A DNA stretch of 64,000 nucleotides, taken from Sphaerimonospora thailandensis. GTDB lineage: Bacteria; Actinomycetota; Actinomycetes; Streptosporangiales; Streptosporangiaceae. The number at the start of each line of letters is the position of its first letter. Position 1 is the stretch's first letter. Positions 1 through 64,000 of the stretch are shown here, one piece after another. The notes beneath the pieces were generated by a model. The model had not been told where the DNA came from, searched no databases, and saw nothing but the letters and a program-made list of their open reading frames with translations. The stretch covers positions 62,001-126,000 of the forward strand of contig NZ_BOOG01000018.1 of assembly GCF_016863115.1 (NCBI RefSeq). Direction: 5' to 3'. A program made the translations under genes and the position numbers.

Positions 1-504
1 TACGCGGCCCCCGCCAAGTTGCGCACCGATCGGGTGAACGTGCTGCGCCGCGTCGGCCCGGCCCCCCTCATGGCCACCGACGCGGCCTATGCCCCCGACG
101 GGTCGAGCTTCGTGATCCGCACGTACTTCTCGGCCTCCCTCTATCGAGCGCCCGGCAAGCTTCTCGCCCACCTGGACATGCCGCCGCTGAGGCAGGCCGA
201 GTCGATCACCTACACGCGGGACGGCACCGCGCTGCTCACCGGTTCCGAGGGCGCCTCCAGCCCGGTCTACCGGGTGCCGCTGCCGCCGGAGGCGCGTCCG
301 CACGCCGCCACGCACGCCGCCACGCCCTCCGCCTCCGCCGCCGCGCGTACGGCAAGGCCGACGCCCTCCCGCGCGGCGGCGGCGACGGAGTCGGGACGGT
401 CGGCGGACGGCGGCGTGACCGTGCCGATGGGCCTGTTGTGGATCGCCGTGGCCGTCGGCGCGATCGGCGTCATCGGCGTGATCGCGTACCGGACCGGCCG
501 CTGA
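1..504 (+). CDS. C-terminal part of a membrane-anchored beta-propeller-like protein (5' end outside window)
   Basis: The reading frame is open from base 1, so the gene starts upstream and only the last 167 codons are present. The visible part has propeller-like blades (for example YTRDGTALLTGSEG followed by a PVYRVPLP strand), then an Ala/Thr/Pro-rich linker of about 45 residues, then one C-terminal membrane helix (LLWIAVAVGAIGVIGVIAY) and a short basic tail. This suggests an extracytoplasmic beta-propeller tethered to the membrane by its C terminus. Function is unknown; the propeller assignment rests on weak repeat similarity only. It ends just before a palindromic terminator shared with the convergent CBS gene. 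Confidence 0.6.
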   Translation, partial: YAAPAKLRTDRVNVLRRVGPAPLMATDAAYAPDGSSFVIRTYFSASLYRAPGKLLAHLDMPPLRQAESITYTRDGTALLTGSEGASSPVYRVPLPPEARPHAATHAATPSASAAARTARPTPSRAAAATESGRSADGGVTVPMGLLWIAVAVGAIGVIGVIAYRTGR

Positions 505-524
505 CCCGATCGCAGGCTCGACCG

Positions 525-542
525 CCGGCCCGATCGGGCCGG
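525..542. terminator. Bidirectional terminator-like palindrome
   Basis: Perfect 18-base self-complementary sequence CCGGCCCGATCGGGCCGG lying exactly between two convergent stop codons (504 and 543). It can fold as a GC-only hairpin for either strand. No U-tract follows, which is usual for actinobacterial terminators. Confidence 0.55.
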
Positions 543-977
543 TCAGGACCGCGCGTACACGCGGTGGACGAACTCGGCGAGCTTGCTGTCGGGCAGTTCC
601 TTGGCCAGATCGGCTTCGCTGATCATGCCGGCGAGGCGGCCGTTGTCGATCACCGGCAGCCGCTTGATCTGGTTCTGCTCCATCGTGAGCAGCGCCTCCT
701 CGACGCTGGTCTGGGCGTCCACCCAGACGAGGCCGACGGCCAGCTCGCCCGCCGTGCATTCTTCGAGGTCCTTGCCCTCGGCACAGCATTTGATCACGAT
801 GTCGCGGTCGGTGATGATCCCCTTGAGGCGGTCGTCGTCGCCGCAGATCGGCAGTGCGCCGACGCCGAGGTCGCGCATCATCTCTGACGCCCGGCGCAGG
901 CTCTCGTGCTCGCCGATGCACTGCGCGCCCTCGTGCATGACGTCGCCGGCGGATTTCCCGACACCCTGCGTGGTCAT
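543..977 (-). CDS. Tandem CBS-domain protein
   Basis: Protein of 144 residues made only of two CBS motifs (about 11-65 and 78-135), each with the typical ending seen in GIITDRDIV and GMISEADLA. CBS pairs bind adenine nucleotides and act as stand-alone energy or ligand sensors in many actinobacteria, often linked to stress or dormancy. The ATG at 977 is chosen because a G-rich ribosome site (GGGGGG) lies just upstream; the frame continues further upstream but without CBS-like sequence. It is monocistronic, convergent with the preceding gene and divergent from lhgO. Ligand unknown. Confidence 0.85.
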   Translation of the reverse strand: MTTQGVGKSAGDVMHEGAQCIGEHESLRRASEMMRDLGVGALPICGDDDRLKGIITDRDIVIKCCAEGKDLEECTAGELAVGLVWVDAQTSVEEALLTMEQNQIKRLPVIDNGRLAGMISEADLAKELPDSKLAEFVHRVYARS

Positions 978-1075
978 CTGTGACCCCCCGAATAGGAGTT
1001 GCGGATTGGTTCGAGGGCCCATACCCGGTTTGGGCGCTTGGATTCCGTACCCGTGAGTGCGAGACAATGTGCGGC

Positions 1076-2275
1076 ATGCCGTCCATGCGGATCGGAATCA
1101 TCGGCGCGGGGATCCTGGGCCTGGCGGTCGCCCGGGAGCTCGCGCGAGCCGGTGCCGAGGTCACCGTGCTGGACAAGGAAGCCCACGTCGCCGCCCATCA
1201 GACCGGCCACAACAGCGGTGTCGTCCACGCCGGGATCTACTACCAGCCCGGCTCGCTCAAGGCCAGGCTGTGCCGGGACGGCGTCGCGATGCTCAGGGAG
1301 TACTGCGCCGAGCACGGCCTGCCGTACGACGAGGTGGGCAAGCTGGTCATCGCCGCGAACCGCGGCGAGCTGCCGGGTCTGCGGCGGATCGCCGAGCGTG
1401 CCCGAGAGAACAGGGTGCCCGGCGTCGCGGAGCTCGACGCGCTGGGGCTGCGCGAGATCGAACCCGGGGCGGTCGGGATCGCGGCGGTCCACTCACCGCA
1501 CACCGCGATCACCGACTTCGCCGCCGTCGCCCGCGCGTTCGCCGCCGACGTCGCCGCAGCGGGCGGTGCCGTACGGCTCTCTCATCCGGTGCGGGCGATC
1601 AGAGAGACCTCGCGCGGAGTGGAGGTGGCGGCGGGGCGGGCCCGCTTCACGTTCGACCGGATGATCTCGTGCGCCGGCCTCGGCACCGACCGGATCGCGG
1701 CGCTGGCAGGGGCACCGGGAGACGTACGGATCATTCCGTTCCGTGGTGAGTACTACCGGCTGGCCGCGCCGGCGAGAGGGCTCGTGCGTGGACTGATCTA
1801 TCCGGTGCCCGATCCCCGCTACCCGTTCCTCGGCGTACATCTGACCAGGCGGATCGACGGTGAGGTCCTCGTCGGGCCCAACGCGGTGCCCGCCCTGGCA
1901 CTCGAGGGCTACTCGTGGCGGCACGTGTCCGCGCGCGACCTCAGGGACATCGTGGCCTGGCCGGGCGCCCGGCGGCTCGCCGTGGAGCACTGGCGCACCG
2001 GGATCCGGGAGGTGTACGGCTCGCTGGCCCGCCGCGCCTTCCTGTCGGCCGCCAGGAGGTACGTCCCCGCGCTGGCGATGGACGACCTGGTCGGGACCGG
2101 CGGGGGAGTGCGGGCGCAGGCCGTGGCCAGGGACGGACGGATGGTCGACGACTTCGCCATCGATGTGCGGGGCAGGATGGTTTTGGTCAGGAACGCGCCG
2201 TCGCCTGCGGCCACCTCCAGCCTGGCCATCGCCCGCCATATAGCTTTAACCGTGCCCTTACCGCATATGCCCTAG
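1076..2275 (+). CDS. lhgO: L-2-hydroxyglutarate oxidase
   Basis: FAD-dependent oxidoreductase of about 399 residues that oxidises L-2-hydroxyglutarate to 2-oxoglutarate, a metabolite-repair role at the membrane electron chain. The N terminus is a Rossmann dinucleotide fold (GIIGAGILGLAVAREL) ending in an acidic residue (VTVLDKE). The family signature HNSGVVHAGIYYQPGSLKA follows at about residues 45-63, and the C terminus has the second FAD contact (GTGGGVRAQAV). Length fits the family. Start is uncertain: ATG 1067, 1076 and 1085 are all possible and none has a strong ribosome site. Its stop codon overlaps the -10 element of the following regulator. Confidence 0.85.
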   Translation: MPSMRIGIIGAGILGLAVARELARAGAEVTVLDKEAHVAAHQTGHNSGVVHAGIYYQPGSLKARLCRDGVAMLREYCAEHGLPYDEVGKLVIAANRGELPGLRRIAERARENRVPGVAELDALGLREIEPGAVGIAAVHSPHTAITDFAAVARAFAADVAAAGGAVRLSHPVRAIRETSRGVEVAAGRARFTFDRMISCAGLGTDRIAALAGAPGDVRIIPFRGEYYRLAAPARGLVRGLIYPVPDPRYPFLGVHLTRRIDGEVLVGPNAVPALALEGYSWRHVSARDLRDIVAWPGARRLAVEHWRTGIREVYGSLARRAFLSAARRYVPALAMDDLVGTGGGVRAQAVARDGRMVDDFAIDVRGRMVLVRNAPSPAATSSLAIARHIALTVPLPHMP

Positions 2276-2278
2276 AGT
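2273..2278 (+). promoter_or_regulatory. Candidate -10 element of the response-regulator gene
   Basis: TAGAGT fits the actinobacterial TANNNT -10 consensus and lies 10 bases before the ATG at 2288, so transcription would begin about 2-4 bases before the start codon, giving an almost leaderless mRNA. It overlaps the lhgO stop codon. No convincing -35 box was found. Confidence 0.35.
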
Positions 2279-2287
2279 GTGCGCGCC

Positions 2288-3001
2288 ATGGTCACTGAAT
2301 CTCCTCCCGAAGCCAGGTTGCTGATCGTCGAGGACGAGCCGAACATCCTGGAGTTGCTGTCCGCCAGCCTGCGATACGCGGGATTCGAGGTCCACTCCGC
2401 GTCCAACGGGACCGAGGCGGTCGCGGCGGCCCAGCGGCAGCGGCCCGACCTCATCGTGCTCGACGTCATGCTGCCGGACATGGACGGTTTCGACATCGTG
2501 CGCCGGATGCGCGGCGGCGGTACCCGCACGCCTGTGGTCTTCCTCACGGCGCGGGACGCCACCGAGGACAAGATCCGAGGTCTCACGCTCGGCGGGGACG
2601 ACTACGTGACCAAGCCGTTCAGCCTGGAGGAGGTCATCGCGAGGATCCGCGCCGTGCTGCGCCGTACCGCCGGCGACGCCGTGACCTGCCCGCCGCGGCT
2701 GACCTTCGCCGACGTGGAGTTGGACGAGGAGTCGCACGAGGTCTGGCGGGCGGACGTCCCCATCTCGCTGTCGCCGACGGAATTCAAGCTGCTGCGCTAC
2801 TTCATGGCCAACGCGGGGCGGGTGCTGTCCAAGGCGCAGATCCTCGACCACGTGTGGGACTACGACTTCCGGGGCGACGCCGGGATCGTCGAGTCGTACG
2901 TGTCCGTGCTCCGCCGCAAGCTCGACAACCGCCATCCCCGGCTCATCCACACCCTGCGCGGGGTGGGGTACGTGATGCGGGTCTCGCCCTACGGCGACTG
3001 A
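2288..3001 (+). CDS. OmpR-family response regulator (first of two paralogues)
   Basis: Two-domain regulator of 237 residues: receiver (about 10-125) with acidic pocket VEDE, phospho-acceptor Asp59 in LIVLDVMLPDMDG, conserved Thr in FLTARD and Lys in VTKPF; then a winged-helix DNA-binding domain (about 140-235) with the typical SPTEFKLLRYF and RGVGYVMR ends. It is followed after 7 bases by the sensor kinase, so the two form a two-component pair. A closely similar regulator lies on the other side of the kinase (4505-5260). The sequence resembles the TrcR/PrrA type, but the signal and targets cannot be read from sequence. Confidence 0.9.
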   Translation: MVTESPPEARLLIVEDEPNILELLSASLRYAGFEVHSASNGTEAVAAAQRQRPDLIVLDVMLPDMDGFDIVRRMRGGGTRTPVVFLTARDATEDKIRGLTLGGDDYVTKPFSLEEVIARIRAVLRRTAGDAVTCPPRLTFADVELDEESHEVWRADVPISLSPTEFKLLRYFMANAGRVLSKAQILDHVWDYDFRGDAGIVESYVSVLRRKLDNRHPRLIHTLRGVGYVMRVSPYGD

Positions 3002-3008
3002 GATCGAC

Positions 3009-4403
3009 GTGTCCGGACGAACGCCGCTGCGCATCAGGCTCAGCGCGGCCATGCTCGCGCTGGTCGCCCTCGCGCTGACCGTGTTCGGGGTGAGCAGCAT
3101 GTCGGTGCTCCGTGACTACCTGATCACACGGGTGGACGGGCAGTTGCACAGCATCGCCACCGACGCCGCGCTGCGGGCACAGCGCGGCCCGAATTCGTTC
3201 GGCAGGCTCAGGGTGCCGCCCGACGGACGGGTGGAGGTCCGTGACCGCGAGGGCAGGACCATCCTGGAACAGACCGGAATGGCGGTCGAGGACGTGCCGG
3301 GCCCGCTGCCGGTGACATCCACGGTCCCCCAGACGCTTCCCGCCGTTTCGGGTGACGGCCGCTGGCGTGCCAAGATCCTCTCCGTCGACGGGAAGGGCAC
3401 CGTGGTCGTCGCCATGGACCTGGCCCCGGTCACTCAGATCGTCACCCGGCTCGCGATCATCGAACTGCTGTGCGGCGGCGTCGTCATGACCGTGCTGGCC
3501 GTGGTGGGGGTGGTTCTCGTACGGCGCAGCCTGCGGCCGCTGACGGAGATCGAGGCGACGGCCGCGGCCATCGCCCAGGGCCACCTCGGCAGCCGCATCC
3601 CCGACCGCGACCCGCGTACGGAGGTCGGCAGCCTGGCGCGATCGCTCAACGGCATGCTGACGCAGATCGAGTCGGCGTTCCAGGCGCGCGCCGGGTCGGA
3701 GGCCGCCGCCCGCGAGTCGGAGGCGCGGATGCGGCGCTTCATCGCCGACGCCTCTCACGAGTTGCGCACGCCGCTCACGTCGATCCGGGGATTCGCCGAG
3801 TTCTACCGGCAGGCGCCCGAATCCGACGCGACCCGGCTGATGGAGCGGATCGAAGGCGAGGCGTCCCGGATGGGGTTGCTCGTGGAGGACCTGCTGCTGC
3901 TCGCGAGGCTGGACCAGCAGCGCCCGCTGCGGCAGCAGCCGGTGGATCTGCTGGCCATCGCGGCGGATGCCGTACACGACGCGCGGACGCTCTGCCCGGA
4001 TCGGGACGTGTCACTGGTGATGGAAGGGGAGAAGGCGCTGATCGTGTCCGGCGACGAGGTGCGGCTGCGCCAGGTCGTCGGCAACCTCATGAGCAATGCG
4101 ACCACCCACACTCCCGGCGGGACCGCGGTCACGGTTCGCGTCGGCGCCACCGAAGATCACGCGTACATCGAGGTGGCCGACGAGGGGCCGGGGCTCACCG
4201 CTGAGCAGGCGGCCAGGGTCTTCGAGCGCTTCTACCGTGCGGACCCTTCGCGGAAACGGCCCGCGGGAGGGAGCGGCCTCGGGCTCGCCATCGTCGACTC
4301 CCTCGTGCGCGCCCACGGTGGAAGCGTGAGCGTGCGGTCGGAACCGGGAGCCGGGGCCGCCTTCCGAGCCGTCCTCCCCCTGGCCCCCGAGGCCCTGTCC
4401 TGA
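3009..4403 (+). CDS. Sensor histidine kinase
   Basis: Membrane kinase of 464 residues. Order: short cytoplasmic start, first membrane helix (about 12-33), extracellular sensor region of about 105 residues, second helix (about 145-172), HAMP linker, dimerisation domain with the phospho-acceptor His250 in SHELRTPLTSI, and an ATPase domain with N box (LMSNATTHT), G1 (DEGPGLT) and G2 (GGSGLGLAIVDSL). It should phosphorylate the response regulator encoded directly upstream, and possibly the paralogue downstream. GTG start with 7 bases after the upstream stop. Sensor ligand unknown; the periplasmic part shows no known domain by eye. Confidence 0.9.
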   Translation: MSGRTPLRIRLSAAMLALVALALTVFGVSSMSVLRDYLITRVDGQLHSIATDAALRAQRGPNSFGRLRVPPDGRVEVRDREGRTILEQTGMAVEDVPGPLPVTSTVPQTLPAVSGDGRWRAKILSVDGKGTVVVAMDLAPVTQIVTRLAIIELLCGGVVMTVLAVVGVVLVRRSLRPLTEIEATAAAIAQGHLGSRIPDRDPRTEVGSLARSLNGMLTQIESAFQARAGSEAAARESEARMRRFIADASHELRTPLTSIRGFAEFYRQAPESDATRLMERIEGEASRMGLLVEDLLLLARLDQQRPLRQQPVDLLAIAADAVHDARTLCPDRDVSLVMEGEKALIVSGDEVRLRQVVGNLMSNATTHTPGGTAVTVRVGATEDHAYIEVADEGPGLTAEQAARVFERFYRADPSRKRPAGGSGLGLAIVDSLVRAHGGSVSVRSEPGAGAAFRAVLPLAPEALS

Positions 4404-4504
4404 CCACCCACCCCCCACGGATGGGTCGAGGCCCTGAGCTTCACAGGAAATCCTCAGGAACGGCCAAGGTGGTCCACAGCGGGGTTTGCCAGGGTTTCAG
4501 CATT

Positions 4505-5260
4505 ATGAAGCCAGTGACCACCACCATCGGCGCGATGAGCACCGGAAGGTCTGCGAACAGCGTCAGCACCGCGGACGCACCGGCAGGCCGCCTGCTCGTC
4601 GTCGACGATGAGCCGAACATCCTGGAGCTCCTGTCGGCCAGCCTGCGGTTCGCCGGCTTCGAAGTGATGACCGCCTCGAACGGCAGCGAAGCGGTGCTCG
4701 CCGCCGAGCGGGAACGGCCCGACCTGATCGTGCTCGACGTCATGCTGCCCGATGTGGACGGCCTGACCGTCGCCGATCGGGTCCGCGGGTCCGGGCCGCG
4801 GATCCCGGTGGTCTTCCTGACCGCCAGGGACGCGACCGAAGACAAGATCGCCGGACTGAGCAAGGCCGACGACTACGTGACCAAGCCGTTCAGCCTGGAA
4901 GAGGTCATCGCGAGGATCCAGGCCGTGCTGCGCCGAACCCGTGGCGAGGACACCCCGGCCCGGCTCGAGGTCGCCGACCTGGCGATGGACGAGGACACCC
5001 GGCAGGTGTGGCGGGCGGGACGGCCCGCACGGCTCTCGCCGACCGAGTTCAAGCTCCTGCACTACTTCATGGTCAACCAGGGCAGGGTGCTCTCGAAGGC
5101 GCAGATCCTCGACCACGTGTGGCACTACGATTTCGGCGGGGACGCCAACGTCGTCGAGTCATACGTCTCCTATCTCCGGCGGAAGATCGACAGGGTCGAA
5201 CCGAAGCTCATCCACACGATTCGCGGCGTGGGCTACGTGCTGCGCGCGCCGCGCCGCTGA
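4505..5260 (+). CDS. OmpR-family response regulator (second paralogue, orphan position)
   Basis: Regulator of 251 residues, very similar to the one at 2288-3001 through both domains; phospho-acceptor Asp78 in LIVLDVMLPDVDG and Lys in VTKPF are present. Compared with its paralogue, the loop before the conserved DDYVTKPF is one residue shorter (LSKADDY against LTLGGDDY). It has about 20 extra N-terminal residues. ATG 4505 is preferred because AGGG lies upstream; ATG 4535 is the alternative. It has its own 101-base upstream region, no kinase of its own next to it, and a strong terminator after it, so it is probably a separate unit that shares the upstream kinase. Confidence 0.85.
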   Translation: MKPVTTTIGAMSTGRSANSVSTADAPAGRLLVVDDEPNILELLSASLRFAGFEVMTASNGSEAVLAAERERPDLIVLDVMLPDVDGLTVADRVRGSGPRIPVVFLTARDATEDKIAGLSKADDYVTKPFSLEEVIARIQAVLRRTRGEDTPARLEVADLAMDEDTRQVWRAGRPARLSPTEFKLLHYFMVNQGRVLSKAQILDHVWHYDFGGDANVVESYVSYLRRKIDRVEPKLIHTIRGVGYVLRAPRR

Positions 5261-5334
5261 GCCGTACGGAAGCGCCGGGGAGTCGTACGGAAAGCGGGGA
5301 AGCACGGAAGTAACCGGGCGGTGCCGGGCGATTC

Positions 5335-5360
5335 GACGGCCTTCCTGCGGGAAGGCCGTC
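5335..5360 (+). terminator. Strong hairpin terminator
   Basis: Perfect 11-bp stem (GACGGCCTTCC / GGAAGGCCGTC) with a TGCG loop, followed by TTCT. It lies 75 bases after the response-regulator stop and ends only 4 bases before the next ATG (5365), so it also forms the very 5' end of the GTPase gene. Confidence 0.75.
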
Positions 5361-5364
5361 TTCT

Positions 5365-7122
5365 ATGACGGGCGACGACGGGCCGCTCGGGACGCAGGGG
5401 CTGCTCGAGGCGCTTCAGGGCCTGCGGCGTCACCTCGACCAGGACCTGTTCCCGCTGGCGATCGGTGACGTCGCGGCCGATCGGCGCATGCTCAAGGAGC
5501 TGAGCGGGCAACTCGACGACTACCTGCTGCCCCGGCTGGCCGCCATCGACGCGCCGTTGCTGGTCGTCGTCGGCGGGTCCACCGGCGCGGGCAAATCCAC
5601 GCTGGTCAACTCCCTGGTCGGCGCCGATGTCACCGAGCCCGGTGTGCTCCGGCCCACCACGCTGGCCCCGACCCTGGTCGCCAACCCCGGCGACGTCGCC
5701 TGGTTCACCGCCGCCCACGTGCTCCCCGGCATGCCCCGGATGACCGGCGAAGGGGCGGCGGGCGGTGGCCGGGGCGAACCCGGGACGCTCCGGATCGTCG
5801 CGTCGGACGGCCTGCCGGCCGGACTCGCCCTGCTGGACGCCCCCGACGTCGACTCGGTCGTCAGCGCCAACCGCGAGTTGGCGGCACAGCTCCTGGCCGC
5901 CGCCGATCTGTGGCTGTTCGTCACCACGGCGGCCCGCTACGCGGACGAGGTCCCGTGGGGCTTCCTGCGCCGCGCCCGCGAGCGCAGCACCGCTCTGGCG
6001 GTCATCCTCCAGCGGGTGCCTCCGGAGGCGCGCGATCCCGTGACCGCGGACCTGGCCCGCCTGCTCCGGGAGAACGGTCTCGCCGAGGCGCCGCTGTTCA
6101 CCGTGCCCGAGCTGGATCTCTCCTCGGAACGGGCCAGGCTGCCCGCGCCGGCCGTACGGCCGATCTCCGACTGGCTGGCCGGGCTCGCCGCCGACGCCCG
6201 CTCACGCGCCGCGGTCGTACGGCAGACCCTGACCGGGGCGCTGGACAGCCTCGCGGTCCGGGTGCCGGAGCTGGCCGACCGGGTCGACCGGCAGCAGGCC
6301 GGCATCGCCGAACTGCGCGACGCGGTGGACGAGGCGTACGCCTCGGCCCTGAGCGGGTTCGACGAGGGCATGCGGGACGGCGTGCTGCTGCGCGGTGAAG
6401 TGCTGGCCCGCTGGCAGGACTTCATCGGCACCGGTGACCTCATGCGGTCGCTGCAGTCCCGGGTGGGGCGGCTCCGCGACCGGGTCGCCGCCGTCATCAC
6501 CGGCCGTCCGCCCCCCGATCGAGAGTTGCGGGTGGCGCTGGAGACCGGCGTCGAGGCGCTGATCCGGGCGGTGGCCGACGGCGCGGCCGAACGATCGGTC
6601 GAGTCGTGGCTGGTCCGGCCGGCGGGCCGGGACCTGCTGGAGAAGTCCGGCGTGGCGGTCACCGGCCGTCTCGGCCGCGCCTCCCCCGAGCTGCCCGGCC
6701 GGGCCGAGACGGCCGTACGGGCCTGGCAGGGTCACGTGCTCGACATGGTCAGGTCGGAGGGGGCGGACCGGCGGACCCTGGCCAGGGCGGCGTCGTTCGG
6801 CGTCAACAGCCTGGGTGTGCTTCTCATGCTGGCGGTGTTCTCCGCGACCGGAGGGATCACCGGCATCGAGGTCGGCATCGCGGGCGGCACCGGCGTGCTG
6901 AGTCAGAAGCTCCTGGAGGCGGTCTTCGGCGACCAGGCCGTGCGTGAGCTGACGCGCGCCGCCCGTGCGGACCTCCGGCGCCGGGTCGGCCTCATCCTCG
7001 ACGAGGAGCGCGTGCGGTTCACCTCCCTGCTGACGGGGATCGGAGGCGCGGCGGACACCGCGGCCCACCTGAGAGAGGCGGCCGGGGCCGTACGGAGGCG
7101 ACGGGAAAGGCAGCCCCTGTGA
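5365..7122 (+). CDS. Dynamin-like / YfjP-type GTPase with membrane segments (first of pair)
   Basis: Protein of 585 residues. The G domain has the P loop GGSTGAGKST (70-79), a switch-like PTTLAP Thr region, and a G3-like LLDAPDVDS. A long helical middle part follows (about 280-460), then a hydrophobic pair of helices (about 475-520) around a glycine-rich turn, and a helical tail. This matches bacterial dynamin-like proteins; tandem dynamin-like pairs (DynA/DynB) act at Streptomyces sporulation septa, so a membrane-remodelling role is plausible but inferred. Its stop overlaps the GTG of the next GTPase. The start is unusual: no ribosome site, and a terminator hairpin ends 4 bases upstream. Confidence 0.8.
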   Translation: MTGDDGPLGTQGLLEALQGLRRHLDQDLFPLAIGDVAADRRMLKELSGQLDDYLLPRLAAIDAPLLVVVGGSTGAGKSTLVNSLVGADVTEPGVLRPTTLAPTLVANPGDVAWFTAAHVLPGMPRMTGEGAAGGGRGEPGTLRIVASDGLPAGLALLDAPDVDSVVSANRELAAQLLAAADLWLFVTTAARYADEVPWGFLRRARERSTALAVILQRVPPEARDPVTADLARLLRENGLAEAPLFTVPELDLSSERARLPAPAVRPISDWLAGLAADARSRAAVVRQTLTGALDSLAVRVPELADRVDRQQAGIAELRDAVDEAYASALSGFDEGMRDGVLLRGEVLARWQDFIGTGDLMRSLQSRVGRLRDRVAAVITGRPPPDRELRVALETGVEALIRAVADGAAERSVESWLVRPAGRDLLEKSGVAVTGRLGRASPELPGRAETAVRAWQGHVLDMVRSEGADRRTLARAASFGVNSLGVLLMLAVFSATGGITGIEVGIAGGTGVLSQKLLEAVFGDQAVRELTRAARADLRRRVGLILDEERVRFTSLLTGIGGAADTAAHLREAAGAVRRRRERQPL

Positions 7123-8858
7123 AGCTTCTCGGCAGGAAGGCGGAGCTCCCGCTCGACGAACGGCTCGCGGCGCTCGGCGAGGCGGCGGACCTGGCGGAGG
7201 GGCGGCTCGGCGGGGCCGCGGTCGACCGGGCACGCGCCGTGGTCGCGCGGGCCGGGGTACGGCGGAGCCTGTCGGTGGAGCACACGGCCGTCGCGCTCGC
7301 CGGGGCCACCGGCAGCGGAAAGTCGTCGCTGTTCAACGCGTTGGCGGGGGATGACATCGCCGAGGTGGGGGTGACCCGGCCGACGACGGCCCATGCCCAG
7401 GCGGCGCTGTGGCAACCGGGCCGCGCGGAGTCAACCGGCGCGAGGGCGAGCGGCGCGGGTCCGCTGCTCGACTGGCTCGGCGTTCCGCTGCGGCACATGG
7501 TCGCGGGCGGGGGAGGCGTCGCGGGCTGGGGAAGCGTCGCGGGTGGGGGAAGCGTCGCGGGTGGGGGAAGCGTCGCGGGTGGGGGAAGCACGGCGAAGCG
7601 CGCCGGTTTGGTCCTGCTGGACCTGCCAGATCACGACTCGATCGAGCTGTCGCACCGGCTGGAGGTCGACAGGCTGGTCGGCGTGGTCGACCTGCTGGTG
7701 TGGGTGCTCGACCCGCAGAAGTACGCGGACGCGGCCGTGCACGAGCGGTACCTGCGCCCGCTCGCCCGCCACCGGGACGTCATGGTCGTCGTGCTGAACA
7801 AGATCGACAGACTGCCCCGGCGGTCGGCCTCCCGCTGCCTGGACGATCTGCGCGGGCTGCTGGCCGCCGACGGGCTGCGGGACGTGCCGGTGCTGGGGGT
7901 GTCGGCACGGACCGGTGAGGGCGTCGCCGAGTTGCGCGCCGAGCTCGACCGGCGGGTGTCCCGTCGCCGGGCCTGGGCGTCGCGGCTGGCGGCCGACGCC
8001 GCGACGGCCGCTTCCGCGCTGGCGGACGCTACGACGGCCGGTAACGGCTCGGCGGACGGCAGACCGGCCGGCGGCGGGGCACCCGAGGTCCCCGTGAACC
8101 GGCCGCGAACTCGGGAGCTCGTCCGGGCCCTGGAGCAGGCGGCGGCGGTGCCGACGGTCGTCCAGGCCGTCGCCAAGGCCCACCGGCACCGGGCGGTCGC
8201 CGCGACCGGGTGGCCGGTGACGCGGTGGATGCGCCGGCTGCGCCCCGACCCGCTCCGCCGCCTGCGCCTGTCGGGCGCCGGCGACGGGCGCACCTCGCTT
8301 CCGGCGGCGTCCGCCGTACAGGTCGCCGCGATGGACGTGGCGGTACGCGACGTGGGGACCGCCGCGGCGGCCGGCGTGCCGGAGCCGTGGGCGACTTCCG
8401 TACGGCACGCGGCACGGTCGCGGACGACGGAGCTGGCCGACGCCCTGGACCGGGTGGTGGCCACCACCTCGGTCGGCGTGTCGCGGACACCCCGGTGGTG
8501 GCGGGCGGCGGGAGCCCTGCAGTGGCTGCTGGTCGCCGCCATGGCGGTCGGGGCGCTGTGGCTGGGCGTGCTCTTCGTGCTCGACTACCTCATGCTGCCC
8601 CGGCCGCCGACACCCACGGTGGGACGGGCGCCATGGCCGACCGTGCTGTTGGCGGGCGGGGCGGTGGCGGGGGTGCTCGTCGCGTCGCTCTGCCGGGTGG
8701 CCGCCTGGCTGGGCGGCCGCCGGAGAGCGCGCAGGGCCGCCCGCGTGCTGCGGGCGGCCATAGAAAAGGTCGGGAACGAGTTGGTCGTCGCGCCCACCAC
8801 GGCGGAGCTGACGCGCTATGGCCGATTCGCGGAGCGGGTGGCGCTGGCCGGGTCCTGA
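7119..8858 (+). CDS. Dynamin-like / Era-type GTPase with membrane segments (second of pair)
   Basis: Protein of 579 residues starting at GTG 7119 in a GTGA overlap with the first GTPase, so the two are translationally coupled and likely work as a pair. Motifs: P loop GATGSGKSS (62-70), switch Thr in TRPTTAHA, G3 DLPDHDS, G4 NKID, and SAR-like VSARTGEG as G5. Two hydrophobic segments (about 470-495 and 508-530) place the C-terminal half at the membrane. Between switch I and G3 there is a run of five near-identical VAGGGS units (residues 128-157) that other G domains lack. The 3' end overlaps the convergent SPFH gene by 43 bases. Role inferred as membrane remodelling or division. Confidence 0.8.
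   Translation: MKLLGRKAELPLDERLAALGEAADLAEGRLGGAAVDRARAVVARAGVRRSLSVEHTAVALAGATGSGKSSLFNALAGDDIAEVGVTRPTTAHAQAALWQPGRAESTGARASGAGPLLDWLGVPLRHMVAGGGGVAGWGSVAGGGSVAGGGSVAGGGSTAKRAGLVLLDLPDHDSIELSHRLEVDRLVGVVDLLVWVLDPQKYADAAVHERYLRPLARHRDVMVVVLNKIDRLPRRSASRCLDDLRGLLAADGLRDVPVLGVSARTGEGVAELRAELDRRVSRRRAWASRLAADAATAASALADATTAGNGSADGRPAGGGAPEVPVNRPRTRELVRALEQAAAVPTVVQAVAKAHRHRAVAATGWPVTRWMRRLRPDPLRRLRLSGAGDGRTSLPAASAVQVAAMDVAVRDVGTAAAAGVPEPWATSVRHAARSRTTELADALDRVVATTSVGVSRTPRWWRAAGALQWLLVAAMAVGALWLGVLFVLDYLMLPRPPTPTVGRAPWPTVLLAGGAVAGVLVASLCRVAAWLGGRRRARRAARVLRAAIEKVGNELVVAPTTAELTRYGRFAERVALAGS
7500..7589 (+). repeat. Five 18-bp tandem repeats inside the GTPase gene
   Basis: Five copies of GTCGCGGGTGGGGGAAGC (the first two with one to three changes, the last three identical) keep the reading frame and encode VAGGGS-like units. 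They form a flexible Gly/Ser linker between switch I and the G3 motif. Copy number is likely to vary between strains by slippage. Confidence 0.9.
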
Positions 8859-9940
8859 TCTCCGCCGAGCGCGTCGGACCGCTGCGTGCCGGGCAGGCCG
8901 GACATGCCGGAAAGATCAGCCTCCCGCCTGCGGGCCTCGATCTGGCGCGGTCCCAGTTCGCTGTCCTCCGCCGCGGCCCTGGCCTCGGCCGCCGCCGCCT
9001 CGGCGGCCGCCACGGCCGCGCTGCCCGCCTCACTCCGCTCGCGCTCGCGCGTGGCCGGCGACGGGGGCAGCGACTCGGTGAACGCCTTGGACACGCCCTG
9101 AAGCGCCGAGGTCACCTCGCTCGGGATCACCCAGAACGTGTTGCCTTCGCCCTGCGCGAGCTGGGGGAGAACCTGCAGGTACTGGTACGCGAGCAACTTG
9201 GGGTCGGGGTCGTTGCGGTGGACGGCCTGGAAGACCTCGTCGATGGCCTGCGACTGGCCCTCGGCCTTGAGGATCTGGGCGGTGCGCTCACCCTCGGCGC
9301 GCAGGATCGCGCTCTGCTTCTCGCCCTCGGCGGTGAGGATCTGCGACTGCCGCTGGCCCTCGGCGGTCAGGATGGCCGCGCGCTTGTCCCGCTCGGCGCG
9401 CATCTGCTTCTCCATGGCCTCCTTGATGGTCCTCGGTGGGTCGATCGCCTTGATCTCGACCCGGTTGACCCGGATGCCCCACTTGCCGGTCGCCTCGTCC
9501 AGCACGCCCCGGAGCTGGCTGTTGATCGTGTCGCGTGAGGTGAGCGTCTGCTCCAGGTCCATGCCGCCGACGACGTTTCGCAGCGTCGTCACCGTGAGCT
9601 GCTCGACGCCCTGGATGAAGTTCGCGATCTCGTATTCGGCCGCCCTGGGGTCGGTGACCTGGAAGTAGAGCACCGTGTCGATGTCGACGACGAGGTTGTC
9701 CTCGGTGATGACCGGCTGCGGCTGGAACGAGACCACCTGCTCACGCAGGTCGATCAGGCGATGGACCCGGTCGATGAAGGGGATCACGAAGTTCAGTCCG
9801 GGGCCCAGCGTGCGGTAGTACCGCCCCAGGCGCTCCACGTTGCCCGCTCTGGCCTGTGGGACGATGCGGATCGCGCGCAGCACCGTGAACACCACGACCA
9901 GTGCCACGATGATGCCGCCGATCAGGACAGAATCAACCAT
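8816..9940 (-). CDS. SPFH/Band 7 (stomatin/QmcA-like) membrane protein
   Basis: Protein of 374 residues. One N-terminal membrane helix (about 6-25), then the SPFH domain (RIVPQARAGNVERLGRYYRT to about residue 190), then a long coiled coil with repeated AEGxxxAxIL units, then an Ala/Glu-rich tail. SPFH proteins assemble as membrane-bound rings that scaffold proteases or other membrane proteins. It partners the NfeD gene just upstream, a classic pair, and overlaps it by 8 bases. ATG 9940 is chosen over GTG 9946 because GGGAG then has correct spacing. Its 3' end overlaps the convergent GTPase gene. Confidence 0.9.
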   Translation of the reverse strand: MVDSVLIGGIIVALVVVFTVLRAIRIVPQARAGNVERLGRYYRTLGPGLNFVIPFIDRVHRLIDLREQVVSFQPQPVITEDNLVVDIDTVLYFQVTDPRAAEYEIANFIQGVEQLTVTTLRNVVGGMDLEQTLTSRDTINSQLRGVLDEATGKWGIRVNRVEIKAIDPPRTIKEAMEKQMRAERDKRAAILTAEGQRQSQILTAEGEKQSAILRAEGERTAQILKAEGQSQAIDEVFQAVHRNDPDPKLLAYQYLQVLPQLAQGEGNTFWVIPSEVTSALQGVSKAFTESLPPSPATRERERSEAGSAAVAAAEAAAAEARAAAEDSELGPRQIEARRREADLSGMSGLPGTQRSDALGGDQDPASATRSANRP

Positions 9941-10376
9941 GCTCACGCTCCCTCGGATAGACGAGGGCCGTCGCGCCCTCGATCTCGATCACGTCGACGG
10001 TCGCGCCGGCGGGGATGACGAGGGTGTCGTCGTAGGCCCTGGCGGACCACTCCTCGCCGCCGATGCGCACCCGGCCGCCGTGCGCGGTGACCTGGCTGGT
10101 CACGTAGGCGGGCTTGCCGACGAGCGCGGACACCCCGAACCGCCGGAGCGGCGGCTGCCTGATGAGTCGCTGTGCGAGCGGCCGCGCGACGGCGAGCCCG
10201 GCGGTCGAGGCGGCGGCGAACACGGCGAGCTGGAAGCCGACCGGCAGCCCGATGAGGGCGGCTCCCGCCGTGAGCAGCGCCGCCGCGGACAGCAGTCCGA
10301 GAGCGGCGGTCAGCGTGAAGATCTCCGCGACTCCCAGCACCGCCGCCAGGATGAGCCAGACGATCCAGGACTCCAT
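9933..10376 (-). CDS. NfeD-family membrane protein
   Basis: Short-form NfeD protein of 147 residues: three to four membrane helices (about 5-75), then a soluble C-terminal OB fold (about 90-145) with the family pattern LVGKPAYVTSQVTAHGGRVRIGGEEWSA split over two strands. NfeD proteins are encoded with SPFH proteins and are thought to assist their assembly or membrane-protein quality control. GGAGG lies 8 bases before the ATG. First gene of a two-gene operon with the SPFH gene; the 177 bases upstream hold its promoter and the 3' end of hmgA's transcript, with no other gene. Confidence 0.85.
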   Translation of the reverse strand: MESWIVWLILAAVLGVAEIFTLTAALGLLSAAALLTAGAALIGLPVGFQLAVFAAASTAGLAVARPLAQRLIRQPPLRRFGVSALVGKPAYVTSQVTAHGGRVRIGGEEWSARAYDDTLVIPAGATVDVIEIEGATALVYPREREHG

Positions 10377-10520
10377 TGCCCGCCTCCATAAGCAATAACG
10401 AAGTCCGCTAGGTGAGGGTTCCCCTTTAAGTTATCCCTGTCCAGTTCCGTCCGGGGTAACCGTTTGGAAGCGATGGGCGAGCCGAGACGTGAGGCCGTGG
10501 GCGCCCGCCTGGCGGGCCGT

Positions 10521-10568
10521 CTCAGTCCCGGGTGGTCTCAGTCACGGGTGGTCTCAGTCACGGGTGGT
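10521..10568. repeat. Three 16-bp tandem repeats spanning the hmgA stop codon
   Basis: Three head-to-tail copies of CTCAGTCACGGGTGGT (one base differs in the first copy). Read on the minus strand, each copy repeats the last four codons and the TGA stop of hmgA, so the gene end has been duplicated twice downstream without changing the protein. Confidence 0.9.
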
Positions 10569-11726
10569 CCACGTCCAGGCGTAGGCGGGATCCTCGCAGG
10601 ACAGTGCCGCCGGGCCGAGATCGAGTGGCCGGAACGTGTCGAGCATGACCGCGACCTCGGTGGTCGTCGTGAGGCCCTGCCGTACGGCCTCGACGACCGC
10701 CTCCACCGCGCCCGGCTGCGGACCGTGCGTGAAGCCCGCCGGGTGCAGCGAGATCGAGCCGACGTCGATGCCGGACCCCTTGCGCGCCGTGTAGTCGCCA
10801 CCCACGTAGAACATGAACTCGTCGGAGTCCACGTTGTGGTGGTTGTACGGGATCGGCACGGCCTCGGGATGGAAGTCCAGCGGCCGGGGGCAGAACGAGC
10901 AGATGACGAAGCCCGGGCCCTCGAACGTCTGGTGGACCGGCGGCGGCGCGTGCGTCCGCTTCACGATCGGTTCGAAGTCGTGGATGTTGAAGGCGTACGG
11001 GTACAGGTAGCCGTCCCAGCCGACCACGTCGAACGGGTGGTTCTCGTAGGTGAGCCGGGTCAGCCCGCCTCTCGTGCGGACCAGGACCGGGACCTCCTCG
11101 CCGTTCGCCAGCAGCGGCTCGACCGGCCCGCGCAGATCCCGCTCGCTGTAGGGGGCGTGCTCCAGGAACTGCCCGTACTGCGACAGGTACCGCTTGGGCG
11201 GTCTGATGTGCCCCGCCGCCTCGATGACCAGCGCGGTCACCGGGCCCTGTGGCACCCAGCGGTGGATCGTCCCGGTCGGCACCACGACGTAGTCGCCCTC
11301 GCCCACGTCCATCGCGCCGTACGTCGACTCGAAGCGCGCCCGCCCGCTCGCGATGTACACGCACTCGTCGCCCATCGAGTCGCGGTAGAGCTCGCTCGGC
11401 GTGTCCGTCGCGGCGTACGAGATCCGGACGTCGGCGTTGCCGGCGAGCAGCATCCGCCCGGAGACCAGGTCGCCGGTCGTCGAGAGATCACGGGTGCGGA
11501 AGTGGCGCGGCGAGAGCGGGAGGTTGGGCGCGAGCTCGGCAGCCCCCCCGTCGACGGTCTCGGCCTTCACGATCGCCGTGGGCGCGTGGCGGTGGTAGAG
11601 GAGCGAGGAGTCCGAGGAGAACCCCTCCTCGCCCATCAGTTCCTCCTGGTAGAGCCCGCCGTCGGGCCTGCGGAACTGTACGTGGCGTTTGCGCGGCACC
11701 TCGCCGACGCTGCGGTAGTACGGCAT
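10554..11726 (-). CDS. hmgA: Homogentisate 1,2-dioxygenase
   Basis: Cupin-fold iron dioxygenase of 390 residues that opens the ring of homogentisate to maleylacetoacetate in tyrosine/phenylalanine catabolism. The expected iron ligands are visible: His and Glu in YNHHNVDSDEF and the His of FTHGPQPG. The conserved TYENHPFDVVGWDGYLYPY segment also fits. It is shorter than the classical enzyme (about 430-445 residues), as is common in actinobacteria. ATG 11726 has GGAGG upstream. An IclR regulator lies upstream on the same strand and a 15-bp inverted repeat sits 24 bases before the start. The 3' end carries a tandem duplication of its stop region. Confidence 0.8.
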   Translation of the reverse strand: MPYYRSVGEVPRKRHVQFRRPDGGLYQEELMGEEGFSSDSSLLYHRHAPTAIVKAETVDGGAAELAPNLPLSPRHFRTRDLSTTGDLVSGRMLLAGNADVRISYAATDTPSELYRDSMGDECVYIASGRARFESTYGAMDVGEGDYVVVPTGTIHRWVPQGPVTALVIEAAGHIRPPKRYLSQYGQFLEHAPYSERDLRGPVEPLLANGEEVPVLVRTRGGLTRLTYENHPFDVVGWDGYLYPYAFNIHDFEPIVKRTHAPPPVHQTFEGPGFVICSFCPRPLDFHPEAVPIPYNHHNVDSDEFMFYVGGDYTARKGSGIDVGSISLHPAGFTHGPQPGAVEAVVEAVRQGLTTTTEVAVMLDTFRPLDLGPAALSCEDPAYAWTWTTRD

Positions 11727-11749
11727 GGCGATCCTCCATAGCCGATGAT

Positions 11750-11764
11750 GTCCGGATATCGGAC
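11750..11764. promoter_or_regulatory. Candidate operator of hmgA
   Basis: Inverted repeat GTCCGGATATCGGAC (5-base arms, 5-base spacer) 24 bases upstream of the hmgA start. Position suggests repression or activation by the neighbouring IclR protein; this is inference. Confidence 0.4.
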
Positions 11765-11889
11765 GCTTGTGTCCCCTATACGTACGACGATCCGTCACCG
11801 AGCCACGGATGTCAAACGACGTGCGCGGACCACCTGGTAATTGGGGCGAGCAAGGTTGTCCGGGCGCTGTGGATGACGGCGTGCGCCGG

Positions 11890-12588
11890 TCACCCGGCAG
11901 GCTGAGCGGGCGAGGGCTCCGGCTGGGCGAGCGCGGCTGCGAGGTCCTCGGCCGCGGTGAGCACGAGCGGACCCACCGTCGCCACGTCGAGGTCGGCGAA
12001 GCTGACCACGCCGACCGACGCCTCCAGCCACGAGAGGCCCGTGATGGGCGCGGCGATGCCCGTGGCGCCCTCCTGGAGTTGGCCGCGGCTCGTGCGGAGC
12101 GGCGGATCGCCGCCGTTCCCCTTGTCGTCGCCGGAGGGGGCGGCCCGTAGTGCGAGCAGCGCCAGTCCGGCGGCGCCGCGGGTGAGCGGATGCCGCGAGC
12201 CCTCCCGGTAGGCGAGGTGCAGGTCGGTCCACGACGGCTCGACCACGGCCACGGCCAGCCCCTCGTCGCCTTCGGCGATCGTCAGGTGCGCGGTCGCCCC
12301 GGCCCGCTCGGCGAGCGTGCGCAGCACCGGGAGCGCCGTCGCGCGCAGCAGGGGCTGTACGGCCTGGGCCAGCATGAGGACGCCGAACCCGAGATGGACC
12401 CGCCCGTCGGCGTCCCGTCTGGCGAAGCCCTCGGCCTGCAGCGTGGTGAGCAACCGGTAGACGACCGGGCGGCTGAGGCCGAGCTCGCCGGCCAGCTCGG
12501 TGGGTGTGCGCCCCCCGTGGCCCTCCGCGAGCAGCCGCAACAGCCGTAATCCCCGTTCCAGCGTCTGCGCCGACTCGGCCGCCATCAT
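11890..12588 (-). CDS. IclR-family transcriptional regulator
   Basis: Regulator of 232 residues with an N-terminal winged helix-turn-helix (about 8-68; TELAGELGLSRPVVYRLLTTL) and a C-terminal effector domain (about 80-225) with the usual GATAHLTIAEGDE start. IclR proteins commonly control aromatic catabolism, so the adjacent hmgA, 163 bases downstream on the same strand, is the likely target. The effector domain carries a short insertion (SGDDKGNGGD) and ends early, so it is on the small side for the family. Two ATG codons are adjacent at 12588 and 12585. Confidence 0.85.
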   Translation of the reverse strand: MMAAESAQTLERGLRLLRLLAEGHGGRTPTELAGELGLSRPVVYRLLTTLQAEGFARRDADGRVHLGFGVLMLAQAVQPLLRATALPVLRTLAERAGATAHLTIAEGDEGLAVAVVEPSWTDLHLAYREGSRHPLTRGAAGLALLALRAAPSGDDKGNGGDPPLRTSRGQLQEGATGIAAPITGLSWLEASVGVVSFADLDVATVGPLVLTAAEDLAAALAQPEPSPAQPAG

Positions 12589-12623
12589 GTGTCGATTATC
12601 CCGCCCACACGGAGAGGGGAGAA

Positions 12624-12687
12624 GCCTACGTTCGACGTAGCCTACGTTCGACGTAGCCTGTATTCGACGTAGCCTGTATTCGACGTA
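12624..12687. repeat. Four 16-bp tandem palindromic repeats upstream of the ATPase gene
   Basis: Four perfectly phased 16-base units: two copies of GCCTACGTTCGACGTA then two of GCCTGTATTCGACGTA, followed by a degenerate fifth. The first units contain the inverted repeat CTACGT-TCG-ACGTAG. The array lies 26 bases before the GTG at 12714 and between divergent genes, so it is best read as an operator array or promoter element. Confidence 0.75.
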
Positions 12688-12713
12688 GGCTACGAGACGT
12701 GTAGGTTGTTCTC

Positions 12714-14087
12714 GTGGGATTCGTCAATCGTACGAAGGAGCTGGCCGCTCTCGAGGACTGGTGGGCGCAGCCGTACCCGCGCCCCGGGCTGATCTGGGGA
12801 CGGCGGCGCGTCGGCAAGACCTCGCTGATCCGCCGGTTCGCGGAAGGGCGAAGGCTCGTCTTCTACACCGGCGCCGGCAGCGCGCCCGCCTTCGAGCTGG
12901 CACAGTTCTCCCGTGAGGTGGCCGCCGCGCTGCCGGACGGGCTCCGGCGACTCGACGTCAACCCCTATCGGGACTGGTACGACGCCTTCGAGCATCTCGC
13001 GGCGCAGGCCGAGCAGGAGCCCCTGCTGCTGGTCCTCGACGAGTTTCCCGAGTTGACCGCGATGTCTCCCGACCTGCCGGGCATCATGCGCGCGGTGCTG
13101 GACCGCATCCAGGGGCGTACGAAGCTGCGCATCCTGCTCAGCGGGTCGTCGGTACGGGCGATGTGGGAGATGCAGGAGTACCGCGCGCCGCTCTACGGGC
13201 GGTTCGACCTCACTCTGCAGCTGCACCCGTTCCGCCCGCACGAGGCGGCGCTGATGCTGCCGAGGCTGTCTCCCGAGGACCGGGCGAGGGTTTACGGGAT
13301 CGTGGGCGGCGTTCCGCTCTACCTGTCGCTGTGGGACCAGGGCGGTTCGATCGAGAGCAACCTGCTCAGACTGGCCATGCGCCCGGGTGCTCCGCTTTAC
13401 AACGAGGGCCGGCTGATCCTCGCCACGGAGCTGGGCGGCGGTCACCAGCCGTCGGCCGTCCTGGACGCGATCGCGGCAGGCAGGACCCGGTTCCACGAGA
13501 TCGGAGACGCGGTCGGCAGTGATCCCACGCGGACCCTCGACCGGCTTGTCGAGCTTCGGCTGGTCGAACGCCTGATCCCGGTGACCGAGGACGAGCGGAA
13601 GTCGAGGCGGAAGATCTACCGCATCGCGGACAACTTCCTCGCTTTCTATCTCGGCCCGCTGATGCGGAACCGCTCGAAGATCGAGATCGGGCTCGGCGAG
13701 ACCATCCTGCCGGTGATCGTCGAAGGGCTCGACGACCATATGGGGGAGATCTACGAGGAGGCATTCCGAGACCATCTGCGGCGTCGCGCGGCCGAGATCG
13801 ATCCGCGCGTCGTGGCCATCGGTCCCTGGTGGGAGGCCGATGGCCAGAACCAGATCGACGCCGTGGTGCTCAGCGGGCGTGGCCGCGAACCCGTCCTGGC
13901 CGGAGAGTCGAAATGGGCCACGACGGTGCAGGCCGGCCGGATCATGCCGAAGCTGATGGCCAAGGCGGCCAGGCTCGTCCCCGATCCCGGCCCCCTGCGG
14001 TACGCCATCTGTGCGCGGACCGAGGTGAAGGACGCCGATCCCGAGATCCTCACGGTCACCGCCGCCGACATCTTCAGCCCGGACTGA
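12714..14087 (+). CDS. AAA+ ATPase with C-terminal DUF234 nuclease-like domain
   Basis: Protein of 457 residues. The P-loop GRRRVGKTSL (29-38) and Walker B LLLVLDEFPEL (about 103-113) define an archaeal-type STAND/AAA ATPase; a sensor-like LLSGSSVRAM follows. A winged-helix region (about 245-300) leads to the DUF234 domain. At the end, Asp382 (QIDAVVL) and Glu398-x-Lys400 (GESKWA) form a PD-(D/E)xK-like active-site pattern. Family function is unknown; a DNA-acting or defence-like role is possible. GTG start with weak ribosome site. The palindromic repeat array directly upstream suggests tight control, and the gene stands alone. Confidence 0.75.
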   Translation: MGFVNRTKELAALEDWWAQPYPRPGLIWGRRRVGKTSLIRRFAEGRRLVFYTGAGSAPAFELAQFSREVAAALPDGLRRLDVNPYRDWYDAFEHLAAQAEQEPLLLVLDEFPELTAMSPDLPGIMRAVLDRIQGRTKLRILLSGSSVRAMWEMQEYRAPLYGRFDLTLQLHPFRPHEAALMLPRLSPEDRARVYGIVGGVPLYLSLWDQGGSIESNLLRLAMRPGAPLYNEGRLILATELGGGHQPSAVLDAIAAGRTRFHEIGDAVGSDPTRTLDRLVELRLVERLIPVTEDERKSRRKIYRIADNFLAFYLGPLMRNRSKIEIGLGETILPVIVEGLDDHMGEIYEEAFRDHLRRRAAEIDPRVVAIGPWWEADGQNQIDAVVLSGRGREPVLAGESKWATTVQAGRIMPKLMAKAARLVPDPGPLRYAICARTEVKDADPEILTVTAADIFSPD

Positions 14088-14115
14088 GCCGCGGCCGGCG
14101 ACGACGTTCGGGTGG

Positions 14116-14319
14116 TCAGCGGCCTCGCAGCCAGGTGCTGAACTCGTCGAGGTCGATCAGGCCGTCGCCGTCGGCGTCGACCTTCGAGATCGCTCCGCGC
14201 GCACCGTCGATCGTGAGGGGCTCGTCGAGCACCGCCATGAGCCGGACCAACTCGTCGGCGGAGATCCGCCCGTCCTTGTCGGCGTCGATGAGTTCGAAAG
14301 TGGCAGCGTATTCGCTCAT
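14116..14319 (-). CDS. Small EF-hand calcium-binding protein
   Basis: Protein of 67 residues with two canonical EF-hand loops, DADKDGRISADE and DADGDGLIDLDE, both with the full set of Asp/Glu calcium ligands and Gly at position 6. It matches the small calmodulin-like proteins (CabB type) of actinomycetes that bind or buffer calcium. GGAGG lies 8 bases before the ATG at 14319; an in-frame upstream extension lacks both EF-hand sequence and a ribosome site. It is convergent with the ATPase gene, with 28 bases between the stops. Confidence 0.9.
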   Translation of the reverse strand: MSEYAATFELIDADKDGRISADELVRLMAVLDEPLTIDGARGAISKVDADGDGLIDLDEFSTWLRGR

Positions 14320-14633
14320 GCCGTACCTCCACGGGATCGATCGGCGCTGGGGCACACTCCCCGGCCGAACAATCATGCACGAATCGTCCGTGGTTCAGGC
14401 GACTGTTCAGGCCGCCGGGCACGCGGGACACGGCCTGGATCTGTACGGCCCCGCGGCCCGGAATGACCGTCCGTTCACCGGACTGACCTGGGCGGACGGA
14501 GGTATGTTGCATTCGCCGCCATGCCCTGCCCGCGGTGTGTCGACGGCCGATCGCGGTACCGCTGTTCCACCGGGCCGCGCGAGCGAATATGCTCGGGTCC
14601 ACTTACGCACGTCAACTGGAGGATGCGGTCGTC
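14320..14633. other. Intergenic region between divergent small genes
   Basis: 314 bases holding the promoters of the EF-hand gene (minus) and the microprotein gene (plus). A TATGCT hexamer near 14588 is a possible -10 box for the plus-strand gene. An open plus-strand frame crosses the region but has no ribosome site and no recognisable protein, so no gene is called here. Confidence 0.4.
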
Positions 14634-14726
14634 ATGTACAAGGAGTTCCTCGGCGAGGTCGTGGTGTGGCTGATCCCCGTCGTCGTCCTTGTCGGGCTGG
14701 CGCTGCTGGTCGTCAACACCGCGTAG
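14634..14726 (+). CDS. 30-residue single-helix membrane microprotein
   Basis: Short gene starting at ATG 14634 with GGAGG 11 bases upstream and ending 12 bases before a strong hairpin terminator. The product has a short charged start (MYKEFLGE) and one hydrophobic helix of about 20 residues (VVVWLIPVVVLVGLALLVV). The private terminator and ribosome site make it a convincing independent unit. An upstream start at 14535 would give 62 residues but has no ribosome site. Function unknown; similar single-helix microproteins modulate membrane complexes or small-molecule transport. No neighbour points to a partner. Confidence 0.6.
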   Translation: MYKEFLGEVVVWLIPVVVLVGLALLVVNTA

Positions 14727-14738
14727 TCCAGTCTTCGA

Positions 14739-14771
14739 AGAGGGCCGGGCCGTCAGGGCTCGGCCCTCTTT
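14739..14771 (+). terminator. Hairpin terminator after the microprotein gene
   Basis: A 9-bp stem AGAGGGCCG / CGGCCCTCT extended by a G-T pair and three more G-C pairs, loop GTCAG, followed by TTTC. It isolates the microprotein gene from the P450 operon. Confidence 0.8.
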
Positions 14772-14960
14772 CGCGTGCCCGGGTTGAGATGCCCGGACAA
14801 CCATCACTTCTCCCTCACCAACCACTCAAACACCGCTGGTTCTCCACAGGTCACCTTGACCGTGACAAAAGTGTCACTTCACCGCAAGATTGATCAATCG
14901 GTGTGGATCATGTGATACTTCGCGAATGGCATGATCGTCACCGTGGGGGAGCGAGCCCAG

Positions 14961-16328
14961 ATGTCCCTTGATGCCGTCGTTGACGCCGCCGCCGGGTCGG
15001 CCCGTAGCGCCGCCACGCTTCCCTTCTATCGGTTGCTGGCGAAGCACCCGCGAGACCCGGTCAGCGCCTTCGAGGAGGTGGGCCGGCAGGCGGGCGGACA
15101 GATCGTCCGGCTCAACATGGGCCCCTTCCGCCCCTATTTGGTGACCCATCCCGACCACGTGCAGCACGTTCTGAAGACGAACCAGCCCAACTATGTGCGC
15201 GAGGGCATGTTCTGGGATCCGCTGGCTCCGTTGATCGGTGGCGGCATCCTGTCGGACGGGGAGAGCTGGCGGGAGAGCCGGAAGATCCTGCAGCCGCTGT
15301 TCACCGTCAAGTATGTCGACTCGCTGGCCGAGCGGATGGCCGACATCCTGGTCGAGCAGATCGACGAGGTCGTACGGCCCGGCGAGCCGTTCGACATCGT
15401 CGGCGGCATCGCCGAGATCGTGCAGAAGACCATCGTGCGGCTGTTCTTCGGCGACAAGATCTCCGATGAGGACATCGCCCGGCTGATCCCGGCCTACGAG
15501 GTCGGCGTCACCGCGACGGCGATCCGCCTGGTCCTGCCTTTCGTCCCCGGCTATGTCCCGATGCCCGGCGACCGCGCGTTCCGCCGGTCGATCAGGACGA
15601 TCGACGACGTGATCTACCCCCGCGTCCGGGCGGCCCGCGAAGACCCGGGCGACGGACTGGACGTCGTTTCCGCTATCGCCCGCGCCCGGCGCGACGACAT
15701 CGGGCCGGAGGGTGACCGGCGGATCCGTGACGACATGGTGGGCATGCACGGCGCCTCCTCCGAGACCACCTCCACCGCGCTGGCCTGGGCGTGGGTGATG
15801 CTGGACGAGCATCAGGACGTCGCTGAGCGGATCTACGAGGAGATCGACGGAACTGTGGGCGATGGTCCGGTCCGGCCCTCGCACCTGCCCGAACTGCAGT
15901 ACATGCGGAGATTTCTTCAGGAGGTGGTGCGCTTGTACCCCTCGGGGTGGATCCTGCCGCGGCGGGTGCTGGAGACGGACGTCATCGGCGGAGTCACGGT
16001 CAAGGCGGGGTCGACGGTCGTGCTCAGCCCGTACATCACCCACCGGCTCGAGGAGTTCTGGGAGCGGCCGCTCGAGTTCGACCCGGAGCGCTTCGCCCCG
16101 GGGCGGGAGCGGCGGCACCGGTGGTCCTACATCCCGTTCAGCGGCGGCCCGCACCAGTGCCTGGGACAGCACCTCTTCATGATCCAGGCGCAGTTCCTGC
16201 TCGTCAGCATGCTGAGCCGCTACCGCCCGGTACTGCATGCCTCCGGACCGAAGCGGGCGCGTTTGGCCTCCACCCTGAGACCGGGCGGACGGCTCCAGAT
16301 GACGATGGTCGAGCGCTCCCGGGCATGA
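14961..16328 (+). CDS. Cytochrome P450 of a terpene operon
   Basis: Haem-thiolate monooxygenase of 455 residues. Landmarks: I-helix oxygen-binding motif GASSETT (about 264-270), K-helix EVVR, and haem loop FSGGPHQCLGQHL with axial Cys400. The Phe-x-x-Gly start of the haem loop is normal; the sequence looks like the CYP102/CYP4-like long bacterial class rather than typical Streptomyces CYP105. Start ATG 14961 is preferred for its GGGGGAG site; ATG 14931 is possible. The next gene begins inside its stop codon (ATGA), so it is co-translated with a terpene synthase and probably hydroxylates the cyclised product. Redox partners are not in the operon. Confidence 0.85.
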   Translation: MSLDAVVDAAAGSARSAATLPFYRLLAKHPRDPVSAFEEVGRQAGGQIVRLNMGPFRPYLVTHPDHVQHVLKTNQPNYVREGMFWDPLAPLIGGGILSDGESWRESRKILQPLFTVKYVDSLAERMADILVEQIDEVVRPGEPFDIVGGIAEIVQKTIVRLFFGDKISDEDIARLIPAYEVGVTATAIRLVLPFVPGYVPMPGDRAFRRSIRTIDDVIYPRVRAAREDPGDGLDVVSAIARARRDDIGPEGDRRIRDDMVGMHGASSETTSTALAWAWVMLDEHQDVAERIYEEIDGTVGDGPVRPSHLPELQYMRRFLQEVVRLYPSGWILPRRVLETDVIGGVTVKAGSTVVLSPYITHRLEEFWERPLEFDPERFAPGRERRHRWSYIPFSGGPHQCLGQHLFMIQAQFLLVSMLSRYRPVLHASGPKRARLASTLRPGGRLQMTMVERSRA

Positions 16329-17212
16329 ATCCACCGGACATGGGCCTCGGCGCCGGGAAATTCTCGGCCGCCGCCGAACTGGGGCGTACATGCGCGCTCG
16401 CCGCCAGGTCCCAGCGCGATCTCATCGCCTGCGCCGACGCGTACCGGGAGCTGTTCCCGGTCAGGCCGTTCGATCCGGGGTTCTTCAGCGGGCTCTCACT
16501 CGTCGGCGCGTTCGGTTCGCCCTGGGCGACTCCCGAGGAACTGCGTGCGGTCAACCGGGCCTCCCTGTGGATCTTCGCGGTGGACTACCTCGCCGATGTC
16601 GTCGCAGGGTCGGCGGCCGAGATCGACGCACTGGTGAGTGACTGCCTCGCCGCCGCCGGGGGTGGCGACGCCGGTCCGCCGATCGCCCGTTTCCTCGCGG
16701 AGATCCGCGACGAGCTGGCCGTGACGCCGTCGTTTCCCGTGCTGCACCCGATCTGGCTCGACCAGCTCGCGCGCACGCTGCTCGCCATGGCCGCGGAATG
16801 GCGGTGGAAGAGCGGGGGGACGTCGCTCACGCTCGACGAATACCTGGACAACGCCGACGGCTGCGGTTCGTCGTTCGTCAATGTCTCCCACTGGATCGCG
16901 ACCGGCGATCCCTGGACGCTCGATCACCTCGACGAGTTGCGGGAGGTCAGCGCGGAGGTGCAGCGCTATCTGCGCCTGCTCAACGACCTGGCGACCCATG
17001 GCCGGGAGATCGAGTGGGGTGACCTGAACGCGCTGACGCTCGGCGTCGGCCGTGACGAGGTGACCGCACGGATGCGCGAGATCGTCGACCGCTGCGCGAC
17101 CCTCCTGGAACCCGTCCGGGCCGGCAGTCCCCGTACCGCCGACTACCTGGAACGCCAAATCGGATTCAACACCGGCTTCTACGGCCTCGTGGACTACTGG
17201 GGTGAACTTTGA
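16325..17212 (+). CDS. Class I terpene synthase
   Basis: Protein of 295 residues with the two metal-binding motifs of class I terpene synthases: an aspartate motif DYLAD (Asp87, Asp91; a variant of DDxxD with Tyr at the second position) and an exact NSE triad N220-D-L-x-T224-x-x-x-E228. It would ionise a prenyl diphosphate, most likely the product of the class II cyclase encoded next to it. It is short for the family (about 320-360), missing part of the usual C terminus. ATG overlaps the P450 stop and its own TGA overlaps the next start, so three genes are coupled. No geranylgeranyl diphosphate synthase is in the window. Confidence 0.75.
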   Translation: MNPPDMGLGAGKFSAAAELGRTCALAARSQRDLIACADAYRELFPVRPFDPGFFSGLSLVGAFGSPWATPEELRAVNRASLWIFAVDYLADVVAGSAAEIDALVSDCLAAAGGGDAGPPIARFLAEIRDELAVTPSFPVLHPIWLDQLARTLLAMAAEWRWKSGGTSLTLDEYLDNADGCGSSFVNVSHWIATGDPWTLDHLDELREVSAEVQRYLRLLNDLATHGREIEWGDLNALTLGVGRDEVTARMREIVDRCATLLEPVRAGSPRTADYLERQIGFNTGFYGLVDYWGEL

Positions 17213-18789
17213 GCTCAACGGATCTCATCCTCGGAGCGCAGATCGACGTGACCGCGGCCGCCGACGAGTTGGTGCGCGGTCTCATGCTCCAGCCCTGGGG
17301 GCAGGTGTCGCCGTCGGTCTACGAGACCGGCAGGCTGGTGACTCTCGCCCCCTGGCTGGTGGGGCACCGTGACCGGGTGGCGTATCTGACCGGGACACAG
17401 CACCCCGACGGGGCATGGGGGGCGCCGGACGGGTACGCCCTGGTACCGACCCTGAGCGCCACCGAGGCCCTCCTCTCCGCCCTCATCAGAGGAGACGACT
17501 GCGGTCTGGCGGCGGAGGTCCTGATGGAATCGGCTGTGCGCGGGCTGCACGCGCTCACCCGCCTGCTGGCGGAGTCCGAGGCCGTCCGCCTCCCCGACAC
17601 GCCCGCCATCGAGATCATCGTCATGTCGCTCGTCGCGCTCGTCAACGCGCACCTCGATGTCCTGCCCGGCGCCGGGATCGAGCGCCTGCCGCTGCCCGCG
17701 GGGCTCAGCGAGGCGCCGCTGACCATGATCAGGCGGCGGCTCGAATCGGGGGAGACCCTCCCGGACAAGCTCATGCACGCACTGGAGGTGGGTGGCCGGG
17801 CGGCCGCGGGCGCGCCCGCCGTGTGGCCGACCGCGGCGGGAACGATCGGGGCCTCGCCCGCCGCGACCGCCGCGTGGCTCGCCGTCGGCGATCCGCCCAA
17901 TCCGGGCGATCCGGCCCGCAGGCACCTGGAGGCGGTCGCGCTGCGCTATGGCGGGCCGGTGCCCGTGGGTCTTCCGATCACGGTGTTCGAGCGCGGCTGG
18001 GTGCTGAGCTGGCTGGGCCGCGCCGGGATCGAGTTCCACGTCCCGCCCGAGATGCCGGCCGACCTCGCGGCGGCGATCGGTCCGGCCGGCACCCCGGCGG
18101 GTGCGGGGCTGCCACCGGACGCCGACACCACGTCGGTCGCGCTGTACGCGCTCTCGCTGCTCGGCATGCCGTACGAGCCGGAGAGCCTGTGGGCATTCGA
18201 GACACCGACGCATTTCTGCACCTGGCAGGGCGAGGAAGGGGCGTCGGTCAGCGTAAATGCACATGTTCTGGATGCATTCGGACATTTCGTGAGGACGCGG
18301 CCCGGCCGGGCCGAAGGCTATGCGGCGGCGATCGGGAAAGTGGCGGCCTGGCTGCGTGAACGGCAGTGGGCCGACGGGAGTTGGGACGACCGCTGGCACG
18401 CGTCGCCGTACTATGCGACCGCCTCCTGTGCGCTCGCGCTCGGCGAATTCGGCGGTGCGGAGTCACGGGCGGCGGTGCGGCGGGCCGTGCGGTGGATCCT
18501 GGACACCCAGCGCGAGGACGGCTCGTGGGGTCGATGGGGCGGCACCGCCGAGGAGACGGCGTACGCGATGCAACTCCTGCTGCTCGTCGGTGGGGACCAC
18601 CCGGTGACCGAGGCGGCGGCGCGGGGTTACCGCTACCTGCGGCGGGTGGCGGACCCCGGCGAGGGGCCGCCGTTGTGGCACGACAAGGACCTCTACGTCC
18701 CCGTGGCGGTCGTCCGGGCGGCCGTGCTGGCCGCCCTGCACCTCGCGCAGAAGAACCCACGTGTTGTCGAGATCGCCTGTCAAGGGTGA
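17209..18789 (+). CDS. Class II diterpene cyclase (protonation-type terpene cyclase)
   Basis: Protein of 526 residues built of alpha/alpha-barrel QW-type repeats (TQHPDGAWG, RQWADGSWDD, TQREDGSWGRW), the fold of squalene cyclases and bacterial copalyl diphosphate synthases. The catalytic DxDD region reads DADTT (Asp304, Asp306), so the general-acid Asp is kept while the fourth position is Thr. It should cyclise geranylgeranyl diphosphate by protonation and hand it to the class I synthase. Starts at TTG 17209 in a TTGA overlap, with GGGGTGA upstream. A perfect hairpin about 120 bases later ends the operon. Confidence 0.8.
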   Translation: MSSTDLILGAQIDVTAAADELVRGLMLQPWGQVSPSVYETGRLVTLAPWLVGHRDRVAYLTGTQHPDGAWGAPDGYALVPTLSATEALLSALIRGDDCGLAAEVLMESAVRGLHALTRLLAESEAVRLPDTPAIEIIVMSLVALVNAHLDVLPGAGIERLPLPAGLSEAPLTMIRRRLESGETLPDKLMHALEVGGRAAAGAPAVWPTAAGTIGASPAATAAWLAVGDPPNPGDPARRHLEAVALRYGGPVPVGLPITVFERGWVLSWLGRAGIEFHVPPEMPADLAAAIGPAGTPAGAGLPPDADTTSVALYALSLLGMPYEPESLWAFETPTHFCTWQGEEGASVSVNAHVLDAFGHFVRTRPGRAEGYAAAIGKVAAWLRERQWADGSWDDRWHASPYYATASCALALGEFGGAESRAAVRRAVRWILDTQREDGSWGRWGGTAEETAYAMQLLLLVGGDHPVTEAAARGYRYLRRVADPGEGPPLWHDKDLYVPVAVVRAAVLAALHLAQKNPRVVEIACQG

Positions 18790-18907
18790 TCCTCCCAGTG
18801 TAAAATCAGAAGCCATGCTCATAAATTCGGACATTTCCCCCTAGGGTGCGCGATTGAGGTAATTTCGGACCCTTTGCTAAGGTGTCCGTAATGTGGCGCG
18901 TTAAATA

Positions 18908-18933
18908 GACAGAGCGGCACTTGCCGCTCTGTC
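18908..18933 (+). terminator. Perfect hairpin ending the terpene operon
   Basis: GACAGAGCGGCA and TGCCGCTCTGTC pair over 12 bases with a 2-base (effectively 4-base) loop, followed by AATT. The 217-base spacer between the cyclase and the conservon is noticeably AT-richer than its surroundings and also holds a short inverted repeat GGCTAT/ATAGCC at 18939-18955 upstream of the conservon start. Confidence 0.7.
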
Positions 18934-19006
18934 AATTGGGCTATCGTTAATAGCCGGGAAGCGTGCCGTTCATGACTTTCCTACTTTTACCTGGGTGGTA
19001 CTGTTT

Positions 19007-21343
19007 ATGCGCTTCCGGAATTCGCGCGTGCGAACCAAGGTCGCGGCTCTGCTGGTGTCTCTCACAGCGCTGTGGGCGTTCGCGGCCTGGGTCACGCTCC
19101 GGGAGGGCACGAACCTTGTGTGGGCCGCCACGATCAACAGTGACGTCGCCCAACCGGGCGATCTGCTGGTGCTGGACCTGCAGCGCGAGCGCCGTCTGTC
19201 TCTGACCCGGCTCGGCGATCCGGCACGGTTGCCGCGCAAGGATCTCGACGACCAGAGGGCCCGCACCGACAAGATCGTCGCTGAGTTCTCGGAGTCGGCC
19301 CGGAGCGACAACGTCAAAATGGCGGCCGACGACGTGCTCATGTCGCGCATCAACGAGACGATGCGGCGGCTGGACGGCCTGGATGACATCCGCGCCGCCG
19401 TCGACAGCGGGCGGTTCGACCTGACCCGGGCCGATGGCGCCTTCACCGACATCATCGATTCCTTCTACCACCTGTACGACTCGGTCGCCGAGCTGGACGA
19501 CGCCACCGTCGCAAGGGACGGTCGCACGTTCGGCAGGATGAGCCGAGCGCGTGAGGTCCTCGCACGGGAGGACGCGCTGCTCGCGGGCGTCCTCGCGGCG
19601 GGGCGGTTCAGCGAGCAGGATCACCAGCGGTTCACCAGGCTTGTGGCGGTCCATCGGTTCATCCTCGACGAAACCGCGGGGCAGTTGCCCAAGACGGACC
19701 AGGCGGCGTACGAGAAGTGGCGTAAGTCGCCGCAGGTGACCACGTTGCGCAACCTGGAGGACCAGCTCGCCCGATCTGGTCAGGCCGGTCGCATGCCCTT
19801 CGTCACCGACGCGCAGTGGCGGGCCGTCTCCGATCCCGCGCTGGCAGGACTGCAGAAGATCATCGGTGACGGAGGCGAAAGGCTGGTGGAGCGGGCCGGG
19901 GCGGTCGCCGTCAGCGTGATCATCCGGCTGGTGCTGGCCGGCGGGCTCGGGCTGGTCGCGGTCATCGCGTCCATCGTCCTGTCCATCACCACGGCACGCG
20001 CCCTGGTCCGGCAGCTCGAGAAGCTGCGCACGGCCGCGATGGAGCTCGCCAACGAGCGGCTGCCGGGCGTGGTCGCCCGGCTCGCGCAGGGCGAGAAGGT
20101 CGACGTCCGCACCGAGGCGCCGCCGCTCAAATTCGGCAAGGACGTGATCGGCCAGGTGGGCACCGCCTTCAATAAGGTCCAGGAGACCGCGATCCGCACC
20201 GCCGTCGAGGAGGCCCAGCTCCGGCAGAGCATCCGCGACATCCTGCTCAGCCTCGCCCGGCGCACGCAGTCGCTGGTCCACCGACAGCTCACGCTGCTCG
20301 ACGTGATGGAACGGCGCGAGTCCGAGCCGTCCGAGCTGAAGGACCTGTTCCGGGTCGACCACCTCGCCACGCGGATGCGCCGCAACGCGGAGAACCTCAT
20401 CGTCCTGGCCGGCGCGTCGCCGGCGCGGGCCTGGCGCCGATCGGTGCCGATGGTCGACGTCGTGCGCGGCGCCCTCGCCGAGGTCGAGGACTTCACCCGT
20501 GTGACAGTGCCCCCCATGGGGGAGACCGCGCTGTCCGGACGGGCCGTCGGCGACGTGATCCACCTGCTCGCCGAGCTGATCGAGAACGCGGTGTCGTTCT
20601 CCCCGCCGTACACCACGGTGCAGGTCGGCGGCCAGGTCGTGGCCAGCGGCTACGTGATCGAGATCGAGGACCGCGGCCTGGGGATGAGCACCGAAGACCT
20701 GGCGGCCGCGAACGAGCGGATCTCGAATCCGCCGGAGTTCAACCTGACGAGCACGGCCAGGCTCGGCCTCTACGTGGTCAGCAGGCTGGCCGAGCGGCAC
20801 GGCATCCGGGTGGCGCTGAAGGCGTCGCCGTACGGCGGAACCACCGCGATCGTGCTGCTGCCGCGCGACCTGGTCACCGAGGGCGGGAGCGACCCGTCCG
20901 ACGAGGCGACGGATCACAGACGTGGTCCCCTGCAGGAAGGGGGCGCCCGTGAGACCGCGCTCGTGGGTGCGCCCGAGGTGTTCGCAGCACCAGTCCAGGA
21001 GGTGGTTTCCGTACCGAAGCGTGCCCCAGAACCACAGCGGCCCGAACCACAGCGGCCCGAACCACAGCGGTCCGGACCGAAGCTGAGCGAGCCGGCCGGT
21101 GCCGATGTGCCGAGGCCGGAGTCCCCTGCCTCGTTCACCCCGTCCGGCCTGCCGTTCCGCGTGCCGCAGGCGAGCCTGGCGCCGGAGTTGGCCGCCGGGC
21201 CTCCGGCGTCGCTCGCCGACGAGGACGACGAAGATCGATCGCCGGACGAAATCAGAAAGATCATGGGCTCGTTCCAGTCGGGCACCAGACAGGGCAGATC
21301 CGAGGCGGCGAAGCTGCTGGATGAAGGGGGGGACGACCAGTGA
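19007..21343 (+). CDS. cvnA: Conservon histidine-kinase-like sensor CvnA
   Basis: Protein of 778 residues. N-terminal membrane helix (about 12-32), extracellular nitrate/nitrite-sensing-like helical domain (about 35-300), second membrane helix (about 305-330), HAMP-like linker, a kinase core with a clear ATPase domain (N box LIENAVSFSPP, EDRGLGM, and ARLGLYVVSRLAERHGI), then a long Pro/Glu/Arg-rich tail. The tail contains three 15-bp DNA repeats coding PEPQR. First gene of a complete cvnABCD unit, which in Streptomyces forms a membrane-associated heterocomplex likened to G-protein signalling. ATG 19007 has GGTGG upstream. Confidence 0.85.
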   Translation: MRFRNSRVRTKVAALLVSLTALWAFAAWVTLREGTNLVWAATINSDVAQPGDLLVLDLQRERRLSLTRLGDPARLPRKDLDDQRARTDKIVAEFSESARSDNVKMAADDVLMSRINETMRRLDGLDDIRAAVDSGRFDLTRADGAFTDIIDSFYHLYDSVAELDDATVARDGRTFGRMSRAREVLAREDALLAGVLAAGRFSEQDHQRFTRLVAVHRFILDETAGQLPKTDQAAYEKWRKSPQVTTLRNLEDQLARSGQAGRMPFVTDAQWRAVSDPALAGLQKIIGDGGERLVERAGAVAVSVIIRLVLAGGLGLVAVIASIVLSITTARALVRQLEKLRTAAMELANERLPGVVARLAQGEKVDVRTEAPPLKFGKDVIGQVGTAFNKVQETAIRTAVEEAQLRQSIRDILLSLARRTQSLVHRQLTLLDVMERRESEPSELKDLFRVDHLATRMRRNAENLIVLAGASPARAWRRSVPMVDVVRGALAEVEDFTRVTVPPMGETALSGRAVGDVIHLLAELIENAVSFSPPYTTVQVGGQVVASGYVIEIEDRGLGMSTEDLAAANERISNPPEFNLTSTARLGLYVVSRLAERHGIRVALKASPYGGTTAIVLLPRDLVTEGGSDPSDEATDHRRGPLQEGGARETALVGAPEVFAAPVQEVVSVPKRAPEPQRPEPQRPEPQRSGPKLSEPAGADVPRPESPASFTPSGLPFRVPQASLAPELAAGPPASLADEDDEDRSPDEIRKIMGSFQSGTRQGRSEAAKLLDEGGDDQ

Positions 21344-21759
21344 CGCAGCAGACGGGCACGTCCGCCGATCTGGCGTGGTTGCTCGACGATCTCGTCGACC
21401 GGGTCCGGGAGGCCGAGCACGGCATCGTCCTGTCCAGGGACGGCCTGCTGCTGGCCTCCTCGCGCGGACTGCGCATCGAGGACGCCGAGCACCTGTCCGC
21501 CGTGGCCTCCGGGCTGCAGAGCCTGGCCCGGGGCGTCGGCGAGCGGTTCGACGGCGGCACGGTCAGGCAGACGATCGTCGAGATGAAGTCGGCCTACCTG
21601 CTCGTGACCGTGGCCGGACAGGGCGCCTGCCTCGCCGTACTGTGCAGCGGTGACGCGGACGTGGGCCTGGTGGCCTACGAGATGGCCATGCTCGTCGCCC
21701 GTGTGGGGCAGTACCTCACCTCGCCGGCCCGTACGGTGACGAGAGAGGCGCGTGGATGA
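21340..21759 (+). CDS. cvnB: Roadblock/LC7-domain protein CvnB
   Basis: Protein of 139 residues consisting of one roadblock/LC7 fold (LDDLVDRVREAEHGIVLSRD start, then alternating strands and helices). Roadblock proteins regulate small GTPases; here the target is probably the CvnD GTPase two genes downstream. GTG start in a GTGA overlap with cvnA and an ATGA overlap with cvnC, so the four conservon genes are translated as one unit. Confidence 0.9.
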   Translation: MTQQTGTSADLAWLLDDLVDRVREAEHGIVLSRDGLLLASSRGLRIEDAEHLSAVASGLQSLARGVGERFDGGTVRQTIVEMKSAYLLVTVAGQGACLAVLCSGDADVGLVAYEMAMLVARVGQYLTSPARTVTREARG

Positions 21760-22163
21760 GCGGCAACGAGTGGGGCCCGGGTGAATGGGGTGCGGGTGAA
21801 TGGGGTGCCGACGACGACCGGCTGTTCGACGCCCCCACCATCCGGCCGTACGTCATCGCTCGTGGCCGCACCGAGGCACAGGATCGGTTCGATCTGGTCG
21901 CGCTCGCCGTGACGATCCGTCCCACCACCGGGCACGAGGTCGGTCTCGATCCCGAGCACCAGGCGATCGTACGGCTGTGCCGCAGGCCGCTGTCGGTCGC
22001 GGAGATCGCGGCGCACCTGGACCTGCCCGCGGGGATCGTCCGGGTCCTCCTCGGTGACCTGTTCGATCGGGGCTTCGTCGCCGTGCAGCAGCCGCAGCCG
22101 GAGATGGACGTGCTCGACGAGAGAATGTACAAGGCGGTGCTCGATGGCCTTCGGGCGCTCTGA
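21756..22163 (+). CDS. cvnC: DUF742 protein CvnC
   Basis: Protein of 135 residues with the DUF742 domain (about 25-130): APTIRPYVIARGRTEA at the start and a winged-helix-like RRPLSVAEIAAHLDLPAGIVRVLLGDL. The N terminus carries a short repeat, WGPGEWGAGEWGA, encoded by near-identical 15-base units. CvnC proteins bridge the sensor and the GTPase in the conservon complex; the winged-helix pattern may be a protein-binding rather than DNA-binding surface. Overlaps cvnB by 4 and cvnD by 20 bases. Confidence 0.88.
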   Translation: MSGNEWGPGEWGAGEWGADDDRLFDAPTIRPYVIARGRTEAQDRFDLVALAVTIRPTTGHEVGLDPEHQAIVRLCRRPLSVAEIAAHLDLPAGIVRVLLGDLFDRGFVAVQQPQPEMDVLDERMYKAVLDGLRAL

Positions 22164-22731
22164 TCCGCCCAAGATGCCGAAGGCGATCAAACTGTTGATC
22201 GCCGGCGGCTTCGGGGTGGGCAAGACCACGATGGTGGGCGCGGTCTCCGAGATCCGGCCGTTGCGGACCGAGGAGGTCCTCACCGACCGCAGTGTGGGCG
22301 TCGACGACCTGGCCGGGGTGGAGTCCAAGGCCACCACCACCGTGGCGATGGACTTCGGCCGGATCAGCATCGGCGACGAATTCATGCTGTATCTGTTCGG
22401 CACGCCGGGCCAGGAGCGGTTCTGGTTCGTGTGGGACGAGCTCGCCCGGGGCGCGCTCGGCGCCGTGGTGCTGGCGGACACGCGACGACTGGCCGACTGC
22501 TTCCCGTCCGTCGACTATTTCGAACGGCGCGGCACTCCGTTCGTCGTCGCGGTCAACTGTTTCGACGGCGCACCGGTCTTCGAACTCGACGAGGTGAAGC
22601 TCGCGCTCAATCTCGGTGCGGACATTCCCGTCATGCTGTGCGATGCGCGCCGGCGCGAGTCGGGCAAGGAGGTCCTGATAACGCTGGTCAAACACGCGTA
22701 TCACAGGCGCCCAGCAACGCCCGTCGGGTGA
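22144..22731 (+). CDS. cvnD: Conservon GTP-binding protein CvnD
   Basis: Small GTPase of 195 residues with P loop GGFGVGKTTMV, a TVAMDFG switch-I Thr region, G3 FGTPGQERF, and a G4-like NCFD in place of NKxD. The NCFD variant is common among CvnD proteins. It is the switch of the conservon and lies last, starting inside cvnC. Known conservons in Streptomyces influence aerial growth and secondary metabolism, and some are followed by P450 genes; here the P450/terpene operon lies just before the conservon. Confidence 0.9.
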   Translation: MAFGRSDPPKMPKAIKLLIAGGFGVGKTTMVGAVSEIRPLRTEEVLTDRSVGVDDLAGVESKATTTVAMDFGRISIGDEFMLYLFGTPGQERFWFVWDELARGALGAVVLADTRRLADCFPSVDYFERRGTPFVVAVNCFDGAPVFELDEVKLALNLGADIPVMLCDARRRESGKEVLITLVKHAYHRRPATPVG

Positions 22732-22813
22732 GGCTCACCGCGGGTGCGATGAAGGGCTGAGCGCCCCTGGTGTGCCGTATGGGAGGATTGTCCCATCAGC
22801 GCGGGGGGTGGCG

Positions 22814-23620
22814 ATGACGGTTCCGACCATCCGTGTCGCGGAGGACGCGGACATGTCCGGTGTACGCGGCGATGTCGGAGCGCATTTCGAGCTCCTGACC
22901 AAGTGGCCGGAGACGCCGGATTTCCTGGACGCGGAACGGGCGTACGGAACGCTGTGCGTGGGCGAGGTCGGCGGCCGGATCGTGGGATTCGGCGGGACGT
23001 TGCGCCGGGGTTCACTGACGCACCTCGGCGACCTGTTCGTGCTTCCCGATCACCAGTCAACGGGCCTGGGACGGATGATTCTCACCCGGCTGCTGCCCCG
23101 GGACCTTCCGAAGATCACCTTTGCCGCGAACAACGCCCGCGCGTTCGCGTTGTACATGCGGCACGGCATGCGGCCCCGGTGCCCGCTGCTCTATCTCGAG
23201 GGCCCGTTCGAGGGCGGGCCCCCCGCCGCCGTGGAGGTCGGCCCACAGGAGGCGGCGGCCCTGGACGCCAGGATCTCCGGGGGCGACCGTACGGAGTGCC
23301 TCACCTGGTACGCGGGGCTGCCGGGAGCCGGGGTACGGCTCGGTCACGGCGGATACGCGTTCACCCGGATGATCGGCGAAACGCTGGTGATCGGACCGGC
23401 GGGGGGTGAAACGCCGCAGGACAGCGTGGACGTGATGCTGCGGACGATAGCCGCGCATCCCGGTGCCGAGCTGATCCAGGTGGCGGTGCCGGGCGTGCAT
23501 CCGCTTCTGCCCATGCTGCTCGACGCCGGCTGGCGGATCACCGCCATGGACACGGTGATGACCAGCGAGGAGGGGCTCGTCCAGCTGGACCGCTACCTTC
23601 CGCACCCCGACCTCGGCTAG
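22814..23620 (+). CDS. GNAT-family N-acetyltransferase
   Basis: Protein of 268 residues with an N-terminal GNAT domain (about 5-135): IVGFGGTLRRGSLTHLGDLFVLPDHQSTGLG contains the strand-4 and acetyl-CoA loop (QSTGLGRMIL) pattern, and ITFAANNARAFALYMRHGM is the family's late motif. The second half (about 150-268) looks like a degenerate second GNAT domain. Substrate unknown. ATG 22814 has a GGGGGGTGG site. It lies 82 bases after cvnD on the same strand and may be transcribed with the conservon, but the gap does not force that view. Confidence 0.75.
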   Translation: MTVPTIRVAEDADMSGVRGDVGAHFELLTKWPETPDFLDAERAYGTLCVGEVGGRIVGFGGTLRRGSLTHLGDLFVLPDHQSTGLGRMILTRLLPRDLPKITFAANNARAFALYMRHGMRPRCPLLYLEGPFEGGPPAAVEVGPQEAAALDARISGGDRTECLTWYAGLPGAGVRLGHGGYAFTRMIGETLVIGPAGGETPQDSVDVMLRTIAAHPGAELIQVAVPGVHPLLPMLLDAGWRITAMDTVMTSEEGLVQLDRYLPHPDLG

Positions 23621-23685
23621 AGATCGTCTGTCACATACGGATCTCCGGGAGCCCGAGGGCGAGTCTCTCTCTGGTTTCCCACCCT

Positions 23686-24663
23686 TTACGAAACGGACAT
23701 GGATTGGAGAATACGGGTGCGATATTCGATGGGAGACTCGCCGTAAGCGGCACGGAATGCCCGGCTGAAGTGCGCGGCGTCGCCGAAGCCCCAACGAGCT
23801 GCGATCGCATGGACTGGACGCGTATGGTGCCGCGGGTCGGCCAGGAACCGCCGGCACTGCTCCAGACGGGACCGTCGGATCCAAGCTGACAGCGTAACGC
23901 CCTGGCCATCGAAGATTTTGTATAGGTAGCGCAGCGAAATTTGGTGCGCTGCGGCGATGGTTTCCGGGCTCAGGTTCGGATCGCCGAGTCGCTGGCGGAT
24001 GTAGTCCCGAATCTGTGCCTGCCGCAGGAGCTTTCGAGATTCCGGAGGCTTCCCGCCATTGCCGGTGAGGCGATGGGACAGCACAGCGGATAACAGGTCA
24101 ACCGTGACCGAGGCCACTGTGTCGGTGTCCTGTGCGCTCAACTCGCCAGCTTGCTGACCGAGTCCGACCAGCCACCGAGCGAACACGCCACCCAGTCCGC
24201 GGCGGCAGGAAAAGGGCACAGCCGCCAGGTGGTCGGCGATGTTCGACGGCAGAGGAAGCCGTTTCCGAGGGATCTGGAGAACCACGGCCGTGGTGGTGCC
24301 CGAAGTACAGGCCCGCCAGCCCTCGAAAGGGCGAGAGGTGTCGATCAGGGTGAAGTTGTCGGCGGTGAGCACCGTTTCCCGCCCCGCTTGACGGATCCCT
24401 GTCTCGCCTTGGAGAACGAGGTGGATTTGCAAGGCTTCCGGATCGCGCTGCCGGATCAACTTCGCGGACCTTCGCACGGTCACCGATGGGTGCGCAAGCG
24501 TGGCGATCTGCATACCCCCCAACTCCATGGCCTGAGTCCGGGCGCGGAAGGTCTCTCTTTGCTCAGTGTGCACCCAGGAAGGGGTAAGGGCATTCCCGCC
24601 ATGTTCGAGCCAGCTCGGGAACCGGTCCCGCGCCGGCAGATGTTCGGTGTCGAACTCGCTCAC
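23686..24663 (-). CDS. AraC-family transcriptional regulator of the lanthipeptide locus
   Basis: Regulator of 325 residues: N-terminal AraC_binding_2-type domain (FDTEHLPARDRFPSW start; about 1-175) and a C-terminal double helix-turn-helix (about 220-320; LSPETIAAAHQISLRYLYKIF and GFGDAAHFSRAFRAAYGESPIEYR). GTG 24663 is chosen because the domain begins there and a GGGGGA site lies upstream; the frame extends to a TTG at 24747 without support. Divergent from lanKC, it is the likely pathway regulator. Two 12-base direct repeats stand directly in front of it. Confidence 0.85.
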   Translation of the reverse strand: MSEFDTEHLPARDRFPSWLEHGGNALTPSWVHTEQRETFRARTQAMELGGMQIATLAHPSVTVRRSAKLIRQRDPEALQIHLVLQGETGIRQAGRETVLTADNFTLIDTSRPFEGWRACTSGTTTAVVLQIPRKRLPLPSNIADHLAAVPFSCRRGLGGVFARWLVGLGQQAGELSAQDTDTVASVTVDLLSAVLSHRLTGNGGKPPESRKLLRQAQIRDYIRQRLGDPNLSPETIAAAHQISLRYLYKIFDGQGVTLSAWIRRSRLEQCRRFLADPRHHTRPVHAIAARWGFGDAAHFSRAFRAAYGESPIEYRTRILQSMSVS

Positions 24664-25000
24664 CAACAAGATCGTCCCCCGTCTCTCTTCAGATGACGCT
24701 CTCTTCGGATGATCTAGGATCGAAGATCCATTTTCAACCGGATTCAAGCTTGTCAGCCTCGTTTACTCAACCCTGGATATACCTGCCAATCTGGGTTTGG
24801 GGTCACATGTACCCTCTTGTCCGATTTTTGGTTACCGGGCCCACGAAGGGCGAGGCGAGTGCGCAGATGGTCAACTGGTGGGCATAAGACATCAAAGACA
24901 TGCCGCTCGTCGAGCGGCAGGATTGCGATCTGAGCGGGGGGGCTCGGGAATCGGTTTCCTATTCGAGAGAACTCCGAGCAGCGGACGAGAATGGTGTATA
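24664..25000. promoter_or_regulatory. Divergent control region between the AraC gene and lanKC
   Basis: 337 bases, AT-richer than average. It contains two direct repeats CTCTTC(A/G)GATGA, at 24685-24696 and 24701-24712 (16-base period), an inverted repeat GGATCGAAGATCC at 24717-24729, and a hairpin TGCCGCTCG/CGAGCGGCA at 24901-24919 that would lie in the lanKC leader. The direct repeats are good candidates for AraC binding. Short open frames here lack ribosome sites; no precursor peptide is seen in this gap. Confidence 0.55.
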
Positions 25001-27580
25001 ATGGCTGACCCTCGGTATGGTGCATACTGCCTCTCCGATCCGGAGTTCTATGATCGGATGGACCGACTTACTTCTGCGGCGGATGAGTTGGCTGTTCACC
25101 AGATGCCACTGCCGGCAGGATGGGCGAGAGAGACTCTGGGGCCGTGGATTACCTACCGGCCTTCGGCGGTGGATATACCATCACAAGGATGGAAGGTTCA
25201 CGCATCGGCGACGGCGCGAAACGCACAGCGGGTGGCTTCCGCCGTGTGGGACTATTGCACGGGCAACGGTATCGCTTTCAAAGTCACCGCAGGCGTCAAG
25301 GAGTACATCTACAGCAACTCCAAGTACGCTGACCGGTCGGCCGGCGGAAAGCTGGCTGTGATCTATCCGACAGACGAAGCGCAGCTGGAGAAGGTCCTCA
25401 CTGAAATGGGATCGGTTCTTCAAGGTGAGGAAGGGCCGTACGTGCTAAGTGACCTTCGTTGGAAGGACGGCCCGCTGTACGTCAGATACGGCGCGTTTCT
25501 GGAACGGACACACGTCGACGAGAATGGTGTGGTGAGGTCTGTCATCGCGGACCCTCGCGGTAATCTTGTTCCCGATCCTCGAGGCCCTGTATTCAGTCCG
25601 CCAGACTGGGTGCACATCCCCGATTTCCTACTGGGAGAGCTTGAACGGCGCGGAGAATCGAAGGTCGAGGATTTTCCTTACCAGATAGTCGATGCGCTGC
25701 ACTTCTCCAACGGGGGTGGCGTATACGAAGGCAGGGACCGCGCGACGGGGCGTAGGCTCCTGATCAAAGAGGCGCGTCCGTATGCGGGCCTGGATACGGC
25801 CGGACGTGATGCGGTCATGCGCCTGCGGGCCGAGCGGGACGTCCTGGAGCAGTTGCAAGGTCTCCCATGCGTTCCCGAACTGGTGAATTACTGCACTCTG
25901 GGCGACCACGAGTTCCTGATCGAGGAGTTCGTCGAGGGGACACCGCTCAATCGGCTCTACGCCGTGAAGACTCCCCTGACTGGCGATCTACGCAATCGGG
26001 CCGAAGTCTCTGAGTACCGCCGGTGGGCTGTGCGTGTGTGGGAGTCGGTCGCCGCCTCGGTACGGGCGGTGAACGGCAGAGGGATCATATTCGGCGACCT
26101 CCATCCTTTCAACATCATCGTTTTCGATAACGGAGAGGAGATACGTACAACCCTTGTCGACTTCGAGGTGAGCTGGCGGGTGGGCGAGGAGCGGCAGATC
26201 ACGCTGGAGCACCCAGGATTCGGAGCGCCGAGGGACAGGCAGGGAACCGATGTCGACGAGTATGCACTGGCTGCCCTGAAGCTCTCCCTCTTCGTGCCGT
26301 TGACGATGCTCGTCCGGTTGAACGTGGAGAAGGCCGGTCACCTCGCCGTAATGATCGCTAAGACCTTCGATGTGCCGCAGAGCTTTCTGGATGACGCCGT
26401 CGCGACGGTCTCCGGCGCTGGCCGGGAAGGCCATGGAAGGTCCAACGATCTCGGTATCGAACTATCAGCCGAGTCGTGGCCGCACACGCGGGACTCTATG
26501 AAGCGGGCGATTCTCGCTAGCGCATCCCTCGACCGCACAGATCGTCTCTTCCCCGGAGATATCGCGCAGTTTGCCGAGGGTGGGGGATTGGCGTTCGCCT
26601 GTGGAGCGGCCGGCATCCTCTGGGCGATGGATATCGCCGACGCGGGGCGTTACCAGGCGGGGGAGCGCTGGCTCATCGAACAGGCGCTGCGCGATCCAGG
26701 CCGGCTTCCGGGTGGTTTCTACGACGGTGCTCACGGGGTCGCCTACGCGCTGTGGAAGCTTGGTCACGGTGATGCGGCGACGGATCTGCTGCGCAGCAAG
26801 ATGAAGGACGACTGGGAACGGTACGGCAACGGCCTCTACGACGGCTTGGCCGGAATGGGACTCAACTGGCTGGCATTCGCCGACGGCACCGGTGACGGGG
26901 CGTACCTGGATCGAGCGGCGCGGATCGCCGACATCTTGCGGCGACGCCTCGGCGGGCCGGAGGACGTGCCGGAGACGAGCGGTGGGGAGGGGCCTGTCGC
27001 CGGGCTCATGCACGGGTCGTCCGGAATCGCGCTTTTCCTGGTGCACATGTTCGAACACACGGGTGAAGAGGCATACCTGAAAAGCGCCCGGACGGCCTTT
27101 GACCAGGACCTCCGCCGATGTGTCGTCGATGACCGCGGAGCGCTCGTGGTCAACGAGGGATGGCGGTCGGTACCGTACCTTCGTGTCGGCAGTATCGGAA
27201 TAGGATTCGCGCTCCGCCACTACCTGCGAGTCCGTCATGACGACGAGCTCCAGAAGAAGCTATCAATGATTCAGACGGCGGCTCAGTCTGACTTCTATGT
27301 ATTTTCCGGCCTATTCGATGGCAGGGCCGGGATGCTCCTGTTCAACGCGACCGCGGGGCAGGCTCGCAGGCCGCTGGAGAATGACGCGGTCATGGCACAG
27401 GCACGAGGCTTGGACTGGCACTCACTTCGGCGTGACGAAGATATCGTGTTCCCCGGAAACGAGCTGCTCCGCTACTCCATGGATCTCGCGACCGGCTCCG
27501 CCGGCGTCATGCTGGCGCTCGCGGCGGCGAACGGCATCCGCAGAGATGGTGAGACCGTCTGTCTTCCGTTCCTGTCCTGA
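25001..27580 (+). CDS. lanKC: Class III lanthipeptide synthetase LanKC
   Basis: Trifunctional enzyme of 859 residues. N-terminal phosphoserine lyase-like domain (about 1-210), Ser/Thr kinase domain (about 225-450) with Gly loop NGGGVYEG, catalytic loop GDLHPFN (about 364-370) and metal DFE, and a LanC-like cyclase (about 515-859) with GxxG turns (YDGAHGV, YDGLAGM, FDGRAGM). The zinc-site CHG of LanC and class IV enzymes reads MHG (Met670), so this is class III. It dehydrates Ser residues of the peptide encoded at 27660 and forms lanthionine or labionin rings. ATG 25001; ribosome site weak. Confidence 0.93.
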   Translation: MADPRYGAYCLSDPEFYDRMDRLTSAADELAVHQMPLPAGWARETLGPWITYRPSAVDIPSQGWKVHASATARNAQRVASAVWDYCTGNGIAFKVTAGVKEYIYSNSKYADRSAGGKLAVIYPTDEAQLEKVLTEMGSVLQGEEGPYVLSDLRWKDGPLYVRYGAFLERTHVDENGVVRSVIADPRGNLVPDPRGPVFSPPDWVHIPDFLLGELERRGESKVEDFPYQIVDALHFSNGGGVYEGRDRATGRRLLIKEARPYAGLDTAGRDAVMRLRAERDVLEQLQGLPCVPELVNYCTLGDHEFLIEEFVEGTPLNRLYAVKTPLTGDLRNRAEVSEYRRWAVRVWESVAASVRAVNGRGIIFGDLHPFNIIVFDNGEEIRTTLVDFEVSWRVGEERQITLEHPGFGAPRDRQGTDVDEYALAALKLSLFVPLTMLVRLNVEKAGHLAVMIAKTFDVPQSFLDDAVATVSGAGREGHGRSNDLGIELSAESWPHTRDSMKRAILASASLDRTDRLFPGDIAQFAEGGGLAFACGAAGILWAMDIADAGRYQAGERWLIEQALRDPGRLPGGFYDGAHGVAYALWKLGHGDAATDLLRSKMKDDWERYGNGLYDGLAGMGLNWLAFADGTGDGAYLDRAARIADILRRRLGGPEDVPETSGGEGPVAGLMHGSSGIALFLVHMFEHTGEEAYLKSARTAFDQDLRRCVVDDRGALVVNEGWRSVPYLRVGSIGIGFALRHYLRVRHDDELQKKLSMIQTAAQSDFYVFSGLFDGRAGMLLFNATAGQARRPLENDAVMAQARGLDWHSLRRDEDIVFPGNELLRYSMDLATGSAGVMLALAAANGIRRDGETVCLPFLS

Positions 27581-27620
27581 CCCATACAGGCTTCCGGGGC
27601 CGCCCGGTTCCGGAGAAGTT

Positions 27621-27641
27621 CCTTCTTCAACCTGAAGAAGG
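27621..27641 (+). promoter_or_regulatory. Hairpin between lanKC and the precursor gene
   Basis: Perfect 9-bp stem CCTTCTTCA / TGAAGAAGG with an ACC loop, 40 bases after the lanKC stop and 7 bases before the AGGAG of the precursor gene. It may act as a processing site or 5' stabiliser that raises precursor mRNA over synthetase mRNA. Confidence 0.5.
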
Positions 27642-27659
27642 AAGAGAAAGGAGATAGAG

Positions 27660-27791
27660 ATGTCCGTGTACGACCTGCAGGGCATGGCCGCCCAGTCCCA
27701 CTCGGTGGGTGCCCTCGCCAACAGCGGTGTCAGCTGGTGGTCCTGTGGAGACCACAAGCCGAGCGAGATCTCGCTCTTCGCCTGCGGTTGA
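27660..27791 (+). CDS. lanA: Class III lanthipeptide precursor (two labionin motifs)
   Basis: Peptide of 43 residues with an excellent ribosome site (AAAGGAG, 6-7 bases upstream). The leader holds the class III recognition motif, VYDLQGM (residues 3-9). The core contains two exact SxxSxxxC motifs: Ser22-Ser25-Cys29 (SGVSWWSC) and Ser35-Ser38-Cys42 (SEISLFAC). Each can form a labionin as in labyrinthopeptins, whose second ring also ends SLFAC. Unlike labyrinthopeptin A2 the rings are joined by GDHKP and there are no extra cysteines for a disulfide. The likely leader/core border is near residue 20. The order synthetase-precursor-transporters matches the lab cluster. Confidence 0.93.
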   Translation: MSVYDLQGMAAQSHSVGALANSGVSWWSCGDHKPSEISLFACG

Positions 27792-27869
27792 TCCATCGGG
27801 CAGTGCCCATTGAGCGAGAGACGGCAGATCTCAGGGTTGCCCGTCGTCTCTCGGTGATGAAATGAAGAG

Positions 27870-27904
27870 GGCGGGTGGTCCAGGTGATAGCTGGACCACC
27901 CGCC
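27870..27904 (+). terminator. Strong hairpin between the precursor and transport genes
   Basis: Perfect 14-bp stem GGCGGGTGGTCCAG / CTGGACCACCCGCC with loop GTGATAG, 78 bases after the precursor stop. A weaker imperfect hairpin (GAGAGAC/GTCTCTC arms) lies just before it at about 27812-27853. Together they probably terminate most transcripts, leaving the export genes at lower level. Confidence 0.75.
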
Positions 27905-27942
27905 TTCCGAAGGTTAGCAAGGTCGGCTAGCGAGGAGACGGG

Positions 27943-28728
27943 ATGACGGCGGAACGTTCGGTGAGGAAAGCAGGACCTGCGAGAGTGGACACGCCCCAAA
28001 ATCCCGTCGTTCTGTTGGCCGATGTGGATGTCACGTACGGAACGGGGTCGGCGGCTGTGGTCGCCCTGCGGAAGGTGAACATCTCCTTCACGGCCGCGGA
28101 GTTCACCGCGGTCATGGGCCCCTCCGGCTCGGGCAAGAGCACCCTGCTGAAATGCGCAGCCGGGTTGATGAGTCCCACATCTGGATCTGTCCGCCTCGGC
28201 GACCTGGAGCTGACGGCAATGCCAGAGGCGGAGCTCGCGGTGGTGCGCCGACGGAAGATCGGGTTTGTGTTTCAGGCGTTCAACCTGCTGCCCGCCCTGA
28301 CCGCCGAGGAGAACATCACCCTGCCGTCGCTGCTGGACAAGCGCGAGATCGACAGGGAGTGGCTGGCCGAACTCATCAGGAAGTTCGGCCTCGAGGAGCG
28401 GACGGGGCATCGCCCCCACGAACTGTCCGGCGGGCAGCAACAGCGGGTAGCCGTCTGCCGGGCGCTGCTGGGCCGTCCCGACGTGATCTTCGCCGACGAG
28501 CCGACCGGCGCTCTGGACAGCCACGCAGGTCAGCAGGTCCTCGACGGGCTGCGGACGGCCGTGGACACCATGGGCCAAAGCGTCGTCATGGTGACGCACA
28601 ACCCAGTGGCCGCCGCGCACGCCGACCGGGTGGTGTTCCTGGCCGACGGTACGGTCGTCGACAAGCTGGAGAAACCCACAAGCGATGCAGTCGCCTCCCG
28701 TATGAACAGGCTGGAGCGACGCGCATGA
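27943..28728 (+). CDS. ABC transporter ATP-binding protein (MacB/LolD type) of the lanthipeptide cluster
   Basis: ATPase of 261 residues with Walker A GPSGSGKST, Q loop FQAFNLLPALTAEEN, signature LSGGQQQR, Walker B VIFADEPTGALD and switch His in VTHN. The sequence is of the MacB/LolD group that works with FtsX-type permeases, and such a permease begins inside its stop codon. GAGGAG lies 7 bases before the ATG. In the lab cluster comparable genes follow the precursor and serve export or self-protection; the same is inferred here. Confidence 0.92.
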   Translation: MTAERSVRKAGPARVDTPQNPVVLLADVDVTYGTGSAAVVALRKVNISFTAAEFTAVMGPSGSGKSTLLKCAAGLMSPTSGSVRLGDLELTAMPEAELAVVRRRKIGFVFQAFNLLPALTAEENITLPSLLDKREIDREWLAELIRKFGLEERTGHRPHELSGGQQQRVAVCRALLGRPDVIFADEPTGALDSHAGQQVLDGLRTAVDTMGQSVVMVTHNPVAAAHADRVVFLADGTVVDKLEKPTSDAVASRMNRLERRA

Positions 28729-31214
28729 TACGCCTGGCGTGGCGCACGATCACCAAGACCAGGAGCACTGTCGTCGGCGCGTTCGCCACGCTCGCGCTCA
28801 CCGGAGCGCTCATCTGCGGAATCGGGTTCCTGCTGGACTCCGGACGGCACTCCCACCTTCCCACGGAGCGGTACGGCGGTGTGCCGATCGTGGTCCATCC
28901 GAAAGACCCGGACATGCGCCGAGGCGCCATCCCTGACGACCTGCTCACCGACCTGCAACGCGTTCAGGGCGTGGAACGGCTGGTTCCTGAACGGACCTTC
29001 CCGGTGAGCCTTCTCGACGATCGGGGGAACCCGGTAGCCGTACCCGGTGCGCGATCGCTCGGCCATGCTTGGGACAGTTCGGTGCTCACGCCGTTCACGG
29101 TTCGGACGGGAGCGCCGCCTTCGAATGAGAACGAGGTCGTCCTGGACGCCCGGCTCGCGGAGCGGAGCGCGGCGCGCCCGGGTCAGTGGGTCATCCTGTC
29201 CGTCAACGGCACCACTGGCAGGTTCCGCGTCGCGGGGGTCGCGAGCGCTGCGGCCGGAGCGGACTGGATCTATCAATCGGCTGTCTTCTTTCACCCCACG
29301 CAGGCCGTACGGCTGAGCGGTACGGGGAACCACGTGGATGCGGTGGGTGTCTATCCGGCCGCGGGCTCCGACACGCTCGTCCTGGCTCGGAGGCTGGACA
29401 GCGTGATCGCTTCCCGGTCTCTTCTGAAGGTGTCGAGGGGAGAGGACCTCGGAGCGGCCGAAGGCAATCTACGTGATGATGCCTCGACGAGTGAATCCGC
29501 AGTCATCACCGTGGCGGTTTTCACGGTGATGCTCTCCGCCGTCGTCCTCACGGGGGCGATGGGTCTGTCCGTGCGACGCAGAGGGCAGCAGATCACACTG
29601 CTGCGTGCGATCGGAGCGACCCCCCGTCAAATCCGGGCGATGCTCGCAGGCGAGGGCCTCCTGATGGCCGTCCTCGCCATGGTGGTCGCTGTGCCGGTGG
29701 GGGCTCTGGTAGCGAACGGGCTGGCCATGTTCTTTGTCGGCATCGGCGCTCTGAGTCCCGCCTTCCGGCTCTCCTACGGGATAGCACCTCCGCTGGAGGC
29801 GGCGGGGATCATCCTGGTGGTTGCTCAGCTCGTCGCGTTGGGCGCCACCCGGCGGGCACTGGCCCATCGCCCTGAGGACGTCATCGGTGAGGTGCAGACG
29901 GAGGGGCGCCGCGTTGGGAGATGGCGGACCGGGATCGGCCTGGTTGCGCTGGCCGGTGCGGGTGCGATGTTCGTTCTGCTCGCCGGTACGGAGGCGGGTG
30001 CCGGAGCAGCCAGCCTGCTTCTTGGGCTCCTCCTGCTCACACTGGTCGCGTTCGGGCTTCTCGGACCCTGGCTGATAATGGGGGTCGCGGCCGCGGGTCG
30101 CCGGAGAGTGCGGCGCAGCGCCTTGGGTTTCCTCGCCGTGGCCAACATGTCGTTCAGCCACCGCCGTTATGCTTCGGTCGCGATTCCCCTGATGGTTGGG
30201 TCGATCCTGGGCGGGGTGCTCCTGGGCATCCAGCCGGTGACAGATCAGCGGATCGCGGAAGAGGGCCGCTCCCACATGCACGGCAGCTATGTCATGACAA
30301 GTGACGGTGGGCTCGCGGAGGCGGTCCGGTCCGCCATCGAGAAGATTCCCGGGGTGGCTGCCGCAGTCGGCCTCGAAGGTCTCCTGCTTCCGACATCACT
30401 GGTCACCGCCGAAGCCCGGGGCCTGGATCGGATCGAGGTGGTGTCCGGTTCCGTCTCCGACATCGCCGACCTGCGATTGACGAAGGGATCACTGGCCGAG
30501 ATGGGGGCCGAAACGGTCGCCGTCAGCACCGCCTATGCCGTCGAACGGAAAGTCACGGTCGGCGACCGGATCGCCATCGTCGCCCCCGGGCAACCGCAGC
30601 CGGTCACACTGCGAGTCACCGCGATCTACGAAAGATACGCCTGGCTCGGAGACGTGCTGGTGGACGTTCGCGCTCTTACCGGCAAGTTTCCGGTCGCTAC
30701 GTACTCTTCTATACATGTACGGCTCACTCCGGGCGGTGATCCGGCCCGCATCGCGGCTGATCTGGGCCGTGCCGGCGGGACCCCGTCATCAATCAAGGTG
30801 AGCGACCAAGACGAATGGCGACGCTGGCTCAGGGACGAGAACAGCAGGTCCAACCAACCGTCGCAACTGCTGATCCTGGTTTTCGTGGCATTCCTGGTGC
30901 TGGCGTCGGCGAACAACCTGCTCGGCTCGTTCGGCGGCAGGGGCGCGGAACTGGACAGCCTTCGGCATCTCGGCGGTACACGGGCGCAGATCCGTACGAT
31001 GCTCGCCTGGGAGTCGGTACTCGTTACAGGTACCGCCTTGGCTGTCGGTGCGGCGGTTACCGTGGCTCTTCTGACCCCGTTCTCGCTGAACGCCGGTGTG
31101 GGATTTCCGCCGATTCCCGCCTCCCTCCTGGTCACGATCGTCAGCGGACCTGTCGCCGTGATGCTCGCAGCCCTCGTGTTCGGCGTGTGGATCACTAGAG
31201 AGGTGACGAGGTGA
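28725..31214 (+). CDS. FtsX/MacB-type ABC permease of the lanthipeptide cluster
   Basis: Permease of 829 residues. An N-terminal membrane helix (about 15-37) is followed by a large extracytoplasmic domain (about 40-255), a first FtsX unit with three helices (about 262-370; VRRRGQQITLLRAIGATPRQI), a helix pair, a second extracytoplasmic domain, and a second FtsX unit at the C terminus (about 710-825; LDSLRHLGGTRAQIRTML). Two FtsX units in one chain are typical of actinobacterial MacB-like exporters. ATGA overlap with the ATPase and GTGA overlap with the next ABC gene give a coupled set of three. Confidence 0.9.
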   Translation: MIRLAWRTITKTRSTVVGAFATLALTGALICGIGFLLDSGRHSHLPTERYGGVPIVVHPKDPDMRRGAIPDDLLTDLQRVQGVERLVPERTFPVSLLDDRGNPVAVPGARSLGHAWDSSVLTPFTVRTGAPPSNENEVVLDARLAERSAARPGQWVILSVNGTTGRFRVAGVASAAAGADWIYQSAVFFHPTQAVRLSGTGNHVDAVGVYPAAGSDTLVLARRLDSVIASRSLLKVSRGEDLGAAEGNLRDDASTSESAVITVAVFTVMLSAVVLTGAMGLSVRRRGQQITLLRAIGATPRQIRAMLAGEGLLMAVLAMVVAVPVGALVANGLAMFFVGIGALSPAFRLSYGIAPPLEAAGIILVVAQLVALGATRRALAHRPEDVIGEVQTEGRRVGRWRTGIGLVALAGAGAMFVLLAGTEAGAGAASLLLGLLLLTLVAFGLLGPWLIMGVAAAGRRRVRRSALGFLAVANMSFSHRRYASVAIPLMVGSILGGVLLGIQPVTDQRIAEEGRSHMHGSYVMTSDGGLAEAVRSAIEKIPGVAAAVGLEGLLLPTSLVTAEARGLDRIEVVSGSVSDIADLRLTKGSLAEMGAETVAVSTAYAVERKVTVGDRIAIVAPGQPQPVTLRVTAIYERYAWLGDVLVDVRALTGKFPVATYSSIHVRLTPGGDPARIAADLGRAGGTPSSIKVSDQDEWRRWLRDENSRSNQPSQLLILVFVAFLVLASANNLLGSFGGRGAELDSLRHLGGTRAQIRTMLAWESVLVTGTALAVGAAVTVALLTPFSLNAGVGFPPIPASLLVTIVSGPVAVMLAALVFGVWITREVTR

Positions 31215-33085
31215 CAGCGGATAGTGGCTTGCTGACTCCGTCCTTACTTCTGAGGCCTTTCCGGACCAGGATTCTGTTTCTCCTGTCGGTGGTCGCCGTC
31301 AACGCGGTGCTCGCCGTCGTGCCGGCGATGCTCGGGCAGCGACTTATCGACGAAGGGGTGCTGGAACACGACCTGTGGCGAATCGGCATCCTGGGCTCTG
31401 CGCTGGTGGCTGTGGGGATCCTGGCAGCGGGGACGACCTTGGTCGAGCGGAGACTGAGATTGAGTCTCGGCGAGGGGGTGGTGGCGACGCTGCGCGTCGA
31501 TCTCTTCGACCATCTCCAACGACAGTCCGCCGGATTCTTCGCCGCATCCAGGACCGGGGCGGTCGTTGCCCGACTCCATGGAGACGTTCAGGGCATACGC
31601 AATGTGATTCACCGTACGCTCCCCACGGTGGCATCCGCGTTGATGACGCTGGTGTTCGCGGGGACCGCGATCATCCTGATCGAGTGGCGGGTAGCTCTCG
31701 CGGTTCTCCTCCTCGCACCGGTCGTATACGGGTTGACAATGGTCTTCGGCAGAGCCCAGCGCCCTCTTGCCCAGCAGGCGCTGGTGGCGACTGCCGATCT
31801 GGACGCGATGGCCGCCGAACGGCTGAGCCCGGGCGGAGCAGAGATCATCCGTCTTTTCGGTGACCGGGACAGGGAGGTCGATCACTTCCGGGGCCGGGCT
31901 CATCGCCTTCGTGATGTGTCGGTCCGTGCCGGGATGATCGAGGCGCGGCTTGGAGTGTCTCTGACCCTGTTGATCGCACTCGTCACCGCGGCTGTTTATG
32001 TCGTGGGTGGGCTTCTGACCACAGTAGGTCACATGTCCGTCGGCGGACTGGTGGCGATGATCGCTCTAATCGCGGGCGTCTACGGGCCTATCACCGCACT
32101 GCCTGGAGCCAAGTTGGAACTGGTCGCGGGGAAGGTCAGTTTTGAGCGTATACAGGAAGTCCTGGATTTCCCTCCTGCGGTCACAGAGCAGCCCAGGGCG
32201 CGGCCGGTTCACGGTTCCTCTGTCACTTTCTCAGATGTGGGCTTCTCATACCCACCGAGGGAATCGAGCGTGCTCGCTTCACTGAGCGTCGAAACTGAGG
32301 AAGGAGCGATGGCGGCGCGTGGCGGTCGTGCCAGAGTCCTCGATGGGATGAGCTTCAGCGTGAGGGCGGGTACCACGGTAGGGATCGTTGGCCGTTCCGG
32401 CACCGGCAAGTCGACGATCGCCCGTCTGCTGACAAGATCATGGGATGTCGATTCGGGTCGGATCGAGATCGGGGGTCAAGATGTACGTGCTGTGACCCTG
32501 TCCTCCCTTCGTCAAGCCGTCGGTGTCGTGACGCAGGATATCTTCCTGTTCAACGACACCGTCAGGGCGAATCTGCTGCTTGCGTCTCCTCGTGCGGACG
32601 AGGACGAGATCGTACGCGCATGCCGTACCGCTCAGTTGTGGGATGTGATCAAGAAGCTTCCCGACGGACTCGACACCGTGCTCGGGGATCGGGGAGTCCA
32701 TCTGTCCGGTGGAGAGCGTCAAAGACTGGCGATAGCCCGCCTGATCCTCAAGGCGCCCGAGATCGTCGTCCTGGACGAGGCGACCGCCCACCTTGACACT
32801 GTCACTGAGAAAGCGATTCAGAAGGCACTCCGGCCGTTCCTGGAGGGGCGAACCTGCCTGGTGATCGCTCACCGACTGTCCACGATTCGTGACGCGGACC
32901 AGATCCTGGTCGTTGACGATGGACGTCTCGCCGAACAGGGAACTCACGACGGACTGATGCGGCGCGGTGGTCTGTACAGTCGACTTGTACGCGAGGCCGA
33001 CGACGCGGATCTGGGCAGGGGCGCGATCGATGGGTGTCACCGCTGCCTTCACACTCATGGCGAACCCGTTAGCCGAGGTGCATGA
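31211..33085 (+). CDS. ABC exporter with fused membrane and ATPase domains (no peptidase domain)
   Basis: Half-transporter of 624 residues: six-helix membrane domain (about 15-300) and ATPase domain (about 335-585) with Walker A GRSGTGKST, signature HLSGGERQR, Walker B EIVVLDEAT and switch His AHRLS. There is no N-terminal C39 peptidase domain, so it cannot remove the leader itself. About 25 extra residues (ESSVLASLSVETEEGAM and following) are inserted between the first strand and the start of the ATPase core. Likely exports the modified lanthipeptide. GTG start in a GTGA overlap with the permease. The C terminus has an unusual Cys/His stretch, GCHRCLHTHG. Confidence 0.9.
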   Translation: MTADSGLLTPSLLLRPFRTRILFLLSVVAVNAVLAVVPAMLGQRLIDEGVLEHDLWRIGILGSALVAVGILAAGTTLVERRLRLSLGEGVVATLRVDLFDHLQRQSAGFFAASRTGAVVARLHGDVQGIRNVIHRTLPTVASALMTLVFAGTAIILIEWRVALAVLLLAPVVYGLTMVFGRAQRPLAQQALVATADLDAMAAERLSPGGAEIIRLFGDRDREVDHFRGRAHRLRDVSVRAGMIEARLGVSLTLLIALVTAAVYVVGGLLTTVGHMSVGGLVAMIALIAGVYGPITALPGAKLELVAGKVSFERIQEVLDFPPAVTEQPRARPVHGSSVTFSDVGFSYPPRESSVLASLSVETEEGAMAARGGRARVLDGMSFSVRAGTTVGIVGRSGTGKSTIARLLTRSWDVDSGRIEIGGQDVRAVTLSSLRQAVGVVTQDIFLFNDTVRANLLLASPRADEDEIVRACRTAQLWDVIKKLPDGLDTVLGDRGVHLSGGERQRLAIARLILKAPEIVVLDEATAHLDTVTEKAIQKALRPFLEGRTCLVIAHRLSTIRDADQILVVDDGRLAEQGTHDGLMRRGGLYSRLVREADDADLGRGAIDGCHRCLHTHGEPVSRGA

Positions 33086-33145
33086 AGCACGCCGCCTATA
33101 TTCGTCGGACTACAACGCCACTGGTTGCCGCCGAGTCCAAAGGAA

Positions 33146-33181
33146 CCCCGCCCCCGGCCGCTGGGATGGCCGGAGGCGGGG
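33146..33181. terminator. Terminator at the end of the lanthipeptide operon
   Basis: A 14-bp stem with one mismatch (CCCCGCCCCCGGCC / GGCCGGAGGCGGGG) and an 8-base loop, followed by a TTGGTTTT stretch. It lies between convergent genes and can serve both strands. Confidence 0.7.
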
Positions 33182-33226
33182 CGGGGGTTGGTTTTCCGGA
33201 GTAGTCGTGGTTTCCGGAGTGGTCTG

Positions 33227-33835
33227 TCAGTTCACCTTGTGCAGGTAGTGGGTGGAGGCCCAGCCCTCCCGGCCGTTCGCTGCCTTCACCGCGGCCCAGC
33301 CGTGCCTGCTGCCGCAGGATCCGACGAACCGCCCGTCGGCCACCCGCAGCCTGCCCACCGGCCGGTAGCGGACGCTCGGACCCCTGCGGACGTTGAGGTA
33401 GCCCTTGTTGTGCACCTTCCTGAGCTGGTAGGCGCACGCGAGGTCGGGAATCCTGATCGCGGGGGTGGAATGCACCCTGTGCAGGTAGCGAGCGTGCGCC
33501 CAGCCGAGCCTGCCGTTCCTGGTCTTGACCGCCACCCAGCCTCTCGACGCTGAGCAGGCACCGGCGAAGCGGCCATTGGCCATGGTCAGCCTGCCCACCG
33601 GCCGATGTTTCACCCCCGGGCCTCTGCGTACGTTGAGGAAGCTGGAGTGGCGGACGTGCCGCACCTTGTAGGCGCAGGTGAGCGCCGGGCGATGCGCCTG
33701 CACGGTGGTTCCGGTCTTCATGGACTGGGGATCGGGGCGGGCCGCGTCGGCCTGGGCGGACGGGCTCGAAATCATGAGCCACCCCGCCGTGGCGCAGGCC
33801 GTGAGCACGGGGATGATCCGTTTGGCGATCGTCAC
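33227..33835 (-). CDS. Secreted protein with two bacterial SH3 domains
   Basis: Protein of 202 residues with a signal peptide (KRIIPVLTACATAGWLMISS and an Ala-rich cleavage site SAQADA), then two SH3b domains (about 50-115 and 130-200). Each has the motif LNVRRGP followed by RPVGRL, a Cys pair (CAYK/CAYQ and GACS/GSCG) and a closing GWA-YLH element. Such domains bind cell-wall peptides. GTG 33835 has GGAG upstream. It stands alone, convergent with the lanthipeptide operon, and is probably not part of it. Confidence 0.85.
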   Translation of the reverse strand: MTIAKRIIPVLTACATAGWLMISSPSAQADAARPDPQSMKTGTTVQAHRPALTCAYKVRHVRHSSFLNVRRGPGVKHRPVGRLTMANGRFAGACSASRGWVAVKTRNGRLGWAHARYLHRVHSTPAIRIPDLACAYQLRKVHNKGYLNVRRGPSVRYRPVGRLRVADGRFVGSCGSRHGWAAVKAANGREGWASTHYLHKVN

Positions 33836-33993
33836 GATGTCTCCCTTCGGTTCGCATCGCTCTCGCCGGGAGGGGTCGGCCATGTGATGTTCACCGAAGG
33901 TTGTTCACCGATTACCCTGTGTTTACACCCGCCCCGCGGGCCTCTCCTTTTCTTTTACCTTCGACCGGCCAGAGGAGCCCAGAAGGGCCGGGG

Positions 33994-35043
33994 TCAGCCG
34001 AGGCCGAGCAGGTCGGCGGCCTGCTCGGCGGCCTCGTCGACGGTGACCTCGGCCACCCACGAGGCGTCGTGGGGGCAGCGCGCCACGGTGAGATCGACCC
34101 CGCTGGCGCCGCAGACCGGGCATGCGGCGGTCCAGGAGACCAGGGGCCGGTGCCGCGTGCGCGTCAGCGGTCCGGCGTTGACGAGGTTGCCGCACCAGTA
34201 GATCCCGATGGTCGGGGTGCCGACGGCGGCGGCCAGATGCCGGGGGCCGCTGTCGTTGGAGATCACCAGTGCGCAGCGCTCGTACAGCGCCGCCAGCCCG
34301 CCGACGCTCAGCATGTCCACGACCTGTACGGACGACGTCCCGGTCGCGGCCGCGACCTCCTCGACCACGTCCCGTTCCTTGCCGGTGCCCGTGATGACGA
34401 CGGGCCGGCCGAGCCGGTCCGCGACGGCGGCGAAGCGTTCGGCCGGCCACCTGCGCCGCGGGTCGCTCGCGCCGGGATGCAGGGCCACCAGTCCGGGCCG
34501 CGGTTCGCCGAGCACACGTGCCAGCTCGGCCCGGTCGGCGTCCGTAACGGCGAGACGGGGCTCGACGGCGTCGGTCGTCGCCCCCACCAGGGATGCCACC
34601 TCCAGGTACCGCAGCACCTCGTGCTGGTAGTACACGTACGGCACCCAGCGGTCGAGGCGTTCGGCGTCGGGGGAGCAGAGCCCGGCGGTCACCCGCGCGC
34701 CCAGCCGCCGCACGAACGGGTTGGAGTAGCGGCCGCCGCCGTGGATCTGCACGGCGAGATCGAATCGGTGACCGCGCAACTCGTCGAAGAGGTCGTCGGG
34801 GGCGCGGTGCCCATCGGCCGCCTCGGACACCCCGGAGATCGGCGGCAGCGCGATCACCTCGTCCACCGGACCGGGCCGGCCCGTGAGGAGGTCGGCGTGC
34901 CAGGACCTGGCGAGCAGGGTGATCCGCGCGACCGGATAGGCGCGGCGCAGCGCCTCCAGCGCGGGCAGCGCCAGCAGCAGGTCGCCGAGCGCGTTGGCGC
35001 GCAGCACGGCGATGCGCCGGACGCCGTCGACCAGCGCGCTCAC
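33994..35043 (-). CDS. Glycosyltransferase family 9 (heptosyltransferase-like)
   Basis: GT-B enzyme of 349 residues. N-terminal RIAVLRANALGDLLLALPALEAL is the typical GT9 opening; the C-terminal donor site has HPGASDPRRRWPAERFAAV and SNDSGPRHLAAAVGTPTIGIY, where the Asp and surrounding residues contact the nucleotide-sugar. A Cys pair, CPVCGAS, near residue 310 is an addition. Actinobacteria lack LPS; such enzymes act on other envelope glycans. GTG overlaps the stop of the upstream GT2 gene (GTGA), so the two enzymes are coupled. Confidence 0.85.
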   Translation of the reverse strand: MSALVDGVRRIAVLRANALGDLLLALPALEALRRAYPVARITLLARSWHADLLTGRPGPVDEVIALPPISGVSEAADGHRAPDDLFDELRGHRFDLAVQIHGGGRYSNPFVRRLGARVTAGLCSPDAERLDRWVPYVYYQHEVLRYLEVASLVGATTDAVEPRLAVTDADRAELARVLGEPRPGLVALHPGASDPRRRWPAERFAAVADRLGRPVVITGTGKERDVVEEVAAATGTSSVQVVDMLSVGGLAALYERCALVISNDSGPRHLAAAVGTPTIGIYWCGNLVNAGPLTRTRHRPLVSWTAACPVCGASGVDLTVARCPHDASWVAEVTVDEAAEQAADLLGLG

Positions 35044-35858
35044 GACGCCTCGAACACGTAGTCGTAGCACTCGGCGCGGCGGTCGGTGACCGTGGTGGGC
35101 AGTTCCAGGTGGTAGGCGCGGCTGGGCAGCAGCCCGGCTCCGCCGTACCGCTCCATGACCCGCAACTGTGCGACGACGTCCTCACCCGCGTGCCGGGGCG
35201 GGACGCGGCGCCAGAAGTCGAACCCGCCGCAGGCCGTCAACCGGGTGCGGTCGTAGAGCACGCATCCGCCGATCCAGGCCACCTTGTACGGCTGCCAGCC
35301 CCGGTCGGCGTCCCCGATTCTTTCCGCGAGATGCAGGGGGTTGGCGGCGTTGTGCAGCGTGTACCGCCGCCACGCCGGGGTTTCGCGCCGCACCCGCTCG
35401 GGCCGTACCTCGCCGTTCCACGCTTCGTACGGCGACAGCTCATGGGGGCGTACGTCGTCCCGGTGGGACAGGCCGTGCAGGGCGAAGCCGACGAAACCGC
35501 AGCGCAGCCGTCCCATCGCGGCCAGCAGCACCTCCACCGCGTCCGGCTCCAGCCACACGTCGTCGTCCAGGTAGAGCACCAGCCGTCGATCGGCCCGGTC
35601 GAGCAGGAACGCCCGCTGTTCCGCCATTCCCAGTGGCGGGACGTGGCGGTGGAGTTCGACGGGCCGGCCGCGATGGGAGAGGATCCGCGTCGCCGCCGCC
35701 ACCAGGGGGTCCTCGCCGACCGGGCTCCCCGACTGGTCGGAGATCACGACACGGAATCCGGCGACGGTCTGGGCCGCCAGGCCGGAGAGCGTGACCGCGA
35801 GTGCACCGGAGCGGTCTCGGGTGGGGATCAGCACATCCAGATCTGACGGGGCGAACAT
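35040..35858 (-). CDS. Glycosyltransferase family 2
   Basis: GT-A enzyme of 272 residues. N-terminal LDVLIPTRDRSGALAVTL is the nucleotide-binding strand; RLVLYLDDDVWLEP (about residue 95) has the metal-binding DxD-type motif; a GED motif (HAGEDVV) near residue 235 may supply the catalytic base. First gene of a two-gene operon with the GT9 enzyme. Acceptor and sugar are not evident. The 122 bases upstream hold its promoter and the terminator of the M28 peptidase gene. Confidence 0.85.
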   Translation of the reverse strand: MFAPSDLDVLIPTRDRSGALAVTLSGLAAQTVAGFRVVISDQSGSPVGEDPLVAAATRILSHRGRPVELHRHVPPLGMAEQRAFLLDRADRRLVLYLDDDVWLEPDAVEVLLAAMGRLRCGFVGFALHGLSHRDDVRPHELSPYEAWNGEVRPERVRRETPAWRRYTLHNAANPLHLAERIGDADRGWQPYKVAWIGGCVLYDRTRLTACGGFDFWRRVPPRHAGEDVVAQLRVMERYGGAGLLPSRAYHLELPTTVTDRRAECYDYVFEAS

Positions 35859-35927
35859 GCGCGCCAGATACCCCTGAGGTCATCAAGCAAACGGTGGCCG
35901 GGGCGACCCCGGGCCCGGCAAAGCGAA

Positions 35928-35951
35928 CGAGCCCCGATTTCTCGGGGCTCG
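35928..35951 (-). terminator. Terminator of the M28 peptidase gene
   Basis: Perfect 10-bp stem CGAGCCCCGA / TCGGGGCTCG with a TTTC loop, 30 bases after the peptidase stop codon on the minus strand. Confidence 0.75.
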
Positions 35952-35980
35952 TCGCCGTTCAAATCACCTGGGGATCGTCC

Positions 35981-37516
35981 TTACCGGGTGAGCTCGTGGT
36001 TGGGAGCCTCGGTGCCGGGGGTGGACGCGACCGACGCGGCGGCCGTACGGGCGGTGGCAGGCGCGCCCTCGCCGGGCAGCTTGGTGGCGTACGCGTACGT
36101 CACGGCGGCGGTGGCGATGGCGCCCGTGTTCAGGGCCAGCGCCTTGTCGTTGATGTTGGAGATGTCGTCGCAGGCCTGGTGGTAGCAGGAGTCGTAGGCC
36201 TGGCCGGCGGTGCCGCCGAACATCTTCTGCTCCTCGGCGGTCTTGATGCCCTCGGCGCCGGTGAACAGGCCGCCGGACGGGATGCCCGCGTCCATGAAGG
36301 GCCCGTAGTCGGACCGGCCGTCGAAGTCGGTGCCCACGTGCTTCTGGCGGAGGGCGTCGAAGTACTTCTCGAAGAGCTTCTCGATCTGGTCGGATCCGGC
36401 CGGGCCGGCGGGTGCGCCCTCGCCGTCGGAGTCGTCACCGTCGTAGATCTTCAGGGCGTAGTTCGGCGAGCCGACCATGTCGAAGTTGAGGTACAGCTTC
36501 GTGTTGGCCAGTTCCTGGGCCGACAGGTTCGCCACGTAGTGCTCGGCGCCGAGCAGGCCGAACTCCTCAGCACTCCAGAACGAGAAGCGCAGCTTGTTCC
36601 TTGTGGGGATCTTGCCGAGCGTCCGGGCGACCTCGAGGATCGCGGCGCTGCCCGAGCCGTTGTCGTTGATGCCCGGCCCTTCGGGCACGCTGTCGAGGTG
36701 GGCGCCGAGGTGAACGACCTTCTTCGGGTCGCCCCACCTGGAGTCCGCGATGACGTTGTGCGTGGTCTTCACCGCGCTCGTGGTGTCCGTCTTGAGCCGG
36801 GCCACGGTCCCGGCGGCCGAGAGCTCCTGGCCGGCTGCGAAGGTGGTGCCGACCACGGGGATCGTGACCGACGGCTCGCCCAGGGTGCCGTTGAGGAGAT
36901 CGGTGCGGTCCTGCTGGCCCTCGTTGAAGATGATGGCCCCGGCCGCGCCGGCGGCCTGTGCGTTCTCCGCCTTCACCTGGAAGGAGCAGGTGCCGCGCTG
37001 CATCAGGGCGATGCTACCCGCCGTGAATCCGGCGAAGTCGGCGGCCTCGCAACCGGAGGAGGAGGAGTTCGGCGCGCCGGGCGGCAGCACGAGGTCGACG
37101 TTCTGCACGGCGGCCGTCACGTCACCGGACCCGGAGTAGGTCATGATGGTGAAGTCTTCCGCCGAGTAGGTCTTGGGGCTCGGCGCGGTCCGCTGCAGTA
37201 CGGCGGGGGAGTTCTCCGAGAAGAAGGGGAAGTCGAACTGCTGGAGCGTGACCTTGTATCCGGCCTTCTTCAGCACGCCCGCCACGTAGTCGCGGGACGC
37301 GTCGTGTCCGGGGCTGCCGGCCGCGCGGTTGCCGCCGTTGGCGTTGGCGATCTGCTGGAACTTCTGCAGGTGCTGCTTGACGGCCGAAGCGACGACCGAA
37401 TTGATCAGCTGAGCGGGCTTGGGGTTCGCGCTCGCGGGTGTGGCCAGCGCGAGCGGGAGCACGAGAGCGGCGGCCGCTGTGGCGGCGCCGACCCCTCTGC
37501 CAAGGGTGAAGGGCAT
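35981..37516 (-). CDS. Secreted M28-family zinc aminopeptidase
   Basis: Exported metallopeptidase of 511 residues. Signal peptide (about 1-31, ending TPASANP), a PA domain inserted at about 155-250, and the M28 catalytic domain with zinc ligands in VHLGAHLDSV, INDNGSGSA, SAEEFG (general base Glu), FDMVGSPN and SCYHQACDD. It resembles Streptomyces aminopeptidase S, which removes N-terminal residues from peptides. ATG 37516 with AAGGAG upstream. Monocistronic with its own terminator. It lies 3 kb from the lanthipeptide operon, which lacks a leader peptidase; a link is only a possibility. Confidence 0.9.
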   Translation of the reverse strand: MPFTLGRGVGAATAAAALVLPLALATPASANPKPAQLINSVVASAVKQHLQKFQQIANANGGNRAAGSPGHDASRDYVAGVLKKAGYKVTLQQFDFPFFSENSPAVLQRTAPSPKTYSAEDFTIMTYSGSGDVTAAVQNVDLVLPPGAPNSSSSGCEAADFAGFTAGSIALMQRGTCSFQVKAENAQAAGAAGAIIFNEGQQDRTDLLNGTLGEPSVTIPVVGTTFAAGQELSAAGTVARLKTDTTSAVKTTHNVIADSRWGDPKKVVHLGAHLDSVPEGPGINDNGSGSAAILEVARTLGKIPTRNKLRFSFWSAEEFGLLGAEHYVANLSAQELANTKLYLNFDMVGSPNYALKIYDGDDSDGEGAPAGPAGSDQIEKLFEKYFDALRQKHVGTDFDGRSDYGPFMDAGIPSGGLFTGAEGIKTAEEQKMFGGTAGQAYDSCYHQACDDISNINDKALALNTGAIATAAVTYAYATKLPGEGAPATARTAAASVASTPGTEAPNHELTR

Positions 37517-37751
37517 TGGGCTCTCCTTCGGGTCCAATGTCAGGAAATGTCCCCCGTAGTGGTACTGATCGGGAAACTTAGCCGCTGTCAATCCATCCGT
37601 GAAGGGCCGACAGCATCCCTCTTCTCAGTCGTTATGTAGAGCGGCGAGGACGCTGCCCGCTTGATGGCATATTTGGCGCTTTGCACTCTATGTCGGTTTT
37701 TGAGGGTAACTCTCAGCTATCTTCCAGGAAGCATCGGTAACTTGGGGCGGC

Positions 37752-38660
37752 ATGGCATGGCACCGCAAGGTCAACGATGCGCTGGTCAGGTACACCGGGA
37801 TACAGATCAAACGGGTGGGGAACGCGGGTTCCGCGGCCCCGGCGGCGGCCTCTCCCGCCGTGCCGGGGCAGGCTCGACCGGATGAGGCGGCGGCCGTACG
37901 GCCGCCGGCCGACCCGGAAAACGATCGGCTGCTGACAGCGCCGATCTTCATCATCTCCCCTGTGCGGTCGGGCTCCACCCTGCTGCGCGCGATCCTGAAC
38001 GCTCACTCCCAGCTTCACGCTCCACACGAACTGCACGTGCGCCGCCTGAGTGTGGGGTTCGGCACCTCCCTGGCCGAACGGGCGATGGAGGCACTCGGCA
38101 ACAACCGGGCCGATCTCGAGCACCTGCTGTGGGACCGGGTGCTGCACCGCGAGCTCGTACGCAGCGGCAAGCGCTTCATCGTGGACAAGACGCCCGCCAA
38201 CGCCTTCGCCCACCAGCGCATCGCCACCTGCTGGCCAGACGCGAGGTACATCTTCCTGCTGCGTCATCCCGCGTCCATCGCCGCCTCCTGGCACGAGGCC
38301 AGCCCGGACAGGCGGACCTTCGACGAGGCGGTGGCCGACGCACTGCGATACATGAAGGCGGTGCAGCGGGCCAGGAAGGCGCTGACCGGCCACACCGTGC
38401 GCTACGAGGACCTGACCGAGGACCCCGAGCGGGAGACCCGGGCCATCTGCGAGTTCCTCGGCGTGCCCTGGGAGCCGACGATGCTGGAGTACGGCGAGCA
38501 GGCGGTGCTGCGGAAAGGGCTCGGCGACTGGAAGGACAAGATCCGTACCGGCAGTGTGCAGCCCGGCCGGGAGCTGCCCGACCCCGAGTCGGTTCCCGAG
38601 GCGCTGAAACCCATCTGCCGCAGCTGGGACTACCTGTCGACGTCGGTGAGGCCGTCATGA
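37752..38660 (+). CDS. Sulfotransferase
   Basis: PAPS-dependent sulfotransferase of 302 residues. The 5'-phosphosulfate loop is ISPVRSGSTLLRAIL (about 73-87), and the 3'-phosphate site is LLRHPASIAASWHEA (about 172-186). The N-terminal 60 residues are an Ala/Pro-rich extension not needed for the fold. Its stop overlaps the start of a GT4 glycosyltransferase (ATGA), so it probably sulfates the glycan that enzyme makes. Divergent from the M28 gene over 235 bases. Confidence 0.85.
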   Translation: MAWHRKVNDALVRYTGIQIKRVGNAGSAAPAAASPAVPGQARPDEAAAVRPPADPENDRLLTAPIFIISPVRSGSTLLRAILNAHSQLHAPHELHVRRLSVGFGTSLAERAMEALGNNRADLEHLLWDRVLHRELVRSGKRFIVDKTPANAFAHQRIATCWPDARYIFLLRHPASIAASWHEASPDRRTFDEAVADALRYMKAVQRARKALTGHTVRYEDLTEDPERETRAICEFLGVPWEPTMLEYGEQAVLRKGLGDWKDKIRTGSVQPGRELPDPESVPEALKPICRSWDYLSTSVRPS

Positions 38661-39823
38661 GGATCCGCTACATGCTCCTGCACGCCTACGGCATGGGCGG
38701 CACCATCCGGACCGTGATCAACCAGGCGAACGCGATGGCCGCGTTCGGCCACGACGTCGAGATCGTGAGTGTCGTACGGCGCCGCGACGAACCGCAGTTC
38801 CGCATCGACCCGGGTGTCACGCTCACCGCGCTCGTCGACCAGCGGGACGGCGTGCGGCCCGACACGCTCGGCCGCCGTGTCTGGCGGAGGGTCCGCGGCA
38901 AGATCGTGCCGCAGGGAGAGTTCGCCGCGGGATACTTCACCGAACGGGTGGAGAGGGCCGTCATCGACTACGTCTCCTCGCTCGACGGCGGGATTCTGAT
39001 CACCACCAGGCCGGCGCTGAACCTCATCGCGGCCCGTCGCACCCCCGAATCGGTCGTGCGCATCGCGCAGGAGCACATGAACCTGGTCGCCTACCCGGAG
39101 ACGGTCCGGCAGGAGATCGCCCGCCACTACGGTCGGTTCGATGCCATAGCCGTACTGACCGGGACCAATCAGCGGGAATACCAGAGCCTGCTGCCGGCCG
39201 CGAGGATCGTGCGGATCCCCAACGCGGTCGACGTCGTGGACGGCGAGCATTCACAGCAGGAGAACCAGGTTGTGATCGCCGCCGGCCGTCTCGTCCCGCA
39301 GAAGGGGTTCGATCTGCTTCTCCGGGCGTTCGCCCAGGTGGCCGGGCGGCACCCGAAATGGCGGTTGTGCGTCTTCGGCAGCGGCCCGAGGCGGGACCAG
39401 CTGCGCGGGCTCATCAACGAGTACGGCCTGGGCGGGCGCGTCTCCATGCGCGGCCGTACGAACCGGCTGCACGACGAGTTGGCGAAGGCGTCCATCTATG
39501 CGCTCAGCTCTCGCTTCGAAGGCCTGCCCATGGTGATGATCGAGGCGATGACGCATGCGCTGCCGATCGCCGCCTTCGACTGCCCGACGGGCCCGGCGGA
39601 CGTGCTGACCCACGAAGTCGACGGCCTCCTCGTCCCGCCGAAGGACGTCGACGCGCTCGCCGCCGCCCTCGACCGGCTCATGGCCGACCGGGACCTGCGG
39701 GTACGGCTCGGCGCCGCGGCGGCCGTCACCGCCAGGGACTACGGCCGTGGCGCGGTGATGCCTCTCTGGGAGAACCTCTTCACCGACCTGTCAGCACAGA
39801 AGACCCCCCAAGGGGTCAGGTGA
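38657..39823 (+). CDS. Glycosyltransferase family 4
   Basis: Retaining GT-B glycosyltransferase of 388 residues. Acceptor-side start IRYMLLHAYGMGGTIRTVINQA; donor-side motifs VVIAAGRLVPQKGFDLLLRAF, a GRTN loop, SSRFEGLPMVMIEAM with the conserved E-x7-E pair (FEGLPMVMIE), and ADVLTHEVDGLLVPP. Similar to teichuronic/poly(glycerol-phosphate) glycosyltransferases of actinobacteria. Coupled to the sulfotransferase, implying a sulfated envelope or capsule glycan. Its last 8 bases overlap the convergent CopD-like gene. Confidence 0.88.
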   Translation: MRIRYMLLHAYGMGGTIRTVINQANAMAAFGHDVEIVSVVRRRDEPQFRIDPGVTLTALVDQRDGVRPDTLGRRVWRRVRGKIVPQGEFAAGYFTERVERAVIDYVSSLDGGILITTRPALNLIAARRTPESVVRIAQEHMNLVAYPETVRQEIARHYGRFDAIAVLTGTNQREYQSLLPAARIVRIPNAVDVVDGEHSQQENQVVIAAGRLVPQKGFDLLLRAFAQVAGRHPKWRLCVFGSGPRRDQLRGLINEYGLGGRVSMRGRTNRLHDELAKASIYALSSRFEGLPMVMIEAMTHALPIAAFDCPTGPADVLTHEVDGLLVPPKDVDALAAALDRLMADRDLRVRLGAAAAVTARDYGRGAVMPLWENLFTDLSAQKTPQGVR

Positions 39824-40253
39824 CCGGCAGGGCGGTGGCCAGGAGGACGATGCCGACCGAGCCGACGAGCGAGGCGATGGCCATGCTCCGCGCGAACATG
39901 GCCATGCCTCTGCCGTTGGCCCACCCGTGCAACGCGGCCGCGACCATGACGAGGACGAAGAGAAGCAGCTTGGCCGCGAGCGTCCGGCCGTAGCCGGGAT
40001 AGGTGAGCGACTCCCAGGTGACCCCCTTGTGCAACGCCATGGCGATCCCGCTTGAGATCTGCACGGGCAGGAAGAACGCCCCCGTGAACATCCCGAAGCG
40101 GCGGCCGACCTCGCGGAGCACCCGGGCGCGCTGGTCCGTCTCCAGGAGCCGCCGCGCCAGCGGGAGGACGACGAGGGAGACGGTGAGCTGCCCGCCGACC
40201 CACAGCGCCGCGGTGGTGACGTGCAGGAAGCGGATGACGGACCACCAGGTCAA
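39816..40253 (-). CDS. CopD-like four-helix membrane protein
   Basis: Protein of 145 residues with four membrane helices. A His sits in the first helix (RFLHVTTAALWVGG) and another in the fourth (LHGWANGRG), consistent with haem or copper binding as in CopD/DUF-type four-helix cytochromes. TTG 40253 overlaps the stop of the nitrite-reductase gene (TTGA) and GAGGTGA lies upstream, so it is the last gene of that operon. A role in copper supply or electron transfer to the reductase is inferred. Confidence 0.65.
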   Translation of the reverse strand: MTWWSVIRFLHVTTAALWVGGQLTVSLVVLPLARRLLETDQRARVLREVGRRFGMFTGAFFLPVQISSGIAMALHKGVTWESLTYPGYGRTLAAKLLLFVLVMVAAALHGWANGRGMAMFARSMAIASLVGSVGIVLLATALPVT

Positions 40254-42847
40254 CGGGTCACCTCGAAGATGCCGTGTGCGCCCGCCTCGCCGTGGCGCAT
40301 GTCATGATCGACGAAAGGATAGTGGCCCGGCTCCGGGAAGACGGTCTCCACGAAACCGCCCTGGGCGGCGGCCAGATCGAGCACCTGGGAGCCCCCGCCG
40401 TCACCCGGACGGAGCAGGTAGGCGCCCTCCTTGTAGACGGTGTCGAACTGCGCCCCCACGATGTGGAAGGCCGTTCCCGAGGCCGGTCCGGCGGCGACCA
40501 CCCACACCCGGACCCGCTCGCCGGGGCGGGCGGTCAGCGGGGCGTGGTCATATCCGGCGGCGGTGCCGTTGAACATCCAGGCGTCGGGCCGGCCGTCGTG
40601 CATCTTGGCGACCTGGGCGGTGCTGCCCGGCTGCCCGAGGTACAGCTCACCCTGGACGAGCACGTACTCCCGATCCACCTTGGCCAACTTCGGCGGATCG
40701 ATGATGACCGCGCCGTACATGCCGTTGGCGATGTGCTGGAGCATCGGCATGGTCGAGCAGTGGTAGAGCCAGGCCCCGGCGTGCTCGGCCCGGAACCGGT
40801 AGGTGAGACGTTCGCCGGGCTGGATGGTGCGCATGGGCACGTCGGGCGCGAGCGATCCGGCGTGGAAGTCGATGCCGTGCCCCATCGTGTCATCGTTGAT
40901 CAGTGTGACCGTGAACACGTCGCCGACCTTGCCCCGCAGCACGGGTCCGGGGACGGTGCCGCCGAAGGTCCACATCCGCTGCCGCACTCCCGGCGCGACC
41001 TCGATCTCCTTCTGGACCGCGCGGATCTCGATCTTGTGCTCGGTGCCGCCGGGCGCGGGCCGCAGCGTCGCGTCGTACGGGCGCCATCCCGTGCTCATCG
41101 GAGCGGCCAGATTGAGCGGGCCCGCCGCGGCGTGATCCATCTGATCCATGTGATCCATTGGGTTCGATCCGGTGGCCGGGCCGGATCCGGCGGCGCCCTT
41201 GACCTCGATGCGCATGGTCATGCCGGCCGCTCGGTGCCCCGGGACCGTGCACCAGCCGTCGATCGGGCCGGTGAGCGGGGGCAGTTCGAGTGTCGCGGTC
41301 TGCCCGGGGCCGAGCATCGGAGTCTGCTGGCCGGTGGCGAGACGCAGGTCGTGCTGCTGGGCGTCCCGGTTCGTCACCCTTAGCACGAGCCGGGTGCCCG
41401 GGGCCGCTTCGATCTTCCCGGGGCTGAACCGCATGCCCACCAGGGTGACCTCCACCGTCTGGACGCCCGCCCCGAGTTGGGCGGTGCGCTGTGCGCTGTT
41501 CTGCGCCGTGACTCCCGTCCCGCCGCTGAGCGCGACGGCGACGGCCACCGCGGTGGCCAGCACGCCGACCGTCACACCGCCGGCCGTGGGCGACACGCGC
41601 GGCCCGCGCGCGCGGGCCACGGTGACGGTGGCCAGCAGGACGAAAGCCCCGAGTGCGGCCAGCACGGCCGCCCAGGCGAACTGCGACACCCGGCCGGGCA
41701 CGGGCAACGCGATCAGCGGCACCGCGACGTTGACCAGGGCCAGCCGGATGATCCAGCCCCGTTCCAGCAGCGCCGCGTTCCGCTTGAGCGCGGCCGGTCC
41801 GCCGCCCAGCACCACGGGCAGGAGGAAGGTCAGCGCGCCGAGGAGGGTCTGCCCGACGAAACCCACCAGGATGAACGGCACCAGCGGTTCGATTCCATGC
41901 GCGACCTGGTCGGCGGCGCGGGTGGCCACCACGGACAGGTCGGTGAGCACGGCGACGACGAACCAGGCAGTGCCCGCGGCGAGCATCCACGCGGCCGGCG
42001 TGTGCGGCCGCCGACGCCGTGCCGTACGGAGGAACGGCACGAGGGCGAGCGCGGCCGCCGCGGCGTACAGCAGCAGTCCGGCCACCGCGACCCAGCGTGC
42101 TCCGCCGAGAAACCCGCCCACCGTCACCGCGAGGCCAGGAACGGCCAGGCGCAGGGATCGGCGGGCGATCGCCCCGCTGCCGTCCGCCATCTGCGTGCGC
42201 AGCACCGTGGGCCAGAGGGTGAACAGCGTGCCCAGCACGGCCAGGCCGATCCAGCCGAGCAGGTTGACGTGGATGTGCGCGGCCTCCAGGCGCATGGTGC
42301 TGACACGCGGCGGCCATCCGGCGAGCATCAGCCCGCCCAGCGTCCCCCCGGTGATGAGCGCGGCTCCCGCGCAGATGTACCAGGCGACCACGTGTGCGAA
42401 CCGGCCGCCGAGGGCCCGTCTCGACCACACGGCCAGGATCCCCACATGCCAGCCGATCACGCCGACCACGATCGCCGCGCCGGCGATCCCCACCTGGATG
42501 GGGCCGTGCGTGGCGCCGTACAGCACGGACACCACGCCGGTGTTCAGGGCGGCGAGCCGGACCGGGCGCACCCACTGCGCCGGCTCGCTGTGGCGCAGCA
42601 GCGCGATCGCGAAGTGCTCCGTCCAGGTCACGATCGCGTTGGTCACCGCGCCGAGCAGGAAAACGTGGATCAGCAGCCACTCGGGAGCGGGCAGCCGGCC
42701 GTGCGCGAGCGCCGCGACGCCCGCCAGCGCGAGCCAGGCCAGCACGACTCCGTTGGCCCTCGCATGCCAGGAGGCGCGCGAACGACGCCGCGTCGGCGGC
42801 GTCGGCCGGGGGCCCGGGGTCCCGATGCGCACATCGACCGATGTCAT
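40250..42847 (-). CDS. nirK: Membrane-cupredoxin-copper nitrite reductase fusion
   Basis: Protein of 865 residues in three parts. Residues about 30-415 form a polytopic membrane domain of about 12 helices with conserved His (AAHIHVNLLGWIG). Residues about 430-530 form a cupredoxin with a full type-1 copper site: His in QQHDLRL and Cys-x4-His-x4-Met in WCTVPGHRAAGM. Residues about 560-865 are a two-domain copper nitrite reductase: type-2 His in GIDFHAGS, type-1 YHCSTMPMLQHIANGM, and the late His of AFHIVGAQ. Between them is a His/Met-rich linker (MDHMDQMDH). It would reduce nitrite to NO outside the membrane. ATGA overlap with the upstream gene. Confidence 0.85.
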   Translation of the reverse strand: MTSVDVRIGTPGPRPTPPTRRRSRASWHARANGVVLAWLALAGVAALAHGRLPAPEWLLIHVFLLGAVTNAIVTWTEHFAIALLRHSEPAQWVRPVRLAALNTGVVSVLYGATHGPIQVGIAGAAIVVGVIGWHVGILAVWSRRALGGRFAHVVAWYICAGAALITGGTLGGLMLAGWPPRVSTMRLEAAHIHVNLLGWIGLAVLGTLFTLWPTVLRTQMADGSGAIARRSLRLAVPGLAVTVGGFLGGARWVAVAGLLLYAAAAALALVPFLRTARRRRPHTPAAWMLAAGTAWFVVAVLTDLSVVATRAADQVAHGIEPLVPFILVGFVGQTLLGALTFLLPVVLGGGPAALKRNAALLERGWIIRLALVNVAVPLIALPVPGRVSQFAWAAVLAALGAFVLLATVTVARARGPRVSPTAGGVTVGVLATAVAVAVALSGGTGVTAQNSAQRTAQLGAGVQTVEVTLVGMRFSPGKIEAAPGTRLVLRVTNRDAQQHDLRLATGQQTPMLGPGQTATLELPPLTGPIDGWCTVPGHRAAGMTMRIEVKGAAGSGPATGSNPMDHMDQMDHAAAGPLNLAAPMSTGWRPYDATLRPAPGGTEHKIEIRAVQKEIEVAPGVRQRMWTFGGTVPGPVLRGKVGDVFTVTLINDDTMGHGIDFHAGSLAPDVPMRTIQPGERLTYRFRAEHAGAWLYHCSTMPMLQHIANGMYGAVIIDPPKLAKVDREYVLVQGELYLGQPGSTAQVAKMHDGRPDAWMFNGTAAGYDHAPLTARPGERVRVWVVAAGPASGTAFHIVGAQFDTVYKEGAYLLRPGDGGGSQVLDLAAAQGGFVETVFPEPGHYPFVDHDMRHGEAGAHGIFEVTR

Positions 42848-44100
42848 GACGACTCCATTTTGTGAGAGCGAGACGGGCGGGAGACGGCTCCCGCCTGATG
42901 AGCAGGGCCGGTTTGACGGGCGGACCCTGTGTGACCGGCGGCCCCCGTTCGACGGGTGGGAACGAGGCGGCCGGAGAGCACGGCGCAGCCGGCGAACGCC
43001 AGCAGCGACACCTCGCCGAGCACCCCGCCGACCGTGCGGACGGCGGGCAGCCCGCCGAGGTCGCCCGCGATCCGCACCAGCAGGGCGGCGTGCAGCAGCG
43101 CGAGCGGGCCGTACAACATCGGGTGGTACGGCAGCCGCACCCGCAGAACGGCGGGCAGGATGACCGGCGCATGGCCGAACACCATGGACATGACGAACCC
43201 GAGGAACACCGCGTGCAGCGACGCGTCGTAGAGGCCGCCGGTCTCCGGCCGCCCGAAGACCGCCCAGAGCGCGCCGGCCAGGGTCAGCCAGGCGTAACCG
43301 GAGAGCAGGCAGACGGCGGCGAAGCGCGGCAGACCGGTCGAGCGCACGGTCCGGCGTGCGATGTCGTGGACGGACAGCAGCCCGGCCAGTGCGACCATGC
43401 CCAGCCCGGCCACCCGCCATCCGATGACCGGCCAGGGCACCGAGGCGACCACGCCCGCGCCGAGCACGCCCATGGCGGCGAGGATGCCGTCGCTCGCGCG
43501 GCGGCCCTTCTCCTGATGGGGAAGGAAACCCACGTGTGCCAGCTCGAGCCGTTCTCCCGCGATGGTGAGCACGAGGAACGCCATCAGCCACGGCACCAGA
43601 TCCGCTATCGGAAGCCCGCGCAGCCACAGCAGACCGCCGATGTACCAGGCGATGGCGCCGCACATCTGGACGACGACCTCGCGGCAGGGGCGACGGGCGA
43701 GCAGCACGAGATAGACGGCGAGGAACCAGCCGGCCGCGGCGGTGAGCAGCACCTGCCCGGGCCGCGCGAACCCCGCGGCGCCCGCGAGCGCGCCGATGCC
43801 GGCCAGGGCGGGCGCGGCGTAGCCCCACGGGCGGCCGAGGGCGACGGCGCGCTCGAGGGAGATGAGCGTGCCCAGGAAGCCGAGCGCCATGAGCGGGCCG
43901 TGCTGGGTGGCGAGGGTGGGGTTGGGGACGGGTACGCCGGTGCCGAGCAGGCTCAGGCCGCCCCAGAGCCCGGCGATGACCGACAGCATGGCCCCCGCCA
44001 GCAGCGGCAGCCGGCTGACGGCGGCTCCGGGGCGCGGGGTTCCGGCCTTGGCCGGGGGAACCGCTCCGCGCTCCCTGGTCTGCGGGGTTTCTGCGCTCAT
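42844..44100 (-). CDS. Polytopic membrane protein of the nitrite-reductase operon (NnrS-like)
   Basis: Protein of 418 residues with about 11-12 membrane helices. Conserved His residues occur in TQHGPLMALGFLG and in LHAVFLGFVMSMVFGHAP, a pattern similar to NnrS-like haem/copper membrane proteins; the fold also resembles the membrane part of the fusion protein next door. Family assignment is tentative. ATG 44100 overlaps the regulator stop (ATGA) and its own stop overlaps the nirK start, so regulator, membrane protein, reductase and CopD-like protein are one coupled operon. The C-terminal tail (about 30 residues) is Thr/Gly/Gln-rich and encoded by loose repeats. Confidence 0.7.
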   Translation of the reverse strand: MSAETPQTRERGAVPPAKAGTPRPGAAVSRLPLLAGAMLSVIAGLWGGLSLLGTGVPVPNPTLATQHGPLMALGFLGTLISLERAVALGRPWGYAAPALAGIGALAGAAGFARPGQVLLTAAAGWFLAVYLVLLARRPCREVVVQMCGAIAWYIGGLLWLRGLPIADLVPWLMAFLVLTIAGERLELAHVGFLPHQEKGRRASDGILAAMGVLGAGVVASVPWPVIGWRVAGLGMVALAGLLSVHDIARRTVRSTGLPRFAAVCLLSGYAWLTLAGALWAVFGRPETGGLYDASLHAVFLGFVMSMVFGHAPVILPAVLRVRLPYHPMLYGPLALLHAALLVRIAGDLGGLPAVRTVGGVLGEVSLLAFAGCAVLSGRLVPTRRTGAAGHTGSARQTGPAHQAGAVSRPSRSHKMESS

Positions 44101-45020
44101 GATCCGGGGCCTCCGCCGCCATCGCACGAGCACGAGGTTTCCCCGTGGTCGTGCTGTCCGTGGTCGTGATGCTCGTGGTCGTGATGCTCGTGGTCGTGCA
44201 GGGTGGCGACGCACAGGTCGGGCCGTACGAACGGCTGCAGGCGAACGGCCTCGGACGGCGCGCCCATCTCGGCGAGCGCTCCCTGCATGAGGCCGAGGTG
44301 CACGCCGCAGGCGACCTCGGGATCGGACTGGGCGAGCTCGTGGAACGGACAGCGGCGCAGCTCGATGCGGGAGCCGTCGCCGACCGGCAGCGGCTCGAAG
44401 CCGGCCTCGTCGAGCAGGGTCACGATCTCGGCCGTCGTCGCCCCCAGGGCGGCCTCCATCGGCGAGCGGTCATCCGGCTCCGCGTGAGGGGGGCCATCCG
44501 CCGCGTCATCCGTCGCCGTGACGCCGGGAGGTGCCTGTTTTCCGGTGCGTCTCCCGACGCGCCTGCCGTAGGCGCGGCCCGCGGAGATCGCGGCGGCGCT
44601 CCGGTCCTCGCCCAGGCCGCCGAGGTAGGCGAGCAGCACCTCGGCGAGCAGTCGATAGTTGCGCCGATCGTCGCCGTCGCGCTCCGCGTCCGACGATTCG
44701 TGGGCGTTCGGCGAGTGGCTGTTCGGCGAGCGGGTGGTCGCCGAGTAGAGCAGGCGAGGGCGGCCCGGCCGTTCGCGGTCTTCCCGTCCGCCGGTGGCGT
44801 GGCCGTGCTCGACCAGGAGCGCGAGATGGCCGCGCACGGTGTTGGGGTGCAGCCCGACCGCGGCGGCGATCTCGGGAATGGCCATGGGCCGGTCCGCCCG
44901 CCGCAGGGTCTCCAGAACGGCCACGCGACTCACGTCCGCCAGCACCCGATGGGCGCGCGGGTCGATGTCCTGGCCGCTGCCGCCGTCGGCCGTGCTCTTA
45001 GTCACTCGTCGAGTTTCCAC
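44097..45020 (-). CDS. Cys-motif winged-helix regulator with His-rich tail
   Basis: Regulator of 307 residues. N-terminal winged helix (about 25-95; IPEIAAAVGLHPNTVRGHLALLVE). The C-terminal part has three conserved Cys spaced C-x13-C-x31-C in CPFHEL, VACGVHLGL and PDLCVATL, the layout of COG2345-type (SufR-like) regulators that may hold an Fe-S cluster or metal. It ends in a run of about 20 residues mostly His/Asp/Glu (HDHEHHDHEHHDHGQHDHG) plus a CSC, a likely copper or other metal binder. First gene of the nirK operon. GTG 45020 directly follows a TATACT -10 box by 7 bases, implying a leaderless mRNA. Confidence 0.8.
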   Translation of the reverse strand: METRRVTKSTADGGSGQDIDPRAHRVLADVSRVAVLETLRRADRPMAIPEIAAAVGLHPNTVRGHLALLVEHGHATGGREDRERPGRPRLLYSATTRSPNSHSPNAHESSDAERDGDDRRNYRLLAEVLLAYLGGLGEDRSAAAISAGRAYGRRVGRRTGKQAPPGVTATDDAADGPPHAEPDDRSPMEAALGATTAEIVTLLDEAGFEPLPVGDGSRIELRRCPFHELAQSDPEVACGVHLGLMQGALAEMGAPSEAVRLQPFVRPDLCVATLHDHEHHDHEHHDHGQHDHGETSCSCDGGGGPGS

Positions 45021-45050
45021 GGTCTGTAGTATAAATACATCGGAGACCGT
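45019..45050. promoter_or_regulatory. Divergent promoter with inverted repeat between the nirK operon and the hemerythrin gene
   Basis: Arms ACGGTCT (45019-45025) and AGACCGT (45044-45050) flank an AT-rich centre TGTAGTATAAATACA that holds a minus-strand TATACT -10 box (45028-45033) and overlapping plus-strand TATAAA. A protein bound to the arms would cover both promoters. Confidence 0.7.
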
Positions 45051-45128
45051 GAAAAACCCCTCCGGCCGTCGGCTTGAGGGAAGAACACACTGCCGGCCCC
45101 CGGGCCGGGACGAGGTGAGGAGCCGTAC

Positions 45129-45965
45129 ATGACCGTTACCGGCGAACAGGCACAGGCCGCTCCGGTGGCCGGACCTCAGGAAGCCACGGTGCGGGCGATC
45201 CACGATCACCACCGGAAGCTCGGCCGGACGATGGCGGATCACGCGCTCACCATCGGGCGCGCGGTCGACCAGCTGTCTTCTCCGACCGCCCGGCAGGCGA
45301 CGCTGGTCGCGTTCTGCAGGGAAGAGATCCTTCCGCACGCGATCGCCGAGGAGCAGACGCTGTACGCCACCGGCGCGAAGCTGACCGAGGCGGCGCTGCT
45401 GGTGCGCGCCATGATGGGTGAGCACACCGAGTTGCGCGACCTTGTGGACGCGCTGGAGCAGGCCCGCACTCCCGGTGAGATCGCCGGCGCCGCCGCTGCG
45501 CTGAACGCGATGTTCCAGTCGCACCTGGTGAAGGAGAACGACATCCTGCTCCCGGCGCTCGTCGACGCCGGTGTCGACCTCGGCGCGCTGCTGGGCGGCA
45601 TGCACGAGATCCTCGGTGAGTCCGGCCACGCGCACGGCTCGGAGCAGCCCGGTTCGGGTGAGGCCGCGGAACAGGCACAGGGGCACGCCTGCACATGCGG
45701 CGGCCACGACGACCCGGCCGCCGAGACGAACGCGCAGGTTGTGGACGGCGAGTTGGACGTACGGCGCCTGGTGCACGGCCGACGGCACGAGGAGATCTTC
45801 GCGACCTTCCGCGCCCTGCGGCCGAACGAAGCGTTCGTGCTGGTCAACGATCACGACCCGAAGCCGCTCTACTACCAGTTCGCCGCTCAGCACCCGGGTG
45901 AGTTCGACTGGGGCTACGTCGAGTCCGGCCCCGAGGTGTGGCGGGTGCGGATCGGGCGGCTCTGA
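45129..45965 (+). CDS. Hemerythrin-domain protein fused to DUF2249
   Basis: Protein of 278 residues. Hemerythrin HHE domain (about 18-150) with His ligands in IHDHHRK, LPHAIAEEQTLY, MGEHTELRD and FQSHLVKENDILLP: a di-iron site as in NO- or oxygen-responsive repair proteins. A His/Cys-containing linker (GHACTCGGHDD) leads to a DUF2249 domain (about 208-277; FVLVNDHDPKPLYYQF). Divergent from the nirK operon, so it likely handles NO or protects iron centres when nitrite is reduced. Strong ribosome site GAGGTGAGGAG. Confidence 0.9.
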   Translation: MTVTGEQAQAAPVAGPQEATVRAIHDHHRKLGRTMADHALTIGRAVDQLSSPTARQATLVAFCREEILPHAIAEEQTLYATGAKLTEAALLVRAMMGEHTELRDLVDALEQARTPGEIAGAAAALNAMFQSHLVKENDILLPALVDAGVDLGALLGGMHEILGESGHAHGSEQPGSGEAAEQAQGHACTCGGHDDPAAETNAQVVDGELDVRRLVHGRRHEEIFATFRALRPNEAFVLVNDHDPKPLYYQFAAQHPGEFDWGYVESGPEVWRVRIGRL

Positions 45966-46280
45966 CCGGCGGCACACCGCTGACCGGCTCATTTCGGGCC
46001 GGCGCATTGTGGATCGGCTCATTTCGACCGGTACGGCACAGCCCGGGGGCGCTCCGCTCTCTTCATGAGGGACAGCGTCTCCGGGATGCCCCGGGTGAGG
46101 GCAGGGACCAAGGTCCCGCTTCACCGGATCCGATGGCCCGTCCTCCCCGTCGGAGCTCGGGGGCTCCCCGAAACGCCGACACCGGCGCGCAGGGAGACCT
46201 CGGTCGGGGAGGCTCCCGGCGCGCCGGCGTCGACGGCCCGTCCGCTCCTGATCAGGGGAGGCCGATCAGGGGAGGACTGA
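45966..46280. other. Intergenic region between hemerythrin and chitinase genes
   Basis: 315 bases between convergent genes. It holds a duplicated GGCTCATTTCG element (near 45984 and 46015), a short hairpin GGGACCAAGGTCCC at 46106-46119 and, at the end, direct repeats described separately. A plus-strand open frame (46065-46280) has no ribosome site and an Arg/Pro-rich product, so it is not called. Confidence 0.4.
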
Positions 46281-46290
46281 TCAGGGGAGG
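46250..46290. repeat. Three direct repeats spanning the chitinase stop codon
   Basis: Three copies of GATCAGGGGAGG at 46250, 46264 and 46279. On the minus strand each copy repeats the last codons and the TGA of the chitinase gene, the same arrangement as at the hmgA 3' end. Confidence 0.85.
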
Positions 46291-48131
46291 GTCGCGAGGT
46301 GGGGCTTCACCGTCTTGGAGAAGTTCCAGTTGTGGGTGGCATCCCAGTTGATGGACCAGGTCATCGCGCCCCTGATCTCCGGGTAGGCCCGCGGCGGCAC
46401 GAACGTACCGCAGTTGGCCTTGGTCGCCAGGCAGGTGAGGGCCTGGTTGACCAGGGACGGAGCGACGACGCCGCCGCCCGCGGCGCCCGGCCCGGCCGGC
46501 AGGCCCAGGGCGACCTGGTCGGGCCGCAGGCCGTTCTCCAACTGGATGCAGGCCAGCGCGGTCATGAAGTTGACCGTCCCCTGCGAGTAGGCCTGCGCCT
46601 TGTCACAGCCGAGCATCGAGCCGGAGTTGTAATACTGCGTGAACACGACGGTGAGGATGTCCTTGATGTTCAGCGCGAGCTTGAAGTACTCCATGCCGGT
46701 CGACTGCATGTCGATGGTCTGCGGCGCCATCGTGATGATGAGGCCGGCGCCGACCTTCGCCCGCAGGGAGCGCAGGGCCTGGCCCATGTAGGTGGCGTTG
46801 AGACCGTTCTCCAGGTCGATGTCGACTCCGTCGAAGCCGTAGCTCTGCATGAGGCCGTAGACCGAGTCCGCGAACTTCGTCGCGGCGGCCGCGCTGCCCA
46901 CCTGGATCCGGCCCTTCTCGCCGCCGACCGAGATGATGACCTTCTTGCCTCGTGCCTGCAGGGCCTTCACATCGGCCTTGAACTGCGCGTCGGTGTAGCC
47001 GCCGAGCCCGGCCGACAGGTCGGCGCCCACGCTGAAGCTCACCTCACCGGGCGTGGAGGTGGCCTCGCCGAAGGCCACCGCGATCAGGTCGTACTCGTTC
47101 GGCACGGCCGACAGCTTCAGCAGCTTGGCCGCATGGTTGTCGAAGTTGTGCCAGTAGCCGGTGAGGAAGCGCTTGGGTAGCGGACCGGTCGAGCAGCCGG
47201 TGGTGGTGGCGTCGGCAGGGTTGCTCGCCGGGCCCTCACCGACCGAGTTGTACGCGGTGACCGTGTAGGAGTAGCTCGTGCAGGCGGTCAGGCCGCTGAT
47301 CGCCTGGGAGGTCCCGGTGGTCGTGGCCACGAGCGTGTTGCCGCTGCGGATGCGGTAACCGGTGACGGTGCCGGTCGCCGCGGGCCAGGTCAGGGTCAGG
47401 CCGGTGTCGCTGACCGAGCCCACGGTGACCGTTCCCACCTTGCCGGGCGCGCCGTTGGAGCACCCGGTGGTGGAGCCGGAGATCGGGTCGCTTGCCGGGC
47501 TCTCGCCCGCCGAGTTGTACGCCTTGATCGTGAAGGTGTGCGAGGAGCAGGCGGCCAGACCGGAGATCGTCGCGCTGGTCCCGGTCACCGAGGCGCGCTG
47601 CGCCGTACCCTCATAGACGCGGTAGCCGGTCACCGTGCCGGAGGCGGCGCCCCACGACAGGGAGATCGAACTGTCCGTGGTCGTGCCGACGCTCGGAGCG
47701 CCCGGCTTGCCGGGGACCTGGACCTCCGGTCCGCCGCCGCCGTCACACGGGTTGCCGTTCACGGTGCAGTTCGTGATGCCGGGGAAGTTGCCGGGGTTGC
47801 CGTTGAAGCCGAAGCTCTGCTTCGCGCCGGGGGCCAGTGCCCCGGCCCAGCTCGGCGGGGTGAAGGTGTAGTGCTGGCCGCTGCGGGCCATGGTCGCGTC
47901 CCAGGCCGAGGGGATCGAGAACCCGGCGGGCAGGTCGAACTGCACGTTCCAGTTCACGGGCGACGACGTGCCGTTGCTGACGGTCACGCTCCCCCCGAAT
48001 CCGGAGCCCCAGTCCTGGGTCTTGGCGAAGGTGGCGGTGACCGAGCCCGCCGCCTGCGCGGGAACCGCGATCAAGGGCAGGACCAGGGCCGCCAGGGCGG
48101 CCACGCCGCCCAGGGTGGCGCGTAATTTCAT
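46281..48131 (-). CDS. Secreted GH18 chitinase with CBM2 and two FN3 domains
   Basis: Extracellular enzyme of 616 residues: signal peptide (about 1-28, ending PAQAAG), a CBM2 cellulose/chitin-binding domain (about 29-132, with Trp in TQDWGSGF and VNWNVQF), two fibronectin III domains (about 145-232 and 238-326), and a GH18 barrel (about 333-616) with the catalytic DxxDxDxE motif FDGVDIDLE, acid/base Glu441. It hydrolyses chitin by substrate-assisted catalysis. ATG 48131 has GAGGTGA upstream. A 23-base palindrome lies 100 bases upstream and is a likely carbon-source operator. The gene is monocistronic. Confidence 0.95.
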   Translation of the reverse strand: MKLRATLGGVAALAALVLPLIAVPAQAAGSVTATFAKTQDWGSGFGGSVTVSNGTSSPVNWNVQFDLPAGFSIPSAWDATMARSGQHYTFTPPSWAGALAPGAKQSFGFNGNPGNFPGITNCTVNGNPCDGGGGPEVQVPGKPGAPSVGTTTDSSISLSWGAASGTVTGYRVYEGTAQRASVTGTSATISGLAACSSHTFTIKAYNSAGESPASDPISGSTTGCSNGAPGKVGTVTVGSVSDTGLTLTWPAATGTVTGYRIRSGNTLVATTTGTSQAISGLTACTSYSYTVTAYNSVGEGPASNPADATTTGCSTGPLPKRFLTGYWHNFDNHAAKLLKLSAVPNEYDLIAVAFGEATSTPGEVSFSVGADLSAGLGGYTDAQFKADVKALQARGKKVIISVGGEKGRIQVGSAAAATKFADSVYGLMQSYGFDGVDIDLENGLNATYMGQALRSLRAKVGAGLIITMAPQTIDMQSTGMEYFKLALNIKDILTVVFTQYYNSGSMLGCDKAQAYSQGTVNFMTALACIQLENGLRPDQVALGLPAGPGAAGGGVVAPSLVNQALTCLATKANCGTFVPPRAYPEIRGAMTWSINWDATHNWNFSKTVKPHLATLP

Positions 48132-48230
48132 GTTCACCTCAGGGGGTCGAGATGGTTGGGGGGAGCCGTACGGCCCGCGCCACAGGAGGCGACGGACGCG
48201 AGCCGTACAGGGGAGAGTCACATCCCGGCT

Positions 48231-48253
48231 CTATTAAGAAAGTTTCCTAATAG
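48231..48253. promoter_or_regulatory. Candidate operator upstream of the chitinase gene
   Basis: 23-base palindrome: arms CTATTAAGAAA and TTTCCTAATAG around one G, with a single mismatched pair. AT-rich in a GC-rich setting and 100 bases before the chitinase start. It probably binds a regulator of polysaccharide use; it is unlike the TGGTCTAGACCA-type DasR site. Confidence 0.6.
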
Positions 48254-48286
48254 TTATCGTGATCGTATCCCTGAGGAGGCCGCCCT

Positions 48287-48982
48287 TCAAGGCCCAAACA
48301 CGTCTTCGGGGCTGAAAGTCACCAGTGCGTCGGCCTTGCGGGTCAGATCGGGCACCTCGGCGTCCTGCGCCGCATAGCCGACGGGGAACAGGATGTACGG
48401 CCGCTCGTTGGCCGGCCGCGCACAGATCTCGCTGAGGAACGCCATCGGATTCGGCGTGTGCGTGAGGGTCGACAGCCCCATCGTGTGCAGCGCGGCGATG
48501 AAGAAACCGCAGGCGATGCCGACGCTCTCGTTGACGTAGTAGTGCTTGACCCTCCTGCCGTCCGGCCGTATGCCGTACTTCTCGGCGAAACAGACCACCA
48601 GCCACGGCGCCACCTCCAGGTAGCCCTTGTCGGAGGTGGTCTCCAGCGGCGCCAGGGCCTCGCGCCACTCGGGGGGCAGCCGCCCGCCCTCGTAGTTCTG
48701 CCGCTCCTCGACCTCGGAGGCCTCCCTGATCCGCTTCTTGGTCGCGGCGTCGCCGATCAGCACGAACTTCCACGGCTGCTGGTGCGCGCCCGACGGTGCG
48801 GTGTTGGCCGCCCGCACCGCGAGCTCCAGGCACTCGCGCGGCACCGGCTCGTCACTGAAGAAGCGCACGCTTCTGCGCCGATCCAGGTGCTCGTAGAACT
48901 CCCGGCCTCGGGTGATCATGTCCTGCTCGGCGTACCGTTCCGGGCGATAAGGAACGAACGGGTAGGAGTGTTGCTGTGCCAT
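48287..48982 (-). CDS. Nitroreductase-fold flavoprotein, iodotyrosine deiodinase-like
   Basis: FMN enzyme of 231 residues. RRRSVRFFSDEPVP and NTAPSGAHQQPWKFVLI are the FMN-binding motifs; the combination GAHQQPW, NYEGGRLPPEW (the lid region) and LSTLTHTPNPMAFL is typical of the iodotyrosine deiodinase branch, which removes halogen from halotyrosines, rather than generic nitroreductases. Substrate in this organism is unknown. GGAGGTGG precedes ATG 48982. Divergent from an Lrp regulator over 129 bases, which probably controls it. Confidence 0.85.
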   Translation of the reverse strand: MAQQHSYPFVPYRPERYAEQDMITRGREFYEHLDRRRSVRFFSDEPVPRECLELAVRAANTAPSGAHQQPWKFVLIGDAATKKRIREASEVEERQNYEGGRLPPEWREALAPLETTSDKGYLEVAPWLVVCFAEKYGIRPDGRRVKHYYVNESVGIACGFFIAALHTMGLSTLTHTPNPMAFLSEICARPANERPYILFPVGYAAQDAEVPDLTRKADALVTFSPEDVFGP

Positions 48983-49111
48983 CTGCCACCTCCATGACTG
49001 CCATATGTGCAGGCGTAGTCTGATTCGCGATGACAGACCGGGCAATCGAACGCTCATTTTGCTGCCGAATTGGCAGTCGACGATCGAGCGCGAGCGGCGG
49101 AGGTGCGCAGA

Positions 49112-49633
49112 TTGGCAAGAACCGGGCTCGACACGCTCGACGTACGGATCCTCCGTCTGCTCCGCGAGCATCCCAGGACGGGCCTGCTGGAGGTCTCCCG
49201 CCTGCTGGGAGTGGCGAGAGGTACGGTCCAGGCCCGTCTCGACCGGATGATCGCCGACGGCGTCGTCGCCGACTTCGGGCCGAACCTGTCCCCCCGAGCC
49301 CTGGGTTATCCGGTGCAGGCGTTCACCACACTGGAGGTCGAGCAGGCCTCCCGCGCCGAGATCTCGGCCGTGCTCGCGGCGATCCCCGAGGTGCTCGAGG
49401 CGTACATCGTCACCGGCCCCGGCGACGTGTGGTGCCGCATCGCCGGCCGGGACAACGAGCACATCCAGTCGGTCATCGACCGCATCCTGACCATCCCCGG
49501 CGTACGGCGCAGCAGCACGGTCATCGCCCTGTCCGCCGTCGTCCCCCACCGTGTCCAGCCCCTGGCCGAACTCCCTCTGGCCGAACTTCGAGATGGGCGA
49601 GCGGCTAACGAGGGCCTTCGGCGAGGGACCTGA
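49112..49633 (+). CDS. Lrp/AsnC-family regulator
   Basis: Regulator of 173 residues: N-terminal helix-turn-helix (about 5-55; LLEVSRLLGVARGTVQARLDRM) and a C-terminal RAM ligand-binding domain (about 68-150; AYIVTGPGDVWCRIAGRD). These regulators sense amino acids. TTG 49112 is preferred because GGAGG is spaced 8 bases before it; GTG 49103 and TTG 49070 also lie in frame. Divergent from the deiodinase-like gene. Its 3' end overlaps the convergent SRPBCC gene by 29 bases. Confidence 0.82.
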   Translation: MARTGLDTLDVRILRLLREHPRTGLLEVSRLLGVARGTVQARLDRMIADGVVADFGPNLSPRALGYPVQAFTTLEVEQASRAEISAVLAAIPEVLEAYIVTGPGDVWCRIAGRDNEHIQSVIDRILTIPGVRRSSTVIALSAVVPHRVQPLAELPLAELRDGRAANEGLRRGT

Positions 49634-50135
49634 TGCCGTGCAGCGTGTGCTCCATGCCGGCCCGCAGGTCGGTGAGTCGCCACCGGACGATGGCCTCCAC
49701 CCGCTCCGGGCTACGGGAGATCGCCAGGGTGAGCCCGGAGGGCGCCGGACCGATCCGCGCGCCATGGACCAGACGAGTGCCGCCCGCCTCGGGCTCGAGG
49801 ACGAACCGCCAGGTGGCCACCGGGGTCCGCGGATCGGGTGCGGCCGCGCCGAACCGGCCGTCCGGGTCGACCACGGCCCAGGCGAACACGCGCGGCGCGT
49901 CCAGTTCGACGACGTGCGACACGGTCCGCCACTCGCCCAGCATGTCGTTGCGGTTGTGGCCCTCGAAGCGGGCGTTCACCGCCGGACGGTCGGCGCCGTC
50001 GAGCCATCGCACCCGCTGAAGTTCAGGGCTGAACCTGGCCGGCAGTTCGATGTCCGTTACCAACTCCCACACCCGTGCCGGGTCCGCTTCGATGTGCACC
50101 TCGCACTCCACGCTCGGACCATCCGCATCACGCAC
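49605..50135 (-). CDS. SRPBCC (polyketide cyclase/START-like) family protein
   Basis: Protein of 176 residues with the SRPBCC beta-helix grip fold: VECEVHIEADPARVWELVTDIELPARFSPEL is the typical opening, followed by paired strands and a long C-terminal helix. These proteins bind hydrophobic ligands; function not predictable. GTG 50135 has a GGGGACGGG site. It lies 82 bases after the sulfotransferase-like gene on the same strand, so the two may be co-transcribed. Confidence 0.75.
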   Translation of the reverse strand: MRDADGPSVECEVHIEADPARVWELVTDIELPARFSPELQRVRWLDGADRPAVNARFEGHNRNDMLGEWRTVSHVVELDAPRVFAWAVVDPDGRFGAAAPDPRTPVATWRFVLEPEAGGTRLVHGARIGPAPSGLTLAISRSPERVEAIVRWRLTDLRAGMEHTLHGIRSLAEGPR

Positions 50136-50217
50136 GATCCCGTCCCCTCTCGGCCTGATCGATTTGGGCGACTTCCCGACAATAAGCAGGAGTCCCGTGT
50201 ACGGCCGACGAGGGGGA

Positions 50218-50925
50218 TCAATTTCTCGCATCGAAGGGCGAGGGGATGCGGCCTTCGATGAGCAGTTTCTCTATGGAACGGCGCAGGGACTCGGCGTCGT
50301 TCAGGTGGGGGAACGGCTCGGCCGCAGGCGGGTCCACGCCGAGGAAGGCGCACAGGGGACCCCACCCCTGGCGAACGTCGAACACCAGGAGGCGTTCCGG
50401 TGGGAGGCTCTCTCGGACGGCGGCGACGTGCCGGTGGTAGGCGGCGATGGCCGACATCTCATCCGGCGCCTTCTCGCCGAAGCGCCACTCCTCCTCGAAG
50501 ACGGACCGGCCGATCTTCTGCAGCAGCGGGCGGAGACTCTCCACGGCCGCCATGACGGTGTTCCCGGCTTCGTGTGCGTGCTCTTCGAAGGCCTGACGAG
50601 GTCCGTTCGTCATCAGGGCATGCAAGCTCGTGTACCAGCCGGCGGGGTCGCGAACGGTGAGGACGACCTTCGCGTCGGGGTAGGTTTCCGCGAGCTCCCG
50701 CCAGAAATAGCTGGCCGGCCAGTCCACGCATGATCGGTAGCCCTCGAACGTCCGATCCCAGTCCACCGGGGAGCCCGAGCCGGCGGGCAGCCAGTGCTCG
50801 GCATACTCCGGATGAGCCATGATCTCGAACATGTGGTAACAGGGGCCGAAGCCCAGCCGTTCCAGGGCCGCCTTCAGCGAGGTTGTTCCGGTACGCGGGA
50901 GCCCCGCGCCGATGACCTTGATCAT
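50218..50925 (-). CDS. Sulfotransferase-family protein (Sulfotransfer_4 type)
   Basis: Protein of 235 residues starting MIKVIGAGLPRTGTTSLKAALERLG, where LPRTGTTSLK is the 5'-phosphosulfate (P-loop-like) motif, followed by YHMFE and later VVLTVRDPAGWYTS, the 3'-phosphate site. This matches the PF17784-like sulfotransferases common in actinobacteria and fungi. ATG 50925 chosen at the motif start; upstream in-frame residues lack homology. Substrate unknown. It leads a possible two-gene unit with the SRPBCC gene. Confidence 0.8.
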   Translation of the reverse strand: MIKVIGAGLPRTGTTSLKAALERLGFGPCYHMFEIMAHPEYAEHWLPAGSGSPVDWDRTFEGYRSCVDWPASYFWRELAETYPDAKVVLTVRDPAGWYTSLHALMTNGPRQAFEEHAHEAGNTVMAAVESLRPLLQKIGRSVFEEEWRFGEKAPDEMSAIAAYHRHVAAVRESLPPERLLVFDVRQGWGPLCAFLGVDPPAAEPFPHLNDAESLRRSIEKLLIEGRIPSPFDARN

Positions 50926-51094
50926 GTTCAGCCTTCCGCCGCAGACGACTGTCACCTGCCTTCTGACGGGCGCATCACCTCCCTGCACTTCCTATGAGAC
51001 TTTTCCCCACATTTTCGACGAATTCTCGGCGAGGAGATCGAGTACCGCTGACAGCGAGGCGAGCAGGCGTGGCGGGGGCGTGCGCGTCGGTGAT

Positions 51095-51547
51095 CTAGGT
51101 CGCGCAGAACTCGTTGCCCTCCGGGTCCAGCAGGACCCACCAGTGCCCGGCCGGCCCGTGGTCCACCTCGCGGACGCGGGTCGCTCCCAGGCCTTCCAGC
51201 CGGGTCACCAGCTTCTCGAGGCCGCCGGGCTCGCCGTGGATATCGACGTGCAGGCGGTTCTTGCCGGCCTTTCCCTCGGGCACGTCCTGGAAGAGCAGCC
51301 GTCGCCCGTGGCCGACGCCGCTGATCTCGTCGTACGGATCCTCGGGATGCCGGATCGCGGCGTAGCCGCGGAAGATCTTGCGGCCGCGATGTTCGGCGAC
51401 CGCCTCCTCCCCGACGTGCCCGGCGGCCAGCAGTCGCTCGATGAGCGCGCTGGGATCTTCCACCTCGTAGTCCAACGCCGCGGCCCAGAAGTCCGCGAGA
51501 GCAGGCGCGTTCGCGCTGTCGATGACCAGTTTCCAACCCAATGCCAT
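51095..51547 (-). CDS. VOC (glyoxalase-like) family protein
   Basis: Protein of 150 residues with two beta-alpha-beta-beta-beta modules: WKLVIDSANAPALADFWAAALDYEVE starts the first; NRLHVDIHG and HWWVLLDPEGNEFC form the second with His and Glu at metal-ligand positions. Typical of the Glyoxalase_6 group, often of unknown function or linked to resistance. ATG 51547; ribosome site weak. Stands alone on the minus strand. Confidence 0.82.
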   Translation of the reverse strand: MALGWKLVIDSANAPALADFWAAALDYEVEDPSALIERLLAAGHVGEEAVAEHRGRKIFRGYAAIRHPEDPYDEISGVGHGRRLLFQDVPEGKAGKNRLHVDIHGEPGGLEKLVTRLEGLGATRVREVDHGPAGHWWVLLDPEGNEFCAT

Positions 51548-51654
51548 GCCACCGGTTATACCGATGCCCACTGACAATCGGCGGATCGGTCGGATCAGAC
51601 GCCGAGGTGGCGCAGGACCGCGAGGACGCGGCGGTGGTCGTCGCCGGACTCCGC

Positions 51655-52347
51655 CTATGGCTCGGGCGAGGCCGCGGGGGCGAAGCGGGCGACGCACAGG
51701 TCGGGTTCGACGAACGGGTCGAGGCGTTCGGCCTCTATCGGTGCGCCCAACTCGGCCAGCAGGCCCTGCATGAGCCCGAGGTGGATCGAGCAGACCACCT
51801 CGCGATGCGCCTCCGCGGTCTCCCGGAACGGGCAGTGGTGCAGCAGGACCTTCCGCCCGTCCTCGGCGGGTTCGGGGGCGAACCCGATGTCGGCGAGCAT
51901 GCGCACCAGTTGGCGGGTGGCGGCCTCGACGTCGAGACGGCGGAACGGCGGCGGCCGGTCGGCGAGATAGCGTCCCCAGGCGCGTCCGGCACGCAGCGCG
52001 GCCTGGGCGGGTTGGGGCGTCTCCGCGGCCAGCGAACCGGCGAGGATCTCGGCGAGCAGTCGGTAGCTGCGCCGCCCGCTGTGCGCGCTCTCGGGCCGCG
52101 CGGTGTAGAGGATGCGTGGGCGTCCGGGCTGGTCGCGGTCTTCCGCGTTCCGTTCGGCCAGGTCCGCCTCGACCAGGGCGTCGAGGTGGAACCGGGCCGT
52201 GTTGGGGTGCAGCCGCACCCGTTTGGCCACCTCTCCCGCGGACAGCGGCCGACCGGCCTCCTGTAGCACGGCGAGCACCTGGGAACGGCTCTCGTTCAGG
52301 GCCGGCACCCCGCCGGGATCGGGGCGGGCCACCTCACGGACATCCAT
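51655..52347 (-). CDS. Cys-motif winged-helix regulator (second copy)
   Basis: Regulator of 230 residues, paralogous to the one at 44097-45020: winged helix (about 15-85; LSAGEVAKRVRLHPNTARFHLDAL) and the same C-x13-C-x31-C arrangement in CPFRET, VVCSIHLGL and PDLCVARF. It lacks the His-rich tail. A TAAAAT -10 box 6 bases before the ATG suggests a leaderless mRNA. Divergent from the OsmC gene across 210 bases that contain a TGTAA/TTACA inverted repeat, so OsmC and perhaps the nearby DUF2249 and ferredoxin genes are likely targets. Ligand (Fe-S, NO, metal) is inferred. Confidence 0.8.
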   Translation of the reverse strand: MDVREVARPDPGGVPALNESRSQVLAVLQEAGRPLSAGEVAKRVRLHPNTARFHLDALVEADLAERNAEDRDQPGRPRILYTARPESAHSGRRSYRLLAEILAGSLAAETPQPAQAALRAGRAWGRYLADRPPPFRRLDVEAATRQLVRMLADIGFAPEPAEDGRKVLLHHCPFRETAEAHREVVCSIHLGLMQGLLAELGAPIEAERLDPFVEPDLCVARFAPAASPEP

Positions 52348-52453
52348 TCAGCCATTTTACACAGAGTATTGGTGAAAACCAGGGGGTCGCGAAGGGGTGG
52401 TCCCGGCACCACGCTCGCATGCGAGTCCGGTCGTTGAGTTTACCTGATTCTTA

Positions 52454-52468
52454 CTGTAAAAATTACAG
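52454..52468. promoter_or_regulatory. Candidate operator upstream of the OsmC gene
   Basis: Perfect inverted repeat CTGTAA-AAA-TTACAG. Its TGTA/TACA half-sites resemble the centre of the nirK-hemerythrin divergent promoter (TGTAGTATAAATACA), which fits binding by the two paralogous Cys-motif regulators. Confidence 0.55.
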
Positions 52469-52557
52469 CGAAAGGGCAGAGATGACCAAGGATGCCTGGC
52501 GCCACGGCGGGCCTGGAGGTCCCGGTCTGTTCGAGAAACGGCATGAGGAGGACGGGA

Positions 52558-53001
52558 ATGGCGATAGCGGAGCGTACGGCGGAGACGACGTGGGAGGGCG
52601 CGCTCGCCCGCGGGCGCGGGACGATCGACGGCGGGAGCGGGGCCATCGAGGGGATGCCCGTGACGTGGGCGTCCCGGACCGAGCGTCCGGACGGGTTGAC
52701 GAGCCCTGAGGAGCTGGCCGCCTCGGCACACTCCTCCTGCTTCGCCATGGCGCTCGCCCTGCGGCTGGGCGAGCACAAGGCGGTGCCGGAGCGGCTCACC
52801 GTGGCCGCCACCGTGACCCTCGACGAGGTGGGCGGCGTGCCCACCATCGTCTCCTCGGCGCTCCGGGTCCGCGGACGGGTGCCGGATCTGGACGCCGACG
52901 GCTTCCGCAAGGCGGTGGACGAGGCGGCGGGGCTGTGCCCGGTGTCCCGTTTGTTCGCCGGAGCGAAGATCACTGTCGACGCCGAGCTCGAATCGAAGTG
53001 A
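52558..53001 (+). CDS. OsmC-family peroxiredoxin
   Basis: Protein of 147 residues of the OsmC/Ohr superfamily, thiol-dependent peroxidases that detoxify organic hydroperoxides. The two catalytic Cys are in AHSSCFAMALALRLG and AAGLCPVSRLF; LTSPEELAASAHSSC is the classic OsmC motif. ATG 52558 with GAGGAG upstream. Divergent from the second Cys-motif regulator. Confidence 0.9.
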   Translation: MAIAERTAETTWEGALARGRGTIDGGSGAIEGMPVTWASRTERPDGLTSPEELAASAHSSCFAMALALRLGEHKAVPERLTVAATVTLDEVGGVPTIVSSALRVRGRVPDLDADGFRKAVDEAAGLCPVSRLFAGAKITVDAELESK

Positions 53002-53129
53002 TCCGCCACTGATCGGCTGATGAGCTGATCGGCTGATAAGCGTTGGAGGGCCGGCGGCGCCGGGCACGCGTACGTGACCGGTGCTCGCCGGCCCTCTCGC
53101 GATGAGGCCCGGCCGGGCGGAGGCCCGAC

Positions 53130-53378
53130 TCAGCCGGCGGCGTTCGCGACGCGGCCGATCCGCACCCGCCAGGTCTCGGGGCCCTGCTCGAGGTAGTCCC
53201 AGCTGAACTCCCCGGTGTGCTCGGCGGCGAACTGGTAGTAGAGCGGCTTGGGATCGTGGTCGTTGACGAGCACGAAGCCCTCTCCGGCCCCCAGAGCGGT
53301 GTACGTCTCGAAGATGAGCTCGTGACGCCGGGCGGGGGCCTCGGTGCGCACGTCGAGTTCGCGGTCCTCGGTTGCCAT
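53130..53378 (-). CDS. Stand-alone DUF2249 protein
   Basis: Protein of 82 residues consisting only of a DUF2249 domain: LDVRTEAPARRHELIF and FVLVNDHDPKPLYYQFAAEH, followed by TWRVRIGR. It is nearly the same as the C-terminal domain of the hemerythrin fusion at 45129-45965. DUF2249 is linked in other bacteria to denitrification and NO metabolism. GGAGGAG precedes the ATG. Divergent from the FdxA gene around a perfect palindrome. Confidence 0.88.
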   Translation of the reverse strand: MATEDRELDVRTEAPARRHELIFETYTALGAGEGFVLVNDHDPKPLYYQFAAEHTGEFSWDYLEQGPETWRVRIGRVANAAG

Positions 53379-53434
53379 GGTGTGGTCTCCTCCGCATCGT
53401 CGATCAGCGCCTTGTCTGATCTTGTGGATTTTCC

Positions 53435-53446
53435 CAATCGCGATTG
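53435..53446. promoter_or_regulatory. Perfect palindrome in the DUF2249-fdxA promoter region
   Basis: CAATCGCGATTG is a perfect 12-base palindrome, followed at 53456-53467 by GCACGCTAGTGC (4-base arms). Both lie in the 132-base divergent region and are candidate operators. Confidence 0.5.
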
Positions 53447-53510
53447 TTTATACGAGCACGCTAGTGCAAAATGGCAGTCGGGACAACAAGCCCGATGGAG
53501 GAGGCCTGCC

Positions 53511-53855
53511 GTGACCTACGTGATCGGCGAACCATGCATCGACGTGATGGACCGCGCCTGCGTCGAGGAGTGTCCCGTGGACTGCATCTACGAAGGGGCG
53601 CGCTCCCTTTACATCCACCCGGACGAGTGCGTCGACTGCGGCGCCTGCGAACCGGTGTGCCCCGTGGAGGCCATTTACTACGAGGACGACCTGCCCACGG
53701 CCTTGCAGCCGTACGCGCAGGACAACGCGCGGTTCTTCAGCGAGACGCTGCCCGGCCGCGACGCGCCGCTGGACTCGCCGGGCGGTGCGACCAAGCTCGG
53801 TCCGATCGGTGTGGACACCGAGTTGGTCGCCTCCCATCCCCAACCGGACGAGTGA
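53511..53855 (+). CDS. fdxA: Seven-iron ferredoxin
   Basis: FdxA-type ferredoxin of 114 residues with the Cys pattern for one 3Fe-4S and one 4Fe-4S cluster in its first 55 residues (CVEECPVDCIYEG and DECVDCGACEPVCPVEAIYYED). The C-terminal 50 residues (FSETLPGRDAPLDSPGGATK) are typical of actinobacterial FdxA. It transfers electrons at low potential, often to P450s or under hypoxic/NO stress. GTG 53511 has GGAGGAGG upstream. Confidence 0.93.
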   Translation: MTYVIGEPCIDVMDRACVEECPVDCIYEGARSLYIHPDECVDCGACEPVCPVEAIYYEDDLPTALQPYAQDNARFFSETLPGRDAPLDSPGGATKLGPIGVDTELVASHPQPDE

Positions 53856-53882
53856 GCCGCGGCGAGAGCGGCCCTGGAGGAT

Positions 53883-53908
53883 AGTTTTGGAGAGTGATCT
53901 CTAAAACT
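53883..53908. promoter_or_regulatory. Candidate operator upstream of the SnoaL-like gene
   Basis: Inverted repeat with arms AGTTTTGGAGA and TCTCTAAAACT (one G-T mismatch) around GTGA, 15 bases before the ATG at 53924. Such AT-rich 26-base sites are typical of TetR/PadR-type repressors; no such gene is adjacent. Confidence 0.5.
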
Positions 53909-53923
53909 GTCCGAGGAGGGGCG

Positions 53924-54349
53924 ATGACCGTCGTCGAGCGGCTGTACCGGGCGTTCGCCGCGCGCGATGTCGCGGAACTGCTGGCCGTGCTGCATCCGGA
54001 CTTCGTCGGCCGGGTCAGCGCGGGCATGCCGCTGGGCGTCGGAGGCGTGCACCACGGACCGGAGGCCATGCTCCGCGACTGCTGGGGCGTGATCTACGGG
54101 GAGCTGGACACCTGCCCGCAGCCGGACGAGTACCTCTGGAGCGGTTCCGACCGGGTCGTCGTGCTGGGCCACTACCGGGGTGCGGCTCGCCGGACCGGAG
54201 AGTCGCACGACGCCGTCTTCGCCCACGCCCTCCGGCTGAAGGACGGCCTGATCGTCGAGCTCGTACAGATCACGGACACCGCGCGGTGGCACGCGGCCCT
54301 GGCGGAGGAGCACGGTGCCGGCGAGGCAGTAAATAAGACGAGGCCGTAA
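53924..54349 (+). CDS. SnoaL-like / NTF2-fold protein
   Basis: Protein of 141 residues with the NTF2 cone fold: VVERLYRAFAARDVAELLAVLHPDF start, central YLWSGSDRVVVLGHYRGAAR and final HALRLKDGLIVELVQITDT. Members are ketosteroid-isomerase-like enzymes or ligand-binding proteins. Function not predictable. GAGGAGGGG precedes the ATG and an inverted repeat covers the promoter. Confidence 0.8.
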   Translation: MTVVERLYRAFAARDVAELLAVLHPDFVGRVSAGMPLGVGGVHHGPEAMLRDCWGVIYGELDTCPQPDEYLWSGSDRVVVLGHYRGAARRTGESHDAVFAHALRLKDGLIVELVQITDTARWHAALAEEHGAGEAVNKTRP

Positions 54350-54373
54350 ATAAGTTGTCGGTGCCGACATAAT
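54329..54373 (+). promoter_or_regulatory. Promoter region with duplicated GTAAATAAG
   Basis: GTAAATAAG occurs at 54329-54337 and 54346-54354 (17-base period), the first overlapping the end of the SnoaL-like gene. A CATAAT -10 box at 54368-54373 is 6 bases before ATG 54380, implying a leaderless mRNA. Confidence 0.4.
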
Positions 54374-54379
54374 GGAATC

Positions 54380-54985
54380 ATGGGCAAAACGTATGAGCGG
54401 ATAGCCGGTCGGCTGCGCGATTTCATCGAGGCGCAGCCGATGTTCTTCACGGCGACCGCTCCGCTCGCGGACACCGGCAGGGTCAACCTGTCGCCCAAAG
54501 GGCTCCGCGGATGCTTCGCGGTGATCGACGACCTCACGGTGGCCTATCTCGACTTCGCCGGTAGCAACGCCGAGACCATCGCCCATCTTCGTGAGAACGG
54601 CCGGATCACGCTCATGTGGTGCGCCTTCCAGGGGCCGCCGAACATCGTACGCGTCCACGGGCGGGGCGAGCCGGTCTTCCGTGACGACCCTCGATGGGCG
54701 GAACTGCTGGCTCACTTCCCCGACATCGACTCCAGTTTGCACGGCCTGCGAGCGATCATCGTCGTCCGCGCCGAGTTGATCCGCGACACGTGCGGCTACG
54801 CCGTACCCTTCATGACGTACGACGGGGACCGAGATCTGCACGGCAAGCGTTTCGCGCGTGAGGACGACGAGTCGCTGGGCGCCTACTTCGAGAAGAAGGA
54901 GCACGTCGCCGCCAGCCTCGACGGCCTGCCCGGCCTTCCGTTGCCGCTGCCCCCGACGCCGAGCGCGCCGAAGTCAGGTGGATGA
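54380..54985 (+). CDS. Pyridoxamine 5'-phosphate oxidase-family flavin-binding protein
   Basis: Split-barrel protein of 201 residues: MFFTATAPLADTGRVNLSPKG and LDFAGSNAETIAHLRENGRITLMW are the FMN/F420-binding strands, and GPPNIVRVHGRGEPV closes the barrel. Proteins of this group bind FMN, F420 or haem and are often of unknown function; it is not the vitamin B6 enzyme itself. The C terminus is Pro-rich. No ribosome site is seen, in line with a leaderless transcript. Confidence 0.8.
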   Translation: MGKTYERIAGRLRDFIEAQPMFFTATAPLADTGRVNLSPKGLRGCFAVIDDLTVAYLDFAGSNAETIAHLRENGRITLMWCAFQGPPNIVRVHGRGEPVFRDDPRWAELLAHFPDIDSSLHGLRAIIVVRAELIRDTCGYAVPFMTYDGDRDLHGKRFAREDDESLGAYFEKKEHVAASLDGLPGLPLPLPPTPSAPKSGG

Positions 54986-55059
54986 CCCGATCTTGTCGGT
55001 GGACACCAGTAGGATGCCACGGTCCAAGCAGGCAGTGATCTACCCGGAAAGGGCTGCAC

Positions 55060-55491
55060 GTGGCGCAGAAGGTGATACTGGTTGACGATCTCGACCTCTC
55101 CGAGGGCGATGATGTGGCGAGGCGGGAGTTCCCGCTGCTGAACCGGACCTTCGCCATCGACCTGTCCGACGCCAACCACCAGCGGCTGAACGACGCTCTC
55201 GCGTTCCTCGACAGGGTCATGGAGAACTCCCGCGAGGTGAAGCAGGCCTCGCGGTCGAAGAAGGCGGCCGACACCTCGCCCCGGCTGCGGGGCTACACGC
55301 TCACCGACGTCCGTGAATGGGCCCGTGAGCAGGGAGTGGAGGTCCCGGCTCGGGGCAAGGTCTCCGATGAGGTCGTCGAGCGGTTCATCGCTGCCCACCC
55401 CGACGCGGCCGCCACGGATGCGGGCGCCACGGATGCGGGCGCCACGGACCCGGAGACCGAGTCCGCCGCGGAAGCGACGCCGGACGCCTGA
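55060..55491 (+). CDS. lsr2: Lsr2-family nucleoid-associated protein
   Basis: Protein of 143 residues: N-terminal dimerisation domain (MAQKVILVDDLDLSEGDD, FAIDLSDANHQRLNDAL) and C-terminal DNA-binding domain (about 83-120; VREWAREQGVEVPARGKVSDEVVERF). Lsr2 silences AT-rich foreign DNA in actinobacteria. The AT-groove-binding RGR of classical Lsr2 reads RGK here, and the spacer region is diverged, so this may be a secondary paralogue. The tail has two to three 15-base repeats (GCCACGGATGCGGGC) coding ATDAG. GTG 55060 with GGAAAGGG upstream. Confidence 0.82.
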   Translation: MAQKVILVDDLDLSEGDDVARREFPLLNRTFAIDLSDANHQRLNDALAFLDRVMENSREVKQASRSKKAADTSPRLRGYTLTDVREWAREQGVEVPARGKVSDEVVERFIAAHPDAAATDAGATDAGATDPETESAAEATPDA

Positions 55492-55616
55492 CGGCTCGCA
55501 CGGCCCATCGGCCCGGTGAGCGGCCGCCCACGGCCGAGGCATACCTCGGAGAACGCCGGTGTGGCCGCGGAGACCGGGCCGATCGGCCGTACGGATCGGC
55601 CGTACGGAGATGTCCC

Positions 55617-56864
55617 TCAGGCGAGGGAGACGGTGACGGGCAGGTCCTTGATGCCGTTGACGAAGTTGGAGCGGACCCGGCGCACGTCCCCCGCGCGCTT
55701 GATGTCGGCCAGACGCGGCAGCAGCTCCTCGAACATGATCCGGATCTCCAGCCGGGCCAGCGCGTTGCCGAGGCAGAAGTGCGGGCTGCCCTTGCCGAAG
55801 GTGATGTGGTCGTTGCTCTTGCGGGTCACGTCGAACGTGTAGGGGTCGGGGATGGCCCGCTCGTCCCGGTTGCCCGAGGCGAACCACATCACGACCTTGT
55901 CACCCTCTGAGATCTTCTGTCCGTGGATCTCCACGTCGCGGGTCGCCGTACGGCGGAAGTGGTAGACGGGGGAGGCCCAGCGCAGGAACTCCTCCACCGC
56001 CGCCGGGATGAGCTCGGGCTGGTCGCGCAGCTTCGCCAACTGCTCGGGGTGGTCGATCAGCGCGTGCATGGAGTGCGTGATCGCGTGCCTGGTGGTCTCG
56101 TTGCCGGCCACCACGAGGAGCAGGAAGTAGTTGTCGAAGTCGCGGTCGCTCAGCGCCACGCCGTCCACGGGGGTCTGGTTGACGAGCCGGCTCACCAGGT
56201 CGGTGCCGTCGCCGCCGCGGCGACGCCGGGCGAGCTCCCGGCCGTACTCGAAGACTTCGAGCGAGGCGGGACTGCGGAAGGGCAGGTCGCGGTACCTCTC
56301 GCTCTCCTCGCTGTGCAGCAGCACGTCGGCGTAGTCGGGGTCGGTGTTGCCGATGATCCGGTTGCCCCAGTCGATCAGCTGCTGGGTGTCGCCCTCGGGG
56401 ACGTCGAGCATCCGGGCCAGCACGTTGATCGGGAAGTCGGCGGAGACCTCCTTCACGAAGTCGAACGTGCCCTTGGCCAGCGCGGCGTCCAGCGTCCTGG
56501 CGGTCAGTCCGCGCAGGAAGACCTCATATCCGGCGACGGCCCTGGGGGTGAAGTCGCGCTGGAGCAGGCGGCGTAGCGAGGTGTGCCGGGGCCCGTCGGT
56601 CTCCAGGAGGGAGCGGCGGATCTCGGCCTGCCGGTCGTCCACCTCCTCCAGGTTCACGAACTTCGTCGAGGTGAAGGTCTCGACGTCGCGGTCGGCCCTG
56701 ACGATGTCGGCGTGCCGCGTGAGCGACCAGAAGCCGCTGCCGTGTTCGCCCTCGTCCTGCCAGTGGACGGGCGCCTCGTCCCGCAGCGCGTCGAACATGC
56801 GCCAGGGGGTCTCGCCGTCGAGGAAGTTGTCCAGGTTCGCCAGGTCGACGTCTTCCAGGCGCAT
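55617..56864 (-). CDS. Cytochrome P450 of the amine/aromatic regulon
   Basis: Haem-thiolate monooxygenase of 415 residues of the soluble actinobacterial class: I-helix VVAGNETTRHA, K-helix EEFLRW, haem loop FGKGSPHFCLGNALARLE with the axial Cys. The sequence resembles CYP124/CYP125-like groups. ATG 56864 has AAGGAG upstream. It follows the glutamine-synthetase-like gene by 39 bases on the same strand and so belongs to that operon, which suggests oxidation of the amine substrate or its glutamyl adduct. Confidence 0.88.
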   Translation of the reverse strand: MRLEDVDLANLDNFLDGETPWRMFDALRDEAPVHWQDEGEHGSGFWSLTRHADIVRADRDVETFTSTKFVNLEEVDDRQAEIRRSLLETDGPRHTSLRRLLQRDFTPRAVAGYEVFLRGLTARTLDAALAKGTFDFVKEVSADFPINVLARMLDVPEGDTQQLIDWGNRIIGNTDPDYADVLLHSEESERYRDLPFRSPASLEVFEYGRELARRRRGGDGTDLVSRLVNQTPVDGVALSDRDFDNYFLLLVVAGNETTRHAITHSMHALIDHPEQLAKLRDQPELIPAAVEEFLRWASPVYHFRRTATRDVEIHGQKISEGDKVVMWFASGNRDERAIPDPYTFDVTRKSNDHITFGKGSPHFCLGNALARLEIRIMFEELLPRLADIKRAGDVRRVRSNFVNGIKDLPVTVSLA

Positions 56865-56903
56865 CGGCACTCCTTAGAACAGACAGATGTGGCTGGAGAT
56901 GGC

Positions 56904-58259
56904 TCAGAGGTGGTAGGCGTACTCGCGGAACTCCCAGTCGGTGACGAACTGGGAGAACCGCTCGACCTCGTTGCGCTTGTAGGCGAGGTAGGCCGTGGTG
57001 AACTCCTTGCCGAGCACCTCGCCGAGCGGGTCGTCGGCGGCGAGCGCGTCGAGCGCCTCGGGCAGCGAGGAGGGCAGCACCGGCGACCTGCTGGTGTCGT
57101 AGCCGTATCCCTCGAGCGGGGCCGGCGGTTCGACGCGGTCACGGATGCCGAGGTAGGCCGCCGCGAGCAGGCCGGCGATGCCGATGTAGGGGTTGGCCGA
57201 CGCGTCGCCGAGCCGTACCTCGAACCGGCTGGCCGCGCCGCGCTCCGGCGGCACGCGGACCATGGCGCTGCGGTTGTCCAGCCCCCAGTCGATCAGCCAG
57301 GGGGCCAGGGTGTCGGGGCCGAAGCGCTTGTAGGAGTTGATGGTCGGGTTGAGCAGGGCGGCCAGGGCGGGCGCGTGGGCGAGGACGCCGCCGATCGCGT
57401 ACATCGCCGTCTGCGACAGCCCGTACGGCCCGGCGGGGTCGGCGAAGACGTTGCGGCCGGTGGCGTCCGCGCAGGACAGGTGGGCGTGGAAGCCCGAGCC
57501 GCCCTCGTCGTTGAACGGCTTGGCCATGAACGTGGCGAGCAGCCCGTCCCGCCGGGCCAGTTCCTTGATCGCCGACTTGAAGCGGAACGCCCGGTCGGCC
57601 GCGTCGACCGCCTCGCCGTGGTGCAGGTTGATCTCGAACTGTCCGCCGGAGAACTCGTGGTTGCCCATCGTCACGCCGAGGTCCATCGGGCGCAGCGCCC
57701 GCAGCGTGCGCAGGATGTGCGAGCCGCGGTCGCCCTTGGTGCCCGCCACGTAGACGTTGCCGGGGGCGTCGTCATAGCGTCGCCAGCCTCCCGCGCCGTC
57801 CGGTTCGAGCAGGAAGTACTCCAGCTCCGGGCCGACCACCCCGGTCAGGCCCAACTCGGCCAGCCGGGCGGCGGCCGCCCTGACCACCTCGCGCGGCGCC
57901 TCGGGAAAGGGGCCGCCCTCGGCGGGGTCGACCGTGTCGCCGAGGCAGGCCGCGACGCCCGGCTCCCAGGGCAGCGGGACGAGGGTGGACAGGTCGGGGC
58001 GGATCGAGATGTCGGGCAGCCCCTGGTCGAGGCCGCCGGGCACCGGCACCACGTCGGCCTGCGGCGAGGTGTAGTAGACGGCCCGGCAGAACGCGACGCC
58101 GTGCTCCATGACGTCGGGAAGCCGCTCGACCAGGACATCCTTGCCGCGCTCGGTCCCGATGAGATCGGGGTATCCGATCCGGACGATGTCGATGCCCTGG
58201 TCGGTGAGGCGTCGCACGATCTCGGCCGCCGGCTCGGTGCTCGCTGAGCCTTCCAACAC
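56904..58259 (-). CDS. Glutamine synthetase-like glutamate-amine ligase
   Basis: Protein of 451 residues of the glutamine synthetase fold: N-terminal beta-grasp (about 12-110) and catalytic domain with metal/ATP motifs VGPELEYFLL, NHEFSGGQFEINL, KPFNDEGGSGFHAHLS, NSYKRFGPDTLAP and RFEVRLGDASANPYIGIAG. Divergent sequence and context (amide hydrolase, aldehyde dehydrogenase, permease) indicate a gamma-glutamylamine synthetase (GlnA3/PuuA/IpuC/AtdA1-like) that activates an amine rather than ammonia. GTG 58259 with GGAGG. Heads the operon with the P450; an operator copy lies 41 bases upstream. Confidence 0.85.
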   Translation of the reverse strand: MLEGSASTEPAAEIVRRLTDQGIDIVRIGYPDLIGTERGKDVLVERLPDVMEHGVAFCRAVYYTSPQADVVPVPGGLDQGLPDISIRPDLSTLVPLPWEPGVAACLGDTVDPAEGGPFPEAPREVVRAAAARLAELGLTGVVGPELEYFLLEPDGAGGWRRYDDAPGNVYVAGTKGDRGSHILRTLRALRPMDLGVTMGNHEFSGGQFEINLHHGEAVDAADRAFRFKSAIKELARRDGLLATFMAKPFNDEGGSGFHAHLSCADATGRNVFADPAGPYGLSQTAMYAIGGVLAHAPALAALLNPTINSYKRFGPDTLAPWLIDWGLDNRSAMVRVPPERGAASRFEVRLGDASANPYIGIAGLLAAAYLGIRDRVEPPAPLEGYGYDTSRSPVLPSSLPEALDALAADDPLGEVLGKEFTTAYLAYKRNEVERFSQFVTDWEFREYAYHL

Positions 58260-58299
58260 TGGGCCTCCTCAGAAGTTCGCATGGGTACGTGAGCTGGTC

Positions 58300-58313
58300 G
58301 TTTGGGGGCAAAC
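58300..58313. promoter_or_regulatory. Regulon operator, site A
   Basis: GTTTGGGGGCAAAC, a 14-bp inverted repeat (arms GTTTG/CAAAC) 41 bases before the ligase start. One of five related sites found only in this catabolic region. Confidence 0.75.
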
Positions 58314-58401
58314 AATACGCTTGGAACGGCAGGGCCACAAGACCCTATGCCAGAACTCACCTATGTGCTACGGGATGACAAAGCCCAGCTCAGGACATAT
58401 C

Positions 58402-58415
58402 GTATGGGTCCAAAT
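58402..58415. promoter_or_regulatory. Regulon operator, site E (weaker)
   Basis: GTATGGGTCCAAAT, two mismatches from the GTTTGGGNCCAAAC consensus, 24 bases before the acetoacetate-decarboxylase-like gene. Confidence 0.55.
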
Positions 58416-58438
58416 GATTATCGTGACAAGGAGGCGCA

Positions 58439-59248
58439 GTGGCGACGGTGCGCGGTTTCTTCACGCCCAAGACGGCGACGGGGCGTTCCTCGCTGATCCC
58501 CAGCCCCCCGTGGCACTACTCCGGTGATCTGCTCACCGTGGAGTACCGGACCGACCCCGCGAAGGTGGCCGCGCTGCTGCCCGAGCCGCTCGGCCTCGCC
58601 GAGGAGGACCCCGGCGCGGTCGCGGTGATCTGGGCCGACTGGCAGTCGTGCTCGGAAAGCCGGGAGGAGCTGCTCGACCCGGTGCGCGCCCAGTACAAGG
58701 AGTGCTTCGTCGTGGTCCGCTGCTCCTACGACGGACGGACGTACTCCCGCTGCGTCTACATCTGGGTGGACAAGGACTTCGCCGTCGCCCGCGGCATCCA
58801 CCAGGGCTACCCCAAGAAGCTCGGCTCGATCCACATGACCCGGCCCCATCCGTACGGCCTGGCAGCGCCTCGCATCGACGCCGGCGGCGTCTTCGGAGCG
58901 ACGCTGGCGGCGGCGGACCGGCGGCTCGCCCAGGCCGTCGTACGGCTCCGCGAGCCGAGTGAGACCAATGGCTTCGTCAACGGGCACCCGATGGCGCACA
59001 ACCGCTGGCTGCCGTCCATCGAACCGGGCAAGGGCCTGGCGCTGGACGAGCTGATCGTGGCGGGCGCCGAGAGTTTCGAGGCGGGCCAGGCGTGGGCGGG
59101 CGAGGCCGAGATCGAGCTGTTCGACGCCCCCACCGAGGAGCTCGCCGACCTGACGGTCGAGGAGGTCATCGGCGGGTACTACCGCCAGGTCGGGGTGGTC
59201 TGGAACGGCGGCACCCTGCTAGAGACCGGCACCTCCGGCGCCCTCTAG
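58439..59248 (+). CDS. Acetoacetate decarboxylase-family enzyme
   Basis: Protein of 269 residues of the acetoacetate decarboxylase superfamily: PPWHYSGDLLTVEYRTDPAKVAALLPEPL is the typical start, and GYPKKLGSIHMTR contains the catalytic Lys pair that forms a Schiff base with a keto acid. Members outside true acetoacetate decarboxylases catalyse varied Schiff-base reactions (decarboxylation, aldol/dehydration). Here it likely processes a keto-acid intermediate of the pathway. GTG 58439 with GGAGG. Divergent from the ligase gene; terminator follows. Confidence 0.82.
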   Translation: MATVRGFFTPKTATGRSSLIPSPPWHYSGDLLTVEYRTDPAKVAALLPEPLGLAEEDPGAVAVIWADWQSCSESREELLDPVRAQYKECFVVVRCSYDGRTYSRCVYIWVDKDFAVARGIHQGYPKKLGSIHMTRPHPYGLAAPRIDAGGVFGATLAAADRRLAQAVVRLREPSETNGFVNGHPMAHNRWLPSIEPGKGLALDELIVAGAESFEAGQAWAGEAEIELFDAPTEELADLTVEEVIGGYYRQVGVVWNGGTLLETGTSGAL

Positions 59249-59263
59249 TCCCGACCTCCGCGA

Positions 59264-59291
59264 GGAGGGGCCTCCGCAAGCAGGCCCCTCC
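59264..59291. terminator. Bidirectional terminator between convergent genes
   Basis: Perfect 10-bp stem GGAGGGGCCT / AGGCCCCTCC with an 8-base loop, 16 bases after the decarboxylase-like stop and 50 bases beyond the permease stop on the other strand. Confidence 0.75.
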
Positions 59292-59340
59292 CATCACCCC
59301 GAGGCCGTGATCTCGGCCATCTCTGCAGGTATTCGCGAGA

Positions 59341-60828
59341 TCACGGCAAGGGGGTGGGGGCGGATGTGCCTTGGCCGATCCGGTGGTAGGTGTCCGACCT
59401 GTTCTCCTTGATCCACCAGCCGTAGCCGAGGCCGATGATCCCGGCGATCAGCACGAGGCTGGGGATCAGCCAGTTGAGCATGGAGTCGGGCGGGGTGCCG
59501 AGCAGCGCGTGGAAGTTGATGATCGCGAGCACGAGGATGACCGCCAGAGCCAGGGCGGCCAGCGAAGGCGCGACGATCCGGCCCCAGCCGTTCTCGCCGC
59601 GCGGATCGCGCAGGAAGAAACCGATGACCGAGACCGAGGTGATCACCAGGAGCAGGATGACGCCGAGCGCCCCGAGGTTGGTGAACCAGTTGAACAGTGT
59701 CTCGGTGGGGTCGTCGCCGACGATGGCGAAGACGAACAGCACCACAGCGGCGATCAGAGTCTGGGTCACCGAGCCCACGTACGGCGAGCCGTGCCGGGGA
59801 TGGGTCCGGCCGAGACCGCGCGGCAGCACGCCCTCGCGTCCGAGCGAGAAGAAGTAGCGGGCGACCGCGTTGTGGAAGGACAGCAGGGCCGCGAACACCG
59901 CGGTGACCAGGAAAACGGCCCCGATCCTGCCGAATGTCGGGCCCATGGCGTCGCTGCCCAGCACGAACAGCAGGTCGGGCCCATGCTCGCCCGCCTGGTC
60001 GATGACCCGGCCCGTGCCGGCGCCGATCCCCATCGCCCAGGCGGTGAAGGCGTAGAAGACGCCGATGACGCCCACGGCGATGTAGGTGGCGCGGCCCACG
60101 GTGCGGCGGGGGTCGCGGCACTCCTCGCTGTAGATCGCGCCGGACTCGAAGCCCATGAACGACGCCATGACCCAGCAGAACCCGGCGCCGACGGCACCGG
60201 TGGTGAGCGCGCTCCAGGAGAAGGCGTCCATGGTCAGCCCGGCCGGGGCCGAGGCGACCTGGGAGGCGTCGAAGACGACCACGATGATGCTCTCGCAGAT
60301 CAGCAGGACGGCGAGCACCCGGGCGTTCAGGTCGATCCGGCGGTAGCCGAGGAAGGCGATGAGGAGGAGCGCCGCGAGCGAGGCCACCCACCAGGGAATG
60401 TCGACCCCCAGCTCGGCGGTGATCACTCCTGCCGCGGCGAAGCCGAACAGGCCGTACAGGCCGGTCTGCATCGCGTTGTACGCCACGAGGGCGACGAATG
60501 AGGCGCCCACCCCCGGAATCCGGCCGAGGCCCTGTGCGACGTAGGCGTAGAACGCCCCCGCGTTGGAGATGTGCCTGCTCATCGCCGCGTATCCGCCGGA
60601 GAAGAGGGCCAGCACCGTGGCGAGGACCAGGTAGATCACCGGGATGCCGACCACCCCGGTGGTGGCATAGCTCAACGGCAGCCCGCCGGCGGCGACGGTC
60701 AGCGGTGACGAAGCGGCGACCACGAAGAAGACGATGTGGGCGACGCCGATGCGGCGGCGGGACAGCTCGTGGTTCTCGGTCGTGGTTGTGGGGGCGGACC
60801 GCCCGGCGGCGATGGCCTCATCTGCCAT
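59341..60828 (-). CDS. APC-superfamily amino acid/amine permease
   Basis: Transporter of 495 residues with 12 predicted membrane helices. The first helix has the unwound substrate-binding Gly segment (FFVVAASSPLTVAAGGLPLSY), and the sixth has SFMGFESGAIYSEECRDP, the APC signature. Similar to Ethanolamine/putrescine-type permeases. In this context it imports the amine that the ligase glutamylates. GGAGG precedes the ATG. Divergent from the MarR regulator across an operator copy (site B). Confidence 0.88.
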   Translation of the reverse strand: MADEAIAAGRSAPTTTTENHELSRRRIGVAHIVFFVVAASSPLTVAAGGLPLSYATTGVVGIPVIYLVLATVLALFSGGYAAMSRHISNAGAFYAYVAQGLGRIPGVGASFVALVAYNAMQTGLYGLFGFAAAGVITAELGVDIPWWVASLAALLLIAFLGYRRIDLNARVLAVLLICESIIVVVFDASQVASAPAGLTMDAFSWSALTTGAVGAGFCWVMASFMGFESGAIYSEECRDPRRTVGRATYIAVGVIGVFYAFTAWAMGIGAGTGRVIDQAGEHGPDLLFVLGSDAMGPTFGRIGAVFLVTAVFAALLSFHNAVARYFFSLGREGVLPRGLGRTHPRHGSPYVGSVTQTLIAAVVLFVFAIVGDDPTETLFNWFTNLGALGVILLLVITSVSVIGFFLRDPRGENGWGRIVAPSLAALALAVILVLAIINFHALLGTPPDSMLNWLIPSLVLIAGIIGLGYGWWIKENRSDTYHRIGQGTSAPTPLP

Positions 60829-60905
60829 GGCAACCTCCCATCGGAGAGGGAATGGGGTTCAATCAAGTGATCGGCCGCGGACCGGATCACGACGGGTGGA
60901 AAATC

Positions 60906-60919
60906 TTTTGCCCCCGAAC
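60906..60919. promoter_or_regulatory. Regulon operator, site B
   Basis: TTTTGCCCCCGAAC (reverse orientation of GTTTG-GGGG-CAAAC, one mismatch per arm), between the permease and MarR genes. It could give autoregulation. Confidence 0.6.
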
Positions 60920-61018
60920 GACCTGCATGTTCGCGGATCGTACGTGTACAAATGAACTCGACGCAAGAGTTGCGGGGTGTTTCGAACACCCACTGAGCCC
61001 CCCGAAGGGAGCCGGGAC

Positions 61019-61591
61019 GTGCCCGCCCACTATCCGTTGTCCGCCACCGAGGAGGCGGTCAGTCGCCGGCTGGGATCGATCCCGGTCAATCGTGAGGCGC
61101 TCGTCGCGGTCTCCAACCTCCACCGGGCGGCCAGTGCCGTACGGCAGCACCTGGAGAACTCGGCGCTGCGCGCGGCCGATCTCACCTGGAGCGCCTTCGT
61201 GGTGCTGTGGGTGGTGTGGATCTGGGAGGAGATCGAGACCCGGCACACGGCCGCCGAGGCCGGCATCTCCAAGGGCACGCTCACCGGGATCATCAAAACG
61301 CTGGAGTCACGGGGCCTGATCGAGCGCCGTCAGCATCCCGACGACCGCCGCCTGGCCCTGCTGCGCCTCACCCCCGAGGGGCTGGCGTTGATGGAGGATC
61401 TCTTCCCCGCGTTCAACGCCGAGGAGGCGTTCGTCGTCGACTCCCTGGGCGGCGAGGAGGTGCTCCACCTCGCCGACACGCTCCGCCGCATCATCACCCA
61501 CCTGGAGGAGAAGGGCGAGGTGCGGCGCGAGAGCCTGCGCCGCGACACGCCCGTCCCGCCCCGCCGCGGCGGTCGCCGCCGCGCCACCTGA
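61019..61591 (+). CDS. MarR-family regulator of the catabolic regulon
   Basis: Winged-helix regulator of 190 residues: dimerisation helices, then HTH (HTAAEAGISKGTLTGIIKTLESRGLIERRQ) with wing DRRLALLRLT, and a long C-terminal helix ending in an Arg-rich tail. MarR proteins bind 14-20 bp palindromes and release on binding aromatic ligands; the five GTTTGGGNCCAAAC-like sites around it are the likely targets. GTG 61019 with AAGGGAG upstream. Tail-to-tail with the amide hydrolase gene (4-base gap). Confidence 0.9.
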   Translation: MPAHYPLSATEEAVSRRLGSIPVNREALVAVSNLHRAASAVRQHLENSALRAADLTWSAFVVLWVVWIWEEIETRHTAAEAGISKGTLTGIIKTLESRGLIERRQHPDDRRLALLRLTPEGLALMEDLFPAFNAEEAFVVDSLGGEEVLHLADTLRRIITHLEEKGEVRRESLRRDTPVPPRRGGRRRAT

Positions 61592-61595
61592 GCGC

Positions 61596-62396
61596 TCAGC
61601 CGCGCGCCGCGGCGACGAGCGCGTCGAAGATCCGCTGGTTGACGGGGTCGGTCGCGGCGGTGTCCTCCGGGTGCCACTGGACGCCGAGGAACCAGCCGTA
61701 CGGCCCGGCCGACCCGGTCGGCTCGGCCTGCTCATTCGACAGGCGCAGTTCGGCGGCCTCGACCGTGCCGTCCTCGGCGTACGCCGTGGCCACGAGCCCG
61801 TCGCCCAGCGTCGACGCGCACTGGTGGTGGTAGCAGGACGCGGCCACCTTCTCCGTCCCGGCCACCTCGGCGAGCAGCGAGCCGGGCCGCACCCGCACCG
61901 GGTGGACGACGTGCCGGTGGTCGGGCTCCATGTGCTGGTTCAACCGGCCGCCGAGCACCACGTTGACCACCTGCAGCCCGCGGCAGATCGCCAGCGTGGG
62001 CAGGCCGGTGTCCAGTGCGTGCCGGGCCGCCGCGAAGTCGAAGGCGTCCTGCTCGGCGTCCACGTCGTAGACCGTGTCGTGCGGCAGGCTCTCGCCGTAC
62101 GCCGAGGGCGCGATGTCCCCGCCGCCGGGCAGCAGCAGCCCGTCGGCGACGGCGAGCCGGGCGGCGGCCTCGCCTGCGTCGACGGGATGCATGAGGAACG
62201 GCTCCCCGCCCGCCCGGTAGACGGCGTCGGCGAGCGCCCGCGCGGTCACCACGGCCGCGTAGCGCAGGGCGGAGGTCGTGGCGGCGAACCGGGACGGGAT
62301 CACGATGATCGGCCTGGGCCGCGTCTCCCCGGACCTCGTCTCCCCGAACCCTGTCTCCGCGGGCCGGGTCTCCGCGGGCCGTGTCTCCCTCGGCAT
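61596..62396 (-). CDS. Gamma-glutamyl amide hydrolase (class I glutamine amidotransferase-like, peptidase C26)
   Basis: Protein of 266 residues with the class I amidotransferase triad: nucleophile Cys in LAICRGLQVVNVVLGG and His-x-Glu in GVQWHPED; LLLPGGGDI is the oxyanion strand. Close in pattern to PuuD, which hydrolyses gamma-glutamyl-GABA. It would remove the glutamyl group added by the ligase after oxidation. The N terminus has a repeat-coded ETRPAETRPAETG tail of about 25 residues. ATG 62396 with GAGGAG; operator site C is 22 bases upstream. Confidence 0.88.
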   Translation of the reverse strand: MPRETRPAETRPAETGFGETRSGETRPRPIIVIPSRFAATTSALRYAAVVTARALADAVYRAGGEPFLMHPVDAGEAAARLAVADGLLLPGGGDIAPSAYGESLPHDTVYDVDAEQDAFDFAAARHALDTGLPTLAICRGLQVVNVVLGGRLNQHMEPDHRHVVHPVRVRPGSLLAEVAGTEKVAASCYHHQCASTLGDGLVATAYAEDGTVEAAELRLSNEQAEPTGSAGPYGWFLGVQWHPEDTAATDPVNQRIFDALVAAARG

Positions 62397-62417
62397 GGCG
62401 CACACTCCTCACGCGTT

Positions 62418-62431
62418 GTTCGCCCCCAAAC
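62418..62431. promoter_or_regulatory. Regulon operator, site C
   Basis: GTTCGCCCCCAAAC, one mismatch from a perfect GTTTG/CAAAC palindrome, 22 bases before the amide hydrolase start. Confidence 0.7.
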
Positions 62432-62475
62432 GATAGCCCTTCGTATTGACTCCTGAGCAGCCACGACCGTAAATT

Positions 62476-62489
62476 GTTTGGGACCAAAC
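62476..62489. promoter_or_regulatory. Regulon operator, site D
   Basis: GTTTGGGACCAAAC, near-perfect palindrome 16 bases before the aldehyde dehydrogenase start and the best match to the consensus. Confidence 0.75.
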
Positions 62490-62505
62490 GACTTGGAGGA
62501 AACGG

Positions 62506-63960
62506 ATGGCCACTGTCGCGGACGTCACCGTCCACGAGGGGCACTGGATCGGCGGCGAACGGGTGTCCTCCCCGGTCGCGTTCGAAGACGTGTCGCCGAT
62601 CGACGGACAGGTGATCGCACGCGTGGCCCGGGGCGGCGCGGAGGAGGCCGCCGCCGCGGTGAGCGCGGCCGAGCGGGCGTTCCCGGCCTGGGCCCGCACC
62701 ACTCGCGAGGAGCGGGCGAGGCTGCTGCACGCGATCGCCGACGGCGTGGAAAAGCGCCTCGAGCAGCTCGCGATCGTGGAGACGACCGACAACGGCGCGC
62801 TGCTGCGCTCACACCTGCGCGGCGTCATGCCCCGGGTCGCGCACAACTTCCGGTTCTTCGCCGACTGGCTGCTGACGCTCGGGCACGACGAATTCGACAC
62901 CCGGGGCCACCGCAACCACGTCTCCTGGGACCCCGCCGGAGTCTGCGCGCTGATCACCCCGTGGAACGCCCCGCTCATGCTGGCCACCTGGAAGATCGCC
63001 CCGGCCCTGGCCGCCGGCAACACGGTCGTGCTGAAGCCCGCCGAGTGGACCCCGCTGACCGCGTCCCTGCTCGCGGACATCACCGTGGAGGCCGGGCTGC
63101 CCGACGGCGTGTTCAACGTCGTGCAGGGCTACGGCGAGGAGGTCGGCGCGCCCCTGGTGGCCGACCCCCGGGTGCGCCGGATCAGCTTCACCGGCTCGGT
63201 GCCCACCGCCCGGCACATCGCCGCGGCCGCCGCGCCCAACCTCACCCCGCTCTCCCTGGAGCTCGGCGGCAAGTCCCCGCTGATCGTGTTCGCCGACGCC
63301 GACCTGGACCTCGCCGTCGACCTCGCGGTCGAGCAGTACGACAACGCGGGGCAGGTCTGCCTGGCCGGCACCCGGCTGCTCGTGCAGGAGGAGATCGCGG
63401 CCGAGTTCACCGAGCGCTTCGTGGTCAAGGCCGCCACCCTGCGCCAGGGCGACCCCCGCGACCTGTCCACCGACATCGGGCCCAACATCCACCGCGAGCA
63501 CTTCGCACGGATCGACGGCTTCGTGCGCCGGGCCGTCGAGGCGGGAGCCACCCCCGTGATCGGCGGCGGGCCCAACACCGACCTCGGCGGGCTCTACTAC
63601 CGGCCCACGCTCTTCACCGGCGTGGCCGCCGACAGTGAGATCGTCAACGAGGAGGTCTTCGGGCCCGTCCTCACCCTGCAGACGTTCCGTACCGAGGAGG
63701 AGGCCGTCGAGCTGGCCAACTCCACCAGGTTCGGGCTGGCCGCCACCCTCGCGACCGGCTCGCCGGAGCGGGCCGAGCGGGTCACCGCCCGCCTGGTCGC
63801 CGGCACCGTCTGGGTCAACTGCTTCTTCGTCCGCGACCTCCAGGCGCCGTTCGGCGGGGCTCGCCAGTCGGGCATGGGCCGTGAGGGCGGCGACTGGAGC
63901 TTCGACTTCTACTGCGACGTCAAGAACACCGTCTTCGCGCCGGGAGGCTGGAATGGGTGA
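62506..63960 (+). CDS. Aldehyde dehydrogenase (HpaE-like)
   Basis: NAD(P)-dependent dehydrogenase of 484 residues. Catalytic Glu in LELGGKSPLIVF, catalytic Cys in NAGQVCLAGTRLLV, and Rossmann FTGSVPTARHI. The C terminus VNCFFVRDLQAPFGGARQSG and the WSFDFYCDVKN ending match 5-carboxymethyl-2-hydroxymuconate semialdehyde dehydrogenases (HpaE); a gamma-glutamyl-aminobutyraldehyde role is the alternative. The following gene, an extradiol dioxygenase, supports the HpaE reading. GGAGG precedes the ATG; 8-base overlap with the next gene. Confidence 0.88.
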   Translation: MATVADVTVHEGHWIGGERVSSPVAFEDVSPIDGQVIARVARGGAEEAAAAVSAAERAFPAWARTTREERARLLHAIADGVEKRLEQLAIVETTDNGALLRSHLRGVMPRVAHNFRFFADWLLTLGHDEFDTRGHRNHVSWDPAGVCALITPWNAPLMLATWKIAPALAAGNTVVLKPAEWTPLTASLLADITVEAGLPDGVFNVVQGYGEEVGAPLVADPRVRRISFTGSVPTARHIAAAAAPNLTPLSLELGGKSPLIVFADADLDLAVDLAVEQYDNAGQVCLAGTRLLVQEEIAAEFTERFVVKAATLRQGDPRDLSTDIGPNIHREHFARIDGFVRRAVEAGATPVIGGGPNTDLGGLYYRPTLFTGVAADSEIVNEEVFGPVLTLQTFRTEEEAVELANSTRFGLAATLATGSPERAERVTARLVAGTVWVNCFFVRDLQAPFGGARQSGMGREGGDWSFDFYCDVKNTVFAPGGWNG

Positions 63961-64000
63961 GGTCGTCGGCGCGGGCATCCTCGCGCACGCTCCAACGATC
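63953..64000 (+). CDS. Start of a class III extradiol (LigB-type) dioxygenase, cut by the window end
   Basis: Only 16 codons are visible: MGEVVGAGILAHAPTI, which fits the N terminus of LigB-type extradiol dioxygenases where the His is an iron ligand. GGGAGG precedes the ATG, which lies inside the end of the aldehyde dehydrogenase gene. If correct, it cleaves homoprotocatechuate or a related catechol and feeds the dehydrogenase. Confidence 0.6.
   Translation, partial: MGEVVGAGILAHAPTI

Follow-up and report, generated by a model that had tools for sequence, protein, structure and literature searches.

A diverged terp1/sat-type diterpenoid operon in Sphaerimonospora thailandensis, its dedicated conservon, and joint replacement of the enzymes with the CvnA sensor half

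We analyzed a 64,000-nt window of the Sphaerimonospora thailandensis genome (NZ_BOOG01000018.1, positions 62,001-126,000, forward strand), and all coordinates below refer to this window. It holds three overlapping genes for a cytochrome P450, a class I diterpene synthase and a class II diterpene cyclase, followed by the genes of a conservon (Table 1).

Table 1. Features of the diterpenoid operon and the adjoining conservon
Feature	Position	Strand	Basis or remark
Cytochrome P450, 455 aa	14961..16328	+	ORF call; Pfam p450, E 3.7e-63
Short class I diterpene synthase, 295 aa	16325..17212	+	Pfam Terpene_syn_C_2, E 3.7e-11; 48% identity to Sat1646
DYLAD, Asp-rich motif of class I	16583..16597	+	Aligns with DWQVD of Sat1646
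NDLATHGRE, NSE-type Mg-binding triad of class I	16982..17008	+	Motif aligned to Sat1646
Class II diterpene cyclase, 526 aa	17209..18789	+	TTG start, TTGA overlap; Pfam SQHop_cyclase_C, E 1e-14
DADTT, catalytic-acid motif of class II	18118..18132	+	Motif alignment with relatives
12-bp inverted repeat GACAGAGCGGCA-CT-TGCCGCTCTGTC between class II and cvnA	18908..18933	+	Sequence
cvnA, sensor histidine-kinase-like	18995..21343	+	Start GTG 18995 or ATG 19007; NIT, HAMP and HATPase
Extracytoplasmic sensor part of CvnA (aa 35-315)	19097..19939	+	Varies, and is swapped, along with the three enzymes
cvnB, roadblock/LC7 protein	21340..21759	+	Pfam Robl_LC7
cvnC, DUF742 protein	21756..22163	+	Pfam DUF742
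cvnD, small Ras-like GTPase	22144..22731	+	Start inferred at ATG 22144; P-loop GGFGVGKTT; by synteny

Inspection of the open reading frames placed the start of the P450 at ATG 14961, with GGGGGAG upstream; a longer frame from 14931 has no ribosome-binding site. The class I gene starts at ATG 16325 in an ATGA overlap with the P450, and the class II gene at TTG 17209 in a TTGA overlap with class I. Reading frames, coordinates and overlaps agree with an earlier sequence-only reading of this DNA, which had also described the operon as lacking a prenyl diphosphate synthase and a redox partner. This is correct, and candidates sit unlinked elsewhere in the genome: three prenyl synthases (two were scanned, and both fell below NCBIfam cut-offs) and three 3Fe-4S ferredoxins. 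The P450-class I-class II order recurs in dozens of genomes, so the operon in the window is not a chance arrangement. A class I match was found in about half (180/355) of the Micromonosporaceae-like genomes searched.

The same three genes occur in the same order in the terp1/sat locus of Salinispora arenicola, which is reported to make isopimara-8,15-dien-19-ol by a route from CPP through isopimara-8,15-diene to the C19 alcohol (PMC9814573). The class II protein of sat, Sat1645, is reported to be insoluble. The window shares with this locus (SaCPS, SaDTS/Sat1646 and CYP1051A1) its genes, order, overlaps, DADTT and DxxxD motifs, and the same conservon directly downstream, but differs in that the P450, class I and class II proteins are only 43/48/52% identical and in two class I residues (Tyr183 to Cys and Thr85 to Phe). 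These sequence comparisons place the operon in the characterized terp1/sat family as a diverged member, and do not support the view that its pathway lacks a characterized relative. Orthology to a characterized pathway, which the sequence-only reading had named as grounds for giving up its own interpretation, is largely present, with the exception of the diverged class I active site (Tyr183 to Cys). Its assignment of a labdane-related class II/class I/P450 operon using GGPP made elsewhere holds. In place of the unspecified oxidized labdane that it suggested, an oxidized isopimarane is the better guess, because terp1/sat makes isopimara-8,15-dien-19-ol with the same genes in the same order. The three overlapping genes probably make an oxidized pimarane-type diterpene.

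Both Asp-rich motifs had been singled out as variants. They do differ from the textbook DxDD and DDxxD, but within the family, terp1/sat included, they are the norm, and we rejected the notion that they are unusual. DADTT is present in 68/72 class II relatives, among them the one from a Salinispora genome that has the P450-I-II order and a class I protein 98% identical to the crystallized Sat1646. Class I relatives generally read DxxxD, with W, R, H or Y as the second residue. The class II protein combines fold homology (matches to SQHop_cyclase_C and PtmT2) with a catalytic DxD motif, and its closest solved structures are PtmT2 (5bp8), 7xkx and the Mycobacterium tuberculosis cyclase 6vpt. PtmT2, the platensimycin-type ent-CPP synthase, is the closest of these (E 2e-117) but belongs to a separate pathway and carries DSDDT in place of DADTT. 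The M. tuberculosis enzyme 6vpt (Rv3377c) is distant (E 8e-29) and makes a different product; its motif is DCDTT, so the DxDTT type of acid motif has a precedent among solved enzymes.

The cvnABCD genes (18995-22731) follow the conservon order of kinase, roadblock protein, DUF742 protein and GTPase. They lie beyond the coordinates of the sequence-only reading, which missed them. CvnA has transmembrane helices at aa 16-34 and 313-331, and CvnD, assigned by synteny, is 66-92% identical among loci. Palindromes upstream of the P450 (14862-14877 and 14888-14899) and of cvnA (18908-18933) were considered as shared regulatory elements and dropped, as they are not conserved in relatives; the repeat before cvnA was not found in them.

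We found the conservon directly 3′ of the operon on the same strand in 69/72 related loci from two families. In one further locus it is upstream and divergent, and two loci (L114 and L123) keep the cyclases with no conservon nearby. In a rearranged locus (L124) the conservon stays with the operon. Of 60 related genomes, exactly 14 carry ortholog-grade CvnA (57-100% identity), and these are the very 14 with the class II gene; the next best is 50% identical. The 69 linked CvnA proteins all group in a single clade (SH-aLRT 99), separate from 11 paralogues found in two genomes. On this sequence evidence, the operon and a dedicated conservon constitute a seven-gene module. Full-text literature searches for conservons with terpenes or diterpenes returned nothing relevant, and the word "conservon" is absent from the text of the 2021 terp1/sat paper.

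Pairs of close relatives show the enzymes and the CvnA sensor half replaced jointly (~50% identity), and the kinase half and CvnB/C/D remain 97-100% identical. In one pair (L160/L094) the core is 97-99%, the sensor 43% and the enzymes 48-55% identical; in another (L092/L129) the values are 98-100%, 49% and 50-66%. With the further pairs L136/L091 and L157/L152, the replacement is seen in no fewer than four species pairs from two families, and in two of these pairs an unlinked CvnA paralogue has a sensor 93% identical. DNA identity rises from ~60% to 97-99% at a sharp boundary within nt 900-1260 of cvnA, at and just after the second transmembrane helix, and the flanks upstream of the P450 in replaced pairs are 92-94% identical. 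The identity of the enzymes and that of the sensor are correlated (0.97) across 214 pairs with similar cores, against a maximum of 0.58 on permutation within core clusters, and no pair has matched enzymes with a mismatched sensor. Sensor types fall into 31 clusters at ~60% identity among some 64 loci. The distance correlation of the sensor with the enzymes over the kinase half is clear in 51 loci. In a rank-distance control of 27 genomes with an unlinked paralogue, the tendency of the sensor to track the enzymes over its own kinase half was not significant, so the argument rests instead on the pairwise replacements and the DNA boundaries.

The exchange of the enzymes together with an outward-facing sensor half suggests that the cell reads the diterpene as a signal. 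By analogy, this pattern is the anatomy of signal-receptor ("pherotype") loci, in which signal-making genes and the receptor half vary jointly and the kinase half and downstream genes are conserved, with the caveat here that the varying parts are contiguous. We give a probability of about 40-45% to the reading in which the terp1/sat-type operon forms a module with a dedicated conservon that reads its product or a close precursor, the diterpenoid being the CvnA ligand. NIT domains are best known for nitrate and nitrite, and this counts against a diterpenoid ligand. More tentative is the extended form, in which a cassette-specific oxidized isopimarane would be the cognate ligand of the CvnA sensor domain, and related actinobacteria would form pherotype-like groups through the swapping of signal-receptor types, as cassettes, on a conserved G-protein core.

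The operon might instead be an ordinary terp1-type isopimarane operon whose conservon regulates it upon an environmental or rival-species cue, with co-selection by a shared niche. Linkage and co-occurrence favor this, as does Cvn8 of S. coelicolor, which represses its adjacent lanthipeptide cluster (PMC8510531; PMC13343842) and responds to interspecies interaction (PMC8510531); moreover, fermentation of a Salinispora strain holding sat is reported to have given no detectable diterpenoid (PMC9814573). Regulation by itself leaves unexplained why the sensor changes type at each enzyme change, and we consider this account unlikely. The main neutral rival to a diterpenoid ligand is co-transfer by homologous recombination between conserved anchors, with the sensor half carried along by position only. 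Since enzymes and sensor half are contiguous, recombination anchored in the kinase half and the upstream flank would move both without functional pairing. The boundaries at the start of conserved sequence, the non-significant rank-distance control and some exchange inside the cassette (in L155/L158, P450 85%, class I 63% and class II 58% identity) are consistent with such transfer. The recurrence in at least four species pairs of two families, the 0/214 pairs with mismatched sensors, the retention of the conservon in L124, and the clustering of boundaries near the second transmembrane helix rather than scattered through the conserved kinase half argue against it, making it rather improbable.

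The chemistry of the class I enzyme bears on a further alternative. The enzyme matches Sat1646 with phmmer E 2e-77, and its two Mg-binding motifs align to the Mg ligands of Sat1646, in which Asp88 and Asp92 of DWQVD are reported to bind Mg (PMC9814573). Its active site departs from Sat1646 at 182, 183, 84 and 85: Cys replaces the catalytic Tyr183, Phe replaces Thr85, and Tyr288 is kept. The Tyr183-Tyr288 dyad is therefore incomplete; it is also missing from most relatives, and so marks Salinispora-like class I enzymes and not the operon family. With Cys183 and Phe85, the product may differ from that of terp1/sat. Sat1646 Y183A is reported to make some isopimara-8,15-diene still (PMC9814573), so Cys183 is no proof of a new product. 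The four substitutions, and the labdane suggested by the sequence-only reading, lend something to the view that the genes make a new two-ring labdane by chemistry unrelated to terp1 and that the variant motifs reflect a new mechanism; this is very unlikely, given that the motifs are family-wide and that Sat1646 variants at 183 and 84 reportedly still give isopimaradienes, or less of them (PMC9814573). The P450 has the heme motif FSGGPHQCLG and I-helix ASSETT and is ~43% identical to the CYP1051A1-like Salinispora terp1 enzyme. CvnE accessory proteins are P450s adjoining conservons (PMC13343842), but we rejected a CvnE-type role without biosynthetic function as most unlikely here: CvnE goes with CvnA lacking a sensory domain (PMC13343842), CvnA in the window retains its NIT domain, and the P450 gene lies ahead of the cyclase genes, joined to them by an ATGA overlap, and encodes a protein that resembles the terp1 P450.

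For product, ligand and direction of regulation, we infer the following scheme. GGPP from unlinked genes would feed the pathway, and the DADTT class II enzyme would protonate and cyclize it, giving a diphosphate of the copalyl type. With Mg held by DxxxD and NDxxTxxxE, the class I enzyme would ionize this intermediate and form the third ring, yielding an isopimaradiene-type hydrocarbon whose double bond may be unlike that of terp1 owing to the replacement of Tyr183 by Cys. The P450 would then oxidize the hydrocarbon with a ferredoxin supplied in trans. CvnA would sense the product or a close precursor with its extracytoplasmic NIT-type domain and, by way of CvnB/CvnC, act on the GTPase CvnD, thereby controlling the operon and other genes.

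Two known systems resemble this proposed module. Cvn8 has the same cvnA-B-C-D order and domains and also adjoins a biosynthetic cluster; it differs in lying beside a lanthipeptide cluster with an accessory CvnF8, whereas the conservon in the window is partnered with a diterpenoid operon, and its CvnA carries an NIT domain of its own. The Bacillus ComQXPA locus offers a functional parallel, in that its signal-making genes show high polymorphism even among near-identical strains and thereby delimit communication groups (PMC4408185); it uses a peptide signal and a response regulator, in contrast to diterpenoid enzymes, a GTPase system and putative self-signaling. The ligands of conservon sensors are not known (PMC13343842), and a co-inherited sensor that changes type with the enzymes provides a direct candidate ligand for a conservon. 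The conservon is also a direct candidate for regulating a silent diterpene operon. Should the product prove to be the ligand, these bacteria would possess a terpenoid self-signal whose receptor types are interchangeable.

A complete conservon (cvnA-cvnB-cvnC-cvnD) follows the diterpenoid operon of a P450, a class I synthase and a class II cyclase. We examined 74 extended loci from two families and set aside 2 that contain nothing but a degenerate class I gene beside a cvnD; in 69 of the remaining 72, the conservon lies immediately 3′ of the operon. These 69 include L134, whose class II gene is inverted, L144, which is without a cvnB match, and L148, which runs off the end of the examined stretch. 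Since the window genome (6.2 Mb) has about seven CvnA-like genes, this linkage is far above chance. Among 60 related genomes, those with a CvnA match at 57-100% identity are precisely the 14 that carry the class II gene, and the two genes are neighbours there; the next-best full-length match is 50%. The linked CvnAs form a single clade (SH-aLRT 99) apart from window-genome and Salinispora paralogues; because the tree was built quickly and its paralogue branches are long, we count this as a moderate argument. Altogether, we estimate a probability of about 0.9 that operon and conservon are functionally coupled.

Coordinates of the operon, the conservon and neighbouring or related elements
Feature	Location	Strand	Basis or position
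HgmA-like dioxygenase and IclR regulator	window 10554-12588	-	
30-residue membrane peptide MYKEFLGEVVVWLIPVVVLVGLALLVVNTA	window 14634-14726	+	5′ of operon
P450	window 14961-16328	+	ORF, Pfam match
Class I synthase	window 16325-17212	+	ORF, Pfam match
Class II cyclase	window 17209-18789	+	ORF, Pfam match
cvnA (NIT, HAMP, HATPase)		as operon	directly downstream of operon; domain matches
cvnB (roadblock)			after cvnA
cvnC (DUF742)			after cvnA
cvnD			after cvnA
Degraded class I relative	L131 454-1287		directly 5′ of lone cvnD-like GTPase
Degraded class I relative	L138 2986-3852		directly 5′ of lone cvnD-like GTPase
Second, degenerate class I relative	L134 3781-4581		tail to tail with cvnD
3Fe-4S ferredoxin	window genome (G000), C18 127781-127954		operon's contig, ~1.8 kb past window end

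The operon genes lie where the sequence-only reading placed them, joined by ATGA and TTGA overlaps, and their enzymes contain the motifs DYLAD, NDLATHGRE and DADTT. The top solved structure for the class II cyclase is PtmT2 (5bp8, E 2e-117), followed by 7xkx and the M. tuberculosis enzyme 6vpt, whose motif is DCDTT. For the class I synthase it is Sat1646 (7e4n, E 2e-77), with 48% of 284 residues identical. Among PDB entries the P450 is most similar to 7wzl, a putative P450, and to 3dbg; its top NCBIfam match, under the cut-off, is an albaflavenone monooxygenase model. The sat cluster that encodes Sat1646, from a Salinispora strain, has been called near-identical to terp1 of S. arenicola, in which SaCPS (class II), SaDTS (class I) and CYP1051A1 (P450) yield isopimara-8,15-dien-19-ol (PMC9814573). 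Locus L088, from a genome (G576) that we take to be Salinispora from its 98% match to Sat1646, has the window's order of P450, class I and class II genes with overlapping ends, a DADTT motif, and identities to the window of 43%, 48% and 52%, respectively. In the family to which genomes G236 and G576 belong, 180 of 355 genomes have a class I match; within the window's own family, too, many genomes carry the operon. The motifs had been read as variants, but they are ordinary for the family, since DADTT occurs in 68 of 72 class II relatives (DADTS in 2, DADSS and DCDTT in 1 each) and DYLAD retains both Asp equivalent to Asp88 and Asp92, the Mg ligands of the EDWQVD motif in the Sat1646 crystal (PMC9814573). 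The window operon is thus a new, diverged member of the characterised terp1/sat family, and very probably carries out terp1-type isopimarane biosynthesis.

The exact product may differ. Sat1646 employs a Tyr183-Tyr288 dyad; Y183F yields isopimara-8(14),15-diene and Y183A less product (PMC9814573). In the window enzyme the aligned positions 85, 182 and 183 hold Phe, Gly and Cys, respectively. Position 183 varies across the class I family (Leu, Phe, Tyr, Cys, Thr, Val or Arg); Tyr183 enzymes have Thr or Ser at 85 (13/13), and those without it have Phe85 (57/61). An aromatic residue seems to shift from helix G to helix C, suggesting that family members differ in product regiochemistry and that the window's synthase may form something other than the 8,15-diene. 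The operon must draw its GGPP and electrons from elsewhere. The genome search for a GGPP synthase that the sequence-only reading proposed returned three prenyl synthases, none linked to the operon, and three 3Fe-4S ferredoxins are likewise unlinked; the one on the operon's contig could nonetheless serve the P450 as redox partner. Contigs other than the operon's carry two more terpene synthases, one of them a two-domain enzyme whose architecture resembles geosmin synthase.

Several neighbouring arrangements were also observed. In one further locus of the 72 (L124/L219) the whole conservon has shifted to a divergent position directly 5′ of the P450, the pairing still kept. The other two, L114 and L123, have the cyclase pair and no conservon in the DNA examined (L114 is also without the P450); these natural losses are useful controls. 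The class I relatives of L131 and L138 (two genomes, one genus) have degraded metal motifs, with Gly for Asn223 and Tyr288 lost, and are possibly dead synthases repurposed as sensors or accessories. The degenerate relative in L134 (37% identity) has lost the first Asp of DxxxD and adjoins a terp1-like module, that with the inverted class II gene. The membrane peptide is 69-83% identical across Streptosporangiaceae loci, with no convincing match among loci of the other family. In several Microbispora loci the dioxygenase and regulator pair precedes the module; it was not seen in loci of the other family.

The enzymes and the sensor half (the extracytoplasmic part of CvnA) are replaced jointly between close relatives. 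In the locus pairs L160/L094, L092/L129, L136/L091 and L157/L152, drawn from both families and taken as about four replacements, the core (CvnA kinase half plus CvnB, CvnC and CvnD) is mostly 96-100% identical, whereas sensor halves are 43-53% and enzymes 48-68% identical. L136/L092 and L091/L129 show the opposite pattern, with enzymes 74-92% and sensors 79-84% identical. The species in the replaced pairs are close, since the sensor of an unlinked CvnA paralogue is 93% identical in two of the four. At the DNA level, replaced loci match at 92-94% in the 5′ flank of the P450 and diverge over the block that runs from the P450 through the CvnA sensor, before identity jumps to 97-99% between nt 900 and 1260 of cvnA. 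Enzyme and sensor identities correlate at 0.97 across 214 non-independent pairs whose cores are at least 88% identical, versus at most 0.58 in 2000 permutations inside core clusters. Grouping loci by sensor reproduces the enzyme clusters (adjusted Rand 0.79-0.90) far better than the core clusters (0.35-0.44). The window's cassette type is shared with its congener Sphaerimonospora mesophila, at 87-93% identity for the enzymes and 88% for the sensor, and with Microbispora hainanensis/bryophytorum (66-74%, 58-62%). One genome (G534) carries two loci, L115 and L116, whose cores are closest to each other (83-88%) and whose enzymes and sensors are 49-60% identical.

A distance test for sensors tracking enzymes above their own kinase gave an initial signal that was lost in a 27-genome control with the unlinked paralogue (sensor-kinase 0.75 linked versus 0.83 unlinked, bootstrap interval spanning zero). 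Neutral co-transfer by recombination anchored in the conserved flanks could also move enzymes and sensor half together, as their contiguity allows this without functional pairing; however, the boundaries fall at or just past transmembrane helix 2 (aa 313-331) rather than being scattered through the conserved kinase, and mismatched enzyme-sensor pairs are absent. Boundary position and lack of mismatches favour, but do not prove, functional pairing of enzymes and sensor.

We found no description of the seven-gene module or of its enzyme-plus-sensor cassette in the open-access literature that we searched, which takes in only a minority of subscription papers. In pherotype systems, of which agr is a parallel case, the variable receptor part of ComQXPA is the sensor half of ComP. 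The module resembles such loci in joining variable signal-making genes and receptor half to a conserved kinase half; polymorphism of ComQXPA signal genes is documented (PMC4408185). Conservons control specialised metabolism, and Cvn8 is a negatively autoregulated repressor of its neighbouring lanthipeptide cluster (PMC8510531; PMC13343842). At somewhat under even odds, the diterpenoid or a precursor of it would be the ligand of the linked CvnA.

Follow-up and report, generated by a model that had tools for sequence, protein, structure and literature searches.

A predicted class III lanthipeptide precursor gene with a Trp-rich core in Sphaerimonospora thailandensis

Described class III lanthipeptides and the lanA gene

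Class III lanthipeptide precursors on record combine core motifs of the form Sx2Sx(2-5)C with leaders of the LxLQ/DLQ type (PMC13380574, PMC7268733), and the NCBI SapB/AmfS family comprises more than 4,000 sequences (PMC13380574). Durhapeptin of Streptomyces durhamensis was placed in this family by its authors (PMC13380574); its precursor, DurA, has a DLQ leader and two tandem SXXSXXXC motifs and belongs to a LanKC/transporter cluster, all of which recur at the locus described here. A further point of comparison is labyrinthopeptin A2 (LabA2) of Actinomadura namibiensis, which ends in SDWSLWECCSTGSLFACC (PMC13139053).

Both the core motifs and the leader type are present in a short peptide encoded in the window, that is, the whole stretch of 64,000 nucleotides of S. 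thailandensis DNA that was analysed. Its gene follows a full-length LanKC synthetase gene at a distance of 79 bp, and the features concerned are as follows:

25001..27580, + strand: lanKC, class III lanthionine synthetase with lyase, kinase and cyclase domains, 859 aa from the ATG (MADPRYGAYC)
27647..27653, + strand: Shine-Dalgarno site AAAGGAG of lanA, six bases before the ATG, duplex energy -13.5 kcal/mol
27660..27791, + strand: lanA, encoding a predicted 43-aa class III lanthipeptide precursor (PF19402, NF033212, conservation in S. mesophila)

The exact translation of 27660-27791 (+) is MSVYDLQGMAAQSHSVGALANSGVSWWSCGDHKPSEISLFACG followed by a stop, laid out as a leader with VYDLQGM and a core of the form ...SGVSWWSC-GDHKP-SEISLFAC-G. 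The core thus holds two SxxSxxxC motifs, SGVSWWSC and SEISLFAC, whose letters the original prediction had quoted correctly, including the extra Ser28 in ring one. In all, these motifs contain five serines, Ser22, Ser25, Ser28, Ser35 and Ser38. The peptide has two Cys only, Cys29 and Cys42, which are non-adjacent.

The lanA peptide lies above the cut-offs of both Pfam RamS (PF19402; 35.7 bits, cut-off 24.3) and NCBIfam NF033212 (SapB/AmfS family lanthipeptide; 33.9 bits, cut-off 25). Since typical members score 60-64 bits with NF033212, it is an outlying member of the SapB/AmfS family. With SapB (RamS) and AmfS it shares the length of the precursor, the DLQ leader, the two C-terminal SxxSxxxC motifs, the adjacent LanKC and, as in the LLLCGDSSLS peptides of relatives, the Gly-Asp after the first Cys of the core. 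It departs from them, besides its low score, in its VYDLQ (Tyr for the Leu of the LLDLQ found in most relatives), in the Trp-Trp of ring one, in a His/Asn-Lys/Arg-Pro linker, and in a cluster with a MacB-type transporter and an MsbA-like exporter. DurA differs too, in that its core, TGASTASLLSCVSAASVLLCL, is devoid of Trp. With both family models passed and a full-length LanKC encoded upstream, the earlier claim of a class III lanthipeptide precursor adjoining lanKC stands, and we consider it highly probable, on sequence grounds, that lanA at 27660-27791 encodes the precursor of a SapB/AmfS-type class III lanthipeptide. The Tyr in the leader, the low family score and a close comparison with a single congener weigh against this reading.

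With a length of just 43 codons, the frame could be suspected of being a chance ORF or a decayed gene in the gap between lanKC and the transporter genes. This is extremely improbable given that the cut-offs of PF19402 and NF033212 are passed, that synonymous changes predominate in the comparison with S. mesophila, and that a strict double SxxSxxxC C-terminus among ORFs of 28-75 aa occurs once in the window and in 0 of 60 Markov-model replicas, which places it beyond chance expectation. The same double-motif scan of the window for a second precursor returned only lanA and one unrelated ORF at 7579; a second peptide match within the same genome, on contig C53 (E 0.05), fell inside a frame of 250 aa and was ascribed to chance.

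The S. mesophila lanA (L004:5990-6121) is intact and shares 93% identity with that of the window; it is free of the stops and frameshifts that, in a close relative keeping lanKC, had been named earlier as what would speak against the gene. The 11 changes in 132 bases alter three residues, H32N and K33R in the linker and I37V, and leave the leader, every core Ser and both Cys untouched. These changes correspond to a dN of 0.036 and a dS of 0.32, hence a dN/dS of about 0.11, a rough value because it comes from one congener and few changes. Gene order and spacing around lanA are likewise kept in S. mesophila, where the AraC regulator, a GNAT gene, the ATPase and the permease are syntenic.

The ribosome site, with GAAAGGAGATAGAG directly 5' of the lanA start, had been described as the best of the region. 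This holds for the operon: lanA pairs with the 16S 3' end at -13.5 kcal/mol, as against values of -6.9, -9.2 and -12.1 for, respectively, lanKC, the ABC ATPase gene and the exporter gene at 31211. It does not hold for the region as a whole: several other sites in 20-36 kb equal or beat that energy, and the lanA site falls within the top 30 of 3,616 ATG/GTG sites in the 64-kb window. It had also been expected that so short a gene would fall below annotation cut-offs and be missed. The default minimum of Prodigal is 90 bases, under the 132 bases of lanA. The worry was a fair one, since a RODEO survey of 2020 reported that annotation was missing for 55% of the class III precursors (PMC7268733), but PF19402 and NF033212 now recognise lanA. 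In sum, lanA is a real gene of an ordinary type, encoding an outlying SapB/AmfS class III lanthipeptide from a large known family; what is new in it is the Trp-rich core alone, found in two genomes of one genus among those searched.

The synthetase, the neighbouring genes and the hairpins

LanKC scores 987 bits against NF038151 (cut-off 575) and contains RamC_N (PF25816), kinase-like and LanC-like domains; in the PDB it is closest to enzymes of the LanKC type, among them ThurKC (8sam/8sao/8sap). The NF038151 match begins at residue 74 of a 927-aa ORF that opens at 24797, and this long form is probably over-long, the likely start being the ATG at 25001. In an alignment to ThurKC (8sao/8sap/8sam), the FD of GLFDG is kept at the Phe770/Asp771 site, and no Cys or His stands in the LanKC cyclase at the positions aligned to the zinc ligands (Cys/Cys/His), the ThurKC residues for this comparison being taken from PMC10604976. 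The absence of zinc ligands in this alignment fits the class III requirement.

The genes and predicted hairpins around lanKC and lanA are the following:

23686..24747, - strand: divergent AraC/FeaR-like regulator gene (PF14525, HTH_18)
27619..27643, + strand: hairpin between lanKC and lanA, 11-bp stem TTCCTTCTTCA / TGAAGAAGGAA, just upstream of the ribosome site
27867..27907, + strand: hairpin between lanA and the transporter genes, perfect 17-bp stem, -44.6 kcal/mol, z -5.72
27943..28728, + strand: ABC transporter ATPase of the MacB/LolD type (PF00005, 113.6 bits)
28725..31214, + strand: FtsX/MacB-type permease (PF02687, 52.2 bits; PF12704, 45.3 bits)
31211..33085, + strand: second ABC exporter, MsbA-like, with fused membrane and ATPase domains (PF00664, PF00005)

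The closest NCBIfam models of the ATPase are MacB, DevA and LolD, each below its own cut-off. The ATG of the permease at 28725 overlaps the 3' end of the ATPase gene, and the exporter gene overlaps the permease gene by 4 bp. The AraC/FeaR-like gene, syntenic in S. mesophila with 77% identity, is a candidate regulator of the pathway, and no protease gene was recognised between it and the second exporter.

The hairpin that follows lanA is near-identical in S. mesophila and is without a clear U run; it is possibly terminator- or attenuator-like. The hairpin that precedes lanA has a fold z of -2.66 in the window and of -1.05 in S. mesophila (L004), which keeps the pairing via a G-U, and it counts for little as evidence because the S. 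mesophila fold is no better than shuffles. Together, the two hairpins may govern how much precursor is made relative to transporter. A search for Rfam families in 24000-34000 found none. Elsewhere in the window, at 18995-22731 (+), a run of four genes (a NIT-sensor histidine kinase, a 139-aa ORF, DUF742 and a P-loop GTPase-like ORF) resembles a Streptomyces-type conservon (cvn).

Proposed maturation and possible roles of the product

The maturation proposed here is drawn by analogy from described systems (PMC7268733, PMC10604976, PMC13380574). The leader of the lanA peptide, with its DLQ helix, would be bound by the LanKC encoded upstream, whose kinase and lyase would phosphorylate the core serines and eliminate the phosphate to yield dehydroalanines. 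In each SxxSxxxC, the metal-free cyclase would then link the Cys with the two Ser to close a lanthionine or labionin ring, two rings in all. Export of the product would fall to the MacB-type transporter, the MsbA-like exporter or both. Since no protease was recognised in the cluster, the leader would probably be removed by an AplP-like M1 peptidase encoded elsewhere, as happens in other actinomycetes (PMC10885120). On this footing we infer the modification, ring type, export, cleavage and activity of the lanA product.

What that activity might be has to be considered together with a second class III locus of the same genome, on contig C19 (G000, L046). There, a LanKC (about 10072-12924, - strand; 1,075 bits) and two LLDLQ precursors occur together with a pair of ABC transporter ORFs and a LuxR-type response regulator; the precursors carry SLLAC, one residue off the SLFAC of lanA. 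This is likely the SapB-type locus of the genome, and because it resembles the usual SapB/ram-type locus of the family, the cluster in the window would probably be an additional, specialised one.

It seems less likely than not that the lanA product is itself a SapB/AmfS-type developmental surfactant, a morphogen made at aerial growth. Such a role would agree with the assignment to the SapB/AmfS family (PF19402, NF033212) and with the finding that aerial hyphae are induced by a variant of durhapeptin, a peptide that shares the tandem motif (PMC13380574), although this morphogenetic activity belongs to that variant. Against it stand the more ram-like C19 locus already present in the genome, the occurrence of the lanA core in two genomes of one genus in the searched sets, when LLDLQ peptides are widespread in the family, and the MacB-type pair plus one exporter in place of the two tandem ABC ORFs of C19.

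LabA2, which also matches NF033212 and PF19402, agrees with the lanA peptide in the SxxSxxxC spacing of both rings, in having a Trp in the first ring and in the SLFAC of the second. The original prediction had pointed to the common SLFAC, and its letters are correct, but the resemblance is one of five residues between precursors that BLASTP leaves unaligned and that fall within the same broad family model. The BLASTP comparison of the lanA and LabA2 precursors gave no alignment at E <= 100, and neither did that of the lanA and C19 precursors; as the latter is a family member, this pairwise test says little either way for such short peptides. Compared with LabA2, whose leader has LELQ, the lanA peptide has a longer linker from motif to motif and is devoid of Cys-Cys pairs. 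Labyrinthopeptins carry a disulfide besides their two labionins. The Cys-Cys pairs of a labyrinthopeptin in the strict sense are thus not found in a peptide with Cys29 and Cys42 only.

We tentatively entertain, at somewhat less than an even chance, that the product is a labyrinthopeptin-like bioactive whose Trp-rich rings would be two labionins and which would act on membranes or other cells and not as a developmental surfactant. The spacing, the Trp and the SLFAC common to LabA2 argue for this, as does the separate locus on C19, which is the more SapB/ram-like of the two, so that the lanA locus need not be that of a morphogen. The lack of a BLASTP alignment, the missing Cys-Cys pairs and the membership of both peptides in one broad family model argue the other way.

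Ser28 may or may not be dehydrated, and durhapeptin offers a caution here: in E. coli, glutathione trapped an additional Dha (PMC13380574). It is doubtful, and in our estimate quite improbable, that a genus-restricted lanthipeptide with a Trp-Trp ring one and a dehydratable Ser28 would have both an undescribed ring chemistry and a function apart from the SapB-like locus. If it did, the chemistry might consist, for example, of a labionin plus a free dehydroalanine, or of an alternative Ser25/Ser28-to-Cys bridge.

A third LanKC-like protein of the genome is encoded at C39:20401-22197 (G000; L038/L048). No precursor was recognised near its gene, and the protein covers model positions 213-832 only, without the N-terminal lyase part.

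Distribution of the family and of the Trp-rich core

Returning to lanA as an outlying member of the SapB/AmfS family, we found that 138 of the 250 genomes from its bacterial family encode RamS-family peptides, and at the loci examined there such peptides usually adjoin LanKC. Trp occurs in 5 of the 93 distinct family precursors collected, and a Trp-Trp within a ring only in the two from Sphaerimonospora. When a profile of these two peptides was searched against the sets of relatives, the order and the class, strong matches came from the same genus only. With two near-identical rows as its sole input, this profile is narrow, and more distant Trp-rich cores could escape it. A plasmid search gave zero matches, and a literature search found neither the core sequence nor a pairing of Sphaerimonospora with lanthipeptides.

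The weaker matches were set aside. In the order-wide search, eight of them (E 2.8e-5 to 8e-4) were ordinary LLDLQ members with GLT..TC or PSNLS..LC cores, and the weak partial matches of the class-wide profile search of 394 genomes (E 0.0026 to 0.0076 per genome) were taken as chance.

The gene leaves the picture of the family unchanged; it extends the catalogue of class III lanthipeptides by a core that is rich in Trp and apparently restricted to one genus. It adjoins a complete synthetase and transporter set that could be expressed in a laboratory host, and its main use is as a candidate product and as a test of LanKC on a third Ser within a ring.

Two further LanKC loci were observed in the course of these searches. 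Outside the genus, the closest LanKC (50%; G013, L080:7906-10512, - strand) has no RamS-type peptide recognised adjacent to it; near it on the opposite strand, at L080:6023 (+), lies a 56-aa ORF (MSDFDLDPEVDRHP...) similar to class I lanthipeptide precursors. At the LanKC locus of Microbacterium azadirachtae (L005:11537, + strand), the adjacent short peptide MSALLSLQGLSNESEPEAGLFGSGISIWCDGNNSGISISCGPN is a Trp-containing, class III-like candidate.
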